DNA of 64,000 nucleotides, from the NCBI RefSeq assembly GCF_004379255.2, contig NC_056035.1:28535208-28599207 (forward strand), written 5' to 3'. Of this stretch, positions 1 to 64,000 are shown in pieces. The position numbers and the translations under genes were made by a program. Position 1 is the first letter of the stretch. The number at the start of each line of letters is the position of its first letter. The DNA is from Salvia splendens. Its lineage: Eukaryota; Streptophyta; Magnoliopsida; Lamiales; Lamiaceae. The notes under the pieces were generated by a model. The model was given only the letters and a program-made list of their open reading frames with translations, was not told the origin of the DNA and did no database searches.

Positions 1-286
1 TGTGGAGTATAATTGTTTATTTATCTGCAGTTAACTTTGCTCTACATTCATCTATTATGTCTGAACTTGTCTCATTCTTAACCGTGCTCACTTCATTACA
101 ATTATCGTGCTTGAGAACTATGAATTTAACATAGAGAAATGAGAAGTACTTACATTGCTGTATTGTTAATATGGTAGTCCAGCATATGTTAAACTAGAAT
201 AGCTTGCAAATTGCCTCTACTGAGCTCCGGGTACACTAGCATTTCTACCTCTCTACTATAATAACTTGATGAAATATATGTCCCAG

Positions 287-430
287 GTGATTTTAGATGA
301 AGCAATTGTGAAGCTAAATCCAGATTTCTTCTGGTTGGGAGGTGGTGAGGTTGATCTCAAACTGGGGATCAAGACTACGGAATTCATTAATTACACAAAG
401 CCATTCATTATTAACTGCAGCGGCAACTGA
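287..430 (+). CDS. terminal exon of an unrecognised gene (partial)
   Basis: An AG acceptor at 285-286 follows a pyrimidine-rich stretch, and the frame is then open for 47 codons to a TGA at 428-430. The translation is ordinary soluble-protein sequence (contains NPDFFWLGGGEVDLKLG and ends KPFIINCSGN), not low complexity. The upstream exons lie outside the window or in 1-284, where I see no clear coding block. I do not recognise the family. It could be a real last exon or a remnant; no frameshift is visible within it. Confidence 0.45.
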   Translation: MILDEAIVKLNPDFFWLGGGEVDLKLGIKTTEFINYTKPFIINCSGN

Positions 431-1341
431 TTTAGTATCCCTCTAAATCAATCTGAGAAGGTTGTGCCCTACCACTGCTATTTACTATTTACACATCTTC
501 TCATATTACTTGATTTAGTTTTGACGAACGAAAATCAGTTTTTACGGGCATCAATGCTCGATTCGTGACTTCATTCATGGCTTCTTTCATCATATTGGGA
601 TATTAGCATGGTAGAGAAGATGTCACTGAATTCTAGGACAAGCACTGTTGGGGACTGAAAATGCTGGTTAATAAAACAATTTTGCTTCTCATTGAGTAAG
701 AATTTCAGGTATATTTATCTCTCTTATTGTAAAAAACATTTTATAATGATGAGACGTAGTTGAGTTTGTTGGATGCTTTCTCTTTTTGTGTTTTCTCTGA
801 AGTCTAATTCGAATTGGCTTATCGAGATACCGCGATTTTTTGTCGATGAATGAATGTGGATGAGTGTGCCGGTTTCACACCGACAACCCCAATGGCCTTT
901 GGAAATCAGTAACTATGAAACCCTCTTCCTTTATAGCTTCTTCTACGTCTTCGTTTAGACACACAAAAAACCCACAACACTAGAGAAGAAAACAAGTAAA
1001 GCGGTTTCTAACTACTCTGTGTGGTTGCAATACCTCTCAGGCACAAATGTGACACCTTGAGAGGTGAGTTATTAGCAGGACAGTGGGTTACGCCACACCC
1101 TTTAGTGAGACATTGCATACCCTGATTGAACACTCCTTACAATATTGTAGGACCGGGATGCGGGGGCCTCTTGAGTGTGGGTTTCAACCTTTTTTTCAAG
1201 AAAACAAGAAAAGCGGTTATGAAAAAAGATCATTATAAAAAAACTTCATAAGATCATTATAAAAAAAACTTCATGGTCAAAACATGCATTAAAAAATAAT
1301 CCTTAGCATCTAAAGGTAAAAATGTCAAAGCATCTTTAGTT
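431..1341. other. intergenic, no gene seen
   Basis: If the exon at 287-430 is real, the first few hundred bases probably hold its 3' UTR. The rest is AT-rich with short direct repeats (two copies of an A-run plus ACTTCATA near 1230-1275). No conserved coding block or element end was recognised. Confidence 0.5.
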
Positions 1342-1474
1342 CTCTATCTGTCACTTTTTTTTTCCAACCAAGATGTCTCTTTTATTTTATTTTTTCTATT
1401 TAACATAGAAAATAAATTTACATAAAATCATGTGCCGTCCATGAAAGGGTTCATTTTCTTTGGGACGGAAGGAG
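1342..1474. mobile_element. degenerate Stowaway-like MITE
   Basis: The right end reads GGGACGGAAGGAG followed by TA, the inverted form of the CTCCNTCCGTCCC Stowaway terminus. The left end, CTCTATCTGTCAC, is a weak match and lacks a clear flanking TA. About 133 bp; the size fits an eroded Tc1/mariner-derived MITE. Confidence 0.4.
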
Positions 1475-1836
1475 TAATATGTCAACATCCGACGCATCAA
1501 ACAAAAAATTTAATATGCACCCGTACCTGACTACAATTGCTTTATAACATCTGTCTCTTTAGGTCAAAATCTTTATCATTTTTTGCCCGCACCTTTTCCA
1601 TATAACTATATAAGACTATCAAACATGATTTAAACAATACTTATCTCCTAAAATCATATGCCATCCTTCAACTGTGACAACTACTCCAAGATGCAGGGAG
1701 TGTTTTAATTTGATTTAAACTCTGGTGCATGTAATGGCCTATTTGGCATATAATGTGGAACAAACTAAAAAAGAAAGTGAGTGATATTCACTGAGATGGA
1801 GAGATAATTACATATGGAATCTTAGAGATGTGATCA

Positions 1837-2299
1837 ATTGCTAACTAATTAGCAATCCAAAATTAAGACCAATTTTTAGCCTTTAGATTAGGAGATCTAG
1901 TGATTGATATAATTTCAGTTCCATAAGTTCCGACGACGTTCGGATGATGAAATTTGATGATTTTTATTTCAGTTTTCGTATATGTTGATAAGCAGTTTTT
2001 TTATCAACAAATACATCAAAAATCTCAATATAATGTATATAAAATATCAATATAATGCATGTAAAATCTCAATAAAACTGTGTTGATATTTTCATGTACT
2101 TGTGTTGATATTTGTAATACACTATGTTGATATAAAAAAACACTAAATTTATGATATGATAACAGAATGACGATCTTACCATTTTGTTGATATTTTTCTA
2201 CCATTTATTGAAATTAATAAGATTTAATCTCATCCACTCATTTTAAAATCTAAGGATGGAGATTTGGTCTTAATTTTGGATTATGATGCTATAAGCAAT
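1837..2299. mobile_element. MITE with long terminal inverted repeats
   Basis: AATCCAAAATTAAGACCAA at 1854-1872 is repeated in perfect inverse at 2264-2282. The match extends outward (ATTGCT at both edges) and inward with mismatches, giving TIRs of roughly 45-50 bp around an AT-rich core with several GTTGATATTT-like repeats. No coding capacity. No target duplication is certain, so the superfamily is open (hAT or Mutator type). A relative of the inner sequence may lie near 15764-15860. Confidence 0.65.
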
Positions 2300-2782
2300 A
2301 TAAAAGGACCCATGGAATCTTATTTTTATTATATGGAGTATATTACTTGTACATATAGGTGACGCCAATTTATGAGACTTTTTAAATTGATAAAACTTTG
2401 CGTATTTTATTAATTATTCTTGTGCAAGAAATTATGATAATAAACTTGGGATCAAGAGAAGCGTCTTTCGATTAGGTGGTATGAACCACTGATATTATTC
2501 AGAAATAAGATATCAATGATGTTTTTTATTGAACTAAGTTATAGGAACTCAACATGTTATTAGGTTCGATGGCTGACGCATTTTGACAACCTTCTTCTTC
2601 CTCTTGTCATATTTGCATGCAGATAAATGTATAACATATAGAGTGGTGAGAAACTCAACTACAGTTCAGAATGTTTCAAAATATGTACATGATAAACGTT
2701 AGTTTTGAACTTAATATAATGTTTGTTTTTTGTATTTGACACATGAGTTATTTATTTTAAAACATGCTTCAAGCTGTTACTA
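2300..2782. other. intergenic, no gene seen
   Basis: AT-rich sequence without a supported reading frame, element terminus or RNA gene. Confidence 0.5.
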
Positions 2783-3293
2783 CCCGTGGCGAAGCCACGT
2801 GGGGCTGGGGGCCCATCAATATTACATTTGACTATATTAAATATTTATACAAAATTTATAGTATGTTTTTAGTAGTGTAGTTGGCTGGAAACTAGGACTA
2901 TTGTTTAGTAGTTTGCCTTCTTTTTACCTTCTTTTTTTCTCTTGTTTCTTTATTCAACTTTTTTGTTTCTTCTTTCTCTTCTTTCTATTTATTCAATTTT
3001 TTGTTTCTCTTTTGCTTTATACTTTTTGAAATATACTATTATTATACTCATAATAAAGAAGTAAAAAATAATCATTATTATATTTTACTTGTTACTATAG
3101 TTTATATTTTCATTGATGTCTTCTATGATGACATTTAAACATTATAAAAAATTTGTGTCCATCCTTTATAGTACAAATTGAAAATATTGATTATTTTTAG
3201 CTTCCGACATTACGAACATCAAAAAATCCTATCACTGTTAATAGTAATTTTGGGCCCCATCGTAAAACTTCTAGCTTCGCCACTACTATAGAA
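2783..3293. mobile_element. non-autonomous DNA element with GTGGCGAAGC termini
   Basis: The left edge carries CGTGGCGAAGCCACGTGGGG and a GGGGGCCC block. The right edge carries the inverse pattern, TTTGGGCCCC then CTAGCTTCGCCACTACTA. About 0.5 kb, AT-rich, non-coding inside. The termini look like a common plant Mutator- or hAT-type non-autonomous family. A target duplication could not be fixed. A single similar right end, CGTGGCTTCGCCA, stands alone near 6220-6232. Confidence 0.5.
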
Positions 3294-3748
3294 TCCTTAT
3301 TTAGTTCATATTCCTAATTAAACTCATAGAAATAATAGTAAAATCAAGAAACATGTCCTTCTTCTACATTGTAGGCAGAGGCGAAATAATTGCATGATGA
3401 TCAATATAAACCAGGAATACATACGGTGGTTGTCACGCCCGCATTTTCTAAGGATAGAAAACACGGTTGATCGCGACTAAGGGAGGATTAAAGAAGCGGG
3501 GAAGAAAGGGGAAAACAACACAAATCGACCATAGCTCGAAACAAATGGGAATAGCTCGAATAAAATCAGAGTATCTCAACAATCAACAACTCAAAAATGA
3601 ATATTATCTCAGCAATACAAGAACTCAAAAGAAGGACAACTACTCAGTGGAAGCATTTGAGAGAAGGAATATGCCACGTGTGAAGACATGACACATTCTA
3701 GATACTTAAACGGTCTTGCTCAACAACCGCCGCACCCGTCACGCTCAA

Positions 3749-3798
3749 CCTGCACATTTTTAAAAAGAAATGCAGGGTTGAGTACTTGATGCACTCAG
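3749..3798 (-). other. paired stem-loop of the LTR (copy 1)
   Basis: Arms CCTGCA (3749-3754) with TGCAGG (3771-3776), then TTGAGT with ACTCAG (3793-3798). In this copy the outer pair of the second stem is lost. See the LTR-hairpin finding for the comparison. Confidence 0.55.
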
Positions 3799-4658
3799 TG
3801 GACTCATGCCGAAAACATTTTATAAAAAATATTTATCATGCCACCATTGAGTGGCCTTGGGGTTTTAACTTTAGAAATCGCCCAAGACACTAAAATCATT
3901 TCCATTGTAAAAATCGACTGCAGTGATTTTCCCATAGATGTCTACCATATTTGATCCATTGATGACAAGGAATGTGACCACATTCCAAGTCACTAGACCG
4001 GCCAACTCGAAAGATGGCGCACGATCTCCATTGGTGTACACTAGACTGAAGTGGGACTCACTCCCTAGTCAGACCCGAATTCGATTATCCATTGATGGCA
4101 AAAGCCACATCAGATAGGTTCCATAGAATAAAATAAAACACGATATGACAAATATTCACATCATTTTCACATAAAAATATACTTAGGGCATAACCCTTAT
4201 TTAAAAAGAAAGCCCACCTCATTCGCTTAAAGCTTTAACTTGTGTTCCATTCCGTTCTCGAAAAGCGTGCATGAAGTCACCCACTGATTTAAAGCGCTCC
4301 GACCCAATCTTCCATTCAATTAATTTGTCTCAACCCAAATCAATTCCAACTCCTTATCAAAACAGTAAGCCCAAATATTAAAGCATTAGGCCCAAAAATT
4401 AAATAAATAAGGCTCAATATTCCATTTTATTAATATGGCCCAAATACCATATTAACTCCAATCCAGTCCCCTTAAACAAAAGACCAACACAATTAACCAT
4501 AAAGTAACCCAATTCTCTCTTTATTCTCCATCAAACGGATACTCTCACACACAATTTGCACCGCCGCCGCCTCTCTGTCTCTTTGCCGGCAGTCGGATTT
4601 TGCAGCGCCGCCTCCGTCGGCAACAACACTGTCACTCTTCTTCTCCATCTTCCTCTCT

Positions 4659-4662
<4 letters not shown>

Positions 4663-4692
<30 letters not shown>
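4663..4692. repeat. (CT)n microsatellite
   Basis: About 15 uninterrupted CT units inside the solo LTR. Confidence 0.9.
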
Positions 4693-4696
<4 letters not shown>

Positions 4697-5768
4697 GTTG
4701 TTGCCGGCAAAAACACAGCACCACCGCCGCCAATGCCGCGATGCAGCAGAAGCTGCTGCTGTTCGTCGTTGTTCGCTCTCTCTCCGTGTCAATTCGCCGC
4801 CGCTGCCTCGTGTAATTCTCTGTCATCATAGCTGCTGTCCGTCATGAGCAGCCGCAACAGCCGCTGCTACGGTCCGCCGCTGTTCGGCCCATCTCTATCG
4901 CTCCGTTCGGAACCACACCGTCGTCCTCGCTGCGTTGCCAGCCAATTCCAGAACCTCTGCGCTGCATGTGGCGGGGAATGATCCTCGTTTTCTTATTGTC
5001 CCTCGCTGCTGGAACTTCTGCCGTCTCTCTCCCCCTCACGTTTTGTTCCTTTGAATTTTGAGAGAATGGTTTAAATTGTGGAATTGATTGGATATATAAA
5101 GGCAAAACTGATAGATATTGATGGATTTGGTAGTTGGAGAGATTTTAGGGAAGATTGAGATATTGAAAAAAAACGTGTAGGATAGAAAAATTGGGAGAAA
5201 GAAAACTATTTGACCGGATTTGACTAAATAGGGTTTGAAAATAATTAGCTAAAATAGAAGTAGTTCCATTGAAACAAGACTAATCGGGCTATAGGAAGAA
5301 TAAATAAGATATCAGGCCCAAAGAGTGAAATACTTTTCTCGTCAAATAAATAAAGGCGAATTTTTTTTAGATGCGATACGACGTCCTTTCAAGAATAAAA
5401 AGTCGGGGTGTTACACAGTGGTTATCGTTAAAACCATCATTGTAATCAAAATAACCAACAATTTATAGTGTTTGGATTGTCGACTGCAACAGACGTTTGA
5501 TATTGTCCGCTTTGAGTCAACTCCGCACGGATTTGTTTTTAGGTCACTTCCAAAGGCCTCCTTCCAACTTCCCCCAGGCTCCCAATGTGGGATGAGTTTG
5601 TACTCAACATATAGTGTAACTACAAATTTCAATTTTTTTACATGAATCGAAACAACAAATGCAAACAAGTGGATAATAAATTTGTAAACAACAAAGTGTA
5701 TTTATATATTTATTATTAGATTGCAAAGATTTTATTTAATGATCTCAAATTAATTTTTAATTTTTATA

Positions 5769-5970
5769 CTCTCTATGTATCACTCTAGGTGAACTATTTT
5801 CTTTTTTGGGATGTCCCACTCTAAATGACACATTTTAAAAATTAGAAATGTCGCTCTCTCTGCTTTTTCCCTCTCTCTTACTTTATTCTCTCCATTTAAC
5901 CCACAAAACAATACTACATAAAATCACATGCCGAAATAGAAATGCTCCACTTAGAGGAGGACGAATGGAG
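5769..5970. mobile_element. Stowaway MITE
   Basis: Begins CTCTCTATGTATCACTC and ends GGAGGACGAATGGAG, imperfect inverse copies of the Stowaway terminus, with TA on both sides (5767-5768, 5971-5972). About 200 bp, non-coding. Confidence 0.65.
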
Positions 5971-5972
5971 TA

Positions 5973-7011
5973 TAAATTTACTGGGGCAATTGCATAACAC
6001 AAAAGGTAAGAGGAGAAAGTGGAGAAAATACTAGGGCAACGCATAACAAAAAAGGCAAAAGGAGAAAATATAACAAAGGAGAACTTAAAATGCACTTCTA
6101 TATAGATGAGTCGATCCTCTGACCTATGTGAAAGGCATTTGCGCTACAAAATTAATACGTATAATACATAGAAATTATATACTCCAAATTGGTGGGTGGA
6201 CCATGGGCCCCTGGCCCTAACGTGGCTTCGCCAGTGATTGTAGGTATATCAATAGACCCCTGATAGATGTGAAAACCTATTATGACCGGTTGGCAGTGTT
6301 GATTAGACGGGAAAAATATCCAAATACCGGTATACCGAACTTATCGTGCAAAAAATAGCAAAATTACTAAATTTTTGGTACGGTACGATACATGACAGAA
6401 AGATTTCGGTATGAAAATGCATGAAGTTTTATATATGAAATTTCGGTATACACAATAAATTACGGCATAGTAGTGAGTATATACCAACTACTTATACACA
6501 TACTTGTTCATAAGAGTTTGTAATACTACTTATATAGGAGCATACCATCATTTTACAATTCACCTACAAATAATAACTAAACAATATTCTTAATCCATGA
6601 CCCCAGAAACGCACCTACAACCCCAAAATTGACGACTCCAAAATTTTGAATTATTGCGATCGGACTTTAGTGTTTAATACGCTCAAGTTTTACTCGCCAA
6701 CATCAAATTTCAATGAAAACTTTTGAATATAATTCAATTTTCTTTTGATGGGAAATAAAAATTCATTAAAAAGAATGCATCTTATGTTTCACTTACGTGT
6801 TCCCTCAATAATGTATTAATGTCACGTGCAATATCAAATTTATTTACTTTCTAAAGTTAACGATGGGGTTGGGTTAAACACATTGTGAAATTTTCTATAC
6901 GTAATAACCAAGAGTGATAACGAAAAAGGGAAATTTAGATTTTGTTGTAACTAATCAGGAGAAAGCGGATATATAATTTTTAAAATTGATCTCTACCTTC
7001 GATATGGTACA
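5973..7011. other. intergenic, no gene seen
   Basis: AT-rich. Near 6180-6240 there is a lone element end (GGGCCCCTGGCCC followed by CGTGGCTTCGCCA) like that at 3293. Nothing else recognised. Confidence 0.5.
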
Positions 7012-7016
7012 ATATC

Positions 7017-9973
7017 TGTCACGACCGCATTTTCTAAGGATAGAAAACACGGTTGATCGCGACTAGGGGAGGATTAAAGAAGCGGGGAAGAAAGGGGAAA
7101 ATCAACACAACTCAACCATAGCCCGAAACAAATGGGAATAGCTCGAAGTAAAATCAGAGTTTTAACAAAATAGACTTGAGTCTTTTAAGATGCACAACGG
7201 AAGCAAATGAACGCGGTTCCATGTATGAAGACATGAACCTCCGAGAGTCAAAATCTGACTGAATTAAATATCTTGTCTCAATAGCACTTCCTCCACCACT
7301 TCGCTGCTCAACCTGCACATTTAGAAATATATGCAGGGCTGAGTACAAAAAGTACTCAGTGAACACATTGCCGACAATTACACATATACATTTGAAAATA
7401 TTGTCAAGCCATCATCACAGTAACACTCGGGGTGTTGTTGAAAAGACCCGAGCTTACTAAAAATATCACATTGGACTGCAGTCCCTTTTTTTTCCTGTAC
7501 TTAGCCATATCTGATCACATTGTGCCGTCGAGATGGTGTTCTCGCACGGCCACCTTCTCTGCCCAACATGTCAGAGGTATTCTTGTGCCGGGAAGGTGGC
7601 CACCTTCCTCGGTCACCTGCTCTGCCCAACATGCAGAGGGAGCTTGTGTACACTAGTCCGAGTGGGGACACCACCCTCACTGGGACCCGAATTTGACTTA
7701 TATCATCATTCATAATTCACTTGGCCGTAGCCAACAGATAGGCATCATACACAAAAACATTTAAGGCAAGACAATATCTTTAAAAATCACGAACATGTGT
7801 TCAAGTTTTCATAAAATACAATTTATATTTTTAGTATAAGAAAGCTCACCTTGTTCGTTTAGTTCCTTTAACTTGAATTTCTTACTCCGACCTTACTTGC
7901 GAAAGCACCCTTTTGAAAATATCACAATATAATAATACACTAATTAGACTCAAGGACAAAACTACTTACATTAGAATGCATGCACCCTCATTAAAGTCTT
8001 TTATCTCGTTTCTTGATTTTCGCGTATTTTCGATTATTCGGCGGCCGCCCAAGGCGTCACGTGCGACTCCGGTCGGCCGCTCACGCCCATAAGTCCTCTG
8101 TTGGCTCCTCGTATTTCCCTCCCCGATATCGAATTAAAATCCCAAAATTACAAAAGTGCACAATTAAATTATCGCAACCATTTCCCCTTGAAAAAAAATA
8201 TTTATTTCGGACTTAGGATAAAATTATTCATCCTCCGAAATATTCTGGGATTAATTAAATAATTCTCAACAATAAAATTATCGGTCCAAGTATTAATTAA
8301 TTTGACCCAAGATAATTGTTATCTTAGCCCACCTTATTTCTCCAATTAAAACTTGAGCCCAACACAAAATAAAAGAGATCCCAAAACATAAGTAAATTTC
8401 GAAATTGGACTTCCCTTCATTTATTTACTGCACCCCAATTGTTAAAAGGAATTGGGCTCAAAATTAAATTCTTCCCCTCCCTTAGCCCAAGTAACTAATT
8501 TATTAGTCCAACAAAAAACAAAACCCACATACTCCACCCCCACTATCGGTTTCTTCCTCTCTCAACACTATTCACACTTCTTCCCCAAATTGGACAAATC
8601 TCTCTCTCTTCTTTCCGTCGACCAGCCATCCCCCGGCGTCGCCGTCGCCGTCGCTCCTCTCTCCACTCTCTCCCTCTTATCTCCTCTCTCAGCCTCACGC
8701 CGTCGCTCGCCACCCCCCTCCGCTGGTCCAGATTCGTCGCACCGCCACCACCGCTGCGGGTCTGCCGACGCCGTGGGTTCGCGCCCCGCCGTCACCGAGG
8801 ATCTCCCCCCCCAGCCGCCGACGCCGATTTGCTGCCGTTTCAGATCAGCCGCCGCTACCGGAGTTGTCCGTCAGTTTTGGCAGCTCCGTTTCCACCCCCG
8901 AAACAACTCCGATTAACTCCGCAGATGAGGTTTTAATTTGATTCTATGGATTAAACTCCGATTCTTTAAGTCAGTTTGCTTTGATTCATTCAATTCGGAG
9001 GTCGGTTTTCATGTGATAAGATTCTCAATTTATGCTTACCTTGGTTGTAGGACTTAGTTGTCTATTTTATAAATTTGGTGAATTCTAGACAATCGTGTCT
9101 ACTTGGAAGACTTAATGGTGAAACTCGGAGCATTTGTTGTGTTATTGTGAGTTCTTGATGTAATATGTGATACGGTGGTCCCTAGCATGTGTGTTCCTAT
9201 ATTTCATATCAAGTGTGAATGGATGTATATGCATAAAGAAAATGAAAGGAGGCTTGGGGTTACCTTTTTGATATGGAAACAAAGTGTCGTTGGATTGTAA
9301 TTTGCAGTGCTTGACCCTACAATTTTGTGCAAATATCCCTTCTTGGACTTCTCTATCCTACGTTGGGTTGGCGTGTGCAGAAAAATTTGGTGTGCGTAGA
9401 GAAGTTAGGATTTGTGTGGGTGAGTGACAAAAAGATTTATATATATATATGTACATATACATAAAACATGCAAGTGAGACTTATCTTGTTGTCAGGGATA
9501 TGATTTCATCCTGCACTCATTAAATGCATTTAATGCAGCATTAAATGCTGCTGTCGGAAAAAATCTGATCGAGTCTATCTTCTCCTTTCTTTATGATTAA
9601 TCTCTTTTATTATATTATTAGTATATTTATTGTTTAATTTGGTGCAGGAAGAAACTCGATTCAAGCTCGTGGCTGTCCGCGTTAAAGTACCCGATTTTCT
9701 TAGAACGCATGATGCATAGATTAAATTTTGTTTGACTTTTGTTGAATGTATCGGACATTAAAATTTTGATTTTTGGATCTTATTTATTTATTTATTTAAA
9801 TTTATTATACTCACATAGATGTAATATATTTACGTGTTCTATTCACTTGCCTAACGTCAAAACAAACAACGACAATCTATCGTAGCTCGGATTTAATCGC
9901 ATAAAGGTCACTTATATAGATAATCAAGCTAATAATATAGTTTCTAATAATATCGGTTTGGAGGGTCGTTACA
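7017..9973 (-). mobile_element. solo LTR of a Ty3/gypsy chromovirus-type element, 2.96 kb
   Basis: Starts TGTCACGACCGCATTTTC and ends GGTCGTTACA on the plus strand, with a perfect 5-bp duplication ATATC (7012-7016 and 9974-9978). Its first ~90 bases match the LTR edges at 3431 and 62326. Its middle (ATTATTCGGCGGCCGCCCAA near 8031, TTGGCTCCTCGTATTTCC near 8100) matches the LTR at 62326 but not the one at 3431. No internal region is left. The long GC-rich plus-strand frame near 8452-8916 is Pro/Ser-rich and unlike any known protein. Confidence 0.85.
7312..7359 (-). other. paired stem-loop of the LTR (copy 2)
   Basis: CCTGCA (7312-7317) pairs with TGCAGG (7332-7337). CTGAGTAC (7339-7346) pairs with GTACTCAG (7352-7359), a longer second stem than in the other copies. 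Confidence 0.6.
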
Positions 9974-10302
9974 ATATCAGAAAGAAAATTTTTCTAAAGT
10001 CAAATAAGTTCATCGATTAAATAACATTCAATAACATTTTTCACCACATTAACACATTGCCTACACCCAATGGCGGATCCAGGAATAAAATGCCGTGGGG
10101 TCGAAAGAAATAATAGAATATACTAATATATATACTTATAAAGATACATTATAAATGAAATATCTCTATTTTATATGTACTTCTACGATATTATGAAACT
10201 GTCAAAATTAGTTGCGAAAATATCTTCTAGTTGCTGTTGTTTTTGTTCGCCATTAGCATTAGAAGAGTTGATGGAAACTCGAGATTTTTTCAAAAATGAA
10301 TA

Positions 10303-10556
10303 CTCTATCCGTCTCATAATATGAGTCACATTTGATGTAGACATGCGTTTTAAGAAATGTAAAGAATAGTGGGTAGGAAAAGTGAGTGGAACATGAGGCC
10401 CACTTTTTTATATTGATTTTTTATAATAAAATGTGAGTGAAGTGAGTTAGTGGAATGTGAGACCTATTTACCATTTATGATAAAAGTGAAATGTGACTCT
10501 TATTATAGGACGGACCGAAATGATAAAATATTACTTTTATTGTGGGACGAATGGAG
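10303..10556. mobile_element. Stowaway MITE (nested)
   Basis: CTCTATCCGTCTCATAATA at the left and TGTGGGACGAATGGAG at the right are inverse copies with TA on both sides (10301-10302, 10557-10558). The sub-terminal GAGTCACATTT / AAATGTGACTC also pairs. Confidence 0.75.
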
Positions 10557-10619
10557 TATCTATTAATCTAAAATAGAAGGTAACTAAAATCAATAATTAA
10601 AAGTAAAAGATAGATATTA

Positions 10620-10840
10620 CTCCATCCGTCCCATAAAAATAGATACATTTTCATTTTGGAATGTCACATAAAATTATCTCCTTTTATAGTATTTGGTAAC
10701 TTCCTTTTCTAGTAGATTAGCCACATTCTTCACTAACAATACTATAATTACTTTTTCTTTCCATTTCTCTCTTATTTTAACAATTGTACATTAATTTCTG
10801 TTTTATTCCAAATATTCATATTTTTATCGGACGGAGGGAA
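10620..10840. mobile_element. Stowaway MITE (nested)
   Basis: CTCCATCCGTCCCATAAAAA at 10620 and TTTTTATCGGACGGAGGGAA ending at 10840 are inverse copies, flanked by TA (10618-10619, 10841-10842). About 220 bp. Confidence 0.75.
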
Positions 10841-11347
10841 TATCTATTAAAATTAGGTTAAAATTTATCGGTTACTACGATAATAAAGTAAATTAATTAA
10901 TAAAACATGACTACAAGATGTTCAATAAACTATACTCCTATAATATAATGCACCGAATCTTTTTTTTGCACAGCCTATGCTCTACGCCTCAAACCCTTAA
11001 TTTGAATTAAAATTAATTTAGATACCGAGCAATCTTAGTTGTAATTTGTAAAGAAAGTATTAACCATTATAATAGAGATAAATTATTTATGAAGAAAGTA
11101 TTCCATGCATGTTTTAATTAAAATAAATGAACCCACACATAAAAGATTTAGCAGTAGAGGAAATAACAATGAAGGTGCAAAAGCTACGCGCAGCTTGAAG
11201 ATGAATCATGGGGAAGAGTTCCGAACGCCGTGGGGTCGGGGGCCGTTGGGAGGAGTATTCCGGCAGTTCACCAGGGATGGCGGTGGGGTCGGCCGACCCC
11301 ACTCGACCCCACCTCCATCCGCCGCTGCCTACACCCCTTAGATCATA

Positions 11348-11578
11348 CTCCCTCCGTTCCGGGTAGTTGAGTCATTTTATTTTCAGCATTCGTTTTGAAA
11401 AAATTAAATAGTTAAAATATAGAAATAGTAAAGTAAGAAAGAAAATAATATAGATAAAGCTCTTATAAATATTATTCTCTCTTTTACTTTACTATTTCTT
11501 TACTTTAACTATACATTATCATTTTTCCAAAACGAGTACAGAAAATAAAATGACTCAACTACCGCAGAACGGAGGGAG
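11348..11578. mobile_element. Stowaway MITE, well preserved
   Basis: Left CTCCCTCCGTTCCGGGTAGT and right ACTACCGCAGAACGGAGGGAG (end of a long inverted repeat including GAGTCATTTTATTTT / AAAATAAAATGACTC). TA duplicates lie at 11346-11347 and 11579-11580. Length 231 bp, AT-rich core, no coding capacity. Confidence 0.9.
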
Positions 11579-11758
11579 TATAATATTCACTTAGGTAAAA
11601 AACCCAACATATTATGCCATGTTAGTATATATATCTATCCAATTAAAACTTAATATTTTCACAAGACTAAAGGACAAAATGATGAGTGCAGATTGAAGGA
11701 AATGTTAAATTGCTTTTACTTCCCAACACTACTCATGTTGGCTATTACTGCTGTGTCT

Positions 11759-12041
11759 TGTTGGAATGAGGAAATCAATTGATTAGAGAACAAGAAGATA
11801 AGAGATGAAGTTATGTCAAGAATAAAGAAGGAAAGCAATTAAAGATTATGGAAAATAAAATACAAAAGATATTAGTATAATTAGAATATATTTTCCATGT
11901 ATAGCTAGAATTAGAGCTTATAAAAGGTTGTGTAACCATTGAGATAATAAATTCAAGTCATTCAAAATGTAGTCTTTGAAGTTCTCCCCATCTTTTACTT
12001 TCTACAATAGTCTTTTATTTTCCGCATTGTATTTTCTAACA
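11759..12041 (+). repeat. 5' LTR
   Basis: Starts TGTTGGAATGAGG and ends CTAACA just before the primer site. Near-identical to 14449-14729, with scattered substitutions, so the insertion is moderately young. Confidence 0.8.
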
Positions 12042-12053
12042 TGGTATCAGAGC
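12042..12053 (+). other. primer-binding site, tRNA-iMet
   Basis: TGGTATCAGAGC directly after the 5' LTR, complementary to the 3' end of plant initiator tRNA-Met. Confidence 0.85.
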
Positions 12054-13679
12054 AGCTAACGACCCTTCGTTAGTTTGTTCCAAAAAAAATATTCCTTTCA
12101 GTTGGGGGAACCCAAAAATCACAAAAAAGGTTGCGCCAAAGTTCTCCTGCTCATATTTTTGTTCAAGAAATCAAGAGAGAAGGAAACAATTCCAAGTTCC
12201 TATCAAGTTTTGAGAGAAATGGACTGCCAAGACGAAGAACTTCGGGCAGCGGCTGCCCGAACTGATCTGGACAACAAATCCAACGGACAGCAGCAACGGG
12301 GTGACCTCGGCGAGGTCCAGCAGTGGCTGGACGTCCTCACGACTCCAGCGCTGGCAACTCTAGTCGACGGTGACCCCAGCGGCGGTTTCTCAGCTCCGAC
12401 CGACGGCGAACAGTAGCATGGATAGACGACGGCGCAGACCACAAACAACGTGATGATGGCCTCTCTTGTCAAAACTACGGAGTAGCCAACGAACAACTAG
12501 CAAGAAAGAGTCGATTGGACGTCGGTGGGAGCGCCGATAAGGAGATGGCAGCGAGCAAGAGAGATCTAAGAGAAGAAGGCAAGAAGACTCCGAAAGTGAA
12601 GATGTCGGATAGCCATAGCAGGCCAGTCTGTTTCTCCAGAGAGGAGATGATGGCTCCAAAGATGGAGATAATGAATCATCCAGCCGAGGGGAGACAAAGC
12701 AAACAGCCGAACAATTCTTATTCGAATAGAGGAAAGAACTGATGCTGTCAAAAAGGCCGCAGAGTAGCAGCCCAACCAAGCCATCTTTCACAATCTTACA
12801 AACATAAAAAAATGGAAGAAGAGAATTCGATGAATCTTCCGGCGAGGGGGAGACGACAAACACTGCCAAACGATTCATCGCGCTTAGAAGAATCCCGAGA
12901 TGGGACAGTATGTACTACCGAAAGAAGAGCCGAGGCTGTCGAGAAGGTAGCAGCCCAACCAAGAGATCAAGAGTCTCCGAGATGGAGACGCCAAAAGGGA
13001 AAGAGTTTGTTGGTGGTCACCGATAGAGCGCCGCAGCCCAGCCGCCGTCAAGAGAAGAAAACAGCGAAGGAGTCCTCGGTTTGTCCGGTAGAGGGGGTGA
13101 TGAAGTAACCTACCGGAAGATTCATCTCCAATTGAATGGCGCGAGAGAAGCTCGCAAGGCAAAGAAGTTGACGAATTTCCCGGCCAAGGAGAGTGTGTCT
13201 GACCGAACAATTCCTCACCAAATTGAGTTGAGAATCTCCGAGATAGGAAAAGAAGCAAATCGAAAAAGGAAACTCAAATCTCTTTTGAGAGACCAAACAG
13301 CTTGCATGTGTCGGCTTCAAGTAGAATCCGTCACAGGGGGAGAGACTGTCACCGAAAAGTTGGGGACCGACCATGGTGGATATAGTACATTATAACCGAG
13401 AAGGAGTTGAGAATAGGGAGAACCCTGTTGATTTTTGGAGAGATGAAAAGCTGTCGCTGTTGGTTTCGAGGAGGACGTCGTGATGGAGACGAGAGGAGAA
13501 AGGAGGCGGGTGTTGACGTCTTCTCAATTGAGTATTTCCAAAAAAAACAAATTGGGCCTAGTGTTATTGGGCCCAAGAAGAAAAAATGAAAATAATGGGC
13601 TCATAGTTTTAGCTGGAATAGGCTGGGAATGGTTCTCCAAAATTAAGCTTTGGGCTGCAAATTAAATTTAGTCCAAAGG

Positions 13680-14395
13680 TGAATGAGCTCCTCGACACGA
13701 GTAAAAACTGTCAGTCAGAAAGGTGAATGAGCTCCTTGACACGAGTAAAAGCTGTCAGTCAGAAAGGTAAATGATCTCCTTGACACGAGTAAAAACTGTC
13801 AGTCAGAAAAAAATGAAGTGGCTCCTAGATACGAGCAAAAACTGTCTAGATTAGCTCCTTCACAAGAGTCAAAACGGTCTGAATTAGCTCCTCAACAAGA
13901 GTCAAAACTGTCTGAATTAGCTCCTCGACAAGAGTCAAAACTGTCTAAGATGGCTCCTAGATATGAGTTAAAACTATCTAAAGATGGCTCCTGGATATGA
14001 GCTAAAACTATCTAAAGATGGCTCCTGGATATGAGCTAAAACTATCTAAGATAGCTCCTAAATATGAGTAAAAACTGTTTAGACAAGCTCCCGGACACGA
14101 GTTAAAACTGTCTAGATTGGCTCCTTGACACGAGTTAAAACCGTCAACAAAAATTGAAGAGCTCCTTGATAAGAGCCTAAACTTTCAATGAAGAAAAATT
14201 GAAGAACTCCTTGAAACGAGTTAAAACTTTCAAAGATGAATGAAGAGCTCCTTGAAACGAGTCTAAACTTTCAATAACTCTTTGATACGAGTATAAATTA
14301 TCAATGATGAATTGAAGAAGCTCTATGATACGAGCATAAACTGTCAATGGAAATTGAAGAACTCTTAAATACGAGTATAAACTATTTATCAAACT
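13680..14395 (+). repeat. tandem array of ~36-45-bp units inside the LTR element
   Basis: Repeated pattern GCTCCTNGACACGAG then TAAAAACTGTC with variable spacers, well over ten copies. It sits against the polypurine tract side of the interior. The units diverge progressively, with AAACTATC and AAACTTTC variants. Confidence 0.8.
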
Positions 14396-14439
14396 AAAGA
14401 TCGTGCAAGTTAAGTGTCGAAAAACTCGATACTCAACTT

Positions 14440-14448
14440 GAGGGGGAG
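14440..14448 (+). other. polypurine tract
   Basis: GAGGGGGAG immediately before the TG of the 3' LTR; the expected plus-strand primer site. Confidence 0.8.
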
Positions 14449-14729
14449 TGTTGGAATGATGAAATCAATTGTTTGGAGAACAAGAAGGCAAGAGATGAAG
14501 TTATGGCAAGAATAAAGAAGGAAAGCAATTAAAAATTATGGAAAATCAAATACAAATGATATTAGTATAATTAGAATATATTTTCCATGTATAGCTAGAA
14601 TTAGAGCCTATAAAAGGTTATGTAACTATTGAGATAATCAATTCAAGTCATTCACAATGTAGTCTTTGAAGTTCTCCCCGTATTTTATTTTCTACAATGG
14701 TATTTTATTTTCCGCATTATTTTCTAAGA
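14449..14729 (+). repeat. 3' LTR
   Basis: Direct copy of 11759-12041. The end reads CTAAGA where the 5' copy has CTAACA. Confidence 0.8.
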
Positions 14730-14734
14730 CGTCT

Positions 14735-16169
14735 TATATTCGAATAGATAAAACTGAATTCGTTGTAAGCCCAGACAATTTTATTTTGTCGAAATTACAA
14801 CAAAATGCAACTCAAAATGGCTGCAATTAAGATGGATATACGACAACATTTCATACCCTCTTTATAAGGAGAAAGATTGTACTTTCATTGGGAAGGACTT
14901 TACCTGTGAGAGAGGATTTAAAATATCAGAATTGGAGATGGCAACCTCATCATTGTGATGACATTCCTAGGTAATTAAATAATGCATACCTTTGTTTTCT
15001 TGGAAAAACGTTTATTTGTGTTTTTGTTTGATAAACGAGTATTTTTTGTTAAATTAGGTTTAATGGGACTGCGTTGTTGGAGATATTAAGGAATAAAAAG
15101 CTTATATTTGTAGGAGATTCCTTGAATCGAAATAAAATTATCGTATTGGACGGAAACCTCTATTAAAATTGCATGTCAAGGTAAATCTGATGTGCAAAAT
15201 CTTTTTATTTATTTTTTTAAAATATATTTTTCATTTATTACAACACGACCATTGGATTTTATTGGTCCCCGTATCTTGTGGAGTCGGAAGGGTGATGATG
15301 TGTACATGCAGATATACTAATATTTGACACATTTGTGTGGTGGCTTCCGAAAATGACAATCCTGTGTAAAGCATGTATGATTTCGCTAAATAAACATAAA
15401 TTACAGATTAACACCTTTGATGATATTTATTGGCAAAGTCATCCCAAAACTTGTGATGATGAATGCAGTTGAATCTACCACTTAAAGAAAGAGGTGTAAA
15501 TGTTCAATATTTGAATATAACACAATTATCAATCAATTTATACAAGAGATTGGAAAGATGTACATCCCAACAGATCAGATTGTTGCCGTTGGTGTCTTCA
15601 TGAAATTCTTTATGCATATATTATTAAATCATAATTTTTATTTTTGTATTTTATTTTGCGAGAGTGTTTTTACTTGAAAAATAAAAAAAAAGGATTTTTT
15701 AGTTTCACATTTTACTTGTTATGATTATGTATTGCTTAAACTGTGAATATATATATAGAGTTGTGATCAATGTTAAACCAATTTTAAAGACCGAACTAGA
15801 GACCAAATCTAGGCCATTAGATCTAGTTTTTTTGATGAGATGTGCTGCTGTGTAAATTTTTCGGTCTTCATTACAAGCCCATTTTACTGAAGGGGCTGGC
15901 AGCGGAAGCGTGGGTTCAAAACGGATCACATGAATTTGATCTATTTAGCAGATTATTTAGACAAAATCTATTCGCGTAATTATCACATGTATCATGCTCA
16001 TAACTTGAATTAAAACATGCTTTAGCACATAAAATTCCTAAAACATGCTTACTACGGAATTAGCCAATTTACCTCGTTGATTCAATCAAGAATCGATGAT
16101 GGCTTGCTCCGTCTCCACGTGAAGATCTTCAATACAAGACCTCGGATCTTCTGACTGGTGTCCCGGACT
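14735..16169. other. intergenic, no gene seen
   Basis: AT-rich. 15764-15860 resembles a decayed MITE (GACCAAATCTAGGCC). 15890-16165 (CTGGCAGCGGAAGCGTGGG ... CTCCGTCTCCACGTGAAGATC) has the feel of a dispersed-repeat or LTR edge, but I cannot place it. Confidence 0.4.
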
Positions 16170-19100
16170 ATACACTGATAAAATGATATATGTTAGGTTT
16201 ATTGCATAGAATGATACTCTGGGTTGATAAAATGATACTTTTGACTGATAAAATGATAAAATGATATATGTTAGGTTTATTGAATAGAATGATAGTTTTG
16301 CCGGATAGAATGATACTCTAAGTTGATAAGATGATACTTTTGACTTATAAAATGATAAAATGATATATGTTAGGTTTATTGCATAGAATGATAGTTTTGC
16401 CGGATAGAACGATACTCTGGGTTGATAATATGATACTTTTGACTGATAAAATGATAAAATGATATATGTTAGGTTTATTGCATAGAATGATAGTTTTACC
16501 GGATAGAATGATACTCTGAGTTGATAAAATGATAATTTTGACTGATAAAATGATAAAATGATATATGTTATGTTTATTGCATAGAATGATAGTTTTGACG
16601 GATAGAACGATACTCTGAGTTGATAAAATGATAATTTTGACTGATAAAAAGATATATGTTAGGCTTATTGCATAGAATGATAGTTTTGCCGGATAGAATG
16701 ATACTCTGAGTTGACAAAATGATACTTTTGACTGATAAAATGATAAAATGATATATGTTAGGTTTATTGCATAGAATGATAGTTTTGTCGGATAGAATGA
16801 TACTTTTGACTGATAAAATGATACTTTTGACTGATAAAATGATATATGTTAGGTTTATTGCATAGAATGATAGTTTTGTCGGATAGAATGATACTCTGGG
16901 TTGATAAAATGATACTTATGACTGATAAAATGATATATGTTAGGTTTATTGCATAGAATGATAGTTTTGCCGGATAGAATGATACTCTGAGTTGATAAAA
17001 TGATAGTTTTGACTGATAAAATGATAAAATGATAAAATGATAGATGTTAGGTTTATTGCATAGAATGATAGTTTTACCGGATAGAATGATACTCTGGGTT
17101 GATAAAATGATACTTTTGATTGATAAAATGATAAAATGATAAAATGATTTATGTTAGGTTTATTGCATAGAATGATAGTTTTACCGGATAGAATGATACT
17201 CTGAGTTGATAAAATGATACTTTTGACTGATAAAATGATAAAATGATATATGCTAGGTTTATTGCATAGAATGATAGTTTTGCCGGACATAACGATACTC
17301 TGAGTTGATAAAATGATAATTTTGACTGATAAAATAATATATGTTAGGCTTATTGCATAGAATGAAAATTTTACCGGATAGAATGATACTCTAAGTTGAC
17401 AAAATGATACTTTTGACTGATAAAATGATAAAATGATATATGTTAGGTTTATTGCATATAATGATAGTTTTGCTAGATAGAATGATACTTTTGACTAATA
17501 AAATGATACTTTTGACTGATAAAATGATATATGTTAGGTTTATTGCATAGAATGACAGTATTGCCGGATAGAATGATACTTTTGACTAATAAAATGATAC
17601 TTTTGACTGATAAAATGATATTTGTTAGGTTTATTGCATAGAATGATAGTTTTGCCGGATAGAATGATACTCTGGGTTGATAAAATGATACTTTTGACTG
17701 ATAAAATGATAAAATGATATATGTTAGGTTTATTGCATAGAATGACAGTTTTGCCGGAGTGAATAATACTCTGAGTTGATAAAATGATACTTTGACTGAT
17801 AAAACGATAAAATGATATATGTTAGGTTTATTGCATAGAATGATAGTTTGTTGGATAGAATGATACTTTTGACTGATAAAATGATACTTTTGACTGATAA
17901 AATGATAAAATGATATATGTTAGGTTTATTGCATAGATTGATAGTTTTGCCGGATAGAATGATACTTTTGGGTTGATAAATGATACTTTTGAGTGATAAA
18001 ATGATAAAATGATATATGTTAGGTTTATTGAATAGAATGATAGTTTTGCCGGATAGAATGATACTCTAAGTTGATAAGATGATACTTTGACTTATAAAAT
18101 GATAAAATGATATATGTTAGGTTTATTGCATAGAATGATAGTTTTGCCGGATAGAACGATACTCTGGGTTGATAATATGATACTTTTGACTGATAAAATG
18201 ATAAAATGATATATGTTAGGTTTATTGCATAGAATGATAGTTTTACCGGATAGAATGATACTCTGAGTTGATAAAATGATAATTTTGACTGATAAAATGA
18301 TAAAATGATATATGTTAGGTTTATTGCATAGAATGATAGTTTTGTCGGATAGAACGATACTCTGAGTTGATAAAATGATAATTTTGACTGATAAAAGGAT
18401 ATATGTTAGGCTTATTGCATAGAATGATAGTTTTGCCGGATAGAATGATACTCTTAGTTGACAAAATGATACTTTTGACTGATAAAATGATAAAATGATA
18501 TATGTTAGGTTTATTGCATAGAATGATAGTTTTGTAGGATAGAATGATACTTTTGACTGATAAAATGATACTTTTGACTGATAAAATGATATATGTTAGG
18601 TTTATTGCATAGAATGATAGTTTTGTCGGATAGAATGATACTCTGGGTTGATAAAATGATACTTATGACTGATAAAATGATATATGTTAGGTTTATTGCA
18701 TAGAATGATAGTTTTGCCGGATAGAATGATACTATGAGTTGATAAAATGATACTTTTGACTCATAAAATGATAAAATGATAAAATGATAGATGTTAGGTT
18801 TATTGCATAGAATGATAGTTTTACCAGATAGAATGATACTCTGGGTTGATAAAATGATACTTTTGATTGATAAAATGATAAAATGATTTATGTTAGGTTT
18901 ATTGCATAGAATGATAGTTTTACCGGATAGAATGATACTCTGAGTTGATAAAATGATACTTTTGACTGATAAAATGATAAAATGATATATGTTAGGTTTA
19001 TTGCATAGAATGATAGTTTTGCCGGACAGAACGATACTCTGAGTTGATAAAATGATAATTTTGATTGATTAAATAATATATGTTAGGCTTATTGCATAGA

Positions 19101-21397
19101 ATGAAAATTTTACCGGATAGAATGATACTCTAAGTTGACAAAATGATACTTTTGACTGATAAAATGATAAAATGATATATGTTAGGTTTATTGCATATAA
19201 TGATAGTTTTGCTAGATAGAATGATACTTTTGACTAATAAAATGATACTTTTGACTGATAAAATGATATATGTTAGGTTTATTGCATAGAATGACAGTAT
19301 TGCCGGATAGAATGATACTTTTGACTAATAAAATGATACTTTTGACTGATAAAATGATATTTGTTAGGTTTATTGCATAGAATGATAGTTTTGCCGGATA
19401 GAATGATACTCTGGGTTGATAAAATGATACTTTTGACTGATAAAATGATAAAATGATATATGTTAGGTTTATTGCATAGAATGACAGTTTTGCCGGAGTG
19501 AATAATACTCTGAGTTGATAAAATGATACTTTTGACTGATAAAACGATAAAATGATATATGTTAGGTTTATTGCATAGAATGATAGTTTTGTTGGATAGA
19601 ATGATACTTTTGACTGATAAAATGATACTTTTGACTGATAAAATGATATATGTTAGGTTTATTGCATAGAATGACAGTTTTGCCGGAGTGAATAATACTC
19701 TGAGTTGATAAAATGATACTTTTGACTGATAAAACGATAAAATGATATATGTTAGGTTTATTGCATAGAATGATAGTTTTGTTGGATAGAATGATACTTT
19801 TGACTGATAAAATGATACTTTTGACTGATAAAATGATAAAATGATATATGTTAGGTTTATTGCATAGATTGATAGTTTTGCCGGATAGAATGATACTTTT
19901 GGGTTGATAAAATGATACTTTTGAGTGATAAAATGATAAAATGATATATGTTAGGTTTATTGAATAGAATGATAGTTTTGCCGGATAGAATGATACTCTA
20001 AGTTGATAAGATGATACTTTTGACTTATAAAATGATAAAATGATATATGTTAGGTTTATTGCATAGAATGATAGTTTTGCCGGATAGAACGATACTCTAG
20101 GTTGATAATATGATACTTTTGACTGATAAAATGATAAAATGATATATGTTAGGTTTATTGCATAGAATGATAGTTTTGCCGGATAGAATGATACCCTGAG
20201 TTGATAAAATGATAATTTTGACTGATAAAATGATAAAATGATATATGTTAGGTTTATTGCATAGAATGATAGTTTTGTCGGATAGAACGATACTCTGAGT
20301 TGATAAAATGATAATTTTGACTGATAAAATGATATATGTTAGGCTTATTGCATAGAATGATAGTTTTGCCGGATAGAATGATACTCTGAGTTGACAAAAT
20401 GATACTTTTGACTGATAAAATGATAAAATGATATATGTTAGGTTTATTGCATAGAATGATAGTTTTGTCGGATAGAATGATACTTTTGACTGATAAAATG
20501 ATACTTTTGACTGATAAAATGATATATGTTAGGTTTATTGCATAGAATGATAGTTTTGTCGGATAGAATGATACTCTGGGTTGATAAAATGATACTTATG
20601 ACTGATAAAATGATATATGTTAGGTTTATTGCATAGAATGATAGTTTTGCCGGATAGAATGATACTCTGAGTTGATAAAATGATACTTTTGACTGATAAA
20701 ATGATAAAATGATAGATGTTAGGTTTATTGCATAGAATGATAGTTTTACCGGATAGAATGATACTCTGGGTTGATAAAATGATACTTTTGATTGATAAAA
20801 TGATAAAATGATAAAATGATTTATGTTAGGTTTATTGCATAGAATGATAGTTTTACCGGATTGAATGATACTCTGAGTTGATAAAATGATACTTTTGACT
20901 GATAAAATGATAAAATGATATATGTTAGGTTTATTGCATAGAATGAGAGTTTTGCCGGACAGAACGATACTCTGAGTTGATAAAATGATAATTTTGACTG
21001 ATAAAATAATATATGTTAGGCTTATTGCATAGAATGAAAATTTTGCCGGATAGAATGATACTCTAAGTTGACAAAATGATACTTTTGACTGATAAAATGA
21101 TAAAATGATATATGTTAGGTTTATTGCATATAATGATAGTTTTGTTAGATAGAATGATACTTTTGACTAATAAAATGATACTTTTGACTGATAAAATGAT
21201 ATATGTTAGGTTTATTGCATAGAATGATAGTTTTGCAGGATAGAATGATACTATGGGTTGATAAAATGATACTTTTGACTGATAAAATGATAAAATGATA
21301 TATGTTAGGTTTATTGCATAGAATGATAGTTTTGCCGGATAGAATAATACTCTGAGTTGATAAAATGATACTTTTGACTGATAAAACGATAAAATGA
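16170..21397. repeat. satellite array with ~1.74-kb higher-order repeat
   Basis: Monomers of roughly 90-105 bp built from GATAAAATGATAC..TTTTGACT, ATATGTTAGGTTTATTGCAT and GATAGTTTTGCCGGATAG. A rare variant TTGAATAGAATG occurs at 16281, 18029 and 19961. Another, GCCGGAGTGAATAATACTC, occurs at 17753, 19492 and 19682. Spacings of 1748 and 1739 give the higher-order period; the third block is lengthened by a local ~190-bp duplication. Nearly three periods are present. The array ends abruptly against pararetroviral sequence at ~21397. Confidence 0.9.
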
Positions 21398-21402
21398 GTT
21401 AT

Positions 21403-21831
21403 TTATACTGAATCAGAATCCACTAGAATAAACTCATAATACTTTTGATCTTTCAAACGATCGTCGGATTGCCAAAATTGGGAAGGATTTGGAAAATGAT
21501 TTCTGATAAAATCTTTTTGAGAAAGAGTCGCTGGATATTCAGAAAAAGAAGTCATCCCACAATCATCATGCCAATCTTTGGCAGTGTATTTGTATACCTC
21601 AGGAGTGTTTGGGATTTGGATATTAGTGGGTTTTGGCAGGTTTGAAGCAAGAACCGTTTTATAGGGAATTTCTGGTATATTTTGGATTGGAGAGAATCTG
21701 TTTGGGATAATTTGATTGGATTTTTGAGGAGTGACAGGAGTTGTGGGTGAAACAAGGGCTTTTGAGGTATGTTTTGCAGCGAAGACTTCATAGTCTTTAG
21801 CACTTTGTATTTTCTTCCTTGTAGAGTCCAT
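21403..21831 (-). pseudogene. truncated ORF downstream of caulimovirid pol (endogenous pararetrovirus)
   Basis: A 142-codon minus-strand frame starts 35 bases inside the end of the pol frame, the overlapping arrangement seen between pol and the following ORF in several Caulimoviridae. It has a Pro/Thr/Ser-rich first half and a Trp/Asp-rich second half, ending YYEFILVDSDSV at a stop formed at the junction with the satellite. Truncation there is therefore likely. By position it could be the transactivator/inclusion-body region, but no diagnostic motif is visible. It is an old genomic copy, not evidence of active virus. Confidence 0.55.
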
Positions 21832-22963
21832 TACTGTTCCCTTGTAAAAATTCTCTAGTTAGAAAATCAGGTAGAGAATTGTTTTCTCCTTTTATAAATT
21901 CAATTTCAAAATCAAAAACAGAAAGAATAGCTTGCCATCTGGCAAATATTTGTTTTGAAACAATATTTTGAACATCTTTCGTAAGAACTTCTTTTGCTGA
22001 TTTGCAATCTATTCTGAGTAAGAACTTTTTATTGTAAAGGTCATCTTGAAATTTTGAAATGCATAAAACTATGGATAAAATTTCTTTTTTGATAACGGAA
22101 TAATTTATCTGTGTATTATTCCAGATTCCCGAGTGGTATCTAACTAATTGTTCTTTTGAATTAAATTTTTGTTTTAAAATTCCTCCATAACCTAGATTTG
22201 AGGCATCTGTTTCTATGATCATAAAGGCTTTTGGATTGGGGATGCCTAAGCACGGAAGAGTTTTTACTTCTTGTTTTATGGTTTTGATAATATTAGTGTG
22301 TTCTTCTGTCCAATTAGGGGGGTCTTTCCTAAGCCTTTGGTAAAGAGGTTTACAGGTCTCCCTAAGATTAGGAAAAAAGTCTGAAATGTAATTCATGCAT
22401 CCTAAGAATCTCTGTAATTGATTTTTATCTTTGATTTCATCAGGGAATTTATCTGTAAAGGAAATCGACCTACTAATAGGTTTGAAAGTTCCTTTACTAA
22501 TTTCATGTCCTAAAAATCTAATATTGGTTTGGAATAATTTTAATTTGGGGGTGGATATATCTAATCCATTTTTTTCTATGGTTTTTAAGAGAGTGTCCAA
22601 ATGTTTGATATGTTGATCAATATCTTGGGAGAAGATTAAAATATCATCGATATAGACAATACTAAAATGACTAAGAGGATTCATGATATCATTCATGATT
22701 TTTTGAAATTCTGAAGGGGCATTTTTTAGGCCAAAAGGCATGACATTCCATTCATAATGTCCGAAAAGGAACTGTGAAGGCTGTTTTATATCTATCTTTT
22801 TCAGAGATTTGGATTTGCCAAAATCCAGACTTAAGGTCAAATTTGGAAAAAATCTTAGCATTAAAGAGTCTTCCTATTAAATCCCTTTTGTTGGGGATAG
22901 GGTACCTAATCCACTGTAGAACTTTATTAAGAGGTTTGTAATTTATGACTAGCCTAGGTGTTC
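21797..22963 (-). pseudogene. caulimovirid reverse transcriptase-RNase H, endogenous and broken
   Basis: The visible order is RT core (MPFGLKNAPSEFQ, then YIDDIL at about 22654-22637), RNase H (ETDASNLGYGG near 22210) and a C-terminal DFLTREFLQG, a hallmark of plant pararetroviral pol. Upstream, 22775-22963 encodes the N-terminal RT part (PRLVINYKPLN, FDLKSGFWQIQ) in a different frame. The switch lies at a four-T run on the minus strand (22764-22767), consistent with a one-base insertion or a sequencing error. The family signal stops near 22963, so protease, coat and movement regions are missing. Genus is not assigned. Confidence 0.85.
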
Positions 22964-22964
22964 C

Positions 22965-23520
22965 TCTTCCTCACGCTCCTCCGTCGCTCCATTTCACCTC
23001 TCCGCCGCACTCGGAGCTGCGACGTGATTTTCTACCCGGCCACGTTGGACGCCGCAAACGACAGCCTCTTAAACGACGTCGAATTGACACTCTCCGAGTG
23101 GTAAGGTGCTGCAATTTTGCTTGGAGTCGACTGTTACACTGTTGCGGCTGCCATTGCCACGCAAAGCTCCTATCACACTTTGTGTGTGTGTGTGAGAGAG
23201 AGAGAGAGCTGAATGAGATGATCAGAGAGAGAGCTGAATGAGATGATGGGGTTACGTGCGTGGATTGGTTTTGCATTGGCGACGGCGGTTTTGGACTTGA
23301 TGTTGGTTGTGATATATGTATCATATATTAATATGATCGGTTTTGGAACACGGCGGCGGCGGCACGGAGATGGAGTCGTCGGGAAACATATTAGAAACGG
23401 AGAGGCCGCGGAGGGAGAGAGACGACCAATCGTAGGCGTAGATTATGAGATACCAGAAGACGAACATGAGGCATGACCCGATCCAAAATTTGTTCAGTGA
23501 TCTAGGATGATTCTCCATTG
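22965..23520 (-). pseudogene. gene scrap with N-terminal membrane-anchor-like frame
   Basis: GC-rich against its surroundings. A minus-strand frame from 23518 to 23321 begins MENHPRSLNKFW, then a ~20-residue hydrophobic segment (FWIGSCLMFVFWYLIIYAY) and a Pro-rich stretch, an arrangement like a type II membrane protein such as a glycosyltransferase. It ends at a stop, and the remaining GC-rich DNA (22970-23160) is not in one frame with it. The plus strand of that part also reads protein-like (CDVIFYPATLDAAND). I do not recognise a family. It abuts the pararetroviral fragment directly. Confidence 0.3.
23177..23240. repeat. (TG)n(AG)n microsatellite with duplicated unit
   Basis: TG repeats run into AG repeats; then a GAGCTGAATGAGATGAT unit occurs twice. 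Confidence 0.8.
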
Positions 23521-23776
23521 ATGTTCTTCTCGAGCAGCTTTCTGCTATCGGATTTTCTCACTGTTGTTTTTTTGTTTAGAATATGCGAGGAAGGTGTGGT
23601 GGTCGAGCACTTCGATTAAATTAATTTAATTTGATTTGGAGTTTGGAGCACTACAATCTTGACTTTAATTGGCTTAATGTTGCCAAAAAATAGGAATATA
23701 TACTGTATATTGGCTTAAAAGAAGCTCGAGTATTTTTTAAAATTGATTTATTTTTAGTGGAATTTTTTTTAAATTA

Positions 23777-24690
23777 CTCCCTCCATTCCATAATAGGAGT
23801 CACTCTTGTTGTGGACACAAAACACATCACTCTTAGCATGATTTTACTTCACTGTTGTTTACAAAACACATCACTCTTAGTATGATTTTACTTCACTCTT
23901 GTTTACAAAACACATCACTCTTAGCATGATTTTACTTCACTCTTGTTTACAAAACAAATCACTCTTAGCATGATTTTACTTCACTCTTGTTTACAAAACA
24001 CATCACTCTTAGCATGATTTTACTTCACTCTTGTTTACAAAACACATCACTCTTACCATGATTTTACTTCACTCTTGTTTACAAAACACATCACTCTTAC
24101 CATGATTTTACTTCACTCTTGTTTACAAAACAAATCACTCTTAGCATGATTTTACTTCACTCTTGTTTACAAAACACATCACTCTTAGCATGGTTTTACG
24201 TCACTCTTGTTTACAAAACACATCACTCTTAGCATGATTTTACTTCACTCTTGTTTACAAAACACATCACTCTTATTCTGATTTTACTTAACTCTTGTTT
24301 ACAAAACACATCACTCTTATTCAGATTTTACTTCACTATTGTTTACAAAACACATCACTATTATTCTGATTTTACTTCACTCTTGTTTACAAAACACATC
24401 ACTCGTAGCATGATTTTACTTCACTCTTGTTTACAAAACACATCACTCTTAGCATGATTTTACTTCACTCTTGTTTACAAAATACATCACTCTTAGCATG
24501 ATTTTACTTCACTCTTATTTACAAAACACATCACTCTTAGCATGATTGTACTTCACTCTTGTTAACAAAACACATCACTCTTAGCATGATTTTACTTCAC
24601 TCTTGTTAACAAAACACATCACTATTAGCATGATTTTACTTCACTTTTGTTAATAAAACACATAGCTATTATCATGATTTTTGTTTACAA
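23777..24690. repeat. 44-bp satellite, block 1, starting in a Stowaway end
   Basis: About 20 copies of a 44-bp unit (CATGATTTTACTTCACTC, TTGTTTACAAAACACATC, ACTCTTAG). The block is led by CTCCCTCCATTCCATAATAG at 23778, a Stowaway terminus, followed by GAGTCACTCTTGTTGTGGAC, which is recognisably the source of the unit. Copies vary at the TTAGCATG / TTATTCTG / TTACCATG position and decay at the right end. Confidence 0.85.
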
Positions 24691-25075
24691 AACACATCAC
24701 TATTAATAATCTACACATACACATAATTCAAAATTAATTTAGCTTTAGCTTTAGCCCACAAAAAAACTTAGTGTTAGATATTAGAAGATTTGTAACCATG
24801 TCTATCCAATCCAATGTGCTTCTAAATCCAGGTAGGCATTGAGAGCAGCTGGATATTTCTTTATCTTTTCAAAGTCGTTAGAAATAAGGAGCTTCTTGTT
24901 ATTGTCAATGATGAACTGTTGGACTTATGCTATTGTATATTGGTCTTTCTTGCTCAAGTTCTGTACGTATTTTCATGCATGTTGTATCTCTTTCAGTATT
25001 GGGGCAAAGTAAATATTGGTGGAGGACCTTGTACACGGTGCCGCCGGCGCCGCTCCCGATGCGGCTCACGCATAT
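24691..25075 (-). pseudogene. gene fragments between two blocks of the 44-bp satellite, including an MKK4/5-like kinase P-loop
   Basis: On the minus strand, 25063-25019 reads RIGSGAGGTVYKVLH, the glycine-rich ATP-binding loop with the GAGGTVYKV wording typical of plant group C MAP kinase kinases (MKK4/MKK5). The frame departs from kinase sequence right after it, so the ATP-site lysine segment and everything C-terminal are absent. Further along (about 24912-24805, minus) another protein-like piece reads NNKKLLISNDFEKIKKYPAA and ends at a stop; I do not recognise it and it is not kinase sequence. Two captured scraps are likelier than a gene. Confidence 0.5.
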
Positions 25076-25376
25076 CACTCTTAGCATGATTTTACTTCAC
25101 TCTTATTTACAAAACACATCACTCTTAGCATGATTTTACTTCACTCTTGTTTACAAAACACATCACTCTTACCATGATTTTACTTCACTCTTGTTTACAA
25201 AACACATCACTCTTATTCTGATTTTACTTCACTCTTGTTTACAAAACACATCACTCTTATTCAGATTTTACTTCACTATTGTTTACAAAACACATCACTC
25301 TTATTCTGATTTGACTTCAATCTTGTTCACAAAACACATCACTCTTATTCTGAATTTACTTCACTCTTGTTCACAA
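25076..25376. repeat. 44-bp satellite, block 2
   Basis: About seven further copies of the 44-bp unit, matching block 1 in sequence and orientation, with the TTATTCTG variant common. Confidence 0.85.
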
Positions 25377-25926
25377 ACATTACGCTACACATATACACTA
25401 TCCACGAATATATATATACAATACAGACACCGCACACCCTATTCAAACACATTATAAACATAAAGATACATATAGGGAAAACAATCTATACACAGTACAT
25501 ACATTGCACACAAAGTAGACATAATGCACACATTCCACACTACTTGCACACAGTACACACTATATAAAATACATAAATTGCATATAAGCACATTATTCAA
25601 AATATTAACAAACACTGTACGCATCCCCGATCAAAATACACAAAATGCACAAAATGCACACTACTTACATTACACACAACATACACTATACAAAATACAC
25701 AAACATAACACAAAAAACACACATTGCATATATTGCCCATAATACACACGTTACTGAAAATATAAACACACACTATACACAAAGCACGCATAATACATGC
25801 ACAAAATATATTCACTACACACAATACTCGTAACACACTATAATATTCATATACGAGAACTACATATGTAGCACTATAAACACATTATACAAAACATAAA
25901 TGCGCTAAAATCATACACACAAAATA
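25377..25926. repeat. degenerate AC-rich edge of the 574-bp satellite
   Basis: ACACA-rich sequence with ATACACA and TGCACACA motifs but no clean period. It is the eroded border of the array that follows. Confidence 0.6.
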
Positions 25927-28900
25927 CAAACTATATTCAAAATACACACTACACAAAATACACAATTTCCACACAAACACGGACATCCCAAACAATGCAT
26001 ACTTTATGCACAAAGTACACACAATCCACATACTCCAAGCTTCGTACATTGTAAAAATACAAATTACTCAAAATACATACATTGCATAAAATAGACACAC
26101 TATACACTTCCCTGGTCAAATACAAACATTAATAATAAAATACACACATTAAACATGAAAAACACACATCACAAAAGTACATACATTGCATAAATACATA
26201 AACTATACCAAATATAAATAAACACTATACACATCCCCGATCCAAACACACATTATAAATAAATTACATACATTAAACACAAAATACACATAGACGCACT
26301 TCACACACATAGACGCACACTATACACAACTACAGTAAAAAAACACACTAATAATAAAATACATAGATTAAACACAAAATATACAATTCACACACAGACA
26401 CACTCCATAGCATACATTGAACACAATACATTTAATAAAAATACATACATTGCATAATATACATAAACTATACCAAATATAAATAAACACTATACACATC
26501 CTTGATCCAAATACACACATTATAAATATATTACATACATTAAACACAAAATACACATAGACACACTAATAATAAAATACACAAATTAAACACACAATCC
26601 ACATACTCCAAACTTCGTACATTATAAAAATACAAATTACTCAAAATACATACATTGCATAAAATAGACACACTATACACTTCCCTGGTCAAAATACAAA
26701 CATTAATAATAAAATACACACATTAAACATGAAAAACACACAACACAAAAGTACATACATTGCATAAATACATAAACTATACCAAATATAAATAAACACT
26801 ATACACATCCCCGATCCAAACACACATTATAAATAAATTACATACATTAAACACAAAATACACATAGACGCACTTCACACACATAAACACACACTATACA
26901 CATCTACAGTCAAAAAACACACTAATAATAAAATACATAGATTAAACACAAAATATACAATTCACACACAGACACACTTCATAGCATACATTGAACACAA
27001 TACATTTAATAAAAATACATACATTGCATAATATACATAAACTATACCAAATATAAATAAACACTATACACATTGATCCAAATACACACATTATAAATAA
27101 ATTACATACATTAAACACAAAATACACATACACACACTTCACACACATAAACACACACTAAACACATCTCCAGTCAAAAATACACATAATAATATTAAAA
27201 TACATAGATTAAACATAAAATACACTATTCACATACAGACACTCCATAACATACATTGAACACACTACACTTAATAAAAATACATACATTGCATAATATA
27301 CATAAACTATACCAAGTATAAATAAACACTATACACATCCTTGATCCAAATACACACATTATAAATATATTACATACATTAAACACAAAATACACAAACA
27401 CACTAATAATAAAATACACAAATTAAACACACAATCCACATACTCCAAACTTCGTACATTGCAAAAATACAAATTACTCAAAATACATACATTGCATAAA
27501 ATAGACACACTATACACATCCCTGGTCAAAATACAAACATTAATAATAAAATACTCACATTAAACACGAAAAACACACATCACAAAAATACATACATTGC
27601 ATAAATACATAAACTATATCAAATATAAATAAACACTATACACATCCCCGATCCAAACACACATTATAATGAAATTACATACATTAAACACAAAATACAC
27701 ATAGACACACTTCACACACATAAACGCACACTAAACACATCTCCAGTCAAAAATACACACACTAATATTAAAATACATAGATTAAACACAAAATACACAA
27801 TTCACACACAGACACACTCCATAGCATACATTGAACACAATACATTTAATAAAAATACTTACATTACATAATATACATAAACTATACCAAATATAAATAA
27901 ACACTATACACATCCTTGATCCAAATATACACATTATAAATATATTACATACATTAAACACAAAATACACATAGACACACTAATAATAAAATACACAAAT
28001 TAAACACACAATCCACATACTCCAAACTTCGTACATTGCAAAAATACAAATTACTCAAAATACATACATTGCATAAAATAGACACACTATACACATCCCT
28101 GGTCAAAATACAAACATTAATAATAAAATACACACATTAAACACGAAAAACACACATCACAAAAATACATACATTGCATAAATACATAGACTATACCAAA
28201 TATAAATAAACACTATACACATCCCCGATCCAAACACATTATAAATAAATTACATACTTTAAACACAAAATACACATAGACACACTTCACACACATAAAC
28301 ACACACTAAACACATCTCCAGTCAAAAATACACATAATAATATTAAAATACATAGATTAAACATAAAATACACAATTCACATACTGACACTCCATAACAT
28401 ACATTGAACACACTACACTTAATAAAAATACATACATTGCATAATATACATAAACTATACCAAGTATAAATAAACACTATACACATCCTTGATCCAAATA
28501 CACACATTATAAATATATTACATACATTAAACACAAAATACACAAACACACTAATAATAAAATACACAAATTAAACACACAATCCACATACTCCAAACTT
28601 CGTACATTGCAAAAATACAAATTACTCAAAATACATACATTGCATAAAATAGACACACTATACACATCCCTGGTCAAAATACAAACATTAATAATAAAAT
28701 ACACACATTAAACACGAAAAACACACATCACAAAAATACATACATTGCATAAATACATAGACTATACCAAATATAAATAAACACTATACACATCCCAGAT
28801 CCAAACACACATTATAAAGAAATTACATACATTAAACACAAAATACACATAGACACACTTCACACACATAAACACACACTAAACACATCTCCAGTCAAAA

Positions 28901-31900
28901 ATACACACACTAATATTAAAATACATAGATTAAACACAAAATACACAATTCACACACAGACACACTCCATAGCATACATTGAACACAATACATTTAATAA
29001 AAATACTTGCATTACATAATATACATAAACTATACCAAATATAAATAAACACTATACACATCCTTGATCCAAATACACACATTATAAATATATTACATAC
29101 ATTAAACACAAAATACACAAACACACTAATAATAAAATACACAAATTAAACACACAATCCACATAATCCAAACTTCGTACATTGCAAAAATACAAATTAC
29201 TCAAAATACATACATTGCATAAAATAGACACACTATACACATCCCTGGTCAAAATACAAACATTAATAATAAAATACACACATTAAACACGAAAAACACA
29301 CATCACAAAAATACATACATTGCATAAATACATAGACTATACCAAATATAAATAAACACTATACACATCCCCGATCCAAACACACATTATAAATAAATTA
29401 CATACATTAAACACAAAATACACATAGACGCACTTCACACACATAAACACACACTATACACATCTACAGTCAAAAAACACACTAATAATAAAATACATAG
29501 ATTAAACACAAAATATACAATTCACACACAGACACACTTCATAGCATACATTGAACACAATACATTTAATAAAAATACATACATTGCATAATATACATAA
29601 ACTATACCAAATATAAATAAACACTATACACATTGATCCAAATACACACATTATAAAGAAATTACATACATTAAACACAAAATACACATACACACACTTC
29701 ACACACATAAACACACACTAAACACATCTCCAGTCAAAAATACACATAATAATATTAAAATACATAGATTAAACATAAAATACACTATTCACATACAGAC
29801 ACTCCATAACATACATTGAACACACTACACTTAATAAAAATACATACATTGCATAATATACATAAACTATACCAAGTATAAATAAACACTATACACATCC
29901 TTGATCCAAATACACACATTATAAATATATTACATACATTAAACACAAAATACACAAACACACTAATAATAAAATACACAAATTAAACACACAATCCACA
30001 TACTCCAAACTTCGTACATTGCAAAAATACAAATTACTCAAAATACATACATTGCATCAAATAGACACACTATACACATCCCTGGTCAAAATACAAACAT
30101 TAATAATAAAATACTCACATTAAACACGAAAAACACACATCACAAAAATACATACATTGCATAAATACATAAACTATATCAAATATAAATAAACACTATA
30201 CACATCCCCGATCCAAACACACATTATAATGAAATTACATACATTAAACACAAATACACATAGACACACTTCACACACATAAACGCACACTAAACACATC
30301 TCCAGTCAAAAATACACACACTAATATTAAAATACATAGATTAAACACAAAATACACAATTCACACACAGACACACTCCATAGCATACATTGAACACAAT
30401 ACATTTAATAAAATACTTACATTACATAATATACATAAACTATACCAAATATAAATAAACACTATACACATCCTTGATCCAAATATACACATTATAAATA
30501 TATTACATACATTAAACACAAAATACACATAGACACACTAATAATAAAATACACAAATTAAACACACAATCCACATACTCCAAACTTCGTACATTGCAAA
30601 AATACAAATTACTCAAAATACATACATTGCATAAAATAGACACACTATACACATCCCTGGTCAAAATACAAACATTAATAATAAAATACACACATTAAAC
30701 ACGAAAAACACACATCACAAAAATACATACATTGCATAAATACATAGACTATACCAATATAAATAAACACTATACACATCCCCGATCCAAACACATTATA
30801 AATAAATTACATACTTTAAACACAAAATACACATAGACACACTTCACACACATAAACACACACTAAACACATCTCCAGTCAAAAATACACATAATAATAT
30901 TAAAATACATAGATTAAACATAAAATACACAATTCACATACTGACACTCCATAACATACATTGAACACACTACACTTAATAAAAATACATACATTGCATA
31001 ATATACATAAACTATACCAAGTATAAATAAACACTATACACATCCTTGATCCAAATACACACATTATAAATATATTACATACATTAAACACAAAATACAC
31101 AAACACACTAATAATAAAATACACAAATTAAACACACAATCCACATACTCCAAACTTCGTACATTGCAAAAATACAAATTACTCAAAATACATACATTGC
31201 ATAAAATAGACACACTATACACATCCCTGGTCAAAATACAAACATTAATAATAAAATACACACATTAAACACGAAAAACACACATCACAAAAATACATAC
31301 ATTGCATAAATACATAGACTATACCAAATATAAATAAACACTATACACATCCCAGATCCAAACACACATTATAAAGAAATTACATACATTAAACACAAAA
31401 TACACATAGACACACTTCACACACATAAACACACACTAAACACATCTCCAGTCAAAAATACACACACTAATATTAAAATACATAGATTAAACACAAAATA
31501 CACAATTCACACACAGACACACTCCATAGCATACATTGAACACAATACATTTAATAAAAATACTTGCATTACATAATATACATAAACTATACCAAATATA
31601 AATAAACACTATACACATCCTTGATCCAAATACACACATTATAAATATATTACATACATTAAACACAAAATACACAAACACACTAATAATAAAATACACA
31701 AATTAAACACACAATCCACATAATCCAAACTTCGTACATTGCAAAAATACAAATTACTCAAAATACATACATTGCATAAAATAGACACACTATACACATC
31801 CCTGGTCAAAATACAAACATTAATAATAAAATACACACATTAAACACGAAAAACACACATCACAAAAATACATACATTGCATAAATACATAGACTATACC

Positions 31901-32290
31901 AAATATAAATAAACACTATACACATCCCAGATCCAAACACACATTATAAAGAAATTACATACATTAAACACAAAATACACATAGACACACTTCACACACA
32001 TAAACACACACTAAACACATCTCCAGTCAAAAATACACACACTAATATTAAAATACATAGATTAAACACAAATACACAATTCACACACAGACACACTCCA
32101 TAGCATACATTGAACACAATACATTTAATAAAAATACTTGCATTACATAATATACATAAACTATACCAAATATAAATAAACACTATACACATCCTTGATC
32201 CAAATACACACATTATAAATATATTACATACATTAAACACAAAATACACAAACACACTAATAATAAAATACACAAATTAAACACACAATC
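25927..32290. repeat. ~574-bp satellite with 2.56-kb higher-order repeat
   Basis: The anchor CCTGGTCAAA recurs at 26111, 26684, 27521, 28098, 28669, 29244, 30081, 30656, 31226 and 31801. Spacings of 573, 837, 577, 571, 575, 837, 575, 570 and 575 show a ~574-bp monomer, and a longer ~837-bp form every fourth unit. 26684-29244 (2560 bp) and 29244-31801 (2557 bp) are near-identical higher-order copies. Each monomer contains ~280-bp half-repeats (two ATACATACATTGCATAA blocks). Cys/Val/Ile-rich frames on the minus strand repeat with the array and are artefacts. An LTR element interrupts the array at 32290. Confidence 0.92.
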
Positions 32291-33343
32291 TGTAATATCC
32301 GAAAAAAAAAATATTTTGAATATTGTTTTTATTAAGGGATGTTTCTTTTTGTGAATATCTTGTTGTGGATATGATTTTATTTACCTAAGCAACATGTAAT
32401 TGAAATAATTAATTAAGCTATGAATTAAAATCCTAATTAACAAATTAAACCTCTCTCTCCCTATTTTCGAAACCCCTCCCCCTCACCCCACTATTTTCTC
32501 AACCTCCCCACTCCCACATAACCGATACATTATCTCCTTTCCAATCACTCATCGGTTTCTCTCATCTCCCTCTCGCTTTTGTTCTCAACACCGGTAAGGT
32601 CTCTCTCTCTCTTCCTCCCTCTCGGTTCTCACCTTTCCCCCACTCACTCCCTCTCATTGATTTCTTGAATTCATCAAGGTATCACACTCTCGCGTACCGA
32701 TTTGGAGTCGGAGTAGGGAAGGCTTTCGAACTACATTTGAACTCTTCGAGAAGGTAGTCCAAAACCCTATTTCCATACCCGAACCACATGCATTTAGGAC
32801 GTTTTGAATGTTTTAAATGCTGAATAGGTTTTGTGATCATGTGTTTATGTTGAGTATGTTTTCGGTGGTGACTGACAGTGGGTTCCGACCCCTTTTTGAC
32901 TGATCAAACGATCTCCTTTTGGTACGAAATTTTAACTGTGTAAACTTGGGTGTGTCTTCTGTGTGGTGTGTAAATTTCAGCTTCTTTGGACGTCGGATGA
33001 TTTTATAGTGATTTTTGTAAGTAAACTGCGCAGTTCTGCGAGATGTATGTTTCTGGGTGATGTGTTTTTGTGCAATGGGTGTGAATCTGGGTGTTTTGAT
33101 ATTATGATGTATGTGGGTGTGTTTGGCCAAGGGATGGCTCGGAGGAATCAGCGTTTGGTTCGAGTGTTTTGTGTGTGTTGGCCGAGAGTTTTAGGGTTTG
33201 GCCTAGGGTGGTGTTGTGGAGAGTTTTGGAGGGTTGATCTCATGTTTTCGGGTGTGTTTTGGGATGTAGAATGTGTGTTGTGAATGTCGTATAAGGTTTG
33301 AGAATCGTTGGTTGGGGGAAAACTGGTGTGCACTTGATCGGAC

Positions 33344-33665
33344 CAGCGACCGAGACGCCGAGCCAGATGCCGAGCCAGATGCCGAGACAGGTGCCGAGCC
33401 AGTGCCGAGAGAGGTGCTGAGACGGGCGCCGAGCCAGATGCCGAGCCAGATGCCGAGACAGGTGCCGAGCCAGTGCCGAGAGAGGTGCCGAGACGGGTGC
33501 CGAGCCAGGGCCGAGCCAGACGCCGAGACATGTGCCGAGCCAGGCGGCCGAGATGGTCGGCCGAGGTGCCGAGCCAGGCGGCCGAGACGGTCGGCCGAGG
33601 TGCCGAGCCAAGGCGGCCGAGACGGTCGGCCGAGGTGCCGAGCCAGGCGGCCGAGACACCGAGCC
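33344..33665 (+). repeat. GCCGAG-type minisatellite in the 5' LTR
   Basis: Units such as GCCGAGCCAGAT, GCCGAGACAGGT and longer GGCGGCCGAGACGGTCGGCC forms. All three frames stay open on both strands, which makes misleading Ala/Glu/Arg- or Ser/Ala-rich frames. About 50 bp longer than its counterpart in the 3' LTR. Confidence 0.85.
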
Positions 33666-34452
33666 TTTTCCGAACCTTTTCCGAGCCAAGTGAGCCGTTT
33701 GCACAAGGAGGGTATACCGGGAGTACGAGTGTTTCGGGTGTGTGTCGTGTGCGCGTCGTGGGTGCGTGGTATGCGTGTCGGGTGCGTGCGTGGTGTGTTT
33801 CGGACGTGTGATTCTGTGTGCTTGACTTATAGGATGTTGTTAAGTGTGTGTATGTGTAACGTGCTAGATATTGAAGTCATCCACGTAGAAAACATGCATT
33901 GTTGACTAAGTCTCGTCTTCCCTGAGTCTAATCATGATTCTCATTTATCTTTCAAAAAGGGTGAACTTTTGCGAGGCAATTGTGGTTGAAGAAGGAAACT
34001 GTTTAAAAGCTAAGCAATTGAGGTGGGCTTTTCTACCCTACTATTTTGTGGGTTATCTTTAATACGGACGCTGTTCCGGAAATGTTTATGGAGATGAACT
34101 GTTTGTCTTGCCAACTGTTTTGTTTTGAAACCTATCTGAAGTGGTTTACCACATATGTTTAATCGAATTCGGGTCTGTTGGGCTGCGAACCCTCAGGCTA
34201 GTGTACACGAGATCGGGAGCCATCTGAGAGCAAGTTGGCCGGTCTAGTTGACCTGGGGTGTGGCCACGCCCCTTGTCACCCGTTGGATCAGATAGTGTAT
34301 GATGGTGGGAATAAGGGTGGCAATATCTGAAAATGACTGCGCAGTCGAATTTATGAAATATGTTTTAGTGTACTTGGGTTATTTTCTTTACACTTAAAAC
34401 CCCAAGGTTACACTGTTATGGCATGACAAACTATGATTTTGGCGTGTGTCCA

Positions 34453-34502
34453 CTGAGTGCAATAAGTACTCAGCCCTGCGTGTTGTTTTCTTAATGTGCA
34501 GG
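34453..34502 (+). other. paired stem-loop of the LTR (copy 3)
   Basis: CTGAGT (34453-34458) pairs with ACTCAG (34468-34473); CCTGC (34475-34479) pairs with GCAGG (34498-34502). Lies ~330 bases before the LTR end. Confidence 0.6.
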
Positions 34503-34837
34503 TTGAGCGACGATGGGGATGACGGATGTTGAGCAATTAAAGTCAAAATTGTGTTTTTACTTTGCCTTTTGGATGGTGTCGTGTCGTCATACCCGGCATT
34601 ATCTATCTCTTGGTCTGTTCCGCTGTTTTGTAATCCGATACAATGTTTTCATTTAAACTCTGTTTACTTTAACTTTAGAAATGTCGCTACCGTACATTGT
34701 TTTGAAGTGAACTTCCTCTAATTAAACATTTTCGGGTCAAGTATTCTTGTTCTCCCCTTTCTTCCCCGCTTCTTTATTCTTCCCCTAGTCGCGGTCCACC
34801 GTACTTCCTATCCTTAGGAAATGCGGGCGTGACAGAG

Positions 34838-34850
34838 TGGTATCAGAGCC
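34838..34850 (+). other. primer-binding site, tRNA-iMet
   Basis: TGGTATCAGAGCC three bases after the 5' LTR; complementary to the 3' end of initiator tRNA-Met, the usual primer of plant Ty3/gypsy elements. Confidence 0.9.
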
Positions 34851-35408
34851 TAGGTTTTCTTTCTGCTCTGGATCCAAGAGTCTTTTTCTGTTTTGAGTAA
34901 GTTTTCAAAAGTGTCATTGGCTCAACATCCGACTCATCGCACTCAACCTGAAATGAGGTAATGAAAATTTTGAATTTTTGGAAAGTATATGGAAGTGGAG
35001 GAAATTGTGATTTTGGGTTTTGAAAATGATTTTTGGAAAGTTTAAGTAAATATTGATGCATGTGGAAGGGTACAAAGTGATGTGAAAAGTTGGAAATTAT
35101 GAGAGTTATGAACTGTTATTGTGTGTTGAATTTATATGAAAGCATGTGGCTGATGTGTGATGCTATGATGACGTGAATGTTGATGTGAGCTTTTACGTGT
35201 GAATGTGTTGGCCTTTTGAATTATTGAACTTAGACGTGAGAGGTTTCACTAGTGCTTCTTGGACCTATAGTAGATAAGGACTTATGGCCTTTGAACACCA
35301 GCGGGCTTGGAATTAGAACAGTGATACGTCTGCATACACATATCTCTCTCTTCTTCGGTTATGCACCCTGTTTTTATATGCGAGGCGATTGTTTCTGTTT
35401 TTCTATAG

Positions 35409-35966
35409 ATGGCGCGTATGTTCCGAACCCCGCGACGGAGTGATCGTGATAGACTTAGGGCACAAAGGGTGCTCAGAGAGTATAGAGTGTATCGAAAGAA
35501 GGATCACATACCGTTGATTGAGTTCGTAGCGCACTTCGACACCCTCTGGAGGGCAGCTCAGGAGTTCGGAGTGACAGAGCTTGACGGCATTGAGAAGCTA
35601 ATAGAATTGCTCCCTGACAGCTGGAAGGAGTGGGCTGAAAGAACGGAGAGGAGGTACACGTGGCATGAGCCCGTTACCGATGACATGGTGGGTGACATGG
35701 CTGGCTTTCGGAAGGCCGTGTATTGTGCACTGGTAGACTCTCGAGATGAGCAGCCCCCACAGGATGTGCAAGAGAGGATCGTGTATCAGGACAAGTACGT
35801 GAGTATGTACGAGGGTGAGCAAGGGTTTGAAAATAACTATGAGGAAGAAACCGAAGAGGATCCCGAGGAGGAACCCGAGGTGGCTCCGCAAGGGAATTCC
35901 GAGGAGGACGATGACGAAGATCCGGAGGAAGGGCCTATGGATGAAGATGATCGAGTCGTAGTCTAG
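35409..35966 (+). CDS. extra ORF upstream of gag-pol in the chromovirus
   Basis: 185 codons, starting MARMFRTPRRSDRDR. The basic N-terminus is followed by a helical middle (IEFVAHFDTLWRAAQEFG, then ELLPDSWKEWAERTERR) whose pattern recalls the capsid part of retrotransposon Gag. From about residue 140 the tail is very acidic (EETEEDPEEEPE ... EEDDDEDPEEGP). There is no zinc knuckle. It ends 218 bases before the gag-pol start and is in another frame. Most chromoviruses encode only gag-pol, so this is unusual. A Gag-derived accessory or capsid-modifying protein is a guess from the pattern; a captured host sequence is the alternative. The frame is uninterrupted. Confidence 0.6.
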   Translation: MARMFRTPRRSDRDRLRAQRVLREYRVYRKKDHIPLIEFVAHFDTLWRAAQEFGVTELDGIEKLIELLPDSWKEWAERTERRYTWHEPVTDDMVGDMAGFRKAVYCALVDSRDEQPPQDVQERIVYQDKYVSMYEGEQGFENNYEEETEEDPEEEPEVAPQGNSEEDDDEDPEEGPMDEDDRVVV

Positions 35967-36184
35967 AAATAAAATAGTTCGATGTCTTTTTAGTTTTTGC
36001 TTTTAGTGTGAACTGCTCTTGTGAAACAACGTTTAACCTTCTTTCTTTTAATGAGGATTTGGATTTGATTTATATCCTATGTGTTGTATCTTGAACCACA
36101 CGAAGTTTTTCTTTTGAGAAATTTTTGAGAAGGTGGTAATTGTGGATGATATTTGTAGTAACACTTTATGGATATTGAATCAGA

Positions 36185-39100
36185 ATGCCGCCAAGACGTG
36201 GACGCCACCCACGACAAGGACCCAACGCTGAGGCACCACCTCCACCACCACCTCCACCACCACCTCCACCCCCGCCTCAGCAAGAAAGATTCATAGTTAC
36301 GTTCTCCAGGCAGAATCCCCCTAAATTCGATGGACAGGGAGATCCCTCAAAAGCCGAAGAGTGGATACGCGGCCTCGAGCGTATTTTCAGGGTCATGGAG
36401 TGCACAGATAGGGAGCGCATTGCTTGCGCCACCTTTCAACTATCAGGTGATGCCGATTACTGGTGGGAGACTCGGCAAAGAACTATGAATCCTGCACGCT
36501 TGGAAGCGTTAACATGGGAGGAGTTTAAAATGGAGATTGATAACAAGTATGTCCCAAAGACGTACAGACGGGCCAAGGTGGTAGAATTCCACACGCTGAG
36601 CCAAGGCCGAATGACTGTAACTGAGTACGACCGAGCCCTCGCACAGATGGCACGATATGCGCCCGAGTTGATGGACACCGACGAGAAATGGGCGGTGAAG
36701 TTCCGGGCCGGGCTCAAGGATGAGATAAAGGCCGCATTGGCTTGTCGAGGAGAACTCTCCTACTCGGAGATCTTGACTTGTGCACTGGACGTGGAAGATG
36801 CACTCCCTAAACCAAAAGTGGTGGCGACAACAAACGCGACACCCCTACAAGCTCAGTCAGGTCATCAAGAGAAGAGGAGGTGGGATGGTGATCACACTCA
36901 GTATGGTGGCAAGAGGCCACAACACATGAAGAACCCACCCTACAATGGCGGGAGACAGAATACCTATCACCCGAGGGCAAGCTTTCCGCCGAGGAACCCT
37001 CAATGTGGAAGATGCTTCAAGTACCACACCGGAGAGTGTCGAGACCCTAAATGCTTCAGCTGTGGTGGAAGTGGCCATTACTTCCGAAGTTGCCCAAATA
37101 AGAACATGGGAACGGGGACGAGACAGAACCAGTTAGGCTTCCGTCCACCATCCCAGGCACTACCTGCACCTCAACCGCCACAACGCCGCCAAGGACTGCC
37201 GTCGCAAGCAAGAGCCTACGCCTTGAAGGGTAAGCAGCCGGCAAACGGGAAAGAAACCTTTGGGCAAGGAAACTTGGCAGGTATGGGCACCCTTCTCAAC
37301 ATGCCTATAGTTGTCTTGTTTGATACGGGTGCATCGCATTCCTTTATATCAACTTCTTGTGTGGATACATTAGGATTACCTACTGTTAAGACCGAACCCA
37401 CTATGAGTGTGACCTCACCGGTAGGCGGGACTATAGATATATCCCGATCTTGTGCGTGTGTGAACTTTGGAATAGGTGAACTCAGTTTGTTGGCTCATAA
37501 TTTACAAGTAATGACGATGGGTAGCGTAGACATAATCTTGGGTATGGATTGGTTAGCGGAGAACCACGTTACCCTTCATTGTAGAGAAAGGGAAATTTCG
37601 TTTGAAACCCCAGGAAAAGAGCCGACGAGGTTTTACGGAATCTCAATGAACCGACGCAAGTCCATTGTCTCCGCGCTGCAAGCCACTACAATGATGAGGA
37701 AGGGATGTCCAGCGTACCTTGTTTATTTGAATGGGGAGGAGAAGAAAGACAGGAAGATAGAAGATGTGGCGATAGTGAGTGAATATCCCGATGTCTTCCC
37801 CGATGCATTGCCGGGACCCCCACCCGACAGGCAAGTAGAATTCACGATCGATCTGGAGTCCGGATCGGCACCAATATCCAAGGCACCTTATAGGATGGCG
37901 CCAAAAGAGTTGGAGGAGCTTAAGGTGCAACTACAAGAGCTACTGGAATTGGGATTCATTAGACCTAGCGTGTCGCCATGGGGAGCACCAGTGTTGTTTG
38001 TGAAGAAGAAGGATGGAACGATGAGGATGTGCATCGACTATCGAGAGCTAAACAAACTGACGCTGAAGAACAAGTATCCACTACCAAGGATAGACGACTT
38101 GTTTGACCAACTTCGAGGGGCAGGAGTCTTCTCTAAGATGGACTTGAGGTCTGGGTACCATCAGCTGAGGGTTCGGCGAGAAGATGTACCCAAGACGGCT
38201 TTTCGAACAAGATATGGTCACTATGAGTTCGTTGTGATGCCTTTTGGACTGACGAACGCCCCGGCAGTGTTCATGGACCTTATGAACCGCGTGTTCCATC
38301 CATTTTTGGATCGGTTTGTCCTAGTTTTCATCGACGATGTGCTCATTTACTCAAAGAACGTGGAGGAGCACAAAGAGCACTTGAGAACCGTCCTAGCAAC
38401 TCTAAGGGACGAGAAACTATATGCCAAGTTCAGTAAATGCGAGTTTTGGCTCAAGGAAGTTAACTTTCTTGGACATATAGTAACCTCAGATGGAATTCGT
38501 GTAGACCCGGCCAAGGTGGAAGCGGTGCAGGAATGGAAGTCGCCTTCTACACAAAATGAAATTCGAAGCTTCTTAGGACTGGCAGGCTATTATCGAAGAT
38601 TCATTGAGGGATTCTCGAAGATAGCAAGGCCAATGACACAACAACTGAAAAAGGGAGTCAAGATGAATTGGACACCAGAATGTGAGGCGAGCTTTCAGTT
38701 GTTGAAGGAGAAATTGACCACCGCACCAATTCTAGCTGTGCCGGAGTCAGGGACTGACTATGCGGTGTATACGGATGCGTCGAAGGTGGGACTTGGATGT
38801 GTGCTTATGCAGAAGGGGAAAGTGGTTGCATATGCATCGAGACAATTGAAGCCCCATGAGCTGAACTATCCGACACATGACTTAGAACTGGCAGCCGTGG
38901 TACATGCACTGAAGATCTGGAGACATCATCTCTATGGAGTCCGTTGTGAGATATACACGGACCATAAGAGTCTAAAGTACTTCTTTGAGCAAAAGGAGTT
39001 GAACATGCGCCAACGTAGGTGGCTCGAGTTGGTGAAGGACTACGATTGTGGTATAAATTACCATCCGGGAAAAGCAAACGTAGTGGCCGATGCTCTTAGT

Positions 39101-39943
39101 AGGAAGTCGCAATCTCAGCTGGCCACCTTTCTTACTATCGAGGAGAGTTTAATCCAAGAGTTCAGTAAGATGCGGTTGGAAGTAGTGAGAATGCCCGAGA
39201 CTGTGGAAGGAATAATAGCCACGTTGGTGATGGAACCCGACTTAAGAGCCAGAATTGTGGAAGCTCAACGGCGGGATACGTTACTAGAAAAGATTCGCTC
39301 AGAAGTGAGGGCGGGTGAACTCGGAAACTTTCACGAGGCAGCGGATAATGGTCTCACATACAAGGGAAGGTTGTGTGTGCCTAAGGATGAAGGCCTGAGG
39401 ATCGAAATCATGAGAGAAGCACATGAAACCCCATACGCTGCACACCCAGGAAGCACCAAGATGTATCAAGACTTGAAGAGGCAATTTTGGTGGAACGGTA
39501 TGAAAAAGCATGTTGCAGCTTTTGTGGAGAGATGCCTAGCATGTCAACAAGTAAAGGCGCTACACCAACGGCCCTATGGGAGATTGCAACCCCTTGAGAT
39601 TCCAGAATGGAAGTGGGAACATATTGCAATGGACTTTGTGACAGGACTGCCAAAATCCCAGCGAGGAAACACTGTGATTTGGGTGATTATAGATCGCCTC
39701 ACCAAATCTGCTCATTTTGTACCGGTTCGTGCTACCTATGGATCCAACCAGTTGGCTAAGATATATGTGCGGGAGATTATACGCTTGCATGGAGTACCAG
39801 CGACAATTACATCCGATCGCGATGCTAAATTTACTTCTAGATTTTGGACGAGCCTGCAGCGCGAGTTGGGGACTAAGTTGAATTTTAGTACTGCCTTCCA
39901 CCCACAACCGATGGGCAGTCAGAGAGAACGATTCAAGCCTTAG
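36185..39943 (+). CDS. gag-pol polyprotein of the chromovirus, cut short in integrase
   Basis: 1252 codons. A Pro-rich N-terminus (residues ~18-32) is followed by the Gag capsid region (~40-200), a CX2CX4HX4C zinc knuckle ([14 protein letters not shown], ~291-304), protease with DTGAS (~381), RT (~570-770, [16 protein letters not shown] ~716), RNase H (YTDAS ~863), and integrase. Integrase shows the HHCC zinc site (H1088, H1110, C1118, C1121) and the first two catalytic acidic residues (MDF ~1151, SDRDAKF ~1212). Around 39910, just after HPQ, the frame slips by one base and reaches a stop at 39943; the catalytic Glu and the C-terminus continue in the next frame. The slip lies beside a short A run and could be a sequencing error. 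Confidence 0.92.
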
Positions 39944-40671
39944 AGGATATGCTGCGAGCCGTGGTGCTAGATCGAGGTTGGGGTTGGGAAGAAGTGTTGC
40001 CATTGGTTGAGTTCGCGTACAATAATAGTTACCAAGCGACTATCAAGATGGCTCCATATGAGGCATTGTATGGAAAGAAGTGTAGATCGCCACTTTATTG
40101 GGATGAAGTGGGTGAGAGAAGAATTCTCGGACCAGACTCTGTAGAAGAGATGATAGAGATTGTTCGACAAATCCGTGGGAGGATCAAGGAGGCGCAGGAT
40201 CGACAGAAATCATACGCCGATGCTCGGAGGACCGATCTACAATTCGAATCTGGAGAGAAAGTTTTTCTGAAAGTTGCCCCTTCTAAAGGAATAACTCGAT
40301 TTGGAGTGAAAGGAAAGCTGAGACCCCGATTTATCGGACCGTATGAGATTTTGGATAGAGTCGGCGCGGTAGCATACAGATTGGCCCTACCACCAAGCTT
40401 TGGGAAGGTGCACAATGTCTTCCATGTGTCACAATTGAGGAAGTATGTGTTTGACCCCGCACACATAGTTCACCAAGAAGAGATGATGGTCCTAAATCCC
40501 GATCTAAGTTATGAGGAGAAGCCCGAGGCCATTTTGGATCGAAGGGTGCAAGAATTGAGGAATAAGTCAATTGTTTCGGTGAAAGTACGATGGAGGAATC
40601 ATGGAGTCGAAGAAGCAACATGGGAATTAGAAGATAAGATGAGAGAGAAGTTTCCAGAGCTGTTTGAGTGA
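39913..40671 (+). pseudogene. integrase C-terminus with GPY/F module and chromodomain (shifted frame)
   Basis: Continues pol in the frame two bases on; an ATG at 39949 is internal to the domain and probably not a true start. It shows the end of the catalytic core (FAYNNSYQATIKMAPYEALY), the GPY/F module (RPRFIGPYEILDRVG), the VHNVFHVSQLRKY motif and a C-terminal chromodomain (AILDRRVQELRNK ... VRWRNHGVEEATWE). Chromodomains direct chromovirus integration towards particular histone marks. The stop at 40669-40671 precedes the polypurine tract by 31 bases. Confidence 0.9.
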
Positions 40672-40702
40672 TCTAGGCAAATTTCGGGACGAAATTTTTT
40701 TT

Positions 40703-40715
40703 AAGGTGGGAGGAA
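40703..40715 (+). other. polypurine tract
   Basis: AAGGTGGGAGGAA directly before the TG of the 3' LTR. Confidence 0.88.
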
Positions 40716-41774
40716 TGTAATATCCGAAAAAAAAAATATTTTGAATATTGTTTTTATTAAGGGATGTTTCTTTTTGTGAATATCTTGTTGTGGATATGAT
40801 TTTATTTACCTAAGCAACATGTAATTGAAATAATTAATTAAGCTATGAATTAAAATCCTAATTAATAAATTAAACCTCTCTCTCCCTATTTTCGAAACCC
40901 CTCCCCCTCACCCCACTATTTTCTCAACCTCCCCACTCCCACATAACCGATACATTATCTCCTTTCCAATCACTCATCGGTTTCTCTCATCTCCCTCTCG
41001 CTTTTGTTCTCAACACCGGTAAGGTCTCTCTCTCTCTTCCTCCCTCTCGGTTCTCACCTTTCCCCCACTCACTCCCTCTCATTGATTTCTTGAATTCATC
41101 AAGGTATCACACTCTCGCGTACCGATTTGGAGTCGGAGTAGGGAAGGCTTTCGAACTACATTTGAACTCTTCGAGAAGGTAGTCCAAAACCCTATTTCCA
41201 TACCCGAACCACATGCATTTAGGACGTTTTGAATGTTTTAAATGCTGAATAGGTTTTGTGATCATGTGTTTATGTTGAGTATGTTTTCGGTGGTGACTGA
41301 CAGTGGGTTCCGACCCCTTTTTGACTGATCAAACGATCTCCTTTTGGTACGAAATTTTAACTGTGTAAACTTGGGTGTGTCTTCTGTGTGGTGTGTAAAT
41401 TTCAGCTTCTTTGGACGTCGGATGATTTTATAGTGATTTTTGTAAGTAAACTGCGCAGTTCTGCGAGATGTACGTTTCTGGGTGATGTGTTTTTGTGCAA
41501 TGGGTGTGAATCTGGGTGTTTTGATATTATGATGTATGTGGGTGTGTTTGGCCAAGGGATGGCTCGGAGGAATCAGCGTTTGGTTCGAGTGTTTTGTGTG
41601 TGTTGGCCGAGAGTTTTAGGGTTTGGCCTAGGGTGGTGTTGTGGAGAGTTTTGGAGGGTTGATCTCATGTTTTCGGGTGTGTTTTGGGATGTAGAATGTG
41701 TGTTGTGAATGTCGTATAAGGTTTGAGAATCGTTGGTTGGGGGAAAACTGGTGTGCACTTGATCGGACCAGCGG

Positions 41775-42045
41775 CCGAGACGCCGAGCCAGATGCCGAGC
41801 CAGATGCCGAGACAGGTGCCGAGCCAGTGCCGAGAGAGGTGTCGAGACGGGCGCCGAGCCAGATGCCGAGCCAGATGCCGAGACAGGTGCCGAGCCAGTG
41901 CCGAGACAGGTGCCGAGCCAGGGCCGAGCCAGACGCCGAGACATGTGCCGAGCCAGGCGGCCGAGACGGTCGGCCGAGGTGCCGAGCCAGGCAGCCGAGA
42001 CGGTCGGCCGAGGTGCCGAGCCAGGCCGAGACACCGAGCCTTTTC
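41775..42045 (+). repeat. GCCGAG-type minisatellite in the 3' LTR
   Basis: Same unit types as 33344-33665 with fewer copies, accounting for most of the length difference between the LTRs. Confidence 0.85.
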
Positions 42046-42827
42046 CGAACCTTTTCCGAGCCAAGTGAGCCGTTTGCACAAGGAGGGTATACCGGGAGTA
42101 CGAGTGTTTCGGGTGTGTGTCGTGTGCGCGTCGTGGGTGCGTGGTATGCGTGTCGGGTGCGTGCGTGGTGTGTTTCGGACGTGTGATTCTGTGTGCTTGA
42201 CTTATAGGATGTTGTTAAGTGTGTGTATGTGTAACGTGCTAGATATTGAAGTCATCCACGTAGAAAACATGCATTGTTGACTAAGTCTCGTCTTCCCTGA
42301 GTCTAATCATGATTCTCATTTATCTTTCAAAAAGGGTGAACTTTTGCGAGACAATTGTGGTTGAAGAAGGAAACTGTTTAAAAGCTAAGCAATTGAGGTG
42401 GGCTTTTCTACCCTACTATTTTGTGGGTTATCTTTAATACGGACGTTGTTCCGGAAATGTTTATGGAGATGAACTGTTTGTCTTGCCAACTGTTTTGTTT
42501 TGAAACCTATCTGAAGTGGTTTACCACATATGTTTAATCGAATTCGGGTCTGTTGGGCTGCGAACCCTCAGGCTAGTGTACACGAGATCGGGAGCCATCT
42601 GAGAGCAAGTTGGCCGGTCTAGTTGACCTGGGGTGTGGCCACGCCCCTTGTCACCCGTTGGATCAGATAGTGTATGATGGTGGGAATAAGGGTGGCAATA
42701 TCTGAAAATGACTGCGCAGTCGAATTTATGAAATATGTTTTAGTGTACTTGGGTTATTTTCTTTACACTTAAAACCCCAAGGTTACACTGTTATGGCATG
42801 ACAAACTATGATTTTGGCGTGTGTCCA

Positions 42828-42877
42828 CTGAGTGCAATAAGTACTCAGCCCTGCGTGTTGTTTTCTTAATGTGCAGG
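42828..42877 (+). other. paired stem-loop of the LTR (copy 4)
   Basis: Same arms and spacing as 34453-34502. Confidence 0.6.
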
Positions 42878-43207
42878 TTGAGCGACGATGGGATGACGGA
42901 TGTTGAGCAATTAAAGTCAAAATTGTGTTTTTACTTTGCCTTTTGGATGGTGTCGTGTCGTCATACCCGGCATTATCTATCTCTTGGTCTGTTCCGCTGT
43001 TTTGTAATCCGATACAATGTTTTCATTTAAACTCTGTTTACTTTAACTTTAGAAATGTCGCTACCGTACATTGTTTTGAAGTGAACTTCCTCTAATTAAA
43101 CGTTTTCGGGTCAAGTATTCTTGTTCTCCCCTTTCTTCCCCGCTTCTTTATTCCTCCCCTAGTCGCGGTCCACCGTACTTCCTATCCTTAGGAAATGCGG
43201 GCGTGAA

Positions 43208-43307
43208 NNNNNNNNNNNNNNNNNNNNNNNNNNNNNNNNNNNNNNNNNNNNNNNNNNNNNNNNNNNNNNNNNNNNNNNNNNNNNNNNNNNNNNNNNNNNN
43301 NNNNNNN
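43208..43307. other. assembly gap (100 N)
   Basis: Exactly 100 undetermined bases, the conventional size for a gap of unknown length. The sequence to the right is not satellite, so the right flank of the retrotransposon insertion is unseen. Confidence 0.99.
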
Positions 43308-44250
43308 ACGATTTTGCTATTTTTATATAGCAAGCGGCCATGGGGGGGGAGGACAATTTAGACACTAAGAATCACATAGACCAAGGACAGGCATGTTTCT
43401 ACACTAACTAAAATAATTAACTCTGAATATACCTCATCCTTATGAAAAGATGTGTACCCCCGCCAAGCAATTAGAGGAAATAACATCAACCATTTTTCAT
43501 CCCATGGGTATAGCAAGCAATTTTATGGCCATGGACATTCATTAAATAGAAGACAACTTCCATTCCTAAATAAAGTAAGATAAGTTCCAAAACATGTTTA
43601 GTCGATTCAATATAGATTACAGAGAACCCCTTTTTGGAAGACCTACCTTTCAACTCCTCTTCACGTCGTTGTCTATCCATCCTGCAAAACAATCAAAGAT
43701 GGTAGAACTAAATCAGTTGCAGTACTCCTCGCCTCTACACTAGACGTATAAGATGTTGAGTTGGAACATATACATGTTTCAATGTTACCAGATGCAACTA
43801 GCATGTTTTTAGCTTCATTCTTGAATCCTTCAGTTGTGGCAATTGCTATGACCTGCATAATTTTCACCAAAGAATGCCCCCTATTAAGATCTAACAAAAT
43901 AAACAAAACATAATGCCAACAGTAAATGAAGTAAAAGCATTCCATCCACCACGCCCTTAAAAGGATGATATCTTCCAAACCCTGGTTTGGCATTTGCAAT
44001 ATAAAAAAACACCCCGGTGTACCTACAAAAAGGAAAAAAGTAAATTATTTAATCAAATACATCTACAAGAACAACAGACTAAAATAAGTAAAAGAACAAA
44101 ATTTGTTTACCTGATAACCTTGACGAAACAGATCTACCAGATTCATAATTATCTGCAATGGATGTGGCACGAAAAAAATCAATATAATGATATGGAAAAG
44201 TGGAAAAACATAAATATTTTTTTTACTAGGAGATGAATGAGTTAAATGTA
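43308..44250 (-). other. tail of the chimeric gene region, not identified
   Basis: Minus-strand pieces with plausible splice sites: a segment reading VIAIATTEGFKNEAKNMLV (near 43850-43795) after a CAG acceptor, and a short MDRQRREEELK piece (near 43682-43650) before GTAGGT. They follow the MOR1-like exons in the same direction and could be further MOR1 or other exons, but I cannot match them to a family. Confidence 0.3.
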
Positions 44251-44254
44251 AGTA

Positions 44255-46290
44255 GCATAATACCTTGAAGAGCTCCATATGGCTTCAGTTGTTTGCTAAT
44301 AACAGCTAAAGCAAATGTTTGTATATATCTCAATTTTTGGGTACATATAAGGGAAGAGATATAAGATAGGTCTAGGCGCCACATAGCAGCTAAAAGAGTT
44401 GGCCAACATCAATCAAGTAACAAAAAATTTGGATGTTCATACCGTTTCTTGTCCATAAACCCTCTCAATATTTCATTAAGCATGCTTCAGCCGCTTTACA
44501 ACCATCTGCTTATTTATCCTGGAAAGGTAACCAAAAAATATCTAGAGACATAAGTTGATACACAACTACCTACAGAATAACACCTTGCATAATGAAAAAA
44601 CCATCATAGCAGATGCAGTGGGTTTGAGCAGCTTTATTTCATCAAGGAAACTCACCAATCCAGTAAGTTGTCTTCTTGATAGCCATTTAAAAAGATCCCT
44701 GCGCCCTTCTATGCCTATTTCAGCGTCTGAGAGAATAATATATGGTAGCTAAACGCTAAAGACATCAGCAAGCGTGAGGTTAACAATACTCAAAGCAGGA
44801 AGTCGAAAAACACTATTTTCTAAAATGACTACAGACCATTTTATCGAGATGAGCAGCACCAAGCATTGGTACTCTCATTGTACACTCAAGGCATTTCAAG
44901 GCATCTGAAAGAATGCCCTGCATGAGCCACATTCATGTAAATGATCAAGCCTCACAGGAGCTATGTACATGACAGAAGAGTTTGAATATTGGGATTTAAA
45001 AGTACAAATATTGTGTTTGACGTTTTCAAGATTATCTAAAGGATCCCAAGTATTTATAATATTGGGATTGTAACTCACATTTAGTTAGCGCAAGAGACTC
45101 TTAATAATAGTATAACTAATAGTATACGAGAGTACCTTGCCTGACTTCTCAACTGGCAGTCCATTGCAGTCGTAAGAGTACCGATTGTGGACAAAGTAGC
45201 AATAATAAAAAAATGTTGTTACTGTCGTGTGGACGCCCTTTTAGAGCTCCAAATAGATCTCCTAAAACAAGAAAGATAAAAGGGCATATCATGTAGATAA
45301 TTATATACTCCATATACAAAAGTTGATAGTTATTTCAAATTTTTCACTGAACGTACCAGTTCCAGCAGGCAGAATAGGTTTGTTCGCCTCTTCCAGAATT
45401 TTGGTCACACTTTCAATAGATTCCAAACGGACCTACACTGAAGATAAAGTCAGATTGACAGCATGCCCTCATAAATCATTCATAGATTTGATGATTAACA
45501 AACATATACTCCATTTAACCAACCTTCAAATCAGAACCCTCTAAGCCTTTTAACGGGGGGGGGGGGTAGTCTTTTCACTGATATCTTGACGTGGAAGACC
45601 ATCCATGCCAGTGATGCCACCACTCACCGCAGTTGATGTAGAATCAGTTACTTTATCAACCTTCCTAAAGCTGCAGATGCATGCAAAGGTAATATTTGTA
45701 AATTTGAACTGAAGAAAAAACATATCATAGGAAAAATGACAGTTACACACCCCAAAAAAATTAATATTGTCATACTCGGCGTCGAGAGTACTTAGTAAAG
45801 CAGGTTTATCATCGGACAGAAATCACTTTATATCTTCGAGAAGAGAAAAACACAGTTACTTCTTTTTCAAATTTGACTATTATGATTTCCATAAAACCTC
45901 CCAACACATCCCCAGATATGAAAGCTGAGTTTTAAAAAATGTATCCCCATAAGACAGAAATCCCTGTATATCTTCAAGAAGAGGAAAAAAACAGTTAATT
46001 CCTCTTCAGATTTGACTATTTTGATTTCAGTAAAACCACACTAATAAGCTCCCTCGCAACACATCCAGTGACTGAGTTTAAAAAATGTAACACCTGGACC
46101 AACAAACTGTTGCATTTCTAGATGTAGCTGCACTAGATTGTAAACCGACGTACTTGCATAAGTCAATTAAATCCTGGAAATGATTATCACGCATTTAAAA
46201 CCGATAAGTTTTGAGCACCTTCAGCTTAATATGAGAAGTACCAAAGTCATCCACTGCAGAAACCATCCATGATAGGCCTTCACTAAGAAC
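44255..46290 (-). pseudogene. MOR1/XMAP215-family TOG protein, internal exons, broken
   Basis: MOR1-family proteins are TOG-domain microtubule polymerases. Exons in MOR1 order on the minus strand: 46219-46290 (VLSEGLSWMVSAVDDFG), ~46103-46173 (DLIDLCKYVGLQSSAA), ~45750-45840 (FLSDDKPALLSTLDAEYD), 45524-45670 (SGGITGMDGLPRQDISEK), 45357-45432 (VRLESIESVTKILEEANK), ~45137-45261 (GDLFGALKGRPHDSN), 44837-44917 (GILSDALKCLE ... AAHLDKMV), ~44605-44755 (EGRRDLFKWLSRR, LLKPTASAMM), ~44440-44522 (KAAEACL) and a scrap near 44262-44290 (LKPYGALQG). Most have AG/GT borders. Breaks: TGA within the FLSDD exon, a 12-C run shifting frame at 45556-45567, a shift near 45140, and an internal loss at 44880. The N-terminal TOG exons and the C-terminal half are missing. 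Confidence 0.8.
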
Positions 46291-46313
46291 CTATGGAAAT
46301 ATCACAGTTATAT

Positions 46314-47110
46314 TCAAAAGAGAGAGACAAACAGACGAAGGTTTGAGCACCGGCACCTTCCCACATGGAAATATCTACATAGCTTTAAGCGCACCTCGGG
46401 TGAAAGAATATCATGCAACCATTTGTAGAGCTTCAATACATCTTTAATATTCATCAAGTGCCTGGTAATTCTGAAAGACCAGAGTGTGTATCTGCTCAAT
46501 TTGAACAGAAACTTCCCCCAGAAAACGGACCTGATAAGTAAAACAATCAAGACATTCAATCAGAAAGTGGTGCACAAAGTCAAGACATTCTGCTGTTGGT
46601 GTGGCGAAATCCATAACGTATGAAAGGTATCTAAACGATCGAAGAGTAAGAATGCGTTTTACAATAGTGGAAACATATATAGCCGTTCCAGGTAACCACA
46701 GCAATGCAAAATCATGATACCTGAGCTTTGTGTATGCATCTAAAACGCCAAATTCATCAACAAACCATGTAGCAACAACAAGTTTCTTTGCTGAAACTGT
46801 TGCCTCTCATCGCCAGTCTCCAAAACATAGTCGTAAGCTATATTTTCTACTACAGATGTATGTGCACTAGACATAACACATAGTTAGTCATGCCACTCTC
46901 GCCGAAGGATGGAATCTTGATTTTGTACGAAATAGGCGTTAAGCATGAACTATAAAACATCTGCATATATCTTGTAACTATATTCATCTGCATACCTTGC
47001 AACTACTTTCATCTGCAGTGGTTGAATATTTGATGTATAGCTGTATTTTTCCCAGCTTTTTCTTGCTCTGGTTCCCGAGATATAAAATACTGACAATGCT
47101 TAACCTGCAA
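46314..47110 (-). pseudogene. AT5G65440-like gene, 3'-most partial copy (unit 0)
   Basis: A diverged copy of exons found again in the three units upstream: DAYTKLR-type end near 46730, FRYLSYVMDFATPTAECLDF (about 46655-46590), VSVQIEQIHTLVFQNYQALD (about 46525-46450), and LYKWLHDILSPEVRLKLCRY (about 46430-46370). It lacks the GPATGLAAPALDP stretch present in units 2 and 3. It joins unit 1 at ~47110, where the sequence jumps from the INYST exon region to the intron before the next unit. The final exon is followed directly by the first MOR1-like exon at 46290. Confidence 0.6.
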
Positions 47111-49083
47111 ATTTAAAACGGGCCTGATCAGGAAAACAATCAAGACATTAAATTAGATACTATCATACAATAACCAGGAAATGTAAAAATGATAAGAAAA
47201 CGACAACTTGCCACATAACGACCTACCTCTTAGTGACTCAATGTGTGCTTACTTTTGTCTTTGATTACCACGGGCAGCAGAATGTCGTGCACCAAATCAA
47301 GATAATCTCCTGTTGCTGTGGAGATATCCATAACGTATGAAAGGTATCTAAAGATTCGAAAAGCAAGAATGCATTTAACAATTGTGGAAACATATATAGC
47401 CGTTCCAGGGTAACCAGCAATGCACATTCATGATACCTGAGCTTTGTGTATGCATCTAAAACTCCAGAAAGATGCAAATGAATCCACCAACCATTTCCAC
47501 GAACCATGTAGCAACAAGTTTCTGTGCTGAAACTGTTGGCCTTTCATCGCAGTCTCCAAAACACAGTCTTAATCGATAGTTTTGCTACAGATATGCACTG
47601 GACGTAACACATGTTAGTGATGCCACTTTAGCCGAAGGATGGAATCTTGATTTTGAACGAAATAGGCGCTAAGCATGACATATAAAACATCTGCATATAC
47701 CTTGTAACTATCTTTATCTGCAGTGGTTGAGTAGTTGATGTATAGCTGTATTTTCTCAGCTTTTTCATGCTCTTTTTCCCCGGATATAATACACTGACCA
47801 CGCTTCTTTCCCCTGCATTAAAACAAGCAGAAAAAATTTAACCCTTTCAGACACATAAAACAGATCTGTTTCAAAACACCAAAAACCAACATGAGGTCAA
47901 GATCAAGTACCGATTCATCAGAAATGTCAGCCACCTGAACAAGAAACATGCCCACAATATAATTCAGATTCAGATCATCTCCAAATCCACCTGGCAAGCT
48001 GCAGATCAAGAGCAGTAGATATTCACTTATTGATGATCTGCCAAACTTAAGAACTAGACGGAGAATGGGAAACAAAACATATAAAACACGAGCTTCACCA
48101 GGTCCCGGTTGCATTCCCAATGCATCCTCTTCGATCGAACTTTCAATCTCAACATACAAGAATATGATTCTGCAATTAAAAACAAGATTTGCAATCCGAG
48201 TAGAAGTTAGATTGAATGAGAAACAAGACTCCATAATTGATATATGAATGAATGTAAGAAACATGCATACCTTGCACCAATTCATAAGTTGATGCGCTTT
48301 ATGAGCATGGGTACTTCTTTCAAGTATCCATGAGTCCCAACAATTAAGTGTGCAACGCTTCTATGCAATAAAGAGAGGCCTATTACAATGTCAGATTTTT
48401 TTTATTTTTTTTTTCTCTTTTTTCATTTTTTTCCTTGTTTCTTTTTTTTTCTTTTTTTTGTTTCTTTTTGTTGGATGAAACAACCAATTTCACATTTGAT
48501 AACTTTGCTGAAATGTTTCCAGCTTCACCGTGGATGAAGGACTTTAAAGATGTAAACGTGAAACCAGTGGGTTGCTTCGTCCCCATTTTCACATTACGAA
48601 CTGAAAAATAATAGAAAAACTTTGTACAGTTAAATACAAGCCATGCTCAAGAAGCATAAACCAATTTCTTGTAATACCACATAGTCACCTGGACCTCTAA
48701 TCTTCCCGATGGTTTTCTTAGGACTTTACGTAAGCGCCTTCACCCACAAGTTCAGAATGATCTTTCCTCGTCAGCTTTCCTCTGATTTTAATAATATATT
48801 TCTTAACCTGCAAATTTAACTAAGGAAAGTTAATGTAACAGCAGATATACCCTTTTTAAATAACTTTCTTTTGTGCAAAAGAAACCAAATATGCTTTGGA
48901 AGCTAACTAATCAGCATATGCAGCAGAAAATTAAAAATAAAATCCAGAGATTATCTCACCCTAATACATCCCTCAGCAGTGAGCATTCATTTTCCAAAAG
49001 GGAGGAGCTCCATACAGCTCCTTGCCCACGAGTGGGGCATAGGCGGACAGATGCATCATAAGATAAAACAGCATACCAGTTGC
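47111..49083 (-). pseudogene. AT5G65440-like gene, tandem unit 1
   Basis: Exons in descending order: A 48960-49083 (YDASVRLC ... ENECSLL), B 48689-48807 (KDHSELVGEGAYVKS), C near 48480-48593 (TKQPTGFTFTSLK), D near 48090-48175 (SSIEEDALGMQPGPGE), then pieces reading QVADISDESV, INYSTTADKDSYK, HGSWKWLV and YLSYVMDISTATGDYLDL. The exon with PATGLAAPALDP is absent. Exon A is 124 bases here against 126 in the other units, having lost one A and one G from homopolymer runs. Homology is to the plant-specific AT4G24610/AT5G65440 pair, whose function is unknown. Confidence 0.6.
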
Positions 49084-49518
49084 CTAGACCACTGCATCGG
49101 ATTTAGATAATATACAAGTATTAGAAGATCTGCTTCCATGAAAAGAAGCTAAATGAGAACTATTAACTTCAAGATCTCTCATGTTCATCTGGCATAATGA
49201 ATCCCAAATTTCCTATTAGAATATCTCCTAGCATAAAAAATTGATAATGCTTTTTGCAACAATGTACTTATAGCTACGCAAAATCTAGAAGTGAAGAAAA
49301 AGATATTTTATTAATTCATCTGTCATCTCTGACATATTTCTTTGTGGAACAGTGGAATATAAAGTTTTTTACAACGGAGTTACTCATTACAAACAATTGA
49401 GATTCCGAGACATATTTTGATTCAATTGATCAATATCAGGTGTTAAAGAAGTAATTAATTGAAAAAAATCAAAATAAATATGCATGGTTGAGAGAAACAG
49501 ATTATGCTTCTAACTTGC

Positions 49519-49657
49519 CTCCAAAATAAATGAGGGAACATATTCCTCGTGAACCTTAGGTATGGTCGCTGTGTTACTTGTTTCAATACAGAATGTAACA
49601 CAGCTCAAGTCAACGACCTTACAAGAGGAACTTTGTTTTTCACTGCTACCTTCACAT
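49519..49657 (-). pseudogene. MOR1-like TOG exon H, copy in unit 2
   Basis: 139-base exon with AG acceptor. Reads VKVAVKNKVPLVRSLT, then, one base out of frame, VTFCIETSNTATIPKVHEEY and VPSFILE, matching an early MOR1 TOG repeat. The donor is GC (GGAG|GCAAG), whereas the copy at 52363 has GT. The shift sits at a short T run and is shared with the other copy. Confidence 0.75.
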
Positions 49658-49704
49658 CTGCAGAAAACTAATAATCAGTAAGATTAAAACTGTAGAAAGA
49701 CAAA

Positions 49705-51929
49705 CAGGCGACGGTTTGAGCACTGGCACCTTCCCACATGGAAATATCTACATAGCTTTAAGCGCACCTCGGGGAAAGGATATCATGCAACCATTTGTAG
49801 AGCTTCAAAGCTGGATCAAGTGCAGGTGCAGCCAATCCTGTTGCAGGTCCGAATACATCTTTAATACCCGACATCGATGATTCATCAAGTTACTTGAAAT
49901 TCTCCAAGACCAGAGTGAGTATCTGCTCAATTTGAACAGAAACAGAAACTTCTCCCAGAAAACCGGCCTGATCAGGAAAACAATCAAGACATTAAATTAG
50001 ATACTATCATACAATAACCAGGAAATGTAAAAATGATAACAAAACAACAATTTGCCACATAACGACCTACTCTTAGTGACTCAATGTGTGCTTACTTTTG
50101 TCTTTGATTACCACGGGCAGCAGAATGTCGTGCACCAAATCAAGATAATCTACTGTTGCTGTGGAGATATCCATAACGTATGAAAGGTATCTAAAAGATC
50201 GAAAAGCAAGAATGCATTTAACAATTGTGGAAACATATATAGCCGTTCCAGGTAACCAGCAATGCACATTCATGATACCTGAGCTTTGTGTATGCATCTA
50301 AAACTCCAGAAAAGATGCAAATGAATCCACCAACCATTTCCACGAACCATGTAGCAACAAGTTTCTGTGCTGAAACTGTTGGCCTTTCATCGCAGTCTCC
50401 AAAACACAGTCTTAGCGATAGTTTCTGCTACAGATATGCACTGGACGTAACACATAGTTAGTGATGCCACTTTAGCCGAAGGATGGAATCTTGATTTTGA
50501 ACGAAATAGGCGCTAAGCATGACATATAAACATCTGCATATACCTTGTAACTATCTTTATCTGCAGTGGTTTGAGTAGTTGATGTATAGCTGTATTTTTC
50601 TCAGCTTTTTCATGCTCTTTTCCCCGGATATAATACACTGACCACGCTTCTTCCCCTGCATTAAAACAAGCAGAAAAATTTAACCCTTTCAGACACATAA
50701 ACAGATCTGTTTCAAAACACCAAAAACCAAACATGAGGTCAAGATCAAGTACCGATTCATCAGAAATGTCAGCCACCTGAACAAGAACATGCCCACAATA
50801 TAATTCAGATTCAGATCATCTCCAAATCCACCTGGCAAGCTGCAGATCAAGAGCAGTATAATTCACTTATTGATGATCTGCCAAACTTAAGAACTAGACG
50901 GAGAATGGGAAACAAAACATATAAAACACGAGCTTCACCAGGTCCCGGTTGCATTCCCAATGCATCCTCTTCGATCGAACTTTTCAATCTCAACATACAA
51001 GAATATGATTCTGCAATTAAAAACAAGATTTGCAATCCGAGTAGAAGTTAGATTGAATGAGAAACAAGACTCCATATTGATATATGAATGAATGTAAGAA
51101 ACATGCATACCTTGCACCAATTCATAAGTTGATGCGCTTTATGAGCATGGGTACTTCTTTCAAGTATCCATGAGTCCCAACAATTAAGTGTGCAACGCTT
51201 CTATGCAATAAAGAGAGCCTCTTACAATGTCAGATTTTTTTTATTTTTTTTTTCTCTTTTTTCATTTTTTCCTTTTTTCTTTTTTTCTTTTTTTTCTTTT
51301 TTTTGTTTCTTTTTGTTGGATGAAACAACCAATTTCACATTTGATAACCTTTGCTGAAATGTTTCCAGCTTCACCGTGGATGAAGACTTTAAAGATGTAA
51401 ACGTGAAACCAGTGGGTTGCTTCGTCCCCATTTTCACATTACGAACTGAAAAATAATAGAAAAACTTTGTACAGTTAAATACAAGCCATGCTCAAGAAGC
51501 ATAAACCAATTTTCTTGTAATACCACATAGTCACCTGGACCTCTAATCTTCCCGATGGTTTCTTAGACTTTACGTAAGCGCCTTCACCCACAAGTTCAGA
51601 ATGATCTTTCCTCGTCAGCTTTTCCTCTGATTTTAATAATATATTTCTTAACCTGCAAATTTAACTAAGGAAAGTTAATGTAACAGCAGATATACCCTTT
51701 TAAATAACTTTCTTTGTGCAAAAGAAACCAAAATATGCTTTGGAAGCTAACTAATCAGCATATGTAGCAGAAAATTAAAAATAAAATCCAGAGATTATCT
51801 CACCCTAATACATCCCTCAGCAGTGAGCATTCATTTTCCAAAAAGGGAGGAGCTCCATACAGCTCCTTGCCCACGAGTGGGGGCATAGGCGGACAGATGC
51901 ATCATAAGATAAAACAGCATACCAGTTGC
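49705..51929 (-). pseudogene. AT5G65440-like gene, tandem unit 2
   Basis: Exons A 51804-51929 (GNWYAVLSYDASVRLC ... ENECSLLRDVLG), B 51535-51652 (ILLKSEEKLTRKDHSEL in frame with A across the splice), C near 51330-51447, D near 50930-51010, INYST piece near 50560, HGSWKWLV near 50310-50370, YLSYVMDISTATVDYLDL near 50115-50190, and G from 49967 down (VQIEQILTLVLENFK, TAA, LDESSMSGIKDVFGPATG). The in-frame TAA is at 49892-49890. One G of the B exon is missing compared with unit 3. The C exon runs into a T/C-rich tract that looks eroded. Confidence 0.65.
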
Positions 51930-52362
51930 CTAGACCACTGCATCGGATTTAGATAATATACAAGTATTAGAAGATCTGCTTCCATGAAAAGAAGCTAAAT
52001 GAGAACTATTAACTTCAAGATCTCTCATGTTCATCTGGCATAATGAATCCCAAATTTCCTATTAGAATATCTCCTAGCATAAAAATTGATAATGCTTTTT
52101 GCAACAATGTACTTATAGCTACACAAAATCTAGAAGTGAAGAAAAAGATATTTTATTAATTCATCTGTCATCTCTGACATATTTCTTGTGGAACAGTGGA
52201 ATATAAAGTTTTTTTACAACGGAGTTACTCATTACAAACAATTGAGATTCCGAGACATATTTTGATTCAATGATCAATATCAGGTGTTAAAGGAGTAATT
52301 GATTGAAAAAAATCAAAATAAATATGCATGGTTGAGAGAAACAGATTATGCTTCTAACTTAC

Positions 52363-52501
52363 CTCCAAAATAAATGAGGGAACATATTCCTCGTGAACCT
52401 TAGGTATGGTCGCTGTGTTACTTGTTTCAATACAGAATGTAACACAGCTCAAGTCAACGACCTTACAAGAGGAACTTTGTTTTTCACTGCTACCTTCACA
52501 T
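52363..52501 (-). pseudogene. MOR1-like TOG exon H, copy in unit 3
   Basis: Same 139-base exon as 49519-49657, 2844 bases away, with a standard GT donor. The T-run frameshift between RSLT and the VTFCIETSN part is shared, so it predates the duplication or reflects a common sequence problem. Confidence 0.78.
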
Positions 52502-52554
52502 CTGCAGAAAACTAATAATCAGTAAGATTAAAACTGTAGAAAGACAAACAGGCG

Positions 52555-54779
52555 ACGGTTTGAGCACCGGCACCTTCCCACATGGAAATATCTACATAGC
52601 TTTAAGCGCACCTCGGGGAAAGGATATCATGCAACCATTTGTAGAGCTTCAAAGCTGGATCAAGTGCAGGTGCAGCCAATCCTGTTGCAGGTCCGAATAC
52701 ATCTTTAATACCCGACATCGATGATTCATCAAGTTACTTGAAATTCTCCAAGACCAGAGTGAGTATCTGCTCAATTTGAACAGAAACAGAAACTTCTCCC
52801 AGAAAACCGGCCTGATCAGGAAAACAATCAAGACATTAAATTAGATACTATCATACAATAACCAGGAAATGTAAAAATGATAACAAAACAACAACTTGCC
52901 ACATAACGACCTACCTCTTAGTGACTCAATGTGTGCTTACTTTTGTCTTTGATTACCACGGGCAGCAGAATGTCGTGCACCAAATCAAGATAATCTACTG
53001 TTGCTGTGGAGATATCCATAACGTATGAAAGGTATCTAAAAGATCGAAAAGCAAGAATGCATTTAACAATTGTGGAAACATATATAGCCGTTCCAGGTAA
53101 CCAGCAATGCACATTCATGATACCTGAGCTTTGTGTATGCATCTAAAACTCCAGAAAAGATGCAAATGAATCCACCAACCATTTCCACGAACCATGTAGC
53201 AACAAGTTTCTGTGCTGAAACTGTTGGCCTTTCATCGCAGTCTCCAAAACACAGTCTTAAGCGATAGTTTCTGCTACAGATATGCACTGGACGTAACACA
53301 TAGTTAGTGATGCCACTTTAGCCGAAGGATGGAATCTTGATTTTGAACGAAATAGGCGCTAAGCATGACATATAAAACATCTGCATATACCTTGTAACTA
53401 TCTTTATCTGCAGTGGTTGAGTAGTTGATGTATAGCTGTATTTTTCTCAGCTTTTTCATGCTCTTTTTCCCCGGATATAATACACTGACCACGCTTCTTC
53501 CCCTGCATTAAAACAAGCAGAAAAATTTAACCCTTTCAGACACATAAACAGATCTGTTTCAAAACACCAAAAAACCAAACATGAGGTCAAGATCAAGTAC
53601 CGATTCATCAGAAATGTCAGCCACCTGAACAAGAACATGCCCACAATATAATTCAGATTCAGATCATCTCCAAATCCACCTGGCAAGCTGCAGATCAAGA
53701 GCAGTATAATTCACTTATTGATGATCTGCCAAACTTAAGAACTAGACGGAGAATGGGAAACAAAACATATAAAACACGAGCTTCACCAGGTCCCGGTTGC
53801 ATTCCCAATGCATCCTCTTCGATCGAACTTTTCAATCTCAACATACAAGAATATGATTCTGCAATTAAAAACAAGATTTGCAATCCGAGTAGAAGTTAGA
53901 TTGAATGAGAAACAAGACTCCATAATTGATATATGAATGAATGTAAGAAACATGCATACCTTGCACCAATTCATAAGTTGATGCGCTTTATGAGCATGGG
54001 TACTTCTTTCAAGTATCCATGAGTCCCAACAATTAAGTGTGCAACGCTTCTATGCAATAAAGAGAGCCTCTTACAATGTCAGATTTTTTTTATTTTTTTT
54101 TTCTCTTTTTTCATTTTTTCCTTTTTTCTTTTTTTCTTTTTTTTCTTTTTTTGTTTCTTTTTGTTGGATGAAACAACCAATTTCACATTTGATAACCTTT
54201 GCTGAAATGTTTCCAGCTTCACCGTGGATGAAGACTTTAAAGATGTAAACGTGAAACCAGTGGGTTGCTTCGTCCCCATTTTCACATTACGAACTGAAAA
54301 ATAATAGAAAAACTTTGTACAGTTAAATACAAGCCATGCTCAAGAAGCATAAACCAATTTTCTTGTAATACCACATAGTCACCTGGACCTCTAATCTTCC
54401 CGATGGTTTTCTTAGACTTTACGTAAGCGCCTTCACCCACAAGTTCAGAATGATCTTTCCTCGTCAGCTTTTCCTCTGATTTTAATAATATATTTCTTAA
54501 CCTGCAAATTTAACTAAGGAAAGTTAATGTAACAGCAGATATACCCTTTTAAATAACTTTCTTTTGTGCAAAAGAAACCAAAATATGCTTTGGAAGCTAA
54601 CTAATCAGCATATGCAGCAGAAAATTAAAAATAAAATCCAGAGATTATCTCACCCTAATACATCCCTCAGCAGTGAGCATTCATTTTCCAAAAAGGGAGG
54701 AGCTCCATACAGCTCCTTGCCCACGAGTGGGGGCATAGGCGGACAGATGCATCATAAGATAAAACAGCATACCAGTTGC
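52555..54779 (-). pseudogene. AT5G65440-like gene, tandem unit 3 (best preserved)
   Basis: Exon A 54654-54779 and B 54383-54501 join in frame (SLLRDVLG + LRNILLKSEEKL). B joins C (5' border 54293) in frame through IRGPVRNVKMGTKQPTGF. Later pieces: ESYSCMLRLKSSIEEDALGM near 53780-53860, KIQLYINYSTTADKDSYK near 53400-53450, NLLLHGSWKWLV near 53170-53220, LRYLSYVMDISTATVDY near 52960-53035, and G from 52811 (ending KLYKWLHDILSP). TAA at 52736-52734 breaks G exactly as in unit 2. Known homologues carry the same exon order. The Arabidopsis label pesticidal crystal cry8Ba protein for this family is a misnomer; it is not a toxin. Confidence 0.68.
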
Positions 54780-54937
54780 CTAGACCACTGCATCGGATTT
54801 AGATGACATAACAAGTATTAAAAGATCTGCTTCCATGAAAATAAGCTAAATGAGAACTATTAACTTCAAGATCTTTCATGTTTATCAGGCATAAAGAATC
54901 CCGAATTTCCTATGGGAATATCTCTTAGCAAGATTAC

Positions 54938-55190
54938 CTTGAATGAAATGTTGGATATTGACCGCTCAACGGATGAGAAGCTACAGCTGCATTCTTAAAA
55001 AACGTATCCAGCTTTTCTAGAAACTTCTCCAGAGGTCTCATACCCACCATCTAAATAACAGATATACCAAAAAAAGCTAAATTGGCAATTAAAAATAATA
55101 ATATTTAGAAGGAAAACCTTGAAATAATTTACCTTGGCAATATCCGCCAAAGCTGAGAATTGATCACTTAAATATCTTTCCAAATAAACT
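54938..55190 (-). pseudogene. MOR1-like TOG exons upstream of unit 3
   Basis: Two exons: one ending at 55133 with a GT donor (SDQFSALADIAK) and 54938-55050 with AG and GT borders (MVGMRPLEKFLEKLDTFFK). Together they match the MOR1 segment just after exon H in the normal protein, yet here they lie 5' of both H copies. After EKLD the sequence departs from MOR1 (FKNAAVASHPLSGQYPTFHS). Confidence 0.68.
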
Positions 55191-55336
55191 CGAAACACCA
55201 AACAAGATACTATGAACCTATCTCATGGTTTTCATATTTGGCTGCACGCTGGTGCTAGATGGATTAGCCCCTTTATTGTTCCGTTTCTCCACTGAAACGC
55301 TGTTGCTACTAGTGGTGTCCGGGGTGGGGGTGGAGT

Positions 55337-55636
55337 TCAGTTAGTGACAGATTCAGAAGACACCCTAGCAGAATCATGGTGCCCTACAACGACTCTATCA
55401 TTACAATTCCCAGGTGCATTGGCAAAATAAATGTGTCTTGCACCACCATTGGCCACTTTATCATCCCGCGGCGATGCCTTAGGGGAGTCGCGACCACCAT
55501 AGCCCCCACCCTCAGAATCAGAGGTGTCTATGTCCCAATCCGAGAGGTTCTCAATCATACGGTTAACAGAGGGCATACGTCCAGTGCGAAAGTTGGAAAT
55601 AGAGGACAACCCGAGGCTATTGCCCTCAGCCCCACC
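55337..55636 (-). pseudogene. N-terminal coding exon of the AT5G65440-like gene
   Basis: A CAG acceptor precedes 55636. The frame reads GLSSISNFRTGRMPSVNRM, then ENLSDWDIDTSDSEGGGYGG and SPKASPRDDKVANGGARH. The Ser/Asp-rich, FRTGR-containing composition fits the variable N-terminus of the family. It stays open to a TGA at 55339-55337, but a GT at about 55361 (GCTAGG|GTGTC) could be the real donor. An in-frame ATG exists at 55609. Confidence 0.45.
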
Positions 55637-55749
55637 ACTGAATCAGAATGAAGCTTGTTCCGTAGGAACTAGTTCTCCACCTATTCATAATATACCAAAT
55701 TCAAGATTAATGAATCACATAATGTATGAAGTCACAATGTAAACAAGAA

Positions 55750-56215
55750 ATTGACTAAAGAAATAAGATATCGACCTCAAGCCGGATTTTCTGCCCTCCG
55801 GCAGACTAGCAGCGGTGGCGGAGGCAGACCAGCGGTGGCAGCGAGGCATCCGACGCACAACGACACTTCCCAGACCTTTTCGACGACATTTCCAAACCCT
55901 TTTCATTTCTGAAACTTTTAGTAAAGATTTCAAGGTTTTTAAACTTTTTTGCAAATTAAAAGTGAAGCAACTTACCGAGCGTCGGCGGGGACAGCAGCGG
56001 TTACCAGCCGAAACAATAGCAGCAGCGGTGGTGTCACAGTAGGAAGGGTTGTCTGCGTCGAGGAAGAGAACTCCGGAGAATCGATAGCTAAGTAGTCCAA
56101 TTCTAGTTTAGAGTTTTTTTTCAATTTGGTGAACAGAAAGGGTGAGAAGCGAGGGAGAGAGAGAGAGAGGGGGGATCGGTGAGAAGCGATGGAGAGAGAG
56201 ATTCAAATTTGGGGG
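55750..56215 (-). promoter_or_regulatory. 5' UTR / first-exon region of the chimeric gene
   Basis: Two GC-richer stretches on the minus strand, ~56045-55975 ending CTCG|GTAAGTTG (a good donor) and ~55865-55790, separated by an AT-rich intron-like piece, with CT-rich microsatellite sequence upstream (56155-56205). This is the usual look of a plant 5' leader. No TATA box is assigned. Upstream DNA is LTR-like. Confidence 0.4.
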
Positions 56216-56234
56216 TGATTCAAATTTGGGAGTG

Positions 56235-57610
56235 ATTCTTTTCTTTTATTTATATACTGTAGGGCTTAGTTATATCTAGTGTTGGGCTAGTTTTACATTT
56301 ATTTAGGTTTTGGGCTTAGGTAAATAGGTAAAATATTTTGGGCCCATATTAAATTCTCTTACTCGGGATCGTATATTGTTATTTCGTTGTTTGGATTTCC
56401 ACGCAAGAAAGGGTGAAATATATTTATTTTTTAGTTCCCAATTTAATTTAGTTAATCCCTTAGCTAATTTATTTAATTCCCGAATTCATTCCGAGGAGGA
56501 TGAATAAGTACGAGACTAACGATACGAGTTTCAAGGACGTGAGCGGTCGGCCAGCGTCGCTTGTGATGCCTCGGCAACCGCAAATAATCGAAATTTATGA
56601 AGCCCAAGGAAAGAACAAAGAAAAGACGAGATCCAAAATTCTAAAGAAGAACGAGAATATAATTGAATTTAGGATTCATGCATTCAAAAATCATACATTA
56701 ATGTGTACCTTATGTGCTTTGCAAATGGGTTTCTTCCACACGCTAGTTAAGTTCGGAGGAGACATTCTTTTAAAGATGGAAATCCTAAGTGCTCGAGGTG
56801 AACTTTATTACCTAAACTCTTTTATTTTCAAAGTTATGAATGTGGTGCTATAAGGGGGTGGTCTGAATGTTATGTCATGTCGTATTCTTCTGTTTTGAAT
56901 TGCCTACGGGATAAAATCCTACTAGACTCTAATGGTTAACAAAATCGGGTCTAACTATGGGGTGATCCCTTACTCAGGCTAGTGTACATTGATGGGGATC
57001 GTGAGCCGTGTTTTGGGTCGGCCGATCTAGTGATCGAGTTTGTGGCCACATTCTCTTTTCATGAGATGATTAAGATATGGTATATGATGGATGATGATGA
57101 TGTTTGTATGTGCAGATACCTTTTACGATGAAAGAAATGATTTTGGTGTTTCTCGATATTATTAAAGTAAAACTCTATATTCACTCAACGATGGTTTGGC
57201 ATGACTTTATTTGATGAAAATATTTTTGGCATGAGTTGACTGAGTGCATCAAGTACTCAGCCCTGCATGTATTTTCCATACGTGCAGGTTGAGACATGAC
57301 GAGGACGGAGAACATTGAGCATTTGGAACGAAGGTCGTGTTCGATAAATATTTCAATAGCTATTTGTGTGACATAGTAGTAGTTAACTCTCAAATACTTC
57401 CGCGACTCTAAGTTTTAAACTCTTATCTTTTCTTAAATTGTTGGACTATTGTCGCTTCGTGATTTGAGACTCTGATTCAATATTAAGTTTCCCTTTTGAT
57501 TCAAATGTCGTGCCCTTTGATCATTTTCTCATTTCTTCCCCTGCTTCTTTATTCCCCCACTAGTCGCGATCAACTGAGCTTTTTTATCCTTAAAAAGTGT
57601 GGTCGTGACA
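56235..57610 (+). mobile_element. 5'-truncated LTR of the chromovirus-type family
   Basis: Ends GTGGTCGTGACA at 57610 after TTCTTCCCCTGCTTCTTTATTC and ACTAGTCGCGATCAAC, matching the LTR end at 34740-34834. It also carries CAGGCTAGTGTACA (near 56970) and the paired stem-loop (57240-57288). No TGTAA start is visible and no 5-bp duplication of AATAA was found, so about half of the LTR is missing. Left boundary approximate. The 117-codon frame at 56500-56853 lies within it and is not taken as a gene. Confidence 0.7.
57240..57288 (+). other. paired stem-loop of the LTR (copy 5)
   Basis: CTGAGT (57240-57245) pairs with ACTCAG (57255-57260); CCTGCATGTAT pairs with ATACGTGCAGG (57262-57288) with one mismatch, the longest second stem seen. 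Confidence 0.6.
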
Positions 57611-57976
57611 AATAATTTTAGTAGATTATATGATTCACATTATCAATAAAAGTGTATGTTTATATACTATTAGTGGATAGTTGAATCTACAAAATAATAC
57701 TAGTAAATTATTAATTCTAATCATATCTGGTGTAACTAAAATAAGAGTATTCACAATATGGGACTACAATCCCGCCCTATAAATTTGACCATTTCCATTT
57801 TTCTTCTACCACGTAAACATTTTATCTTCCCGCCAAAATATCCTCAATAGCACCATATAAATCCACTCATCCTCATTTTCCACATCATCACAATTTTTGT
57901 TTCTTTTAATTTTTTATGTTTATCAATTAAAGTACCATATTAAAATAAAATAAATTTAAGGAAGGATTAAAATATA

Positions 57977-59140
57977 CAGTAAAAGTCAAAACTGGTCCTG
58001 AACATATGCCCATTTTACGATTTTGGTCCTAAATTTATCTTTTGAATTTTTGAATCCTGAACATTTCAAATTGGATCACAATTGGTCCTGGACTAACTGT
58101 TCCGTTAGTTTTTAACGGTCAACGGATTTAATCCCGATTTTGACCAAATTAGATGATTAATTATAATTTTTTACTCCCTAATTATTTTAATAAATATTCA
58201 TTTAAAATATGAAATAAATAATATTTATTCTTTGCAGTATGCGACAGAATTCTTTGCGAAACTCGACTCGCAATTCTCGCCCTTCCAATTCCATTATTCT
58301 TTGCCACCTTCATCAACTACTCTCGCCGACTCCGACGCCGCTGTGTGCCTCTGATACCCCACCAATCTCGTCGATTCTGCCGAATTAGGCTCCCAGCTTG
58401 AAGAACACGTCCACTGCTGCTGGCTCCCGGCTATTGCTGCCGAAGGATTCCTGCTCTTCCAAGTCTTCGTCGTCTCCGGTGCCCGTCCTAACCCGTCACA
58501 TATTTGTGGAAGCTAGGCTGCATTAGGTCATCGCTCCCTACGATCTCCGATTCCAAAATTGGATCCTGCTTCGCCTTCCCCGCCTTGAGTTGCTCCGTCG
58601 TCGACAGATTCGATGTCGTGCTGAAGTTGAGATCGGCGACGGCTTCCAGGATGGAACACGCTTTGGTCACGCCCGGCGGCAGAGGAAACGACGCCGGTGG
58701 AACGTTGTTTTGGTGGAAATTGTGAACGACGCTCGCCATTTTTCTTGCCAATTGGCGCTCTCCGACTGCAATAGTTCGGCGAGCAGACCGGCGAGCGCCA
58801 AAAATCGGCGAGCCGGTGCGCTCGCCGCTATTGGAGATGCTCTAAGAGACTACCATGATATTTTTTAATGAGCAATTCTATTTTATTTTATTTTTTCATA
58901 TTTTAAATGAATATTAACAAAATAATTAAGGAAATAATTAAGGAATAAAAAATTATAGTAATTAATAGTCTAATTTGGTCAAAATTGGGATTTAACCCGT
59001 TGACCGTTAAAAACTAACGGAATAGTTAGTCCAGGACCAATTGTGAAGTGAATGTTCAGGATGCAAAAATTTAAAAGATAAAGTTTAGGACCAAAATCGT
59101 AAAATGGGCATATGTTCAGGACCAGTTTTGGCCTTTACTC
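57977..59140. mobile_element. Mutator-like element with ~250-bp TIRs and acquired sequence (Pack-MULE-like)
   Basis: Perfect 9-bp duplication TAAAATATA at 57968-57976 and 59141-59149. Inverted termini of ~250 bp, ~57977-58235 and ~58880-59140, share CATATGCCCATTTTACGATT and TTAGTTTTTAACGGTCAACG with few changes. The core (58240-58870) is GC-rich and coding-like, unlike the TIRs. No transposase is seen. Long TIRs with a 9-bp duplication define Mutator-like elements; a gene-like core makes it Pack-MULE-like. Confidence 0.82.
58488..58751 (-). pseudogene. coding-like sequence inside the Mutator-like element
   Basis: An 87-codon minus-strand frame, the core reading PPGVTKACSILEAVADLNFS, then DPILESEIVGSDDLMQPSFH, with a KYVTG end. 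It reads like a real plant protein rather than a chance frame, and may be an acquired exon. I do not recognise the family. The plus strand is also open because of GC content, which lowers confidence. Confidence 0.35.
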
Positions 59141-59149
59141 TAAAATATA

Positions 59150-60214
59150 TATATCATTGAGAAAAAGAGCTACAACACAAAAAAAACATCAAAAAAATAC
59201 TTTACCAGAGGCAGAGTTCTCTTGTTTAAAGATCGGGACCAACCTTTTAGTCTATTTAAGGAGTCGTGTGAGCTGGGATTTTGAGCTCTTGTCCTCTGCC
59301 GAGGTGAACAACTTGATGGTGTGGAACAGTTCACTCCAGATTTCAACAAAATCTTCCACCATTTTCATGCGATTCTTCAAACGATTCTGCAATTCCTTCC
59401 ATGAATGTGAAGAAATTCTGATTATTGGTTGATCTTGATTTGGAGCAGATTACTTCACGAATTCCATATGTAATTGTGTGAGCGTATTGTTAATTTAAAT
59501 CCATGAGTTTCGTGAATTTCATTATGAAAGTCGTGATGTGTAATTGAACTCCATGAGTTTTGATATGTAATTGAACTCAGTGAATTTGATTAGTAATTGA
59601 ACTCCCCGATTTGTAGCAGTTTACTTCGTATTTTTCTCTTTGATTTCTATGAATCTCTTCTTGCTTCTTCCTTTTTTGCTGTTGATTTCATAAATTTCGT
59701 TGTTAATTTCGTTGTTGGTTTCAATTTTAGTTCGCAAATTGTTTGCAGTGTTATTCATTGATTATTGCAGTGTTATCATTACCATATTGCAGTTTACATA
59801 TTATTTTAATAATTTTTGTTCCTGATGTAGTTTAATGAAACGCTTGTAGACCACTCTATTTGTTTCACTCTATTAATTTAATAATTTCACACCACAGTAG
59901 GATTGATTACTAATTTTATACTATTGTTCTCAGGTTGCATTCCATTTCCGTAATTAGTGTTTGTTGACGATAACAATTTTGTTTGTGTCGAGATTGCAGT
60001 ACACCTCTATATGAGTTGCAGTGCACCCAATAACTAATTTTTGTATAACTTTGTGACGTATTCCTTAGCTAGATTTAATCTTAAGCATGCAAATATTTTA
60101 TAAGTAAAAGACATCAAAACAGTTATGGAAAAAAAAATCAATTCAAATTACGTCACCAACATTGTCTATACCAAAACAAAACCACTATGTTTGTCTAATT
60201 AGTGAAGGAGTTAT
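59150..60214. other. intergenic, no gene seen
   Basis: T-rich sequence with repeated TAATTGAACTC and GTGAATTTC motifs around 59460-59620. The 106-codon frame across 59112-59432 starts inside the transposon TIR and is not supported. Confidence 0.5.
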
Positions 60215-62325
60215 CAAACTATATTCAAAATACACACTACACAAAATACACAATTTTCACACAAACACGGACATCCCAAACAATGCATACTTTATGCACA
60301 AAGTACACACAATCCACATACTCCAAGCTTCGTACATTGTAAAAATACAAATTACTCAAAATACATACATTGCATAAAATAGACACACTATACACTTCCC
60401 TGGTCAAAATACAAACATTAATAATAAAATACACACATTAAACATGAAAAACACACATCACAAAAGTACATACATTGCATAAATACATAAACTATACCAA
60501 ATATAAATAAACACTATACACATCCCCGATCCAAACACACATTATAAATAAATTACATACATTAAACAAAAAATACACATAGACGCACTTCACACACATA
60601 AACACACACTATACACATCTACAGTCAAAAAACACACTAATAATAAAATACATAGATTAAACACAAAATATACAATTCACACACAGACACACTCCATAGC
60701 ATACATTGAACACAATACATTTAATAAAAATACATACATTGCATAATATACTTAAACTATACCAAATATAAATAAACACTATACACATCCTTGATCCAAA
60801 TACACACATTATAAATATATTACATACATTAAACACAAAATACACATAGACACACTAATAATAAAATACACAAATTAAACACACAATCCACATACTCCAA
60901 ACTTCGTACATTACAAAAATACAAATTACTTAAAATACATACATTGCATAAAATAGACACACTATACATCTCTGGTCAAAATACAAACATTAATAATAAA
61001 ATACACACATTAAACACGAAAAACACACATCACAAAAATACATACATTGCATAAATACATAAACTATACCAAATATAAATAAACACTATACACATCCACG
61101 ATCCAAACACACATTATAAAGAAATTACATACATTAAACACAAAATACACATAGACACACTTCACACACATAAACACACACTAAACACATCTCCAGTCAA
61201 AAATACACATAATAATATTAAAATACATAGATTAAACATAAAATACACAATTCACATACAGACACTCCATAACATACATTGAACACACTACACTTAATAA
61301 AAATACATACATTGCATAATATACATAAACTATACCAAGTATAAATAAACACTATACACATCCTTGATCCAAATACACACATTATAAATATATTACATAC
61401 ATTAAACACAAAATACACAAACACACTAATAATAAAATACACAAATTAAACACACAATCCACATACTCCAAACTTCGTACATTGCAAAAATACAAATTAC
61501 TCAAAATACATACATTGCATAAAATAGACACACTATACACATCCCCGGTCAAAATACAAACATTAATAATAAAATACACACATTAAACACGAAAAACACA
61601 CATCACAAAAATACATACATTGCATAAATACATAGACTATACCAAATATAAATAAACACTATACACATCCCCGATCCAAACACACATTATAAAGAAATTA
61701 CATACATTAAACACAAAATACACATAGACACACTTCACACACATAAACACACACTAAACACATCTCCAGTCAAAAATACACACACTAATATTAAAATACG
61801 TAGATTAAACACAAAATACACAATTCACACACAGACACACTCCATAGCATACATTGAACACAATACATTTAATAAAAATACTTACATTACATAATATACA
61901 TAAACTATACCAAATATAAATAAACACTATACACATCCTTGATCCAAATACACACATTATAAATATATTACATACATTAAACACAAAATACACATAGACA
62001 CACTAATAATAAAATACACAAATTAAACACACAATCCACATACTCCAAACTTCGTACATTGCAAAAATACAAATTACTCAAAATACATACATTGCATAAA
62101 ATAGACACACTATACACATCCCTGGTCAAAATACAAACATTAATAATAAAATACACACATTAAACACGAAAAACACACATCACAAAAATACATACATTGC
62201 ATAAATACATAGACTATACCAAATATAAATAAACACTATACACATCCCCGATCCAAACACATTATAAATAAATTACATACATTAAACACAAAATACACAT
62301 TTCACACACAGACACACTCCATAGC
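60215..62325. repeat. 574-bp satellite, second array
   Basis: Same monomer as 25927-32290, anchor spacing about 571-577 (60399, ~60970, ~61544, 62121). It starts at the same point of the repeat as the first array (CAAACTATATTCAAAATACA at 60215 and 25927) with few differences over the first several hundred bases, except that the variant 837-bp unit is absent. Interrupted on the right by an LTR. Confidence 0.9.
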
Positions 62326-64000
62326 TGTCACGCCCGCATTTTCTAAGGATAGAAAACACGGTTGATCGCGACTAGGGGAGGATTAAAGAAGCGGGGAAGA
62401 AAGGGGAAAACAACACAACTCGACCATAGCTCGAAACAACTGGGAATAGCTCGAATAAAATCAGAGTATCTCAACAATCAACAACTCCAAACGAAAATAT
62501 CTCAACGATACACGAACTCAAAAGAAGAACAACTACTTAGCGGAAGCATTTGAGAGAATGAATATGCCACGTGTGAAGACATGACACATTCTAAACACTT
62601 AAATTTCTTCAACAGTCTTGCTCAACACCCACCGCACCCGTCACGCTCAACCTGCACATTTTTAAAAAAGAAATACAGGGCTGAGTACTTGATGCACTCA
62701 GTGGACTGATGCCGAAAACATTTTATAAAAAGTATTTATCATGCCACCATTGAGTGACCTCAGGTTTAACTTTGAAAATGCCCGAGACACTAAAATCATT
62801 TCCAATGTAAAATTCGACTGATCAGTCATTTTCCCATAGATGTCTACCATATCTGATCCATTGATGACAAAGAATGTGGCCACATTCCAAGTCACTAGAC
62901 CGGCCGACCCAAAAGACGGCTCACGATCTCCATAGGTGTACACTAGCCTGAATAGGGACTCACTCCCTAGACAGACCCGAATTCGATTATCCATTGATGG
63001 CAAAAGCCACATCAGATAGGTTCCATAGAATAAAACAAAACACGGCATGACAAATATTCATATCATTTTCACATAAAAATATACTTTGGGCATTGCCCTT
63101 ATTTAAAAAGAAAGCCCACCTCGTTCGCTTAAGTCCTTAATTCGAAATTATTTCCCTTCCCTTGATATCACGTCTCGCTTGCAAGGAATCACCTTTAGCA
63201 TTTAAATAGCACATAAATCAACACAATGAATCAAGTAAATAAATAAGATGCATGCACCCTAATTAAAAATTATCTATCTCGTTTCTCGGTTTTCGATTAT
63301 TCGGTGGCCGCCCAAAGTTCCTCCGTTGGCTCCTCGTATTTCCACCACGATGTCGGAATAAATTCCCAAAAATTGTACAAGCGCATAACTAAATTATCAC
63401 AACTATTTCCCTTCGCAATTATATTTATTTCGTACTTTGAATTATTCTGAGACTTAAATAAATAATTCCCCATAATTAAATTATCGGCCCAAGGATTTAA
63501 TTAATTTGATCCAAGTTAATTATTATCTAAGCCCTCATTATTTCTCCCATTTATTTAGTAGGGCCTAAAAGGATTAGTCCAAAGATTGAATTAAAAGCTC
63601 ATGTCTTAATTATTTTCTCCACCTTATACCTTCAATTACAAACTAAAGCCCAAAGATTTAAATGGATCTCATAGATTTAATACATCCTCCCATTTAATTT
63701 ATGAGGCCCAAATCTAAAACAAAAGCCCAATTTTATTAAATCAAGGCCCAAAGCAAAATGGCCCAAAATAAAAAAAAAGAAACATCTCCCCCCATCAACC
63801 CGTCGGCCACTCTCTTCTCTCTCCCTCTCCACTGCCTATCTACCTCTCTCCCCTAACTCTCTCTATTTCTCTCTCCCGTCGAAGAAAACAGAGCTCTCAA
63901 CCTCCAAAATTTTCCGCCGTTCCTCCAACTCATCTCACGTCGCCGGCCGGAAGAGCTGCTGCTGTCGCGCCGCTGCTCCGTCGCACGCCGTCACTGCCGG
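62326..64000 (-). mobile_element. LTR of chromovirus-type element, runs off the window
   Basis: Starts TGTCACGCCCGCATTTTC next to satellite (left flank ATAGC). The first ~800 bases follow the solo LTR at 3431 closely. From ~63170 it follows the solo LTR at 7017 (CGGTGGCCGCCCAA, TTGGCTCCTCGTATTTCC). Whether it is solo or part of a full element cannot be seen. Confidence 0.8.
62651..62701 (-). other. paired stem-loop of the LTR (copy 6)
   Basis: CCTGCA (62651-62656) faces TACAGG (62674-62679), with one weakened pair; CTGAGT (62681-62686) pairs with ACTCAG (62696-62701). Confidence 0.55.

Follow-up and report, generated by a model that had tools for sequence, protein, structure and literature searches.

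An apparently dead chimeric gene array, probably formed by fusion of an AT5G65440-family gene with MOR1, in Salvia splendens

Exons of two genes, here called A and MOR1 (M), alternate on the minus strand between 55.7 and 43.3 kb of the window, a 64,000-nucleotide stretch of Salvia splendens contig C4. The pattern is most probably (probability roughly 0.85) that of a dead chimeric gene array, produced by an A::MOR1 fusion and subsequently shaped by tandem duplication, deletion, block copying and drift as a pseudogene.

Layout of the array

The window was searched by tblastn with two Salvia splendens proteins, P0010 (SASPL_143688) for A and P0127 (MOR1-like X1) for M. A is a gene of the AT4G24610/AT5G65440 family and M is MOR1; the two genes are unrelated. 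The searches, combined with self-comparison of the window and with alignments to parental genes, gave the following features (numbers after A and M are protein residues).

55663..56611, minus strand: 5' leader common to the chimeric loci, from matches at other loci; resembles a promoter with a 5'-UTR exon and intron
55221..55662, minus strand: A3-142, exon 1 of the A family (AT4G24610/AT5G65440-like), from tblastn of P0010; more than one reading frame
55133..55159, minus strand: end of the MOR1 exon preceding VGMRPLE, approximately residues 463-474, by alignment reading; abuts sequence of A intron 1 (junction J1)
55006..55050, minus strand: MOR1 exon 475-489 (VGMRPLE), truncated, from tblastn and alignment to MOR1 on C17
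54937..54996, minus strand: A220-238, fused in mid-exon to MOR1 489 (J2) with about 9 bases between, from tblastn and alignment
52080..54930, minus strand: tandem unit copy 1, exons and introns of A239-693, then MOR1 407-452 (52502-52366), from self-comparison and tblastn
49234..52079, minus strand: tandem unit copy 2, A239-693, then MOR1 407-452 (49658-49522), from self-comparison and tblastn
47112..49233, minus strand: tandem unit copy 3, truncated (A239-620), from self-comparison and tblastn
46303..47101, minus strand: older fragment of A (A486-693, gapped), about 80% identical to the young copies, from self-comparison and tblastn
44097..46302, minus strand: degenerate MOR1 run 734-1095 that meets A intron sequence at about 46302 (J6), from tblastn and junction search
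43308..44096, minus strand: tail of about 790 bases before the gap, no tblastn match to MOR1 or A; partly inside gene model SASPL_111985
43208..43307, no strand: assembly gap of 100 N at the lower end of the array

The resulting order, A3-142, M463-489, A220-693, M407-452, A239-693, M407-452, A239-620, the older A486-693 and M734-1095, is the interleaving on one strand that an earlier note had described. The tblastn matches themselves, all on the minus strand, span 54996-52549 (A220-705), 52502-52378 (M407-448), 51939-49705 (A239-705), 49658-49534 (M407-448), 49093-47212 (A239-620), 47101-46368 (A486-693) and 46296-44097 (M734-1095); A matches beyond residue ~693 extend into intron, and of the match M461-489 at 55089-55006 the reliable portion is M475-489 (55050-55006). 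The earlier assignment of 'exon H' and the VGMRPLE exon to MOR1 also holds, as they correspond to MOR1 407-452 and 475-489; the alternative that they are A-gene exons was ruled out, both being matched to MOR1 by the parent proteins. A Pfam search of ten window pieces gave nothing above the curated cut-off and was likewise uninformative for P0005, P0007 and P0010, as was a comparison with a plasmid collection.

The tandem amplification that had been proposed is evident in the window as a ~2,845-base unit present in 2.75 copies, with 98.3% identity over 4,995 aligned columns, and the number of copies of the A239-283 exon differs between loci (three in C4a, three in C4b, four in C22, six in C9a and five in C170). 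Copies 1 and 2 differ at seven sites in ~2,700, the first 140 bases of copy 1 excluded, and the unit in the window has been re-amplified very recently. One-base gaps between units fall within homopolymer runs in 46 of 50 cases, which looks like uncorrected long-read error.

Parent genes and copies across the genome

Apparently intact copies of both genes were found elsewhere in the genome, where the earlier note had suggested looking for parent loci: MOR1 on C17 and C18 (parts of each gene were read; these are linked to P0127 and SASPL_146436) and A on C16 (twice, inverted) and C15. The arrays occur at about a dozen genomic places with varying numbers of units. A genome search with the MOR1 run returned at least 60 match rows; among the matches listed, eight, including the window, cover all of it with 93-100% identity, which speaks against a chance resemblance. 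Segments derived from MOR1 and from A are present in tens of copies.

The closest copy, C4b, lies 2.24 Mb away, is free of gaps and is 99.2% identical to window positions 43308-60329 (17 kb); it carries ~3.5 kb beside the gap point that the window is without. The same overall order is found in C4a, C4b, C22, C9a and C170, with single exons missing from some units. C4b and C22 have 5.6 kb of left flank in common (98.8% identity), C9a and C170 have 11.6 kb of right flank in common (98.1% identity), and blocks of different locus groups are ~89-97% identical. Wherever the flanks could be read, they had been copied along with the array, in blocks that are at least 17 kb long and adjoin satellite on the left. 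The right ends of these blocks vary: window position 56557 in C19:10.86M and C697, 58726 in C9a and C170, and ~60.2 kb in C22 and C4b. Long blocks with flanking non-genic DNA, present elsewhere in the genome at 90% identity or more, bear out the segmental duplication proposed earlier.

Capture of pieces of both genes by a transposon of the Helitron, Pack-MULE or Pack-CACTA type, which then moved the chimera, would also account for the presence, at many genomic places, of several intron-bearing gene fragments that share one orientation. Captures by such elements can keep introns and a single orientation; Pack-MULE and Pack-CACTA elements have terminal inverted repeats and a target-site duplication around the fragments, and Helitrons have a 5' TC end, a 3' CTRR end with a hairpin and an AT insertion site. 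When the window is compared with itself, the array is seen to be flanked by no repeat pair of at least 100 bases (E up to 1e-10), inverted pairs included; in this comparison the gap truncates the lower end. The blocks moreover include their flanks and reach satellite on the left, and their differing right ends argue against a fixed element end, although they would not reveal an older element lying within the blocks. Capture and spread of host fragments by these elements is well documented (reviewed in PMC13317346), but the transposon-mediated capture raised in the earlier note has so far gained no support here and is unlikely.

An assembly artefact, with repeats collapsed or misjoined, would be compatible with the 100-N gap at the lower end and with the concentration of one-base gaps in homopolymers, and C4a and C4b might represent two haplotypes assigned to the same chromosome. 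On the other side, C4b is gap-free over 17 kb, the A group and the B group are ~3.4% apart in the MOR1 part and thus are not copies of one read set, and junctions J1, J2, J4 and J6 are seen again in C22, C9 and C170 (91-100% identity), which refutes an artefact for those four (J5 was found in C4a and C4b only). Misassembly, which the earlier note had named as a possible undoing of its reading, is therefore extremely improbable, and the interleaving stands.

Junctions and origin of the chimera

The ancestral junction could be aligned to both parents: an A exon, broken at approximately residue 738 in P0010 numbering (751 in P0012), runs into the MOR1 intron just before exon 407. By reading of the alignment, the parents share at most one or two bases at this breakpoint, as would be expected of illegitimate end-joining. 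The junction was found 23 times, in C9, C22, C170, C8, C19, C1160 and C478, and in none of four MOR1 stretches without A, the parental A stretch lying outside the tested set; a shortened form is present in the window and C4b, and once in C22. The MOR1 intron aligns to the parental MOR1 gene up to the breakpoint, in agreement with the earlier view that this is genomic DNA rather than retrocopies; introns, which a processed pseudogene would be without, are present and alignable to the parent. The array thus combines a junction of unrelated sequences without long homology with head-to-tail units that contain this junction.

Fusion of the A exon at ~738 to the MOR1 intron before exon 407, readable at the base level, would have been the first step. 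Junctions shared between loci suggest that the stretch between A220 and M489 then underwent tandem duplication, which would have created the mid-exon M489|A220 junction, and that later deletions (from A143 to M462 in the first unit, from M453 to A238 and from M407 to M733) gave the alternating pattern. The M489|A220 junction is found in seven loci, including C8:18.29M and C19:13.80M, and J1 recurs in C4b, C9a, C22 and C170 and is shorter in the alignment with C8:18.29M. In C19:13.80M, M413-452 and M452-489 are still neighbours, lying between A736 and A220, in agreement with a prediction of the duplication model. The arrays were also copied elsewhere in the genome, together with flanking DNA wherever this was read, as blocks of at least 17 kb beside satellite, and they evolve as apparent pseudogenes. 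That the fusion preceded the tandem duplication is a parsimony argument, since none of the loci read is an un-interleaved ancestor. C8:18.29M, which has the simplest structure among them, was considered for this role and ruled out, because the alignment shows a MOR1 piece already lying between A142 and A220. An in-frame ancestral fusion was also ruled out, C8 being in frame across the junction and C19 one base off by reading of the alignment.

A tree of the MOR1 part, rooted on C7 by choice, places all ten of the included chimeric loci in one clade. Over all sites, distances are 3.4% for C4a-C9a, 3.8% for C17-C18 and ~14% between chimera and MOR1; C7-C17 (14%) is no greater than chimera-C17 (14%), and intron sites alone separate them (C17-C18, 5.1%; C19-C17, 13.3%; C4a-C17, 15.4%; C7-C17, 19.9%). 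The chimera lineage would accordingly seem to have left MOR1 after the split of the C7 MOR1 and before that of the C17/C18 pair. A MOR1-only fragment array at C8:19.28M branches with the chimeras in the C7-rooted tree, so that an earlier duplicate of MOR1 may have served as the donor.

In the 5' leader, two motifs noted by eye, TATAAATA at 56254-56247 and GGGCCCA at 56345-56339, are taken by us to be promoter-like. Window positions 55230-57000 are matched over the full length at C4:30.83M, C9 (twice) and C170 and in two pieces at C22; the match ends at 56557 in C19:10.86M and C697, and C8:18.29M is collinear up to 56161 and again over 56235-56611. The parental A genes on C15 and C16 match this region only to ~55713. 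No match to the leader was found beside them, so that it may come from a third source, or a junction may be missing.

Neutrality versus constraint

Between the two main locus groups, exons and introns diverge about equally (3.1 versus 3.7% in the MOR1 part and 4.7 versus 4.7% in the A part, with exon limits set by us from tblastn), unlike the MOR1 parent pair used as a control (2.3% in exons and 5.1% in introns); the arrays therefore look like neutral pseudogenes. A working fusion gene, in which the A promoter would drive expression of a regulatory RNA or of an A-MOR1 protein, would fit the promoter-like leader and the seven S. splendens gene models annotated over chimeric loci (one is Cytoskeleton-associated protein 5 in UniRef; that of the window is SASPL_111985). 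The young units of the window also show fewer exon than intron differences, even with the clustered end left aside (p = 0.055, 0.028 and 0.005 in the three pairwise comparisons), from small counts that include sites in A-rich or adjacent runs. An apparently strong exon constraint between these units (p = 2.8e-5) was rejected, arising largely from a cluster of 12 differences within the initial ~130 bases of copy 1. The fusion gene is nevertheless highly improbable: exons are no more conserved than introns between groups, a TAA stop is present in 16 of the 17 copies located by exact pattern, and several exons of the C8 copy contain stops. The divergence and stop results may still be compatible with a short N-terminal product or a role as RNA. 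It is also conceivable, if very unlikely, that arrays transcribed from the leader act in trans, with small RNAs or antisense tuning intact MOR1 and A, which would make them a natural silencing locus that arose from gene fusion in a polyploid.

Relation to known systems

Primate mosaic segmental duplications are built from gene fragments and resemble the dead chimeric array in spreading a mosaic of gene pieces as large duplicated blocks; the Salvia array differs in belonging to a plant, in being smaller and in its internal tandem amplification. The Helitron, Pack-MULE and Pack-CACTA captures reviewed in PMC13317346 likewise set fragments of unrelated genes side by side in many copies, whereas the Salvia array has no element ends detectable as repeat pairs of at least 100 bases, large blocks with flanking satellite and internal tandem units. 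For the maize P1-wr cluster with p2/p1 chimeras, the fusion is ascribed to non-homologous end-joining and the array is head-to-tail (PMC2686159; Goettel and Messing 2009). That cluster presents the same combination of end-joining gene fusion and tandem array in a former allotetraploid, but with two p genes of one Myb kind that are expressed, whereas the Salvia array joins unrelated genes, is apparently dead and has been copied further to other chromosomes. A literature search for MOR1 with Salvia found nothing relevant, and one with four SASPL model names and AT5G65440 found a single mention of AT5G65440 only.

The Salvia array is a clear yet ordinary plant genome rearrangement. It offers a well-preserved case, with junctions that can still be read, showing how an interleaved array can arise from two unrelated genes through the combined action of fusion, tandem duplication, deletion and duplication of blocks, and it carries a warning for annotation, as gene models placed on such loci can distort gene-family counts.

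Locus structure and parental genes

The window is C4:28535208-28599207 in a genome of 806 Mb and 1,162 contigs. Searches of it with same-species proteins as queries bear out the earlier note's claim that two unrelated genes alternate on the minus strand at window 44255-55636. One is MOR1, a TOG-domain protein (M, numbered by P0127). The other (A, numbered by P0010, SASPL_143688) we take, with the earlier note, to belong to the AT4G24610/AT5G65440 family, in agreement with the source name of P0178, 'like AT4G24610'; UniRef calls it 'Pesticidal crystal cry8Ba protein', which was judged spurious. The exons previously labelled H and VGMRPLE were correctly assigned to MOR1, matching residues 407-452 and 475-489 of the S. 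splendens protein. The window locus matches P0005 (SASPL_111985) over 98% of its length, with 100% identity in many exons. Features around the array in the window are as follows.

16206-21397: 99-base tandem repeat, about 54 copies, strong G skew
21797-22873, minus strand: 358-residue open frame, by our reading resembling reverse transcriptase/RNase H
25496-32290 and 60294-62317: AC-rich satellite on both sides of the region, period ~265 bases (repeat finder)
32291-43206: LTR retrotransposon, LTRs 97.6% identical
36179-39943: long gag-pol frame within this element
43308-44096: tail of the locus, neither MOR1 nor A, common to sister loci
57975-58224 and 58885-59142: inverted repeat pair (265 columns, 85%), about 660 bases apart

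The retrotransposon is probably of Ty3/gypsy type; the contig ends at its 3' LTR beside a 100-N gap, so that the element may not truly adjoin the array. The 358-residue frame looks like part of a retroelement or endogenous pararetrovirus, and the inverted pair, near which matches to locus C9b break, is perhaps a small foldback element.

Apparently intact parents, which the earlier note had proposed to seek elsewhere in the genome, lie away from the window: MOR1 on C17 (residues 407-452 and 475-1243 read) and C18 (546-1176), which agree in length with the contigs bearing P0127 and SASPL_146436, and A on C15 and C16 (two inverted copies). Stops in several A matches on C15 and C16 are taken to be intron sequence; parental A is 85-89% identical to the window unit. 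The C16 genes, at 22.140-22.146M (+) and 22.211-22.216M (-), are very similar and ~65 kb apart. Many further MOR1 fragments, several close together and mostly 76-84% identical to the window MOR1 run, occur at C8:19.28-19.55M (where 19.28M mixes residues 262-370, 821-1247 and 1515-1662), C6:22.28-22.67M, C12:17.3-17.84M and C21:12.91-12.92M; parts of MOR1 appear to have multiplied on more than one occasion.

Recurrence and spread of the array

Misassembly could produce such an order, but window 43308-60329 is present, gap-free and at 99.2% identity, at C4:30.82-30.84M (C4b, read as a sister of the window locus C4a), and four junctions (J1, J2, J4 and J6) recur in C22, C9 and C170; at these the interleaving is not an assembly artefact.

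Junctions J1-J6 in 15 sequence sets
J1 (A intron 1 to M463 exon end): C4a, C4b, C9a, C22, C170
J2 (M489 to A220): C4a, C4b, C9a, C22, C170, C8:18.29M, C19:13.80M
J3, window form: two each in C4a and C4b, one in C22; C8 and C478 align to part only, at 76-79%
J4: C4a 2, C4b 2, C22 3, C9a stretch (containing two loci) 9, C9b 4, C170 4
J5: C4a and C4b only
J6 (A intron to M734): C4a, C4b, C22, C9 (twice), C170, C1160, C478

The four stretches that carry MOR1 but no A (C17, C18, C7, C8:19.28M) contain none of them. The search of the C9b stretch gave no J1, J2 or J6, and its head passes straight to M407. That of C8:18.29M and C19:13.80M gave no J1, J4 or J6, though a shorter J1 is visible in the alignment of the former. 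The C1160 and C478 stretches are short, each spanning one end only.

Chimeric loci were read from sequence on C4 (two), C22, C9 (three), C170, C1160, C478, C19:13.80M and C8:18.29M; those at C19:10.83-10.86M and C697 are known from search matches alone. The small contigs among these may duplicate sequence that is already placed. The same overall order is found in C4a, C4b, C22, C9a and C170, with 3, 3, 4, 6 and 5 copies, respectively, of the A239-283 exon; some units lack single exons, C9b has a variant order and no head was found for C9c. Flanking DNA was copied in blocks together with the arrays: the left flank carries the same AC-rich satellite in C4b (C4:30.811-30.816M) and C22 (C22:11.588-11.593M) and related repeats in C9a, and right block ends differ between groups of loci. 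This pattern suggests spread by segmental duplication. Transposon capture at the origin of the chimera is a less likely possibility; within the window, no repeat pair of at least 100 bases flanks the array.

Origin and age

In C8:18.29M and C19:13.80M an A exon, to about residue 738, passes directly into MOR1 intron sequence alignable to C17 and then into the exon starting at M407, with at most one or two bases common to both sides of the switch point. This form, which we take to be the founding junction, occurs 23 times in C9, C22, C170, C8, C19, C1160 and C478. The junction search did not find it in the window or C4b, where the alignment indicates that A exon 694-738 was lost secondarily between two TCTTTC repeats. 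MOR1 407-452, 452-474 and 475-489 are consecutive exons, still together between A736 and A220 in C19:13.80M.

A single fusion, a single tandem duplication and a handful of deletions would suffice to explain the interleaving, in an order that we infer. Tandem duplication from A220 to M489 would create the M489-A220 junction; a deletion in the first unit that removed A143 to M462, already present in the simplest locus read (C8:18.29M), would leave A1-142, M463-489 and A220 onwards; and further deletions (M453 to A238, M407 to M733) would give the remaining junctions. Gene fusion through end-joining, accompanied by tandem amplification, has precedents such as maize P1-wr (PMC2686159). The literature searched, covering four of seven gene names, yielded no paper on these chimeric loci and no relevant one on MOR1 in Salvia.

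In the MOR1 part (ten loci in the tree, which we rooted on the C7 gene) the C4/C22 and C9/C170 groups differ by ~3.4%, presumably a homoeologous split; this is close to the 3.8% between C17 and C18, and the chimeras differ from both C17 and C18 by ~14%. Over all sites C7-C17 and chimera-C17 differences are similar (~14% each); at intron sites the differences are 5.1% (C17-C18), 15.4% (C4a-C17), 13.3% (C19-C17) and 19.9% (C7-C17). According to the S. splendens genome paper, the last two genome duplications have Ks peaks at 0.08 and 0.26 (PMC8408255). We infer that the C17/C18 and C7 genes are products of these duplications and that the chimera split from MOR1 between them; this split sets a maximum age for the fusion, since the MOR1-only fragment array at C8:19.28M lies on the same branch. 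The window's tandem units are very young, copies 1 and 2 showing 7 differences in ~2,700 sites past the first 140 bases.

Exon and intron divergence in the arrays

Exon versus intron differences (exon limits set by us from tblastn matches)
MOR1, C22-C170: 29/946 vs 45/1223 (p = 0.48)
MOR1, C4a-C9a: 29/920 vs 44/1223 (p = 0.63)
MOR1, C22-C478: 33/942 vs 34/1248 (p = 0.32)
MOR1, C4a-C17: 112/905 vs 165/1075 (p = 0.059)
MOR1, C19-C17: 140/923 vs 137/1032 (p = 0.24)
MOR1, C19-C4a: 144/876 vs 111/1138 (p = 1e-5; exons differ more)
Parental MOR1 control, C17-C18: 22/964 vs 60/1170 (p = 0.0006)
Parental MOR1 control, C17-C7: 75/964 vs 219/1101 (p = 1e-15)
A, C4a-C9a: 54/1156 vs 42/894 (p = 1)
A, three further pairs between the groups: p = 0.45-0.83
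A, C9a-C170, within one group: 11/1183 vs 15/902 (p = 0.16)
A, C4a-C22, within one group: 12/1162 vs 7/916 (p = 0.64)

The parental control applies to the MOR1 part alone. A TAA stop in exon 620-685 of A is present in 16 of the 17 exact-pattern copies from six stretches, the remaining copy having TTA. Most frameshifts should be discounted biologically, as homopolymer runs hold 46 of the 50 one-base gaps. Against neutrality, exons still differ less than introns among the window's three units (p = 0.055, 0.028 and 0.005, clustered end removed). Overall, the arrays appear from these comparisons to behave as pseudogenes.
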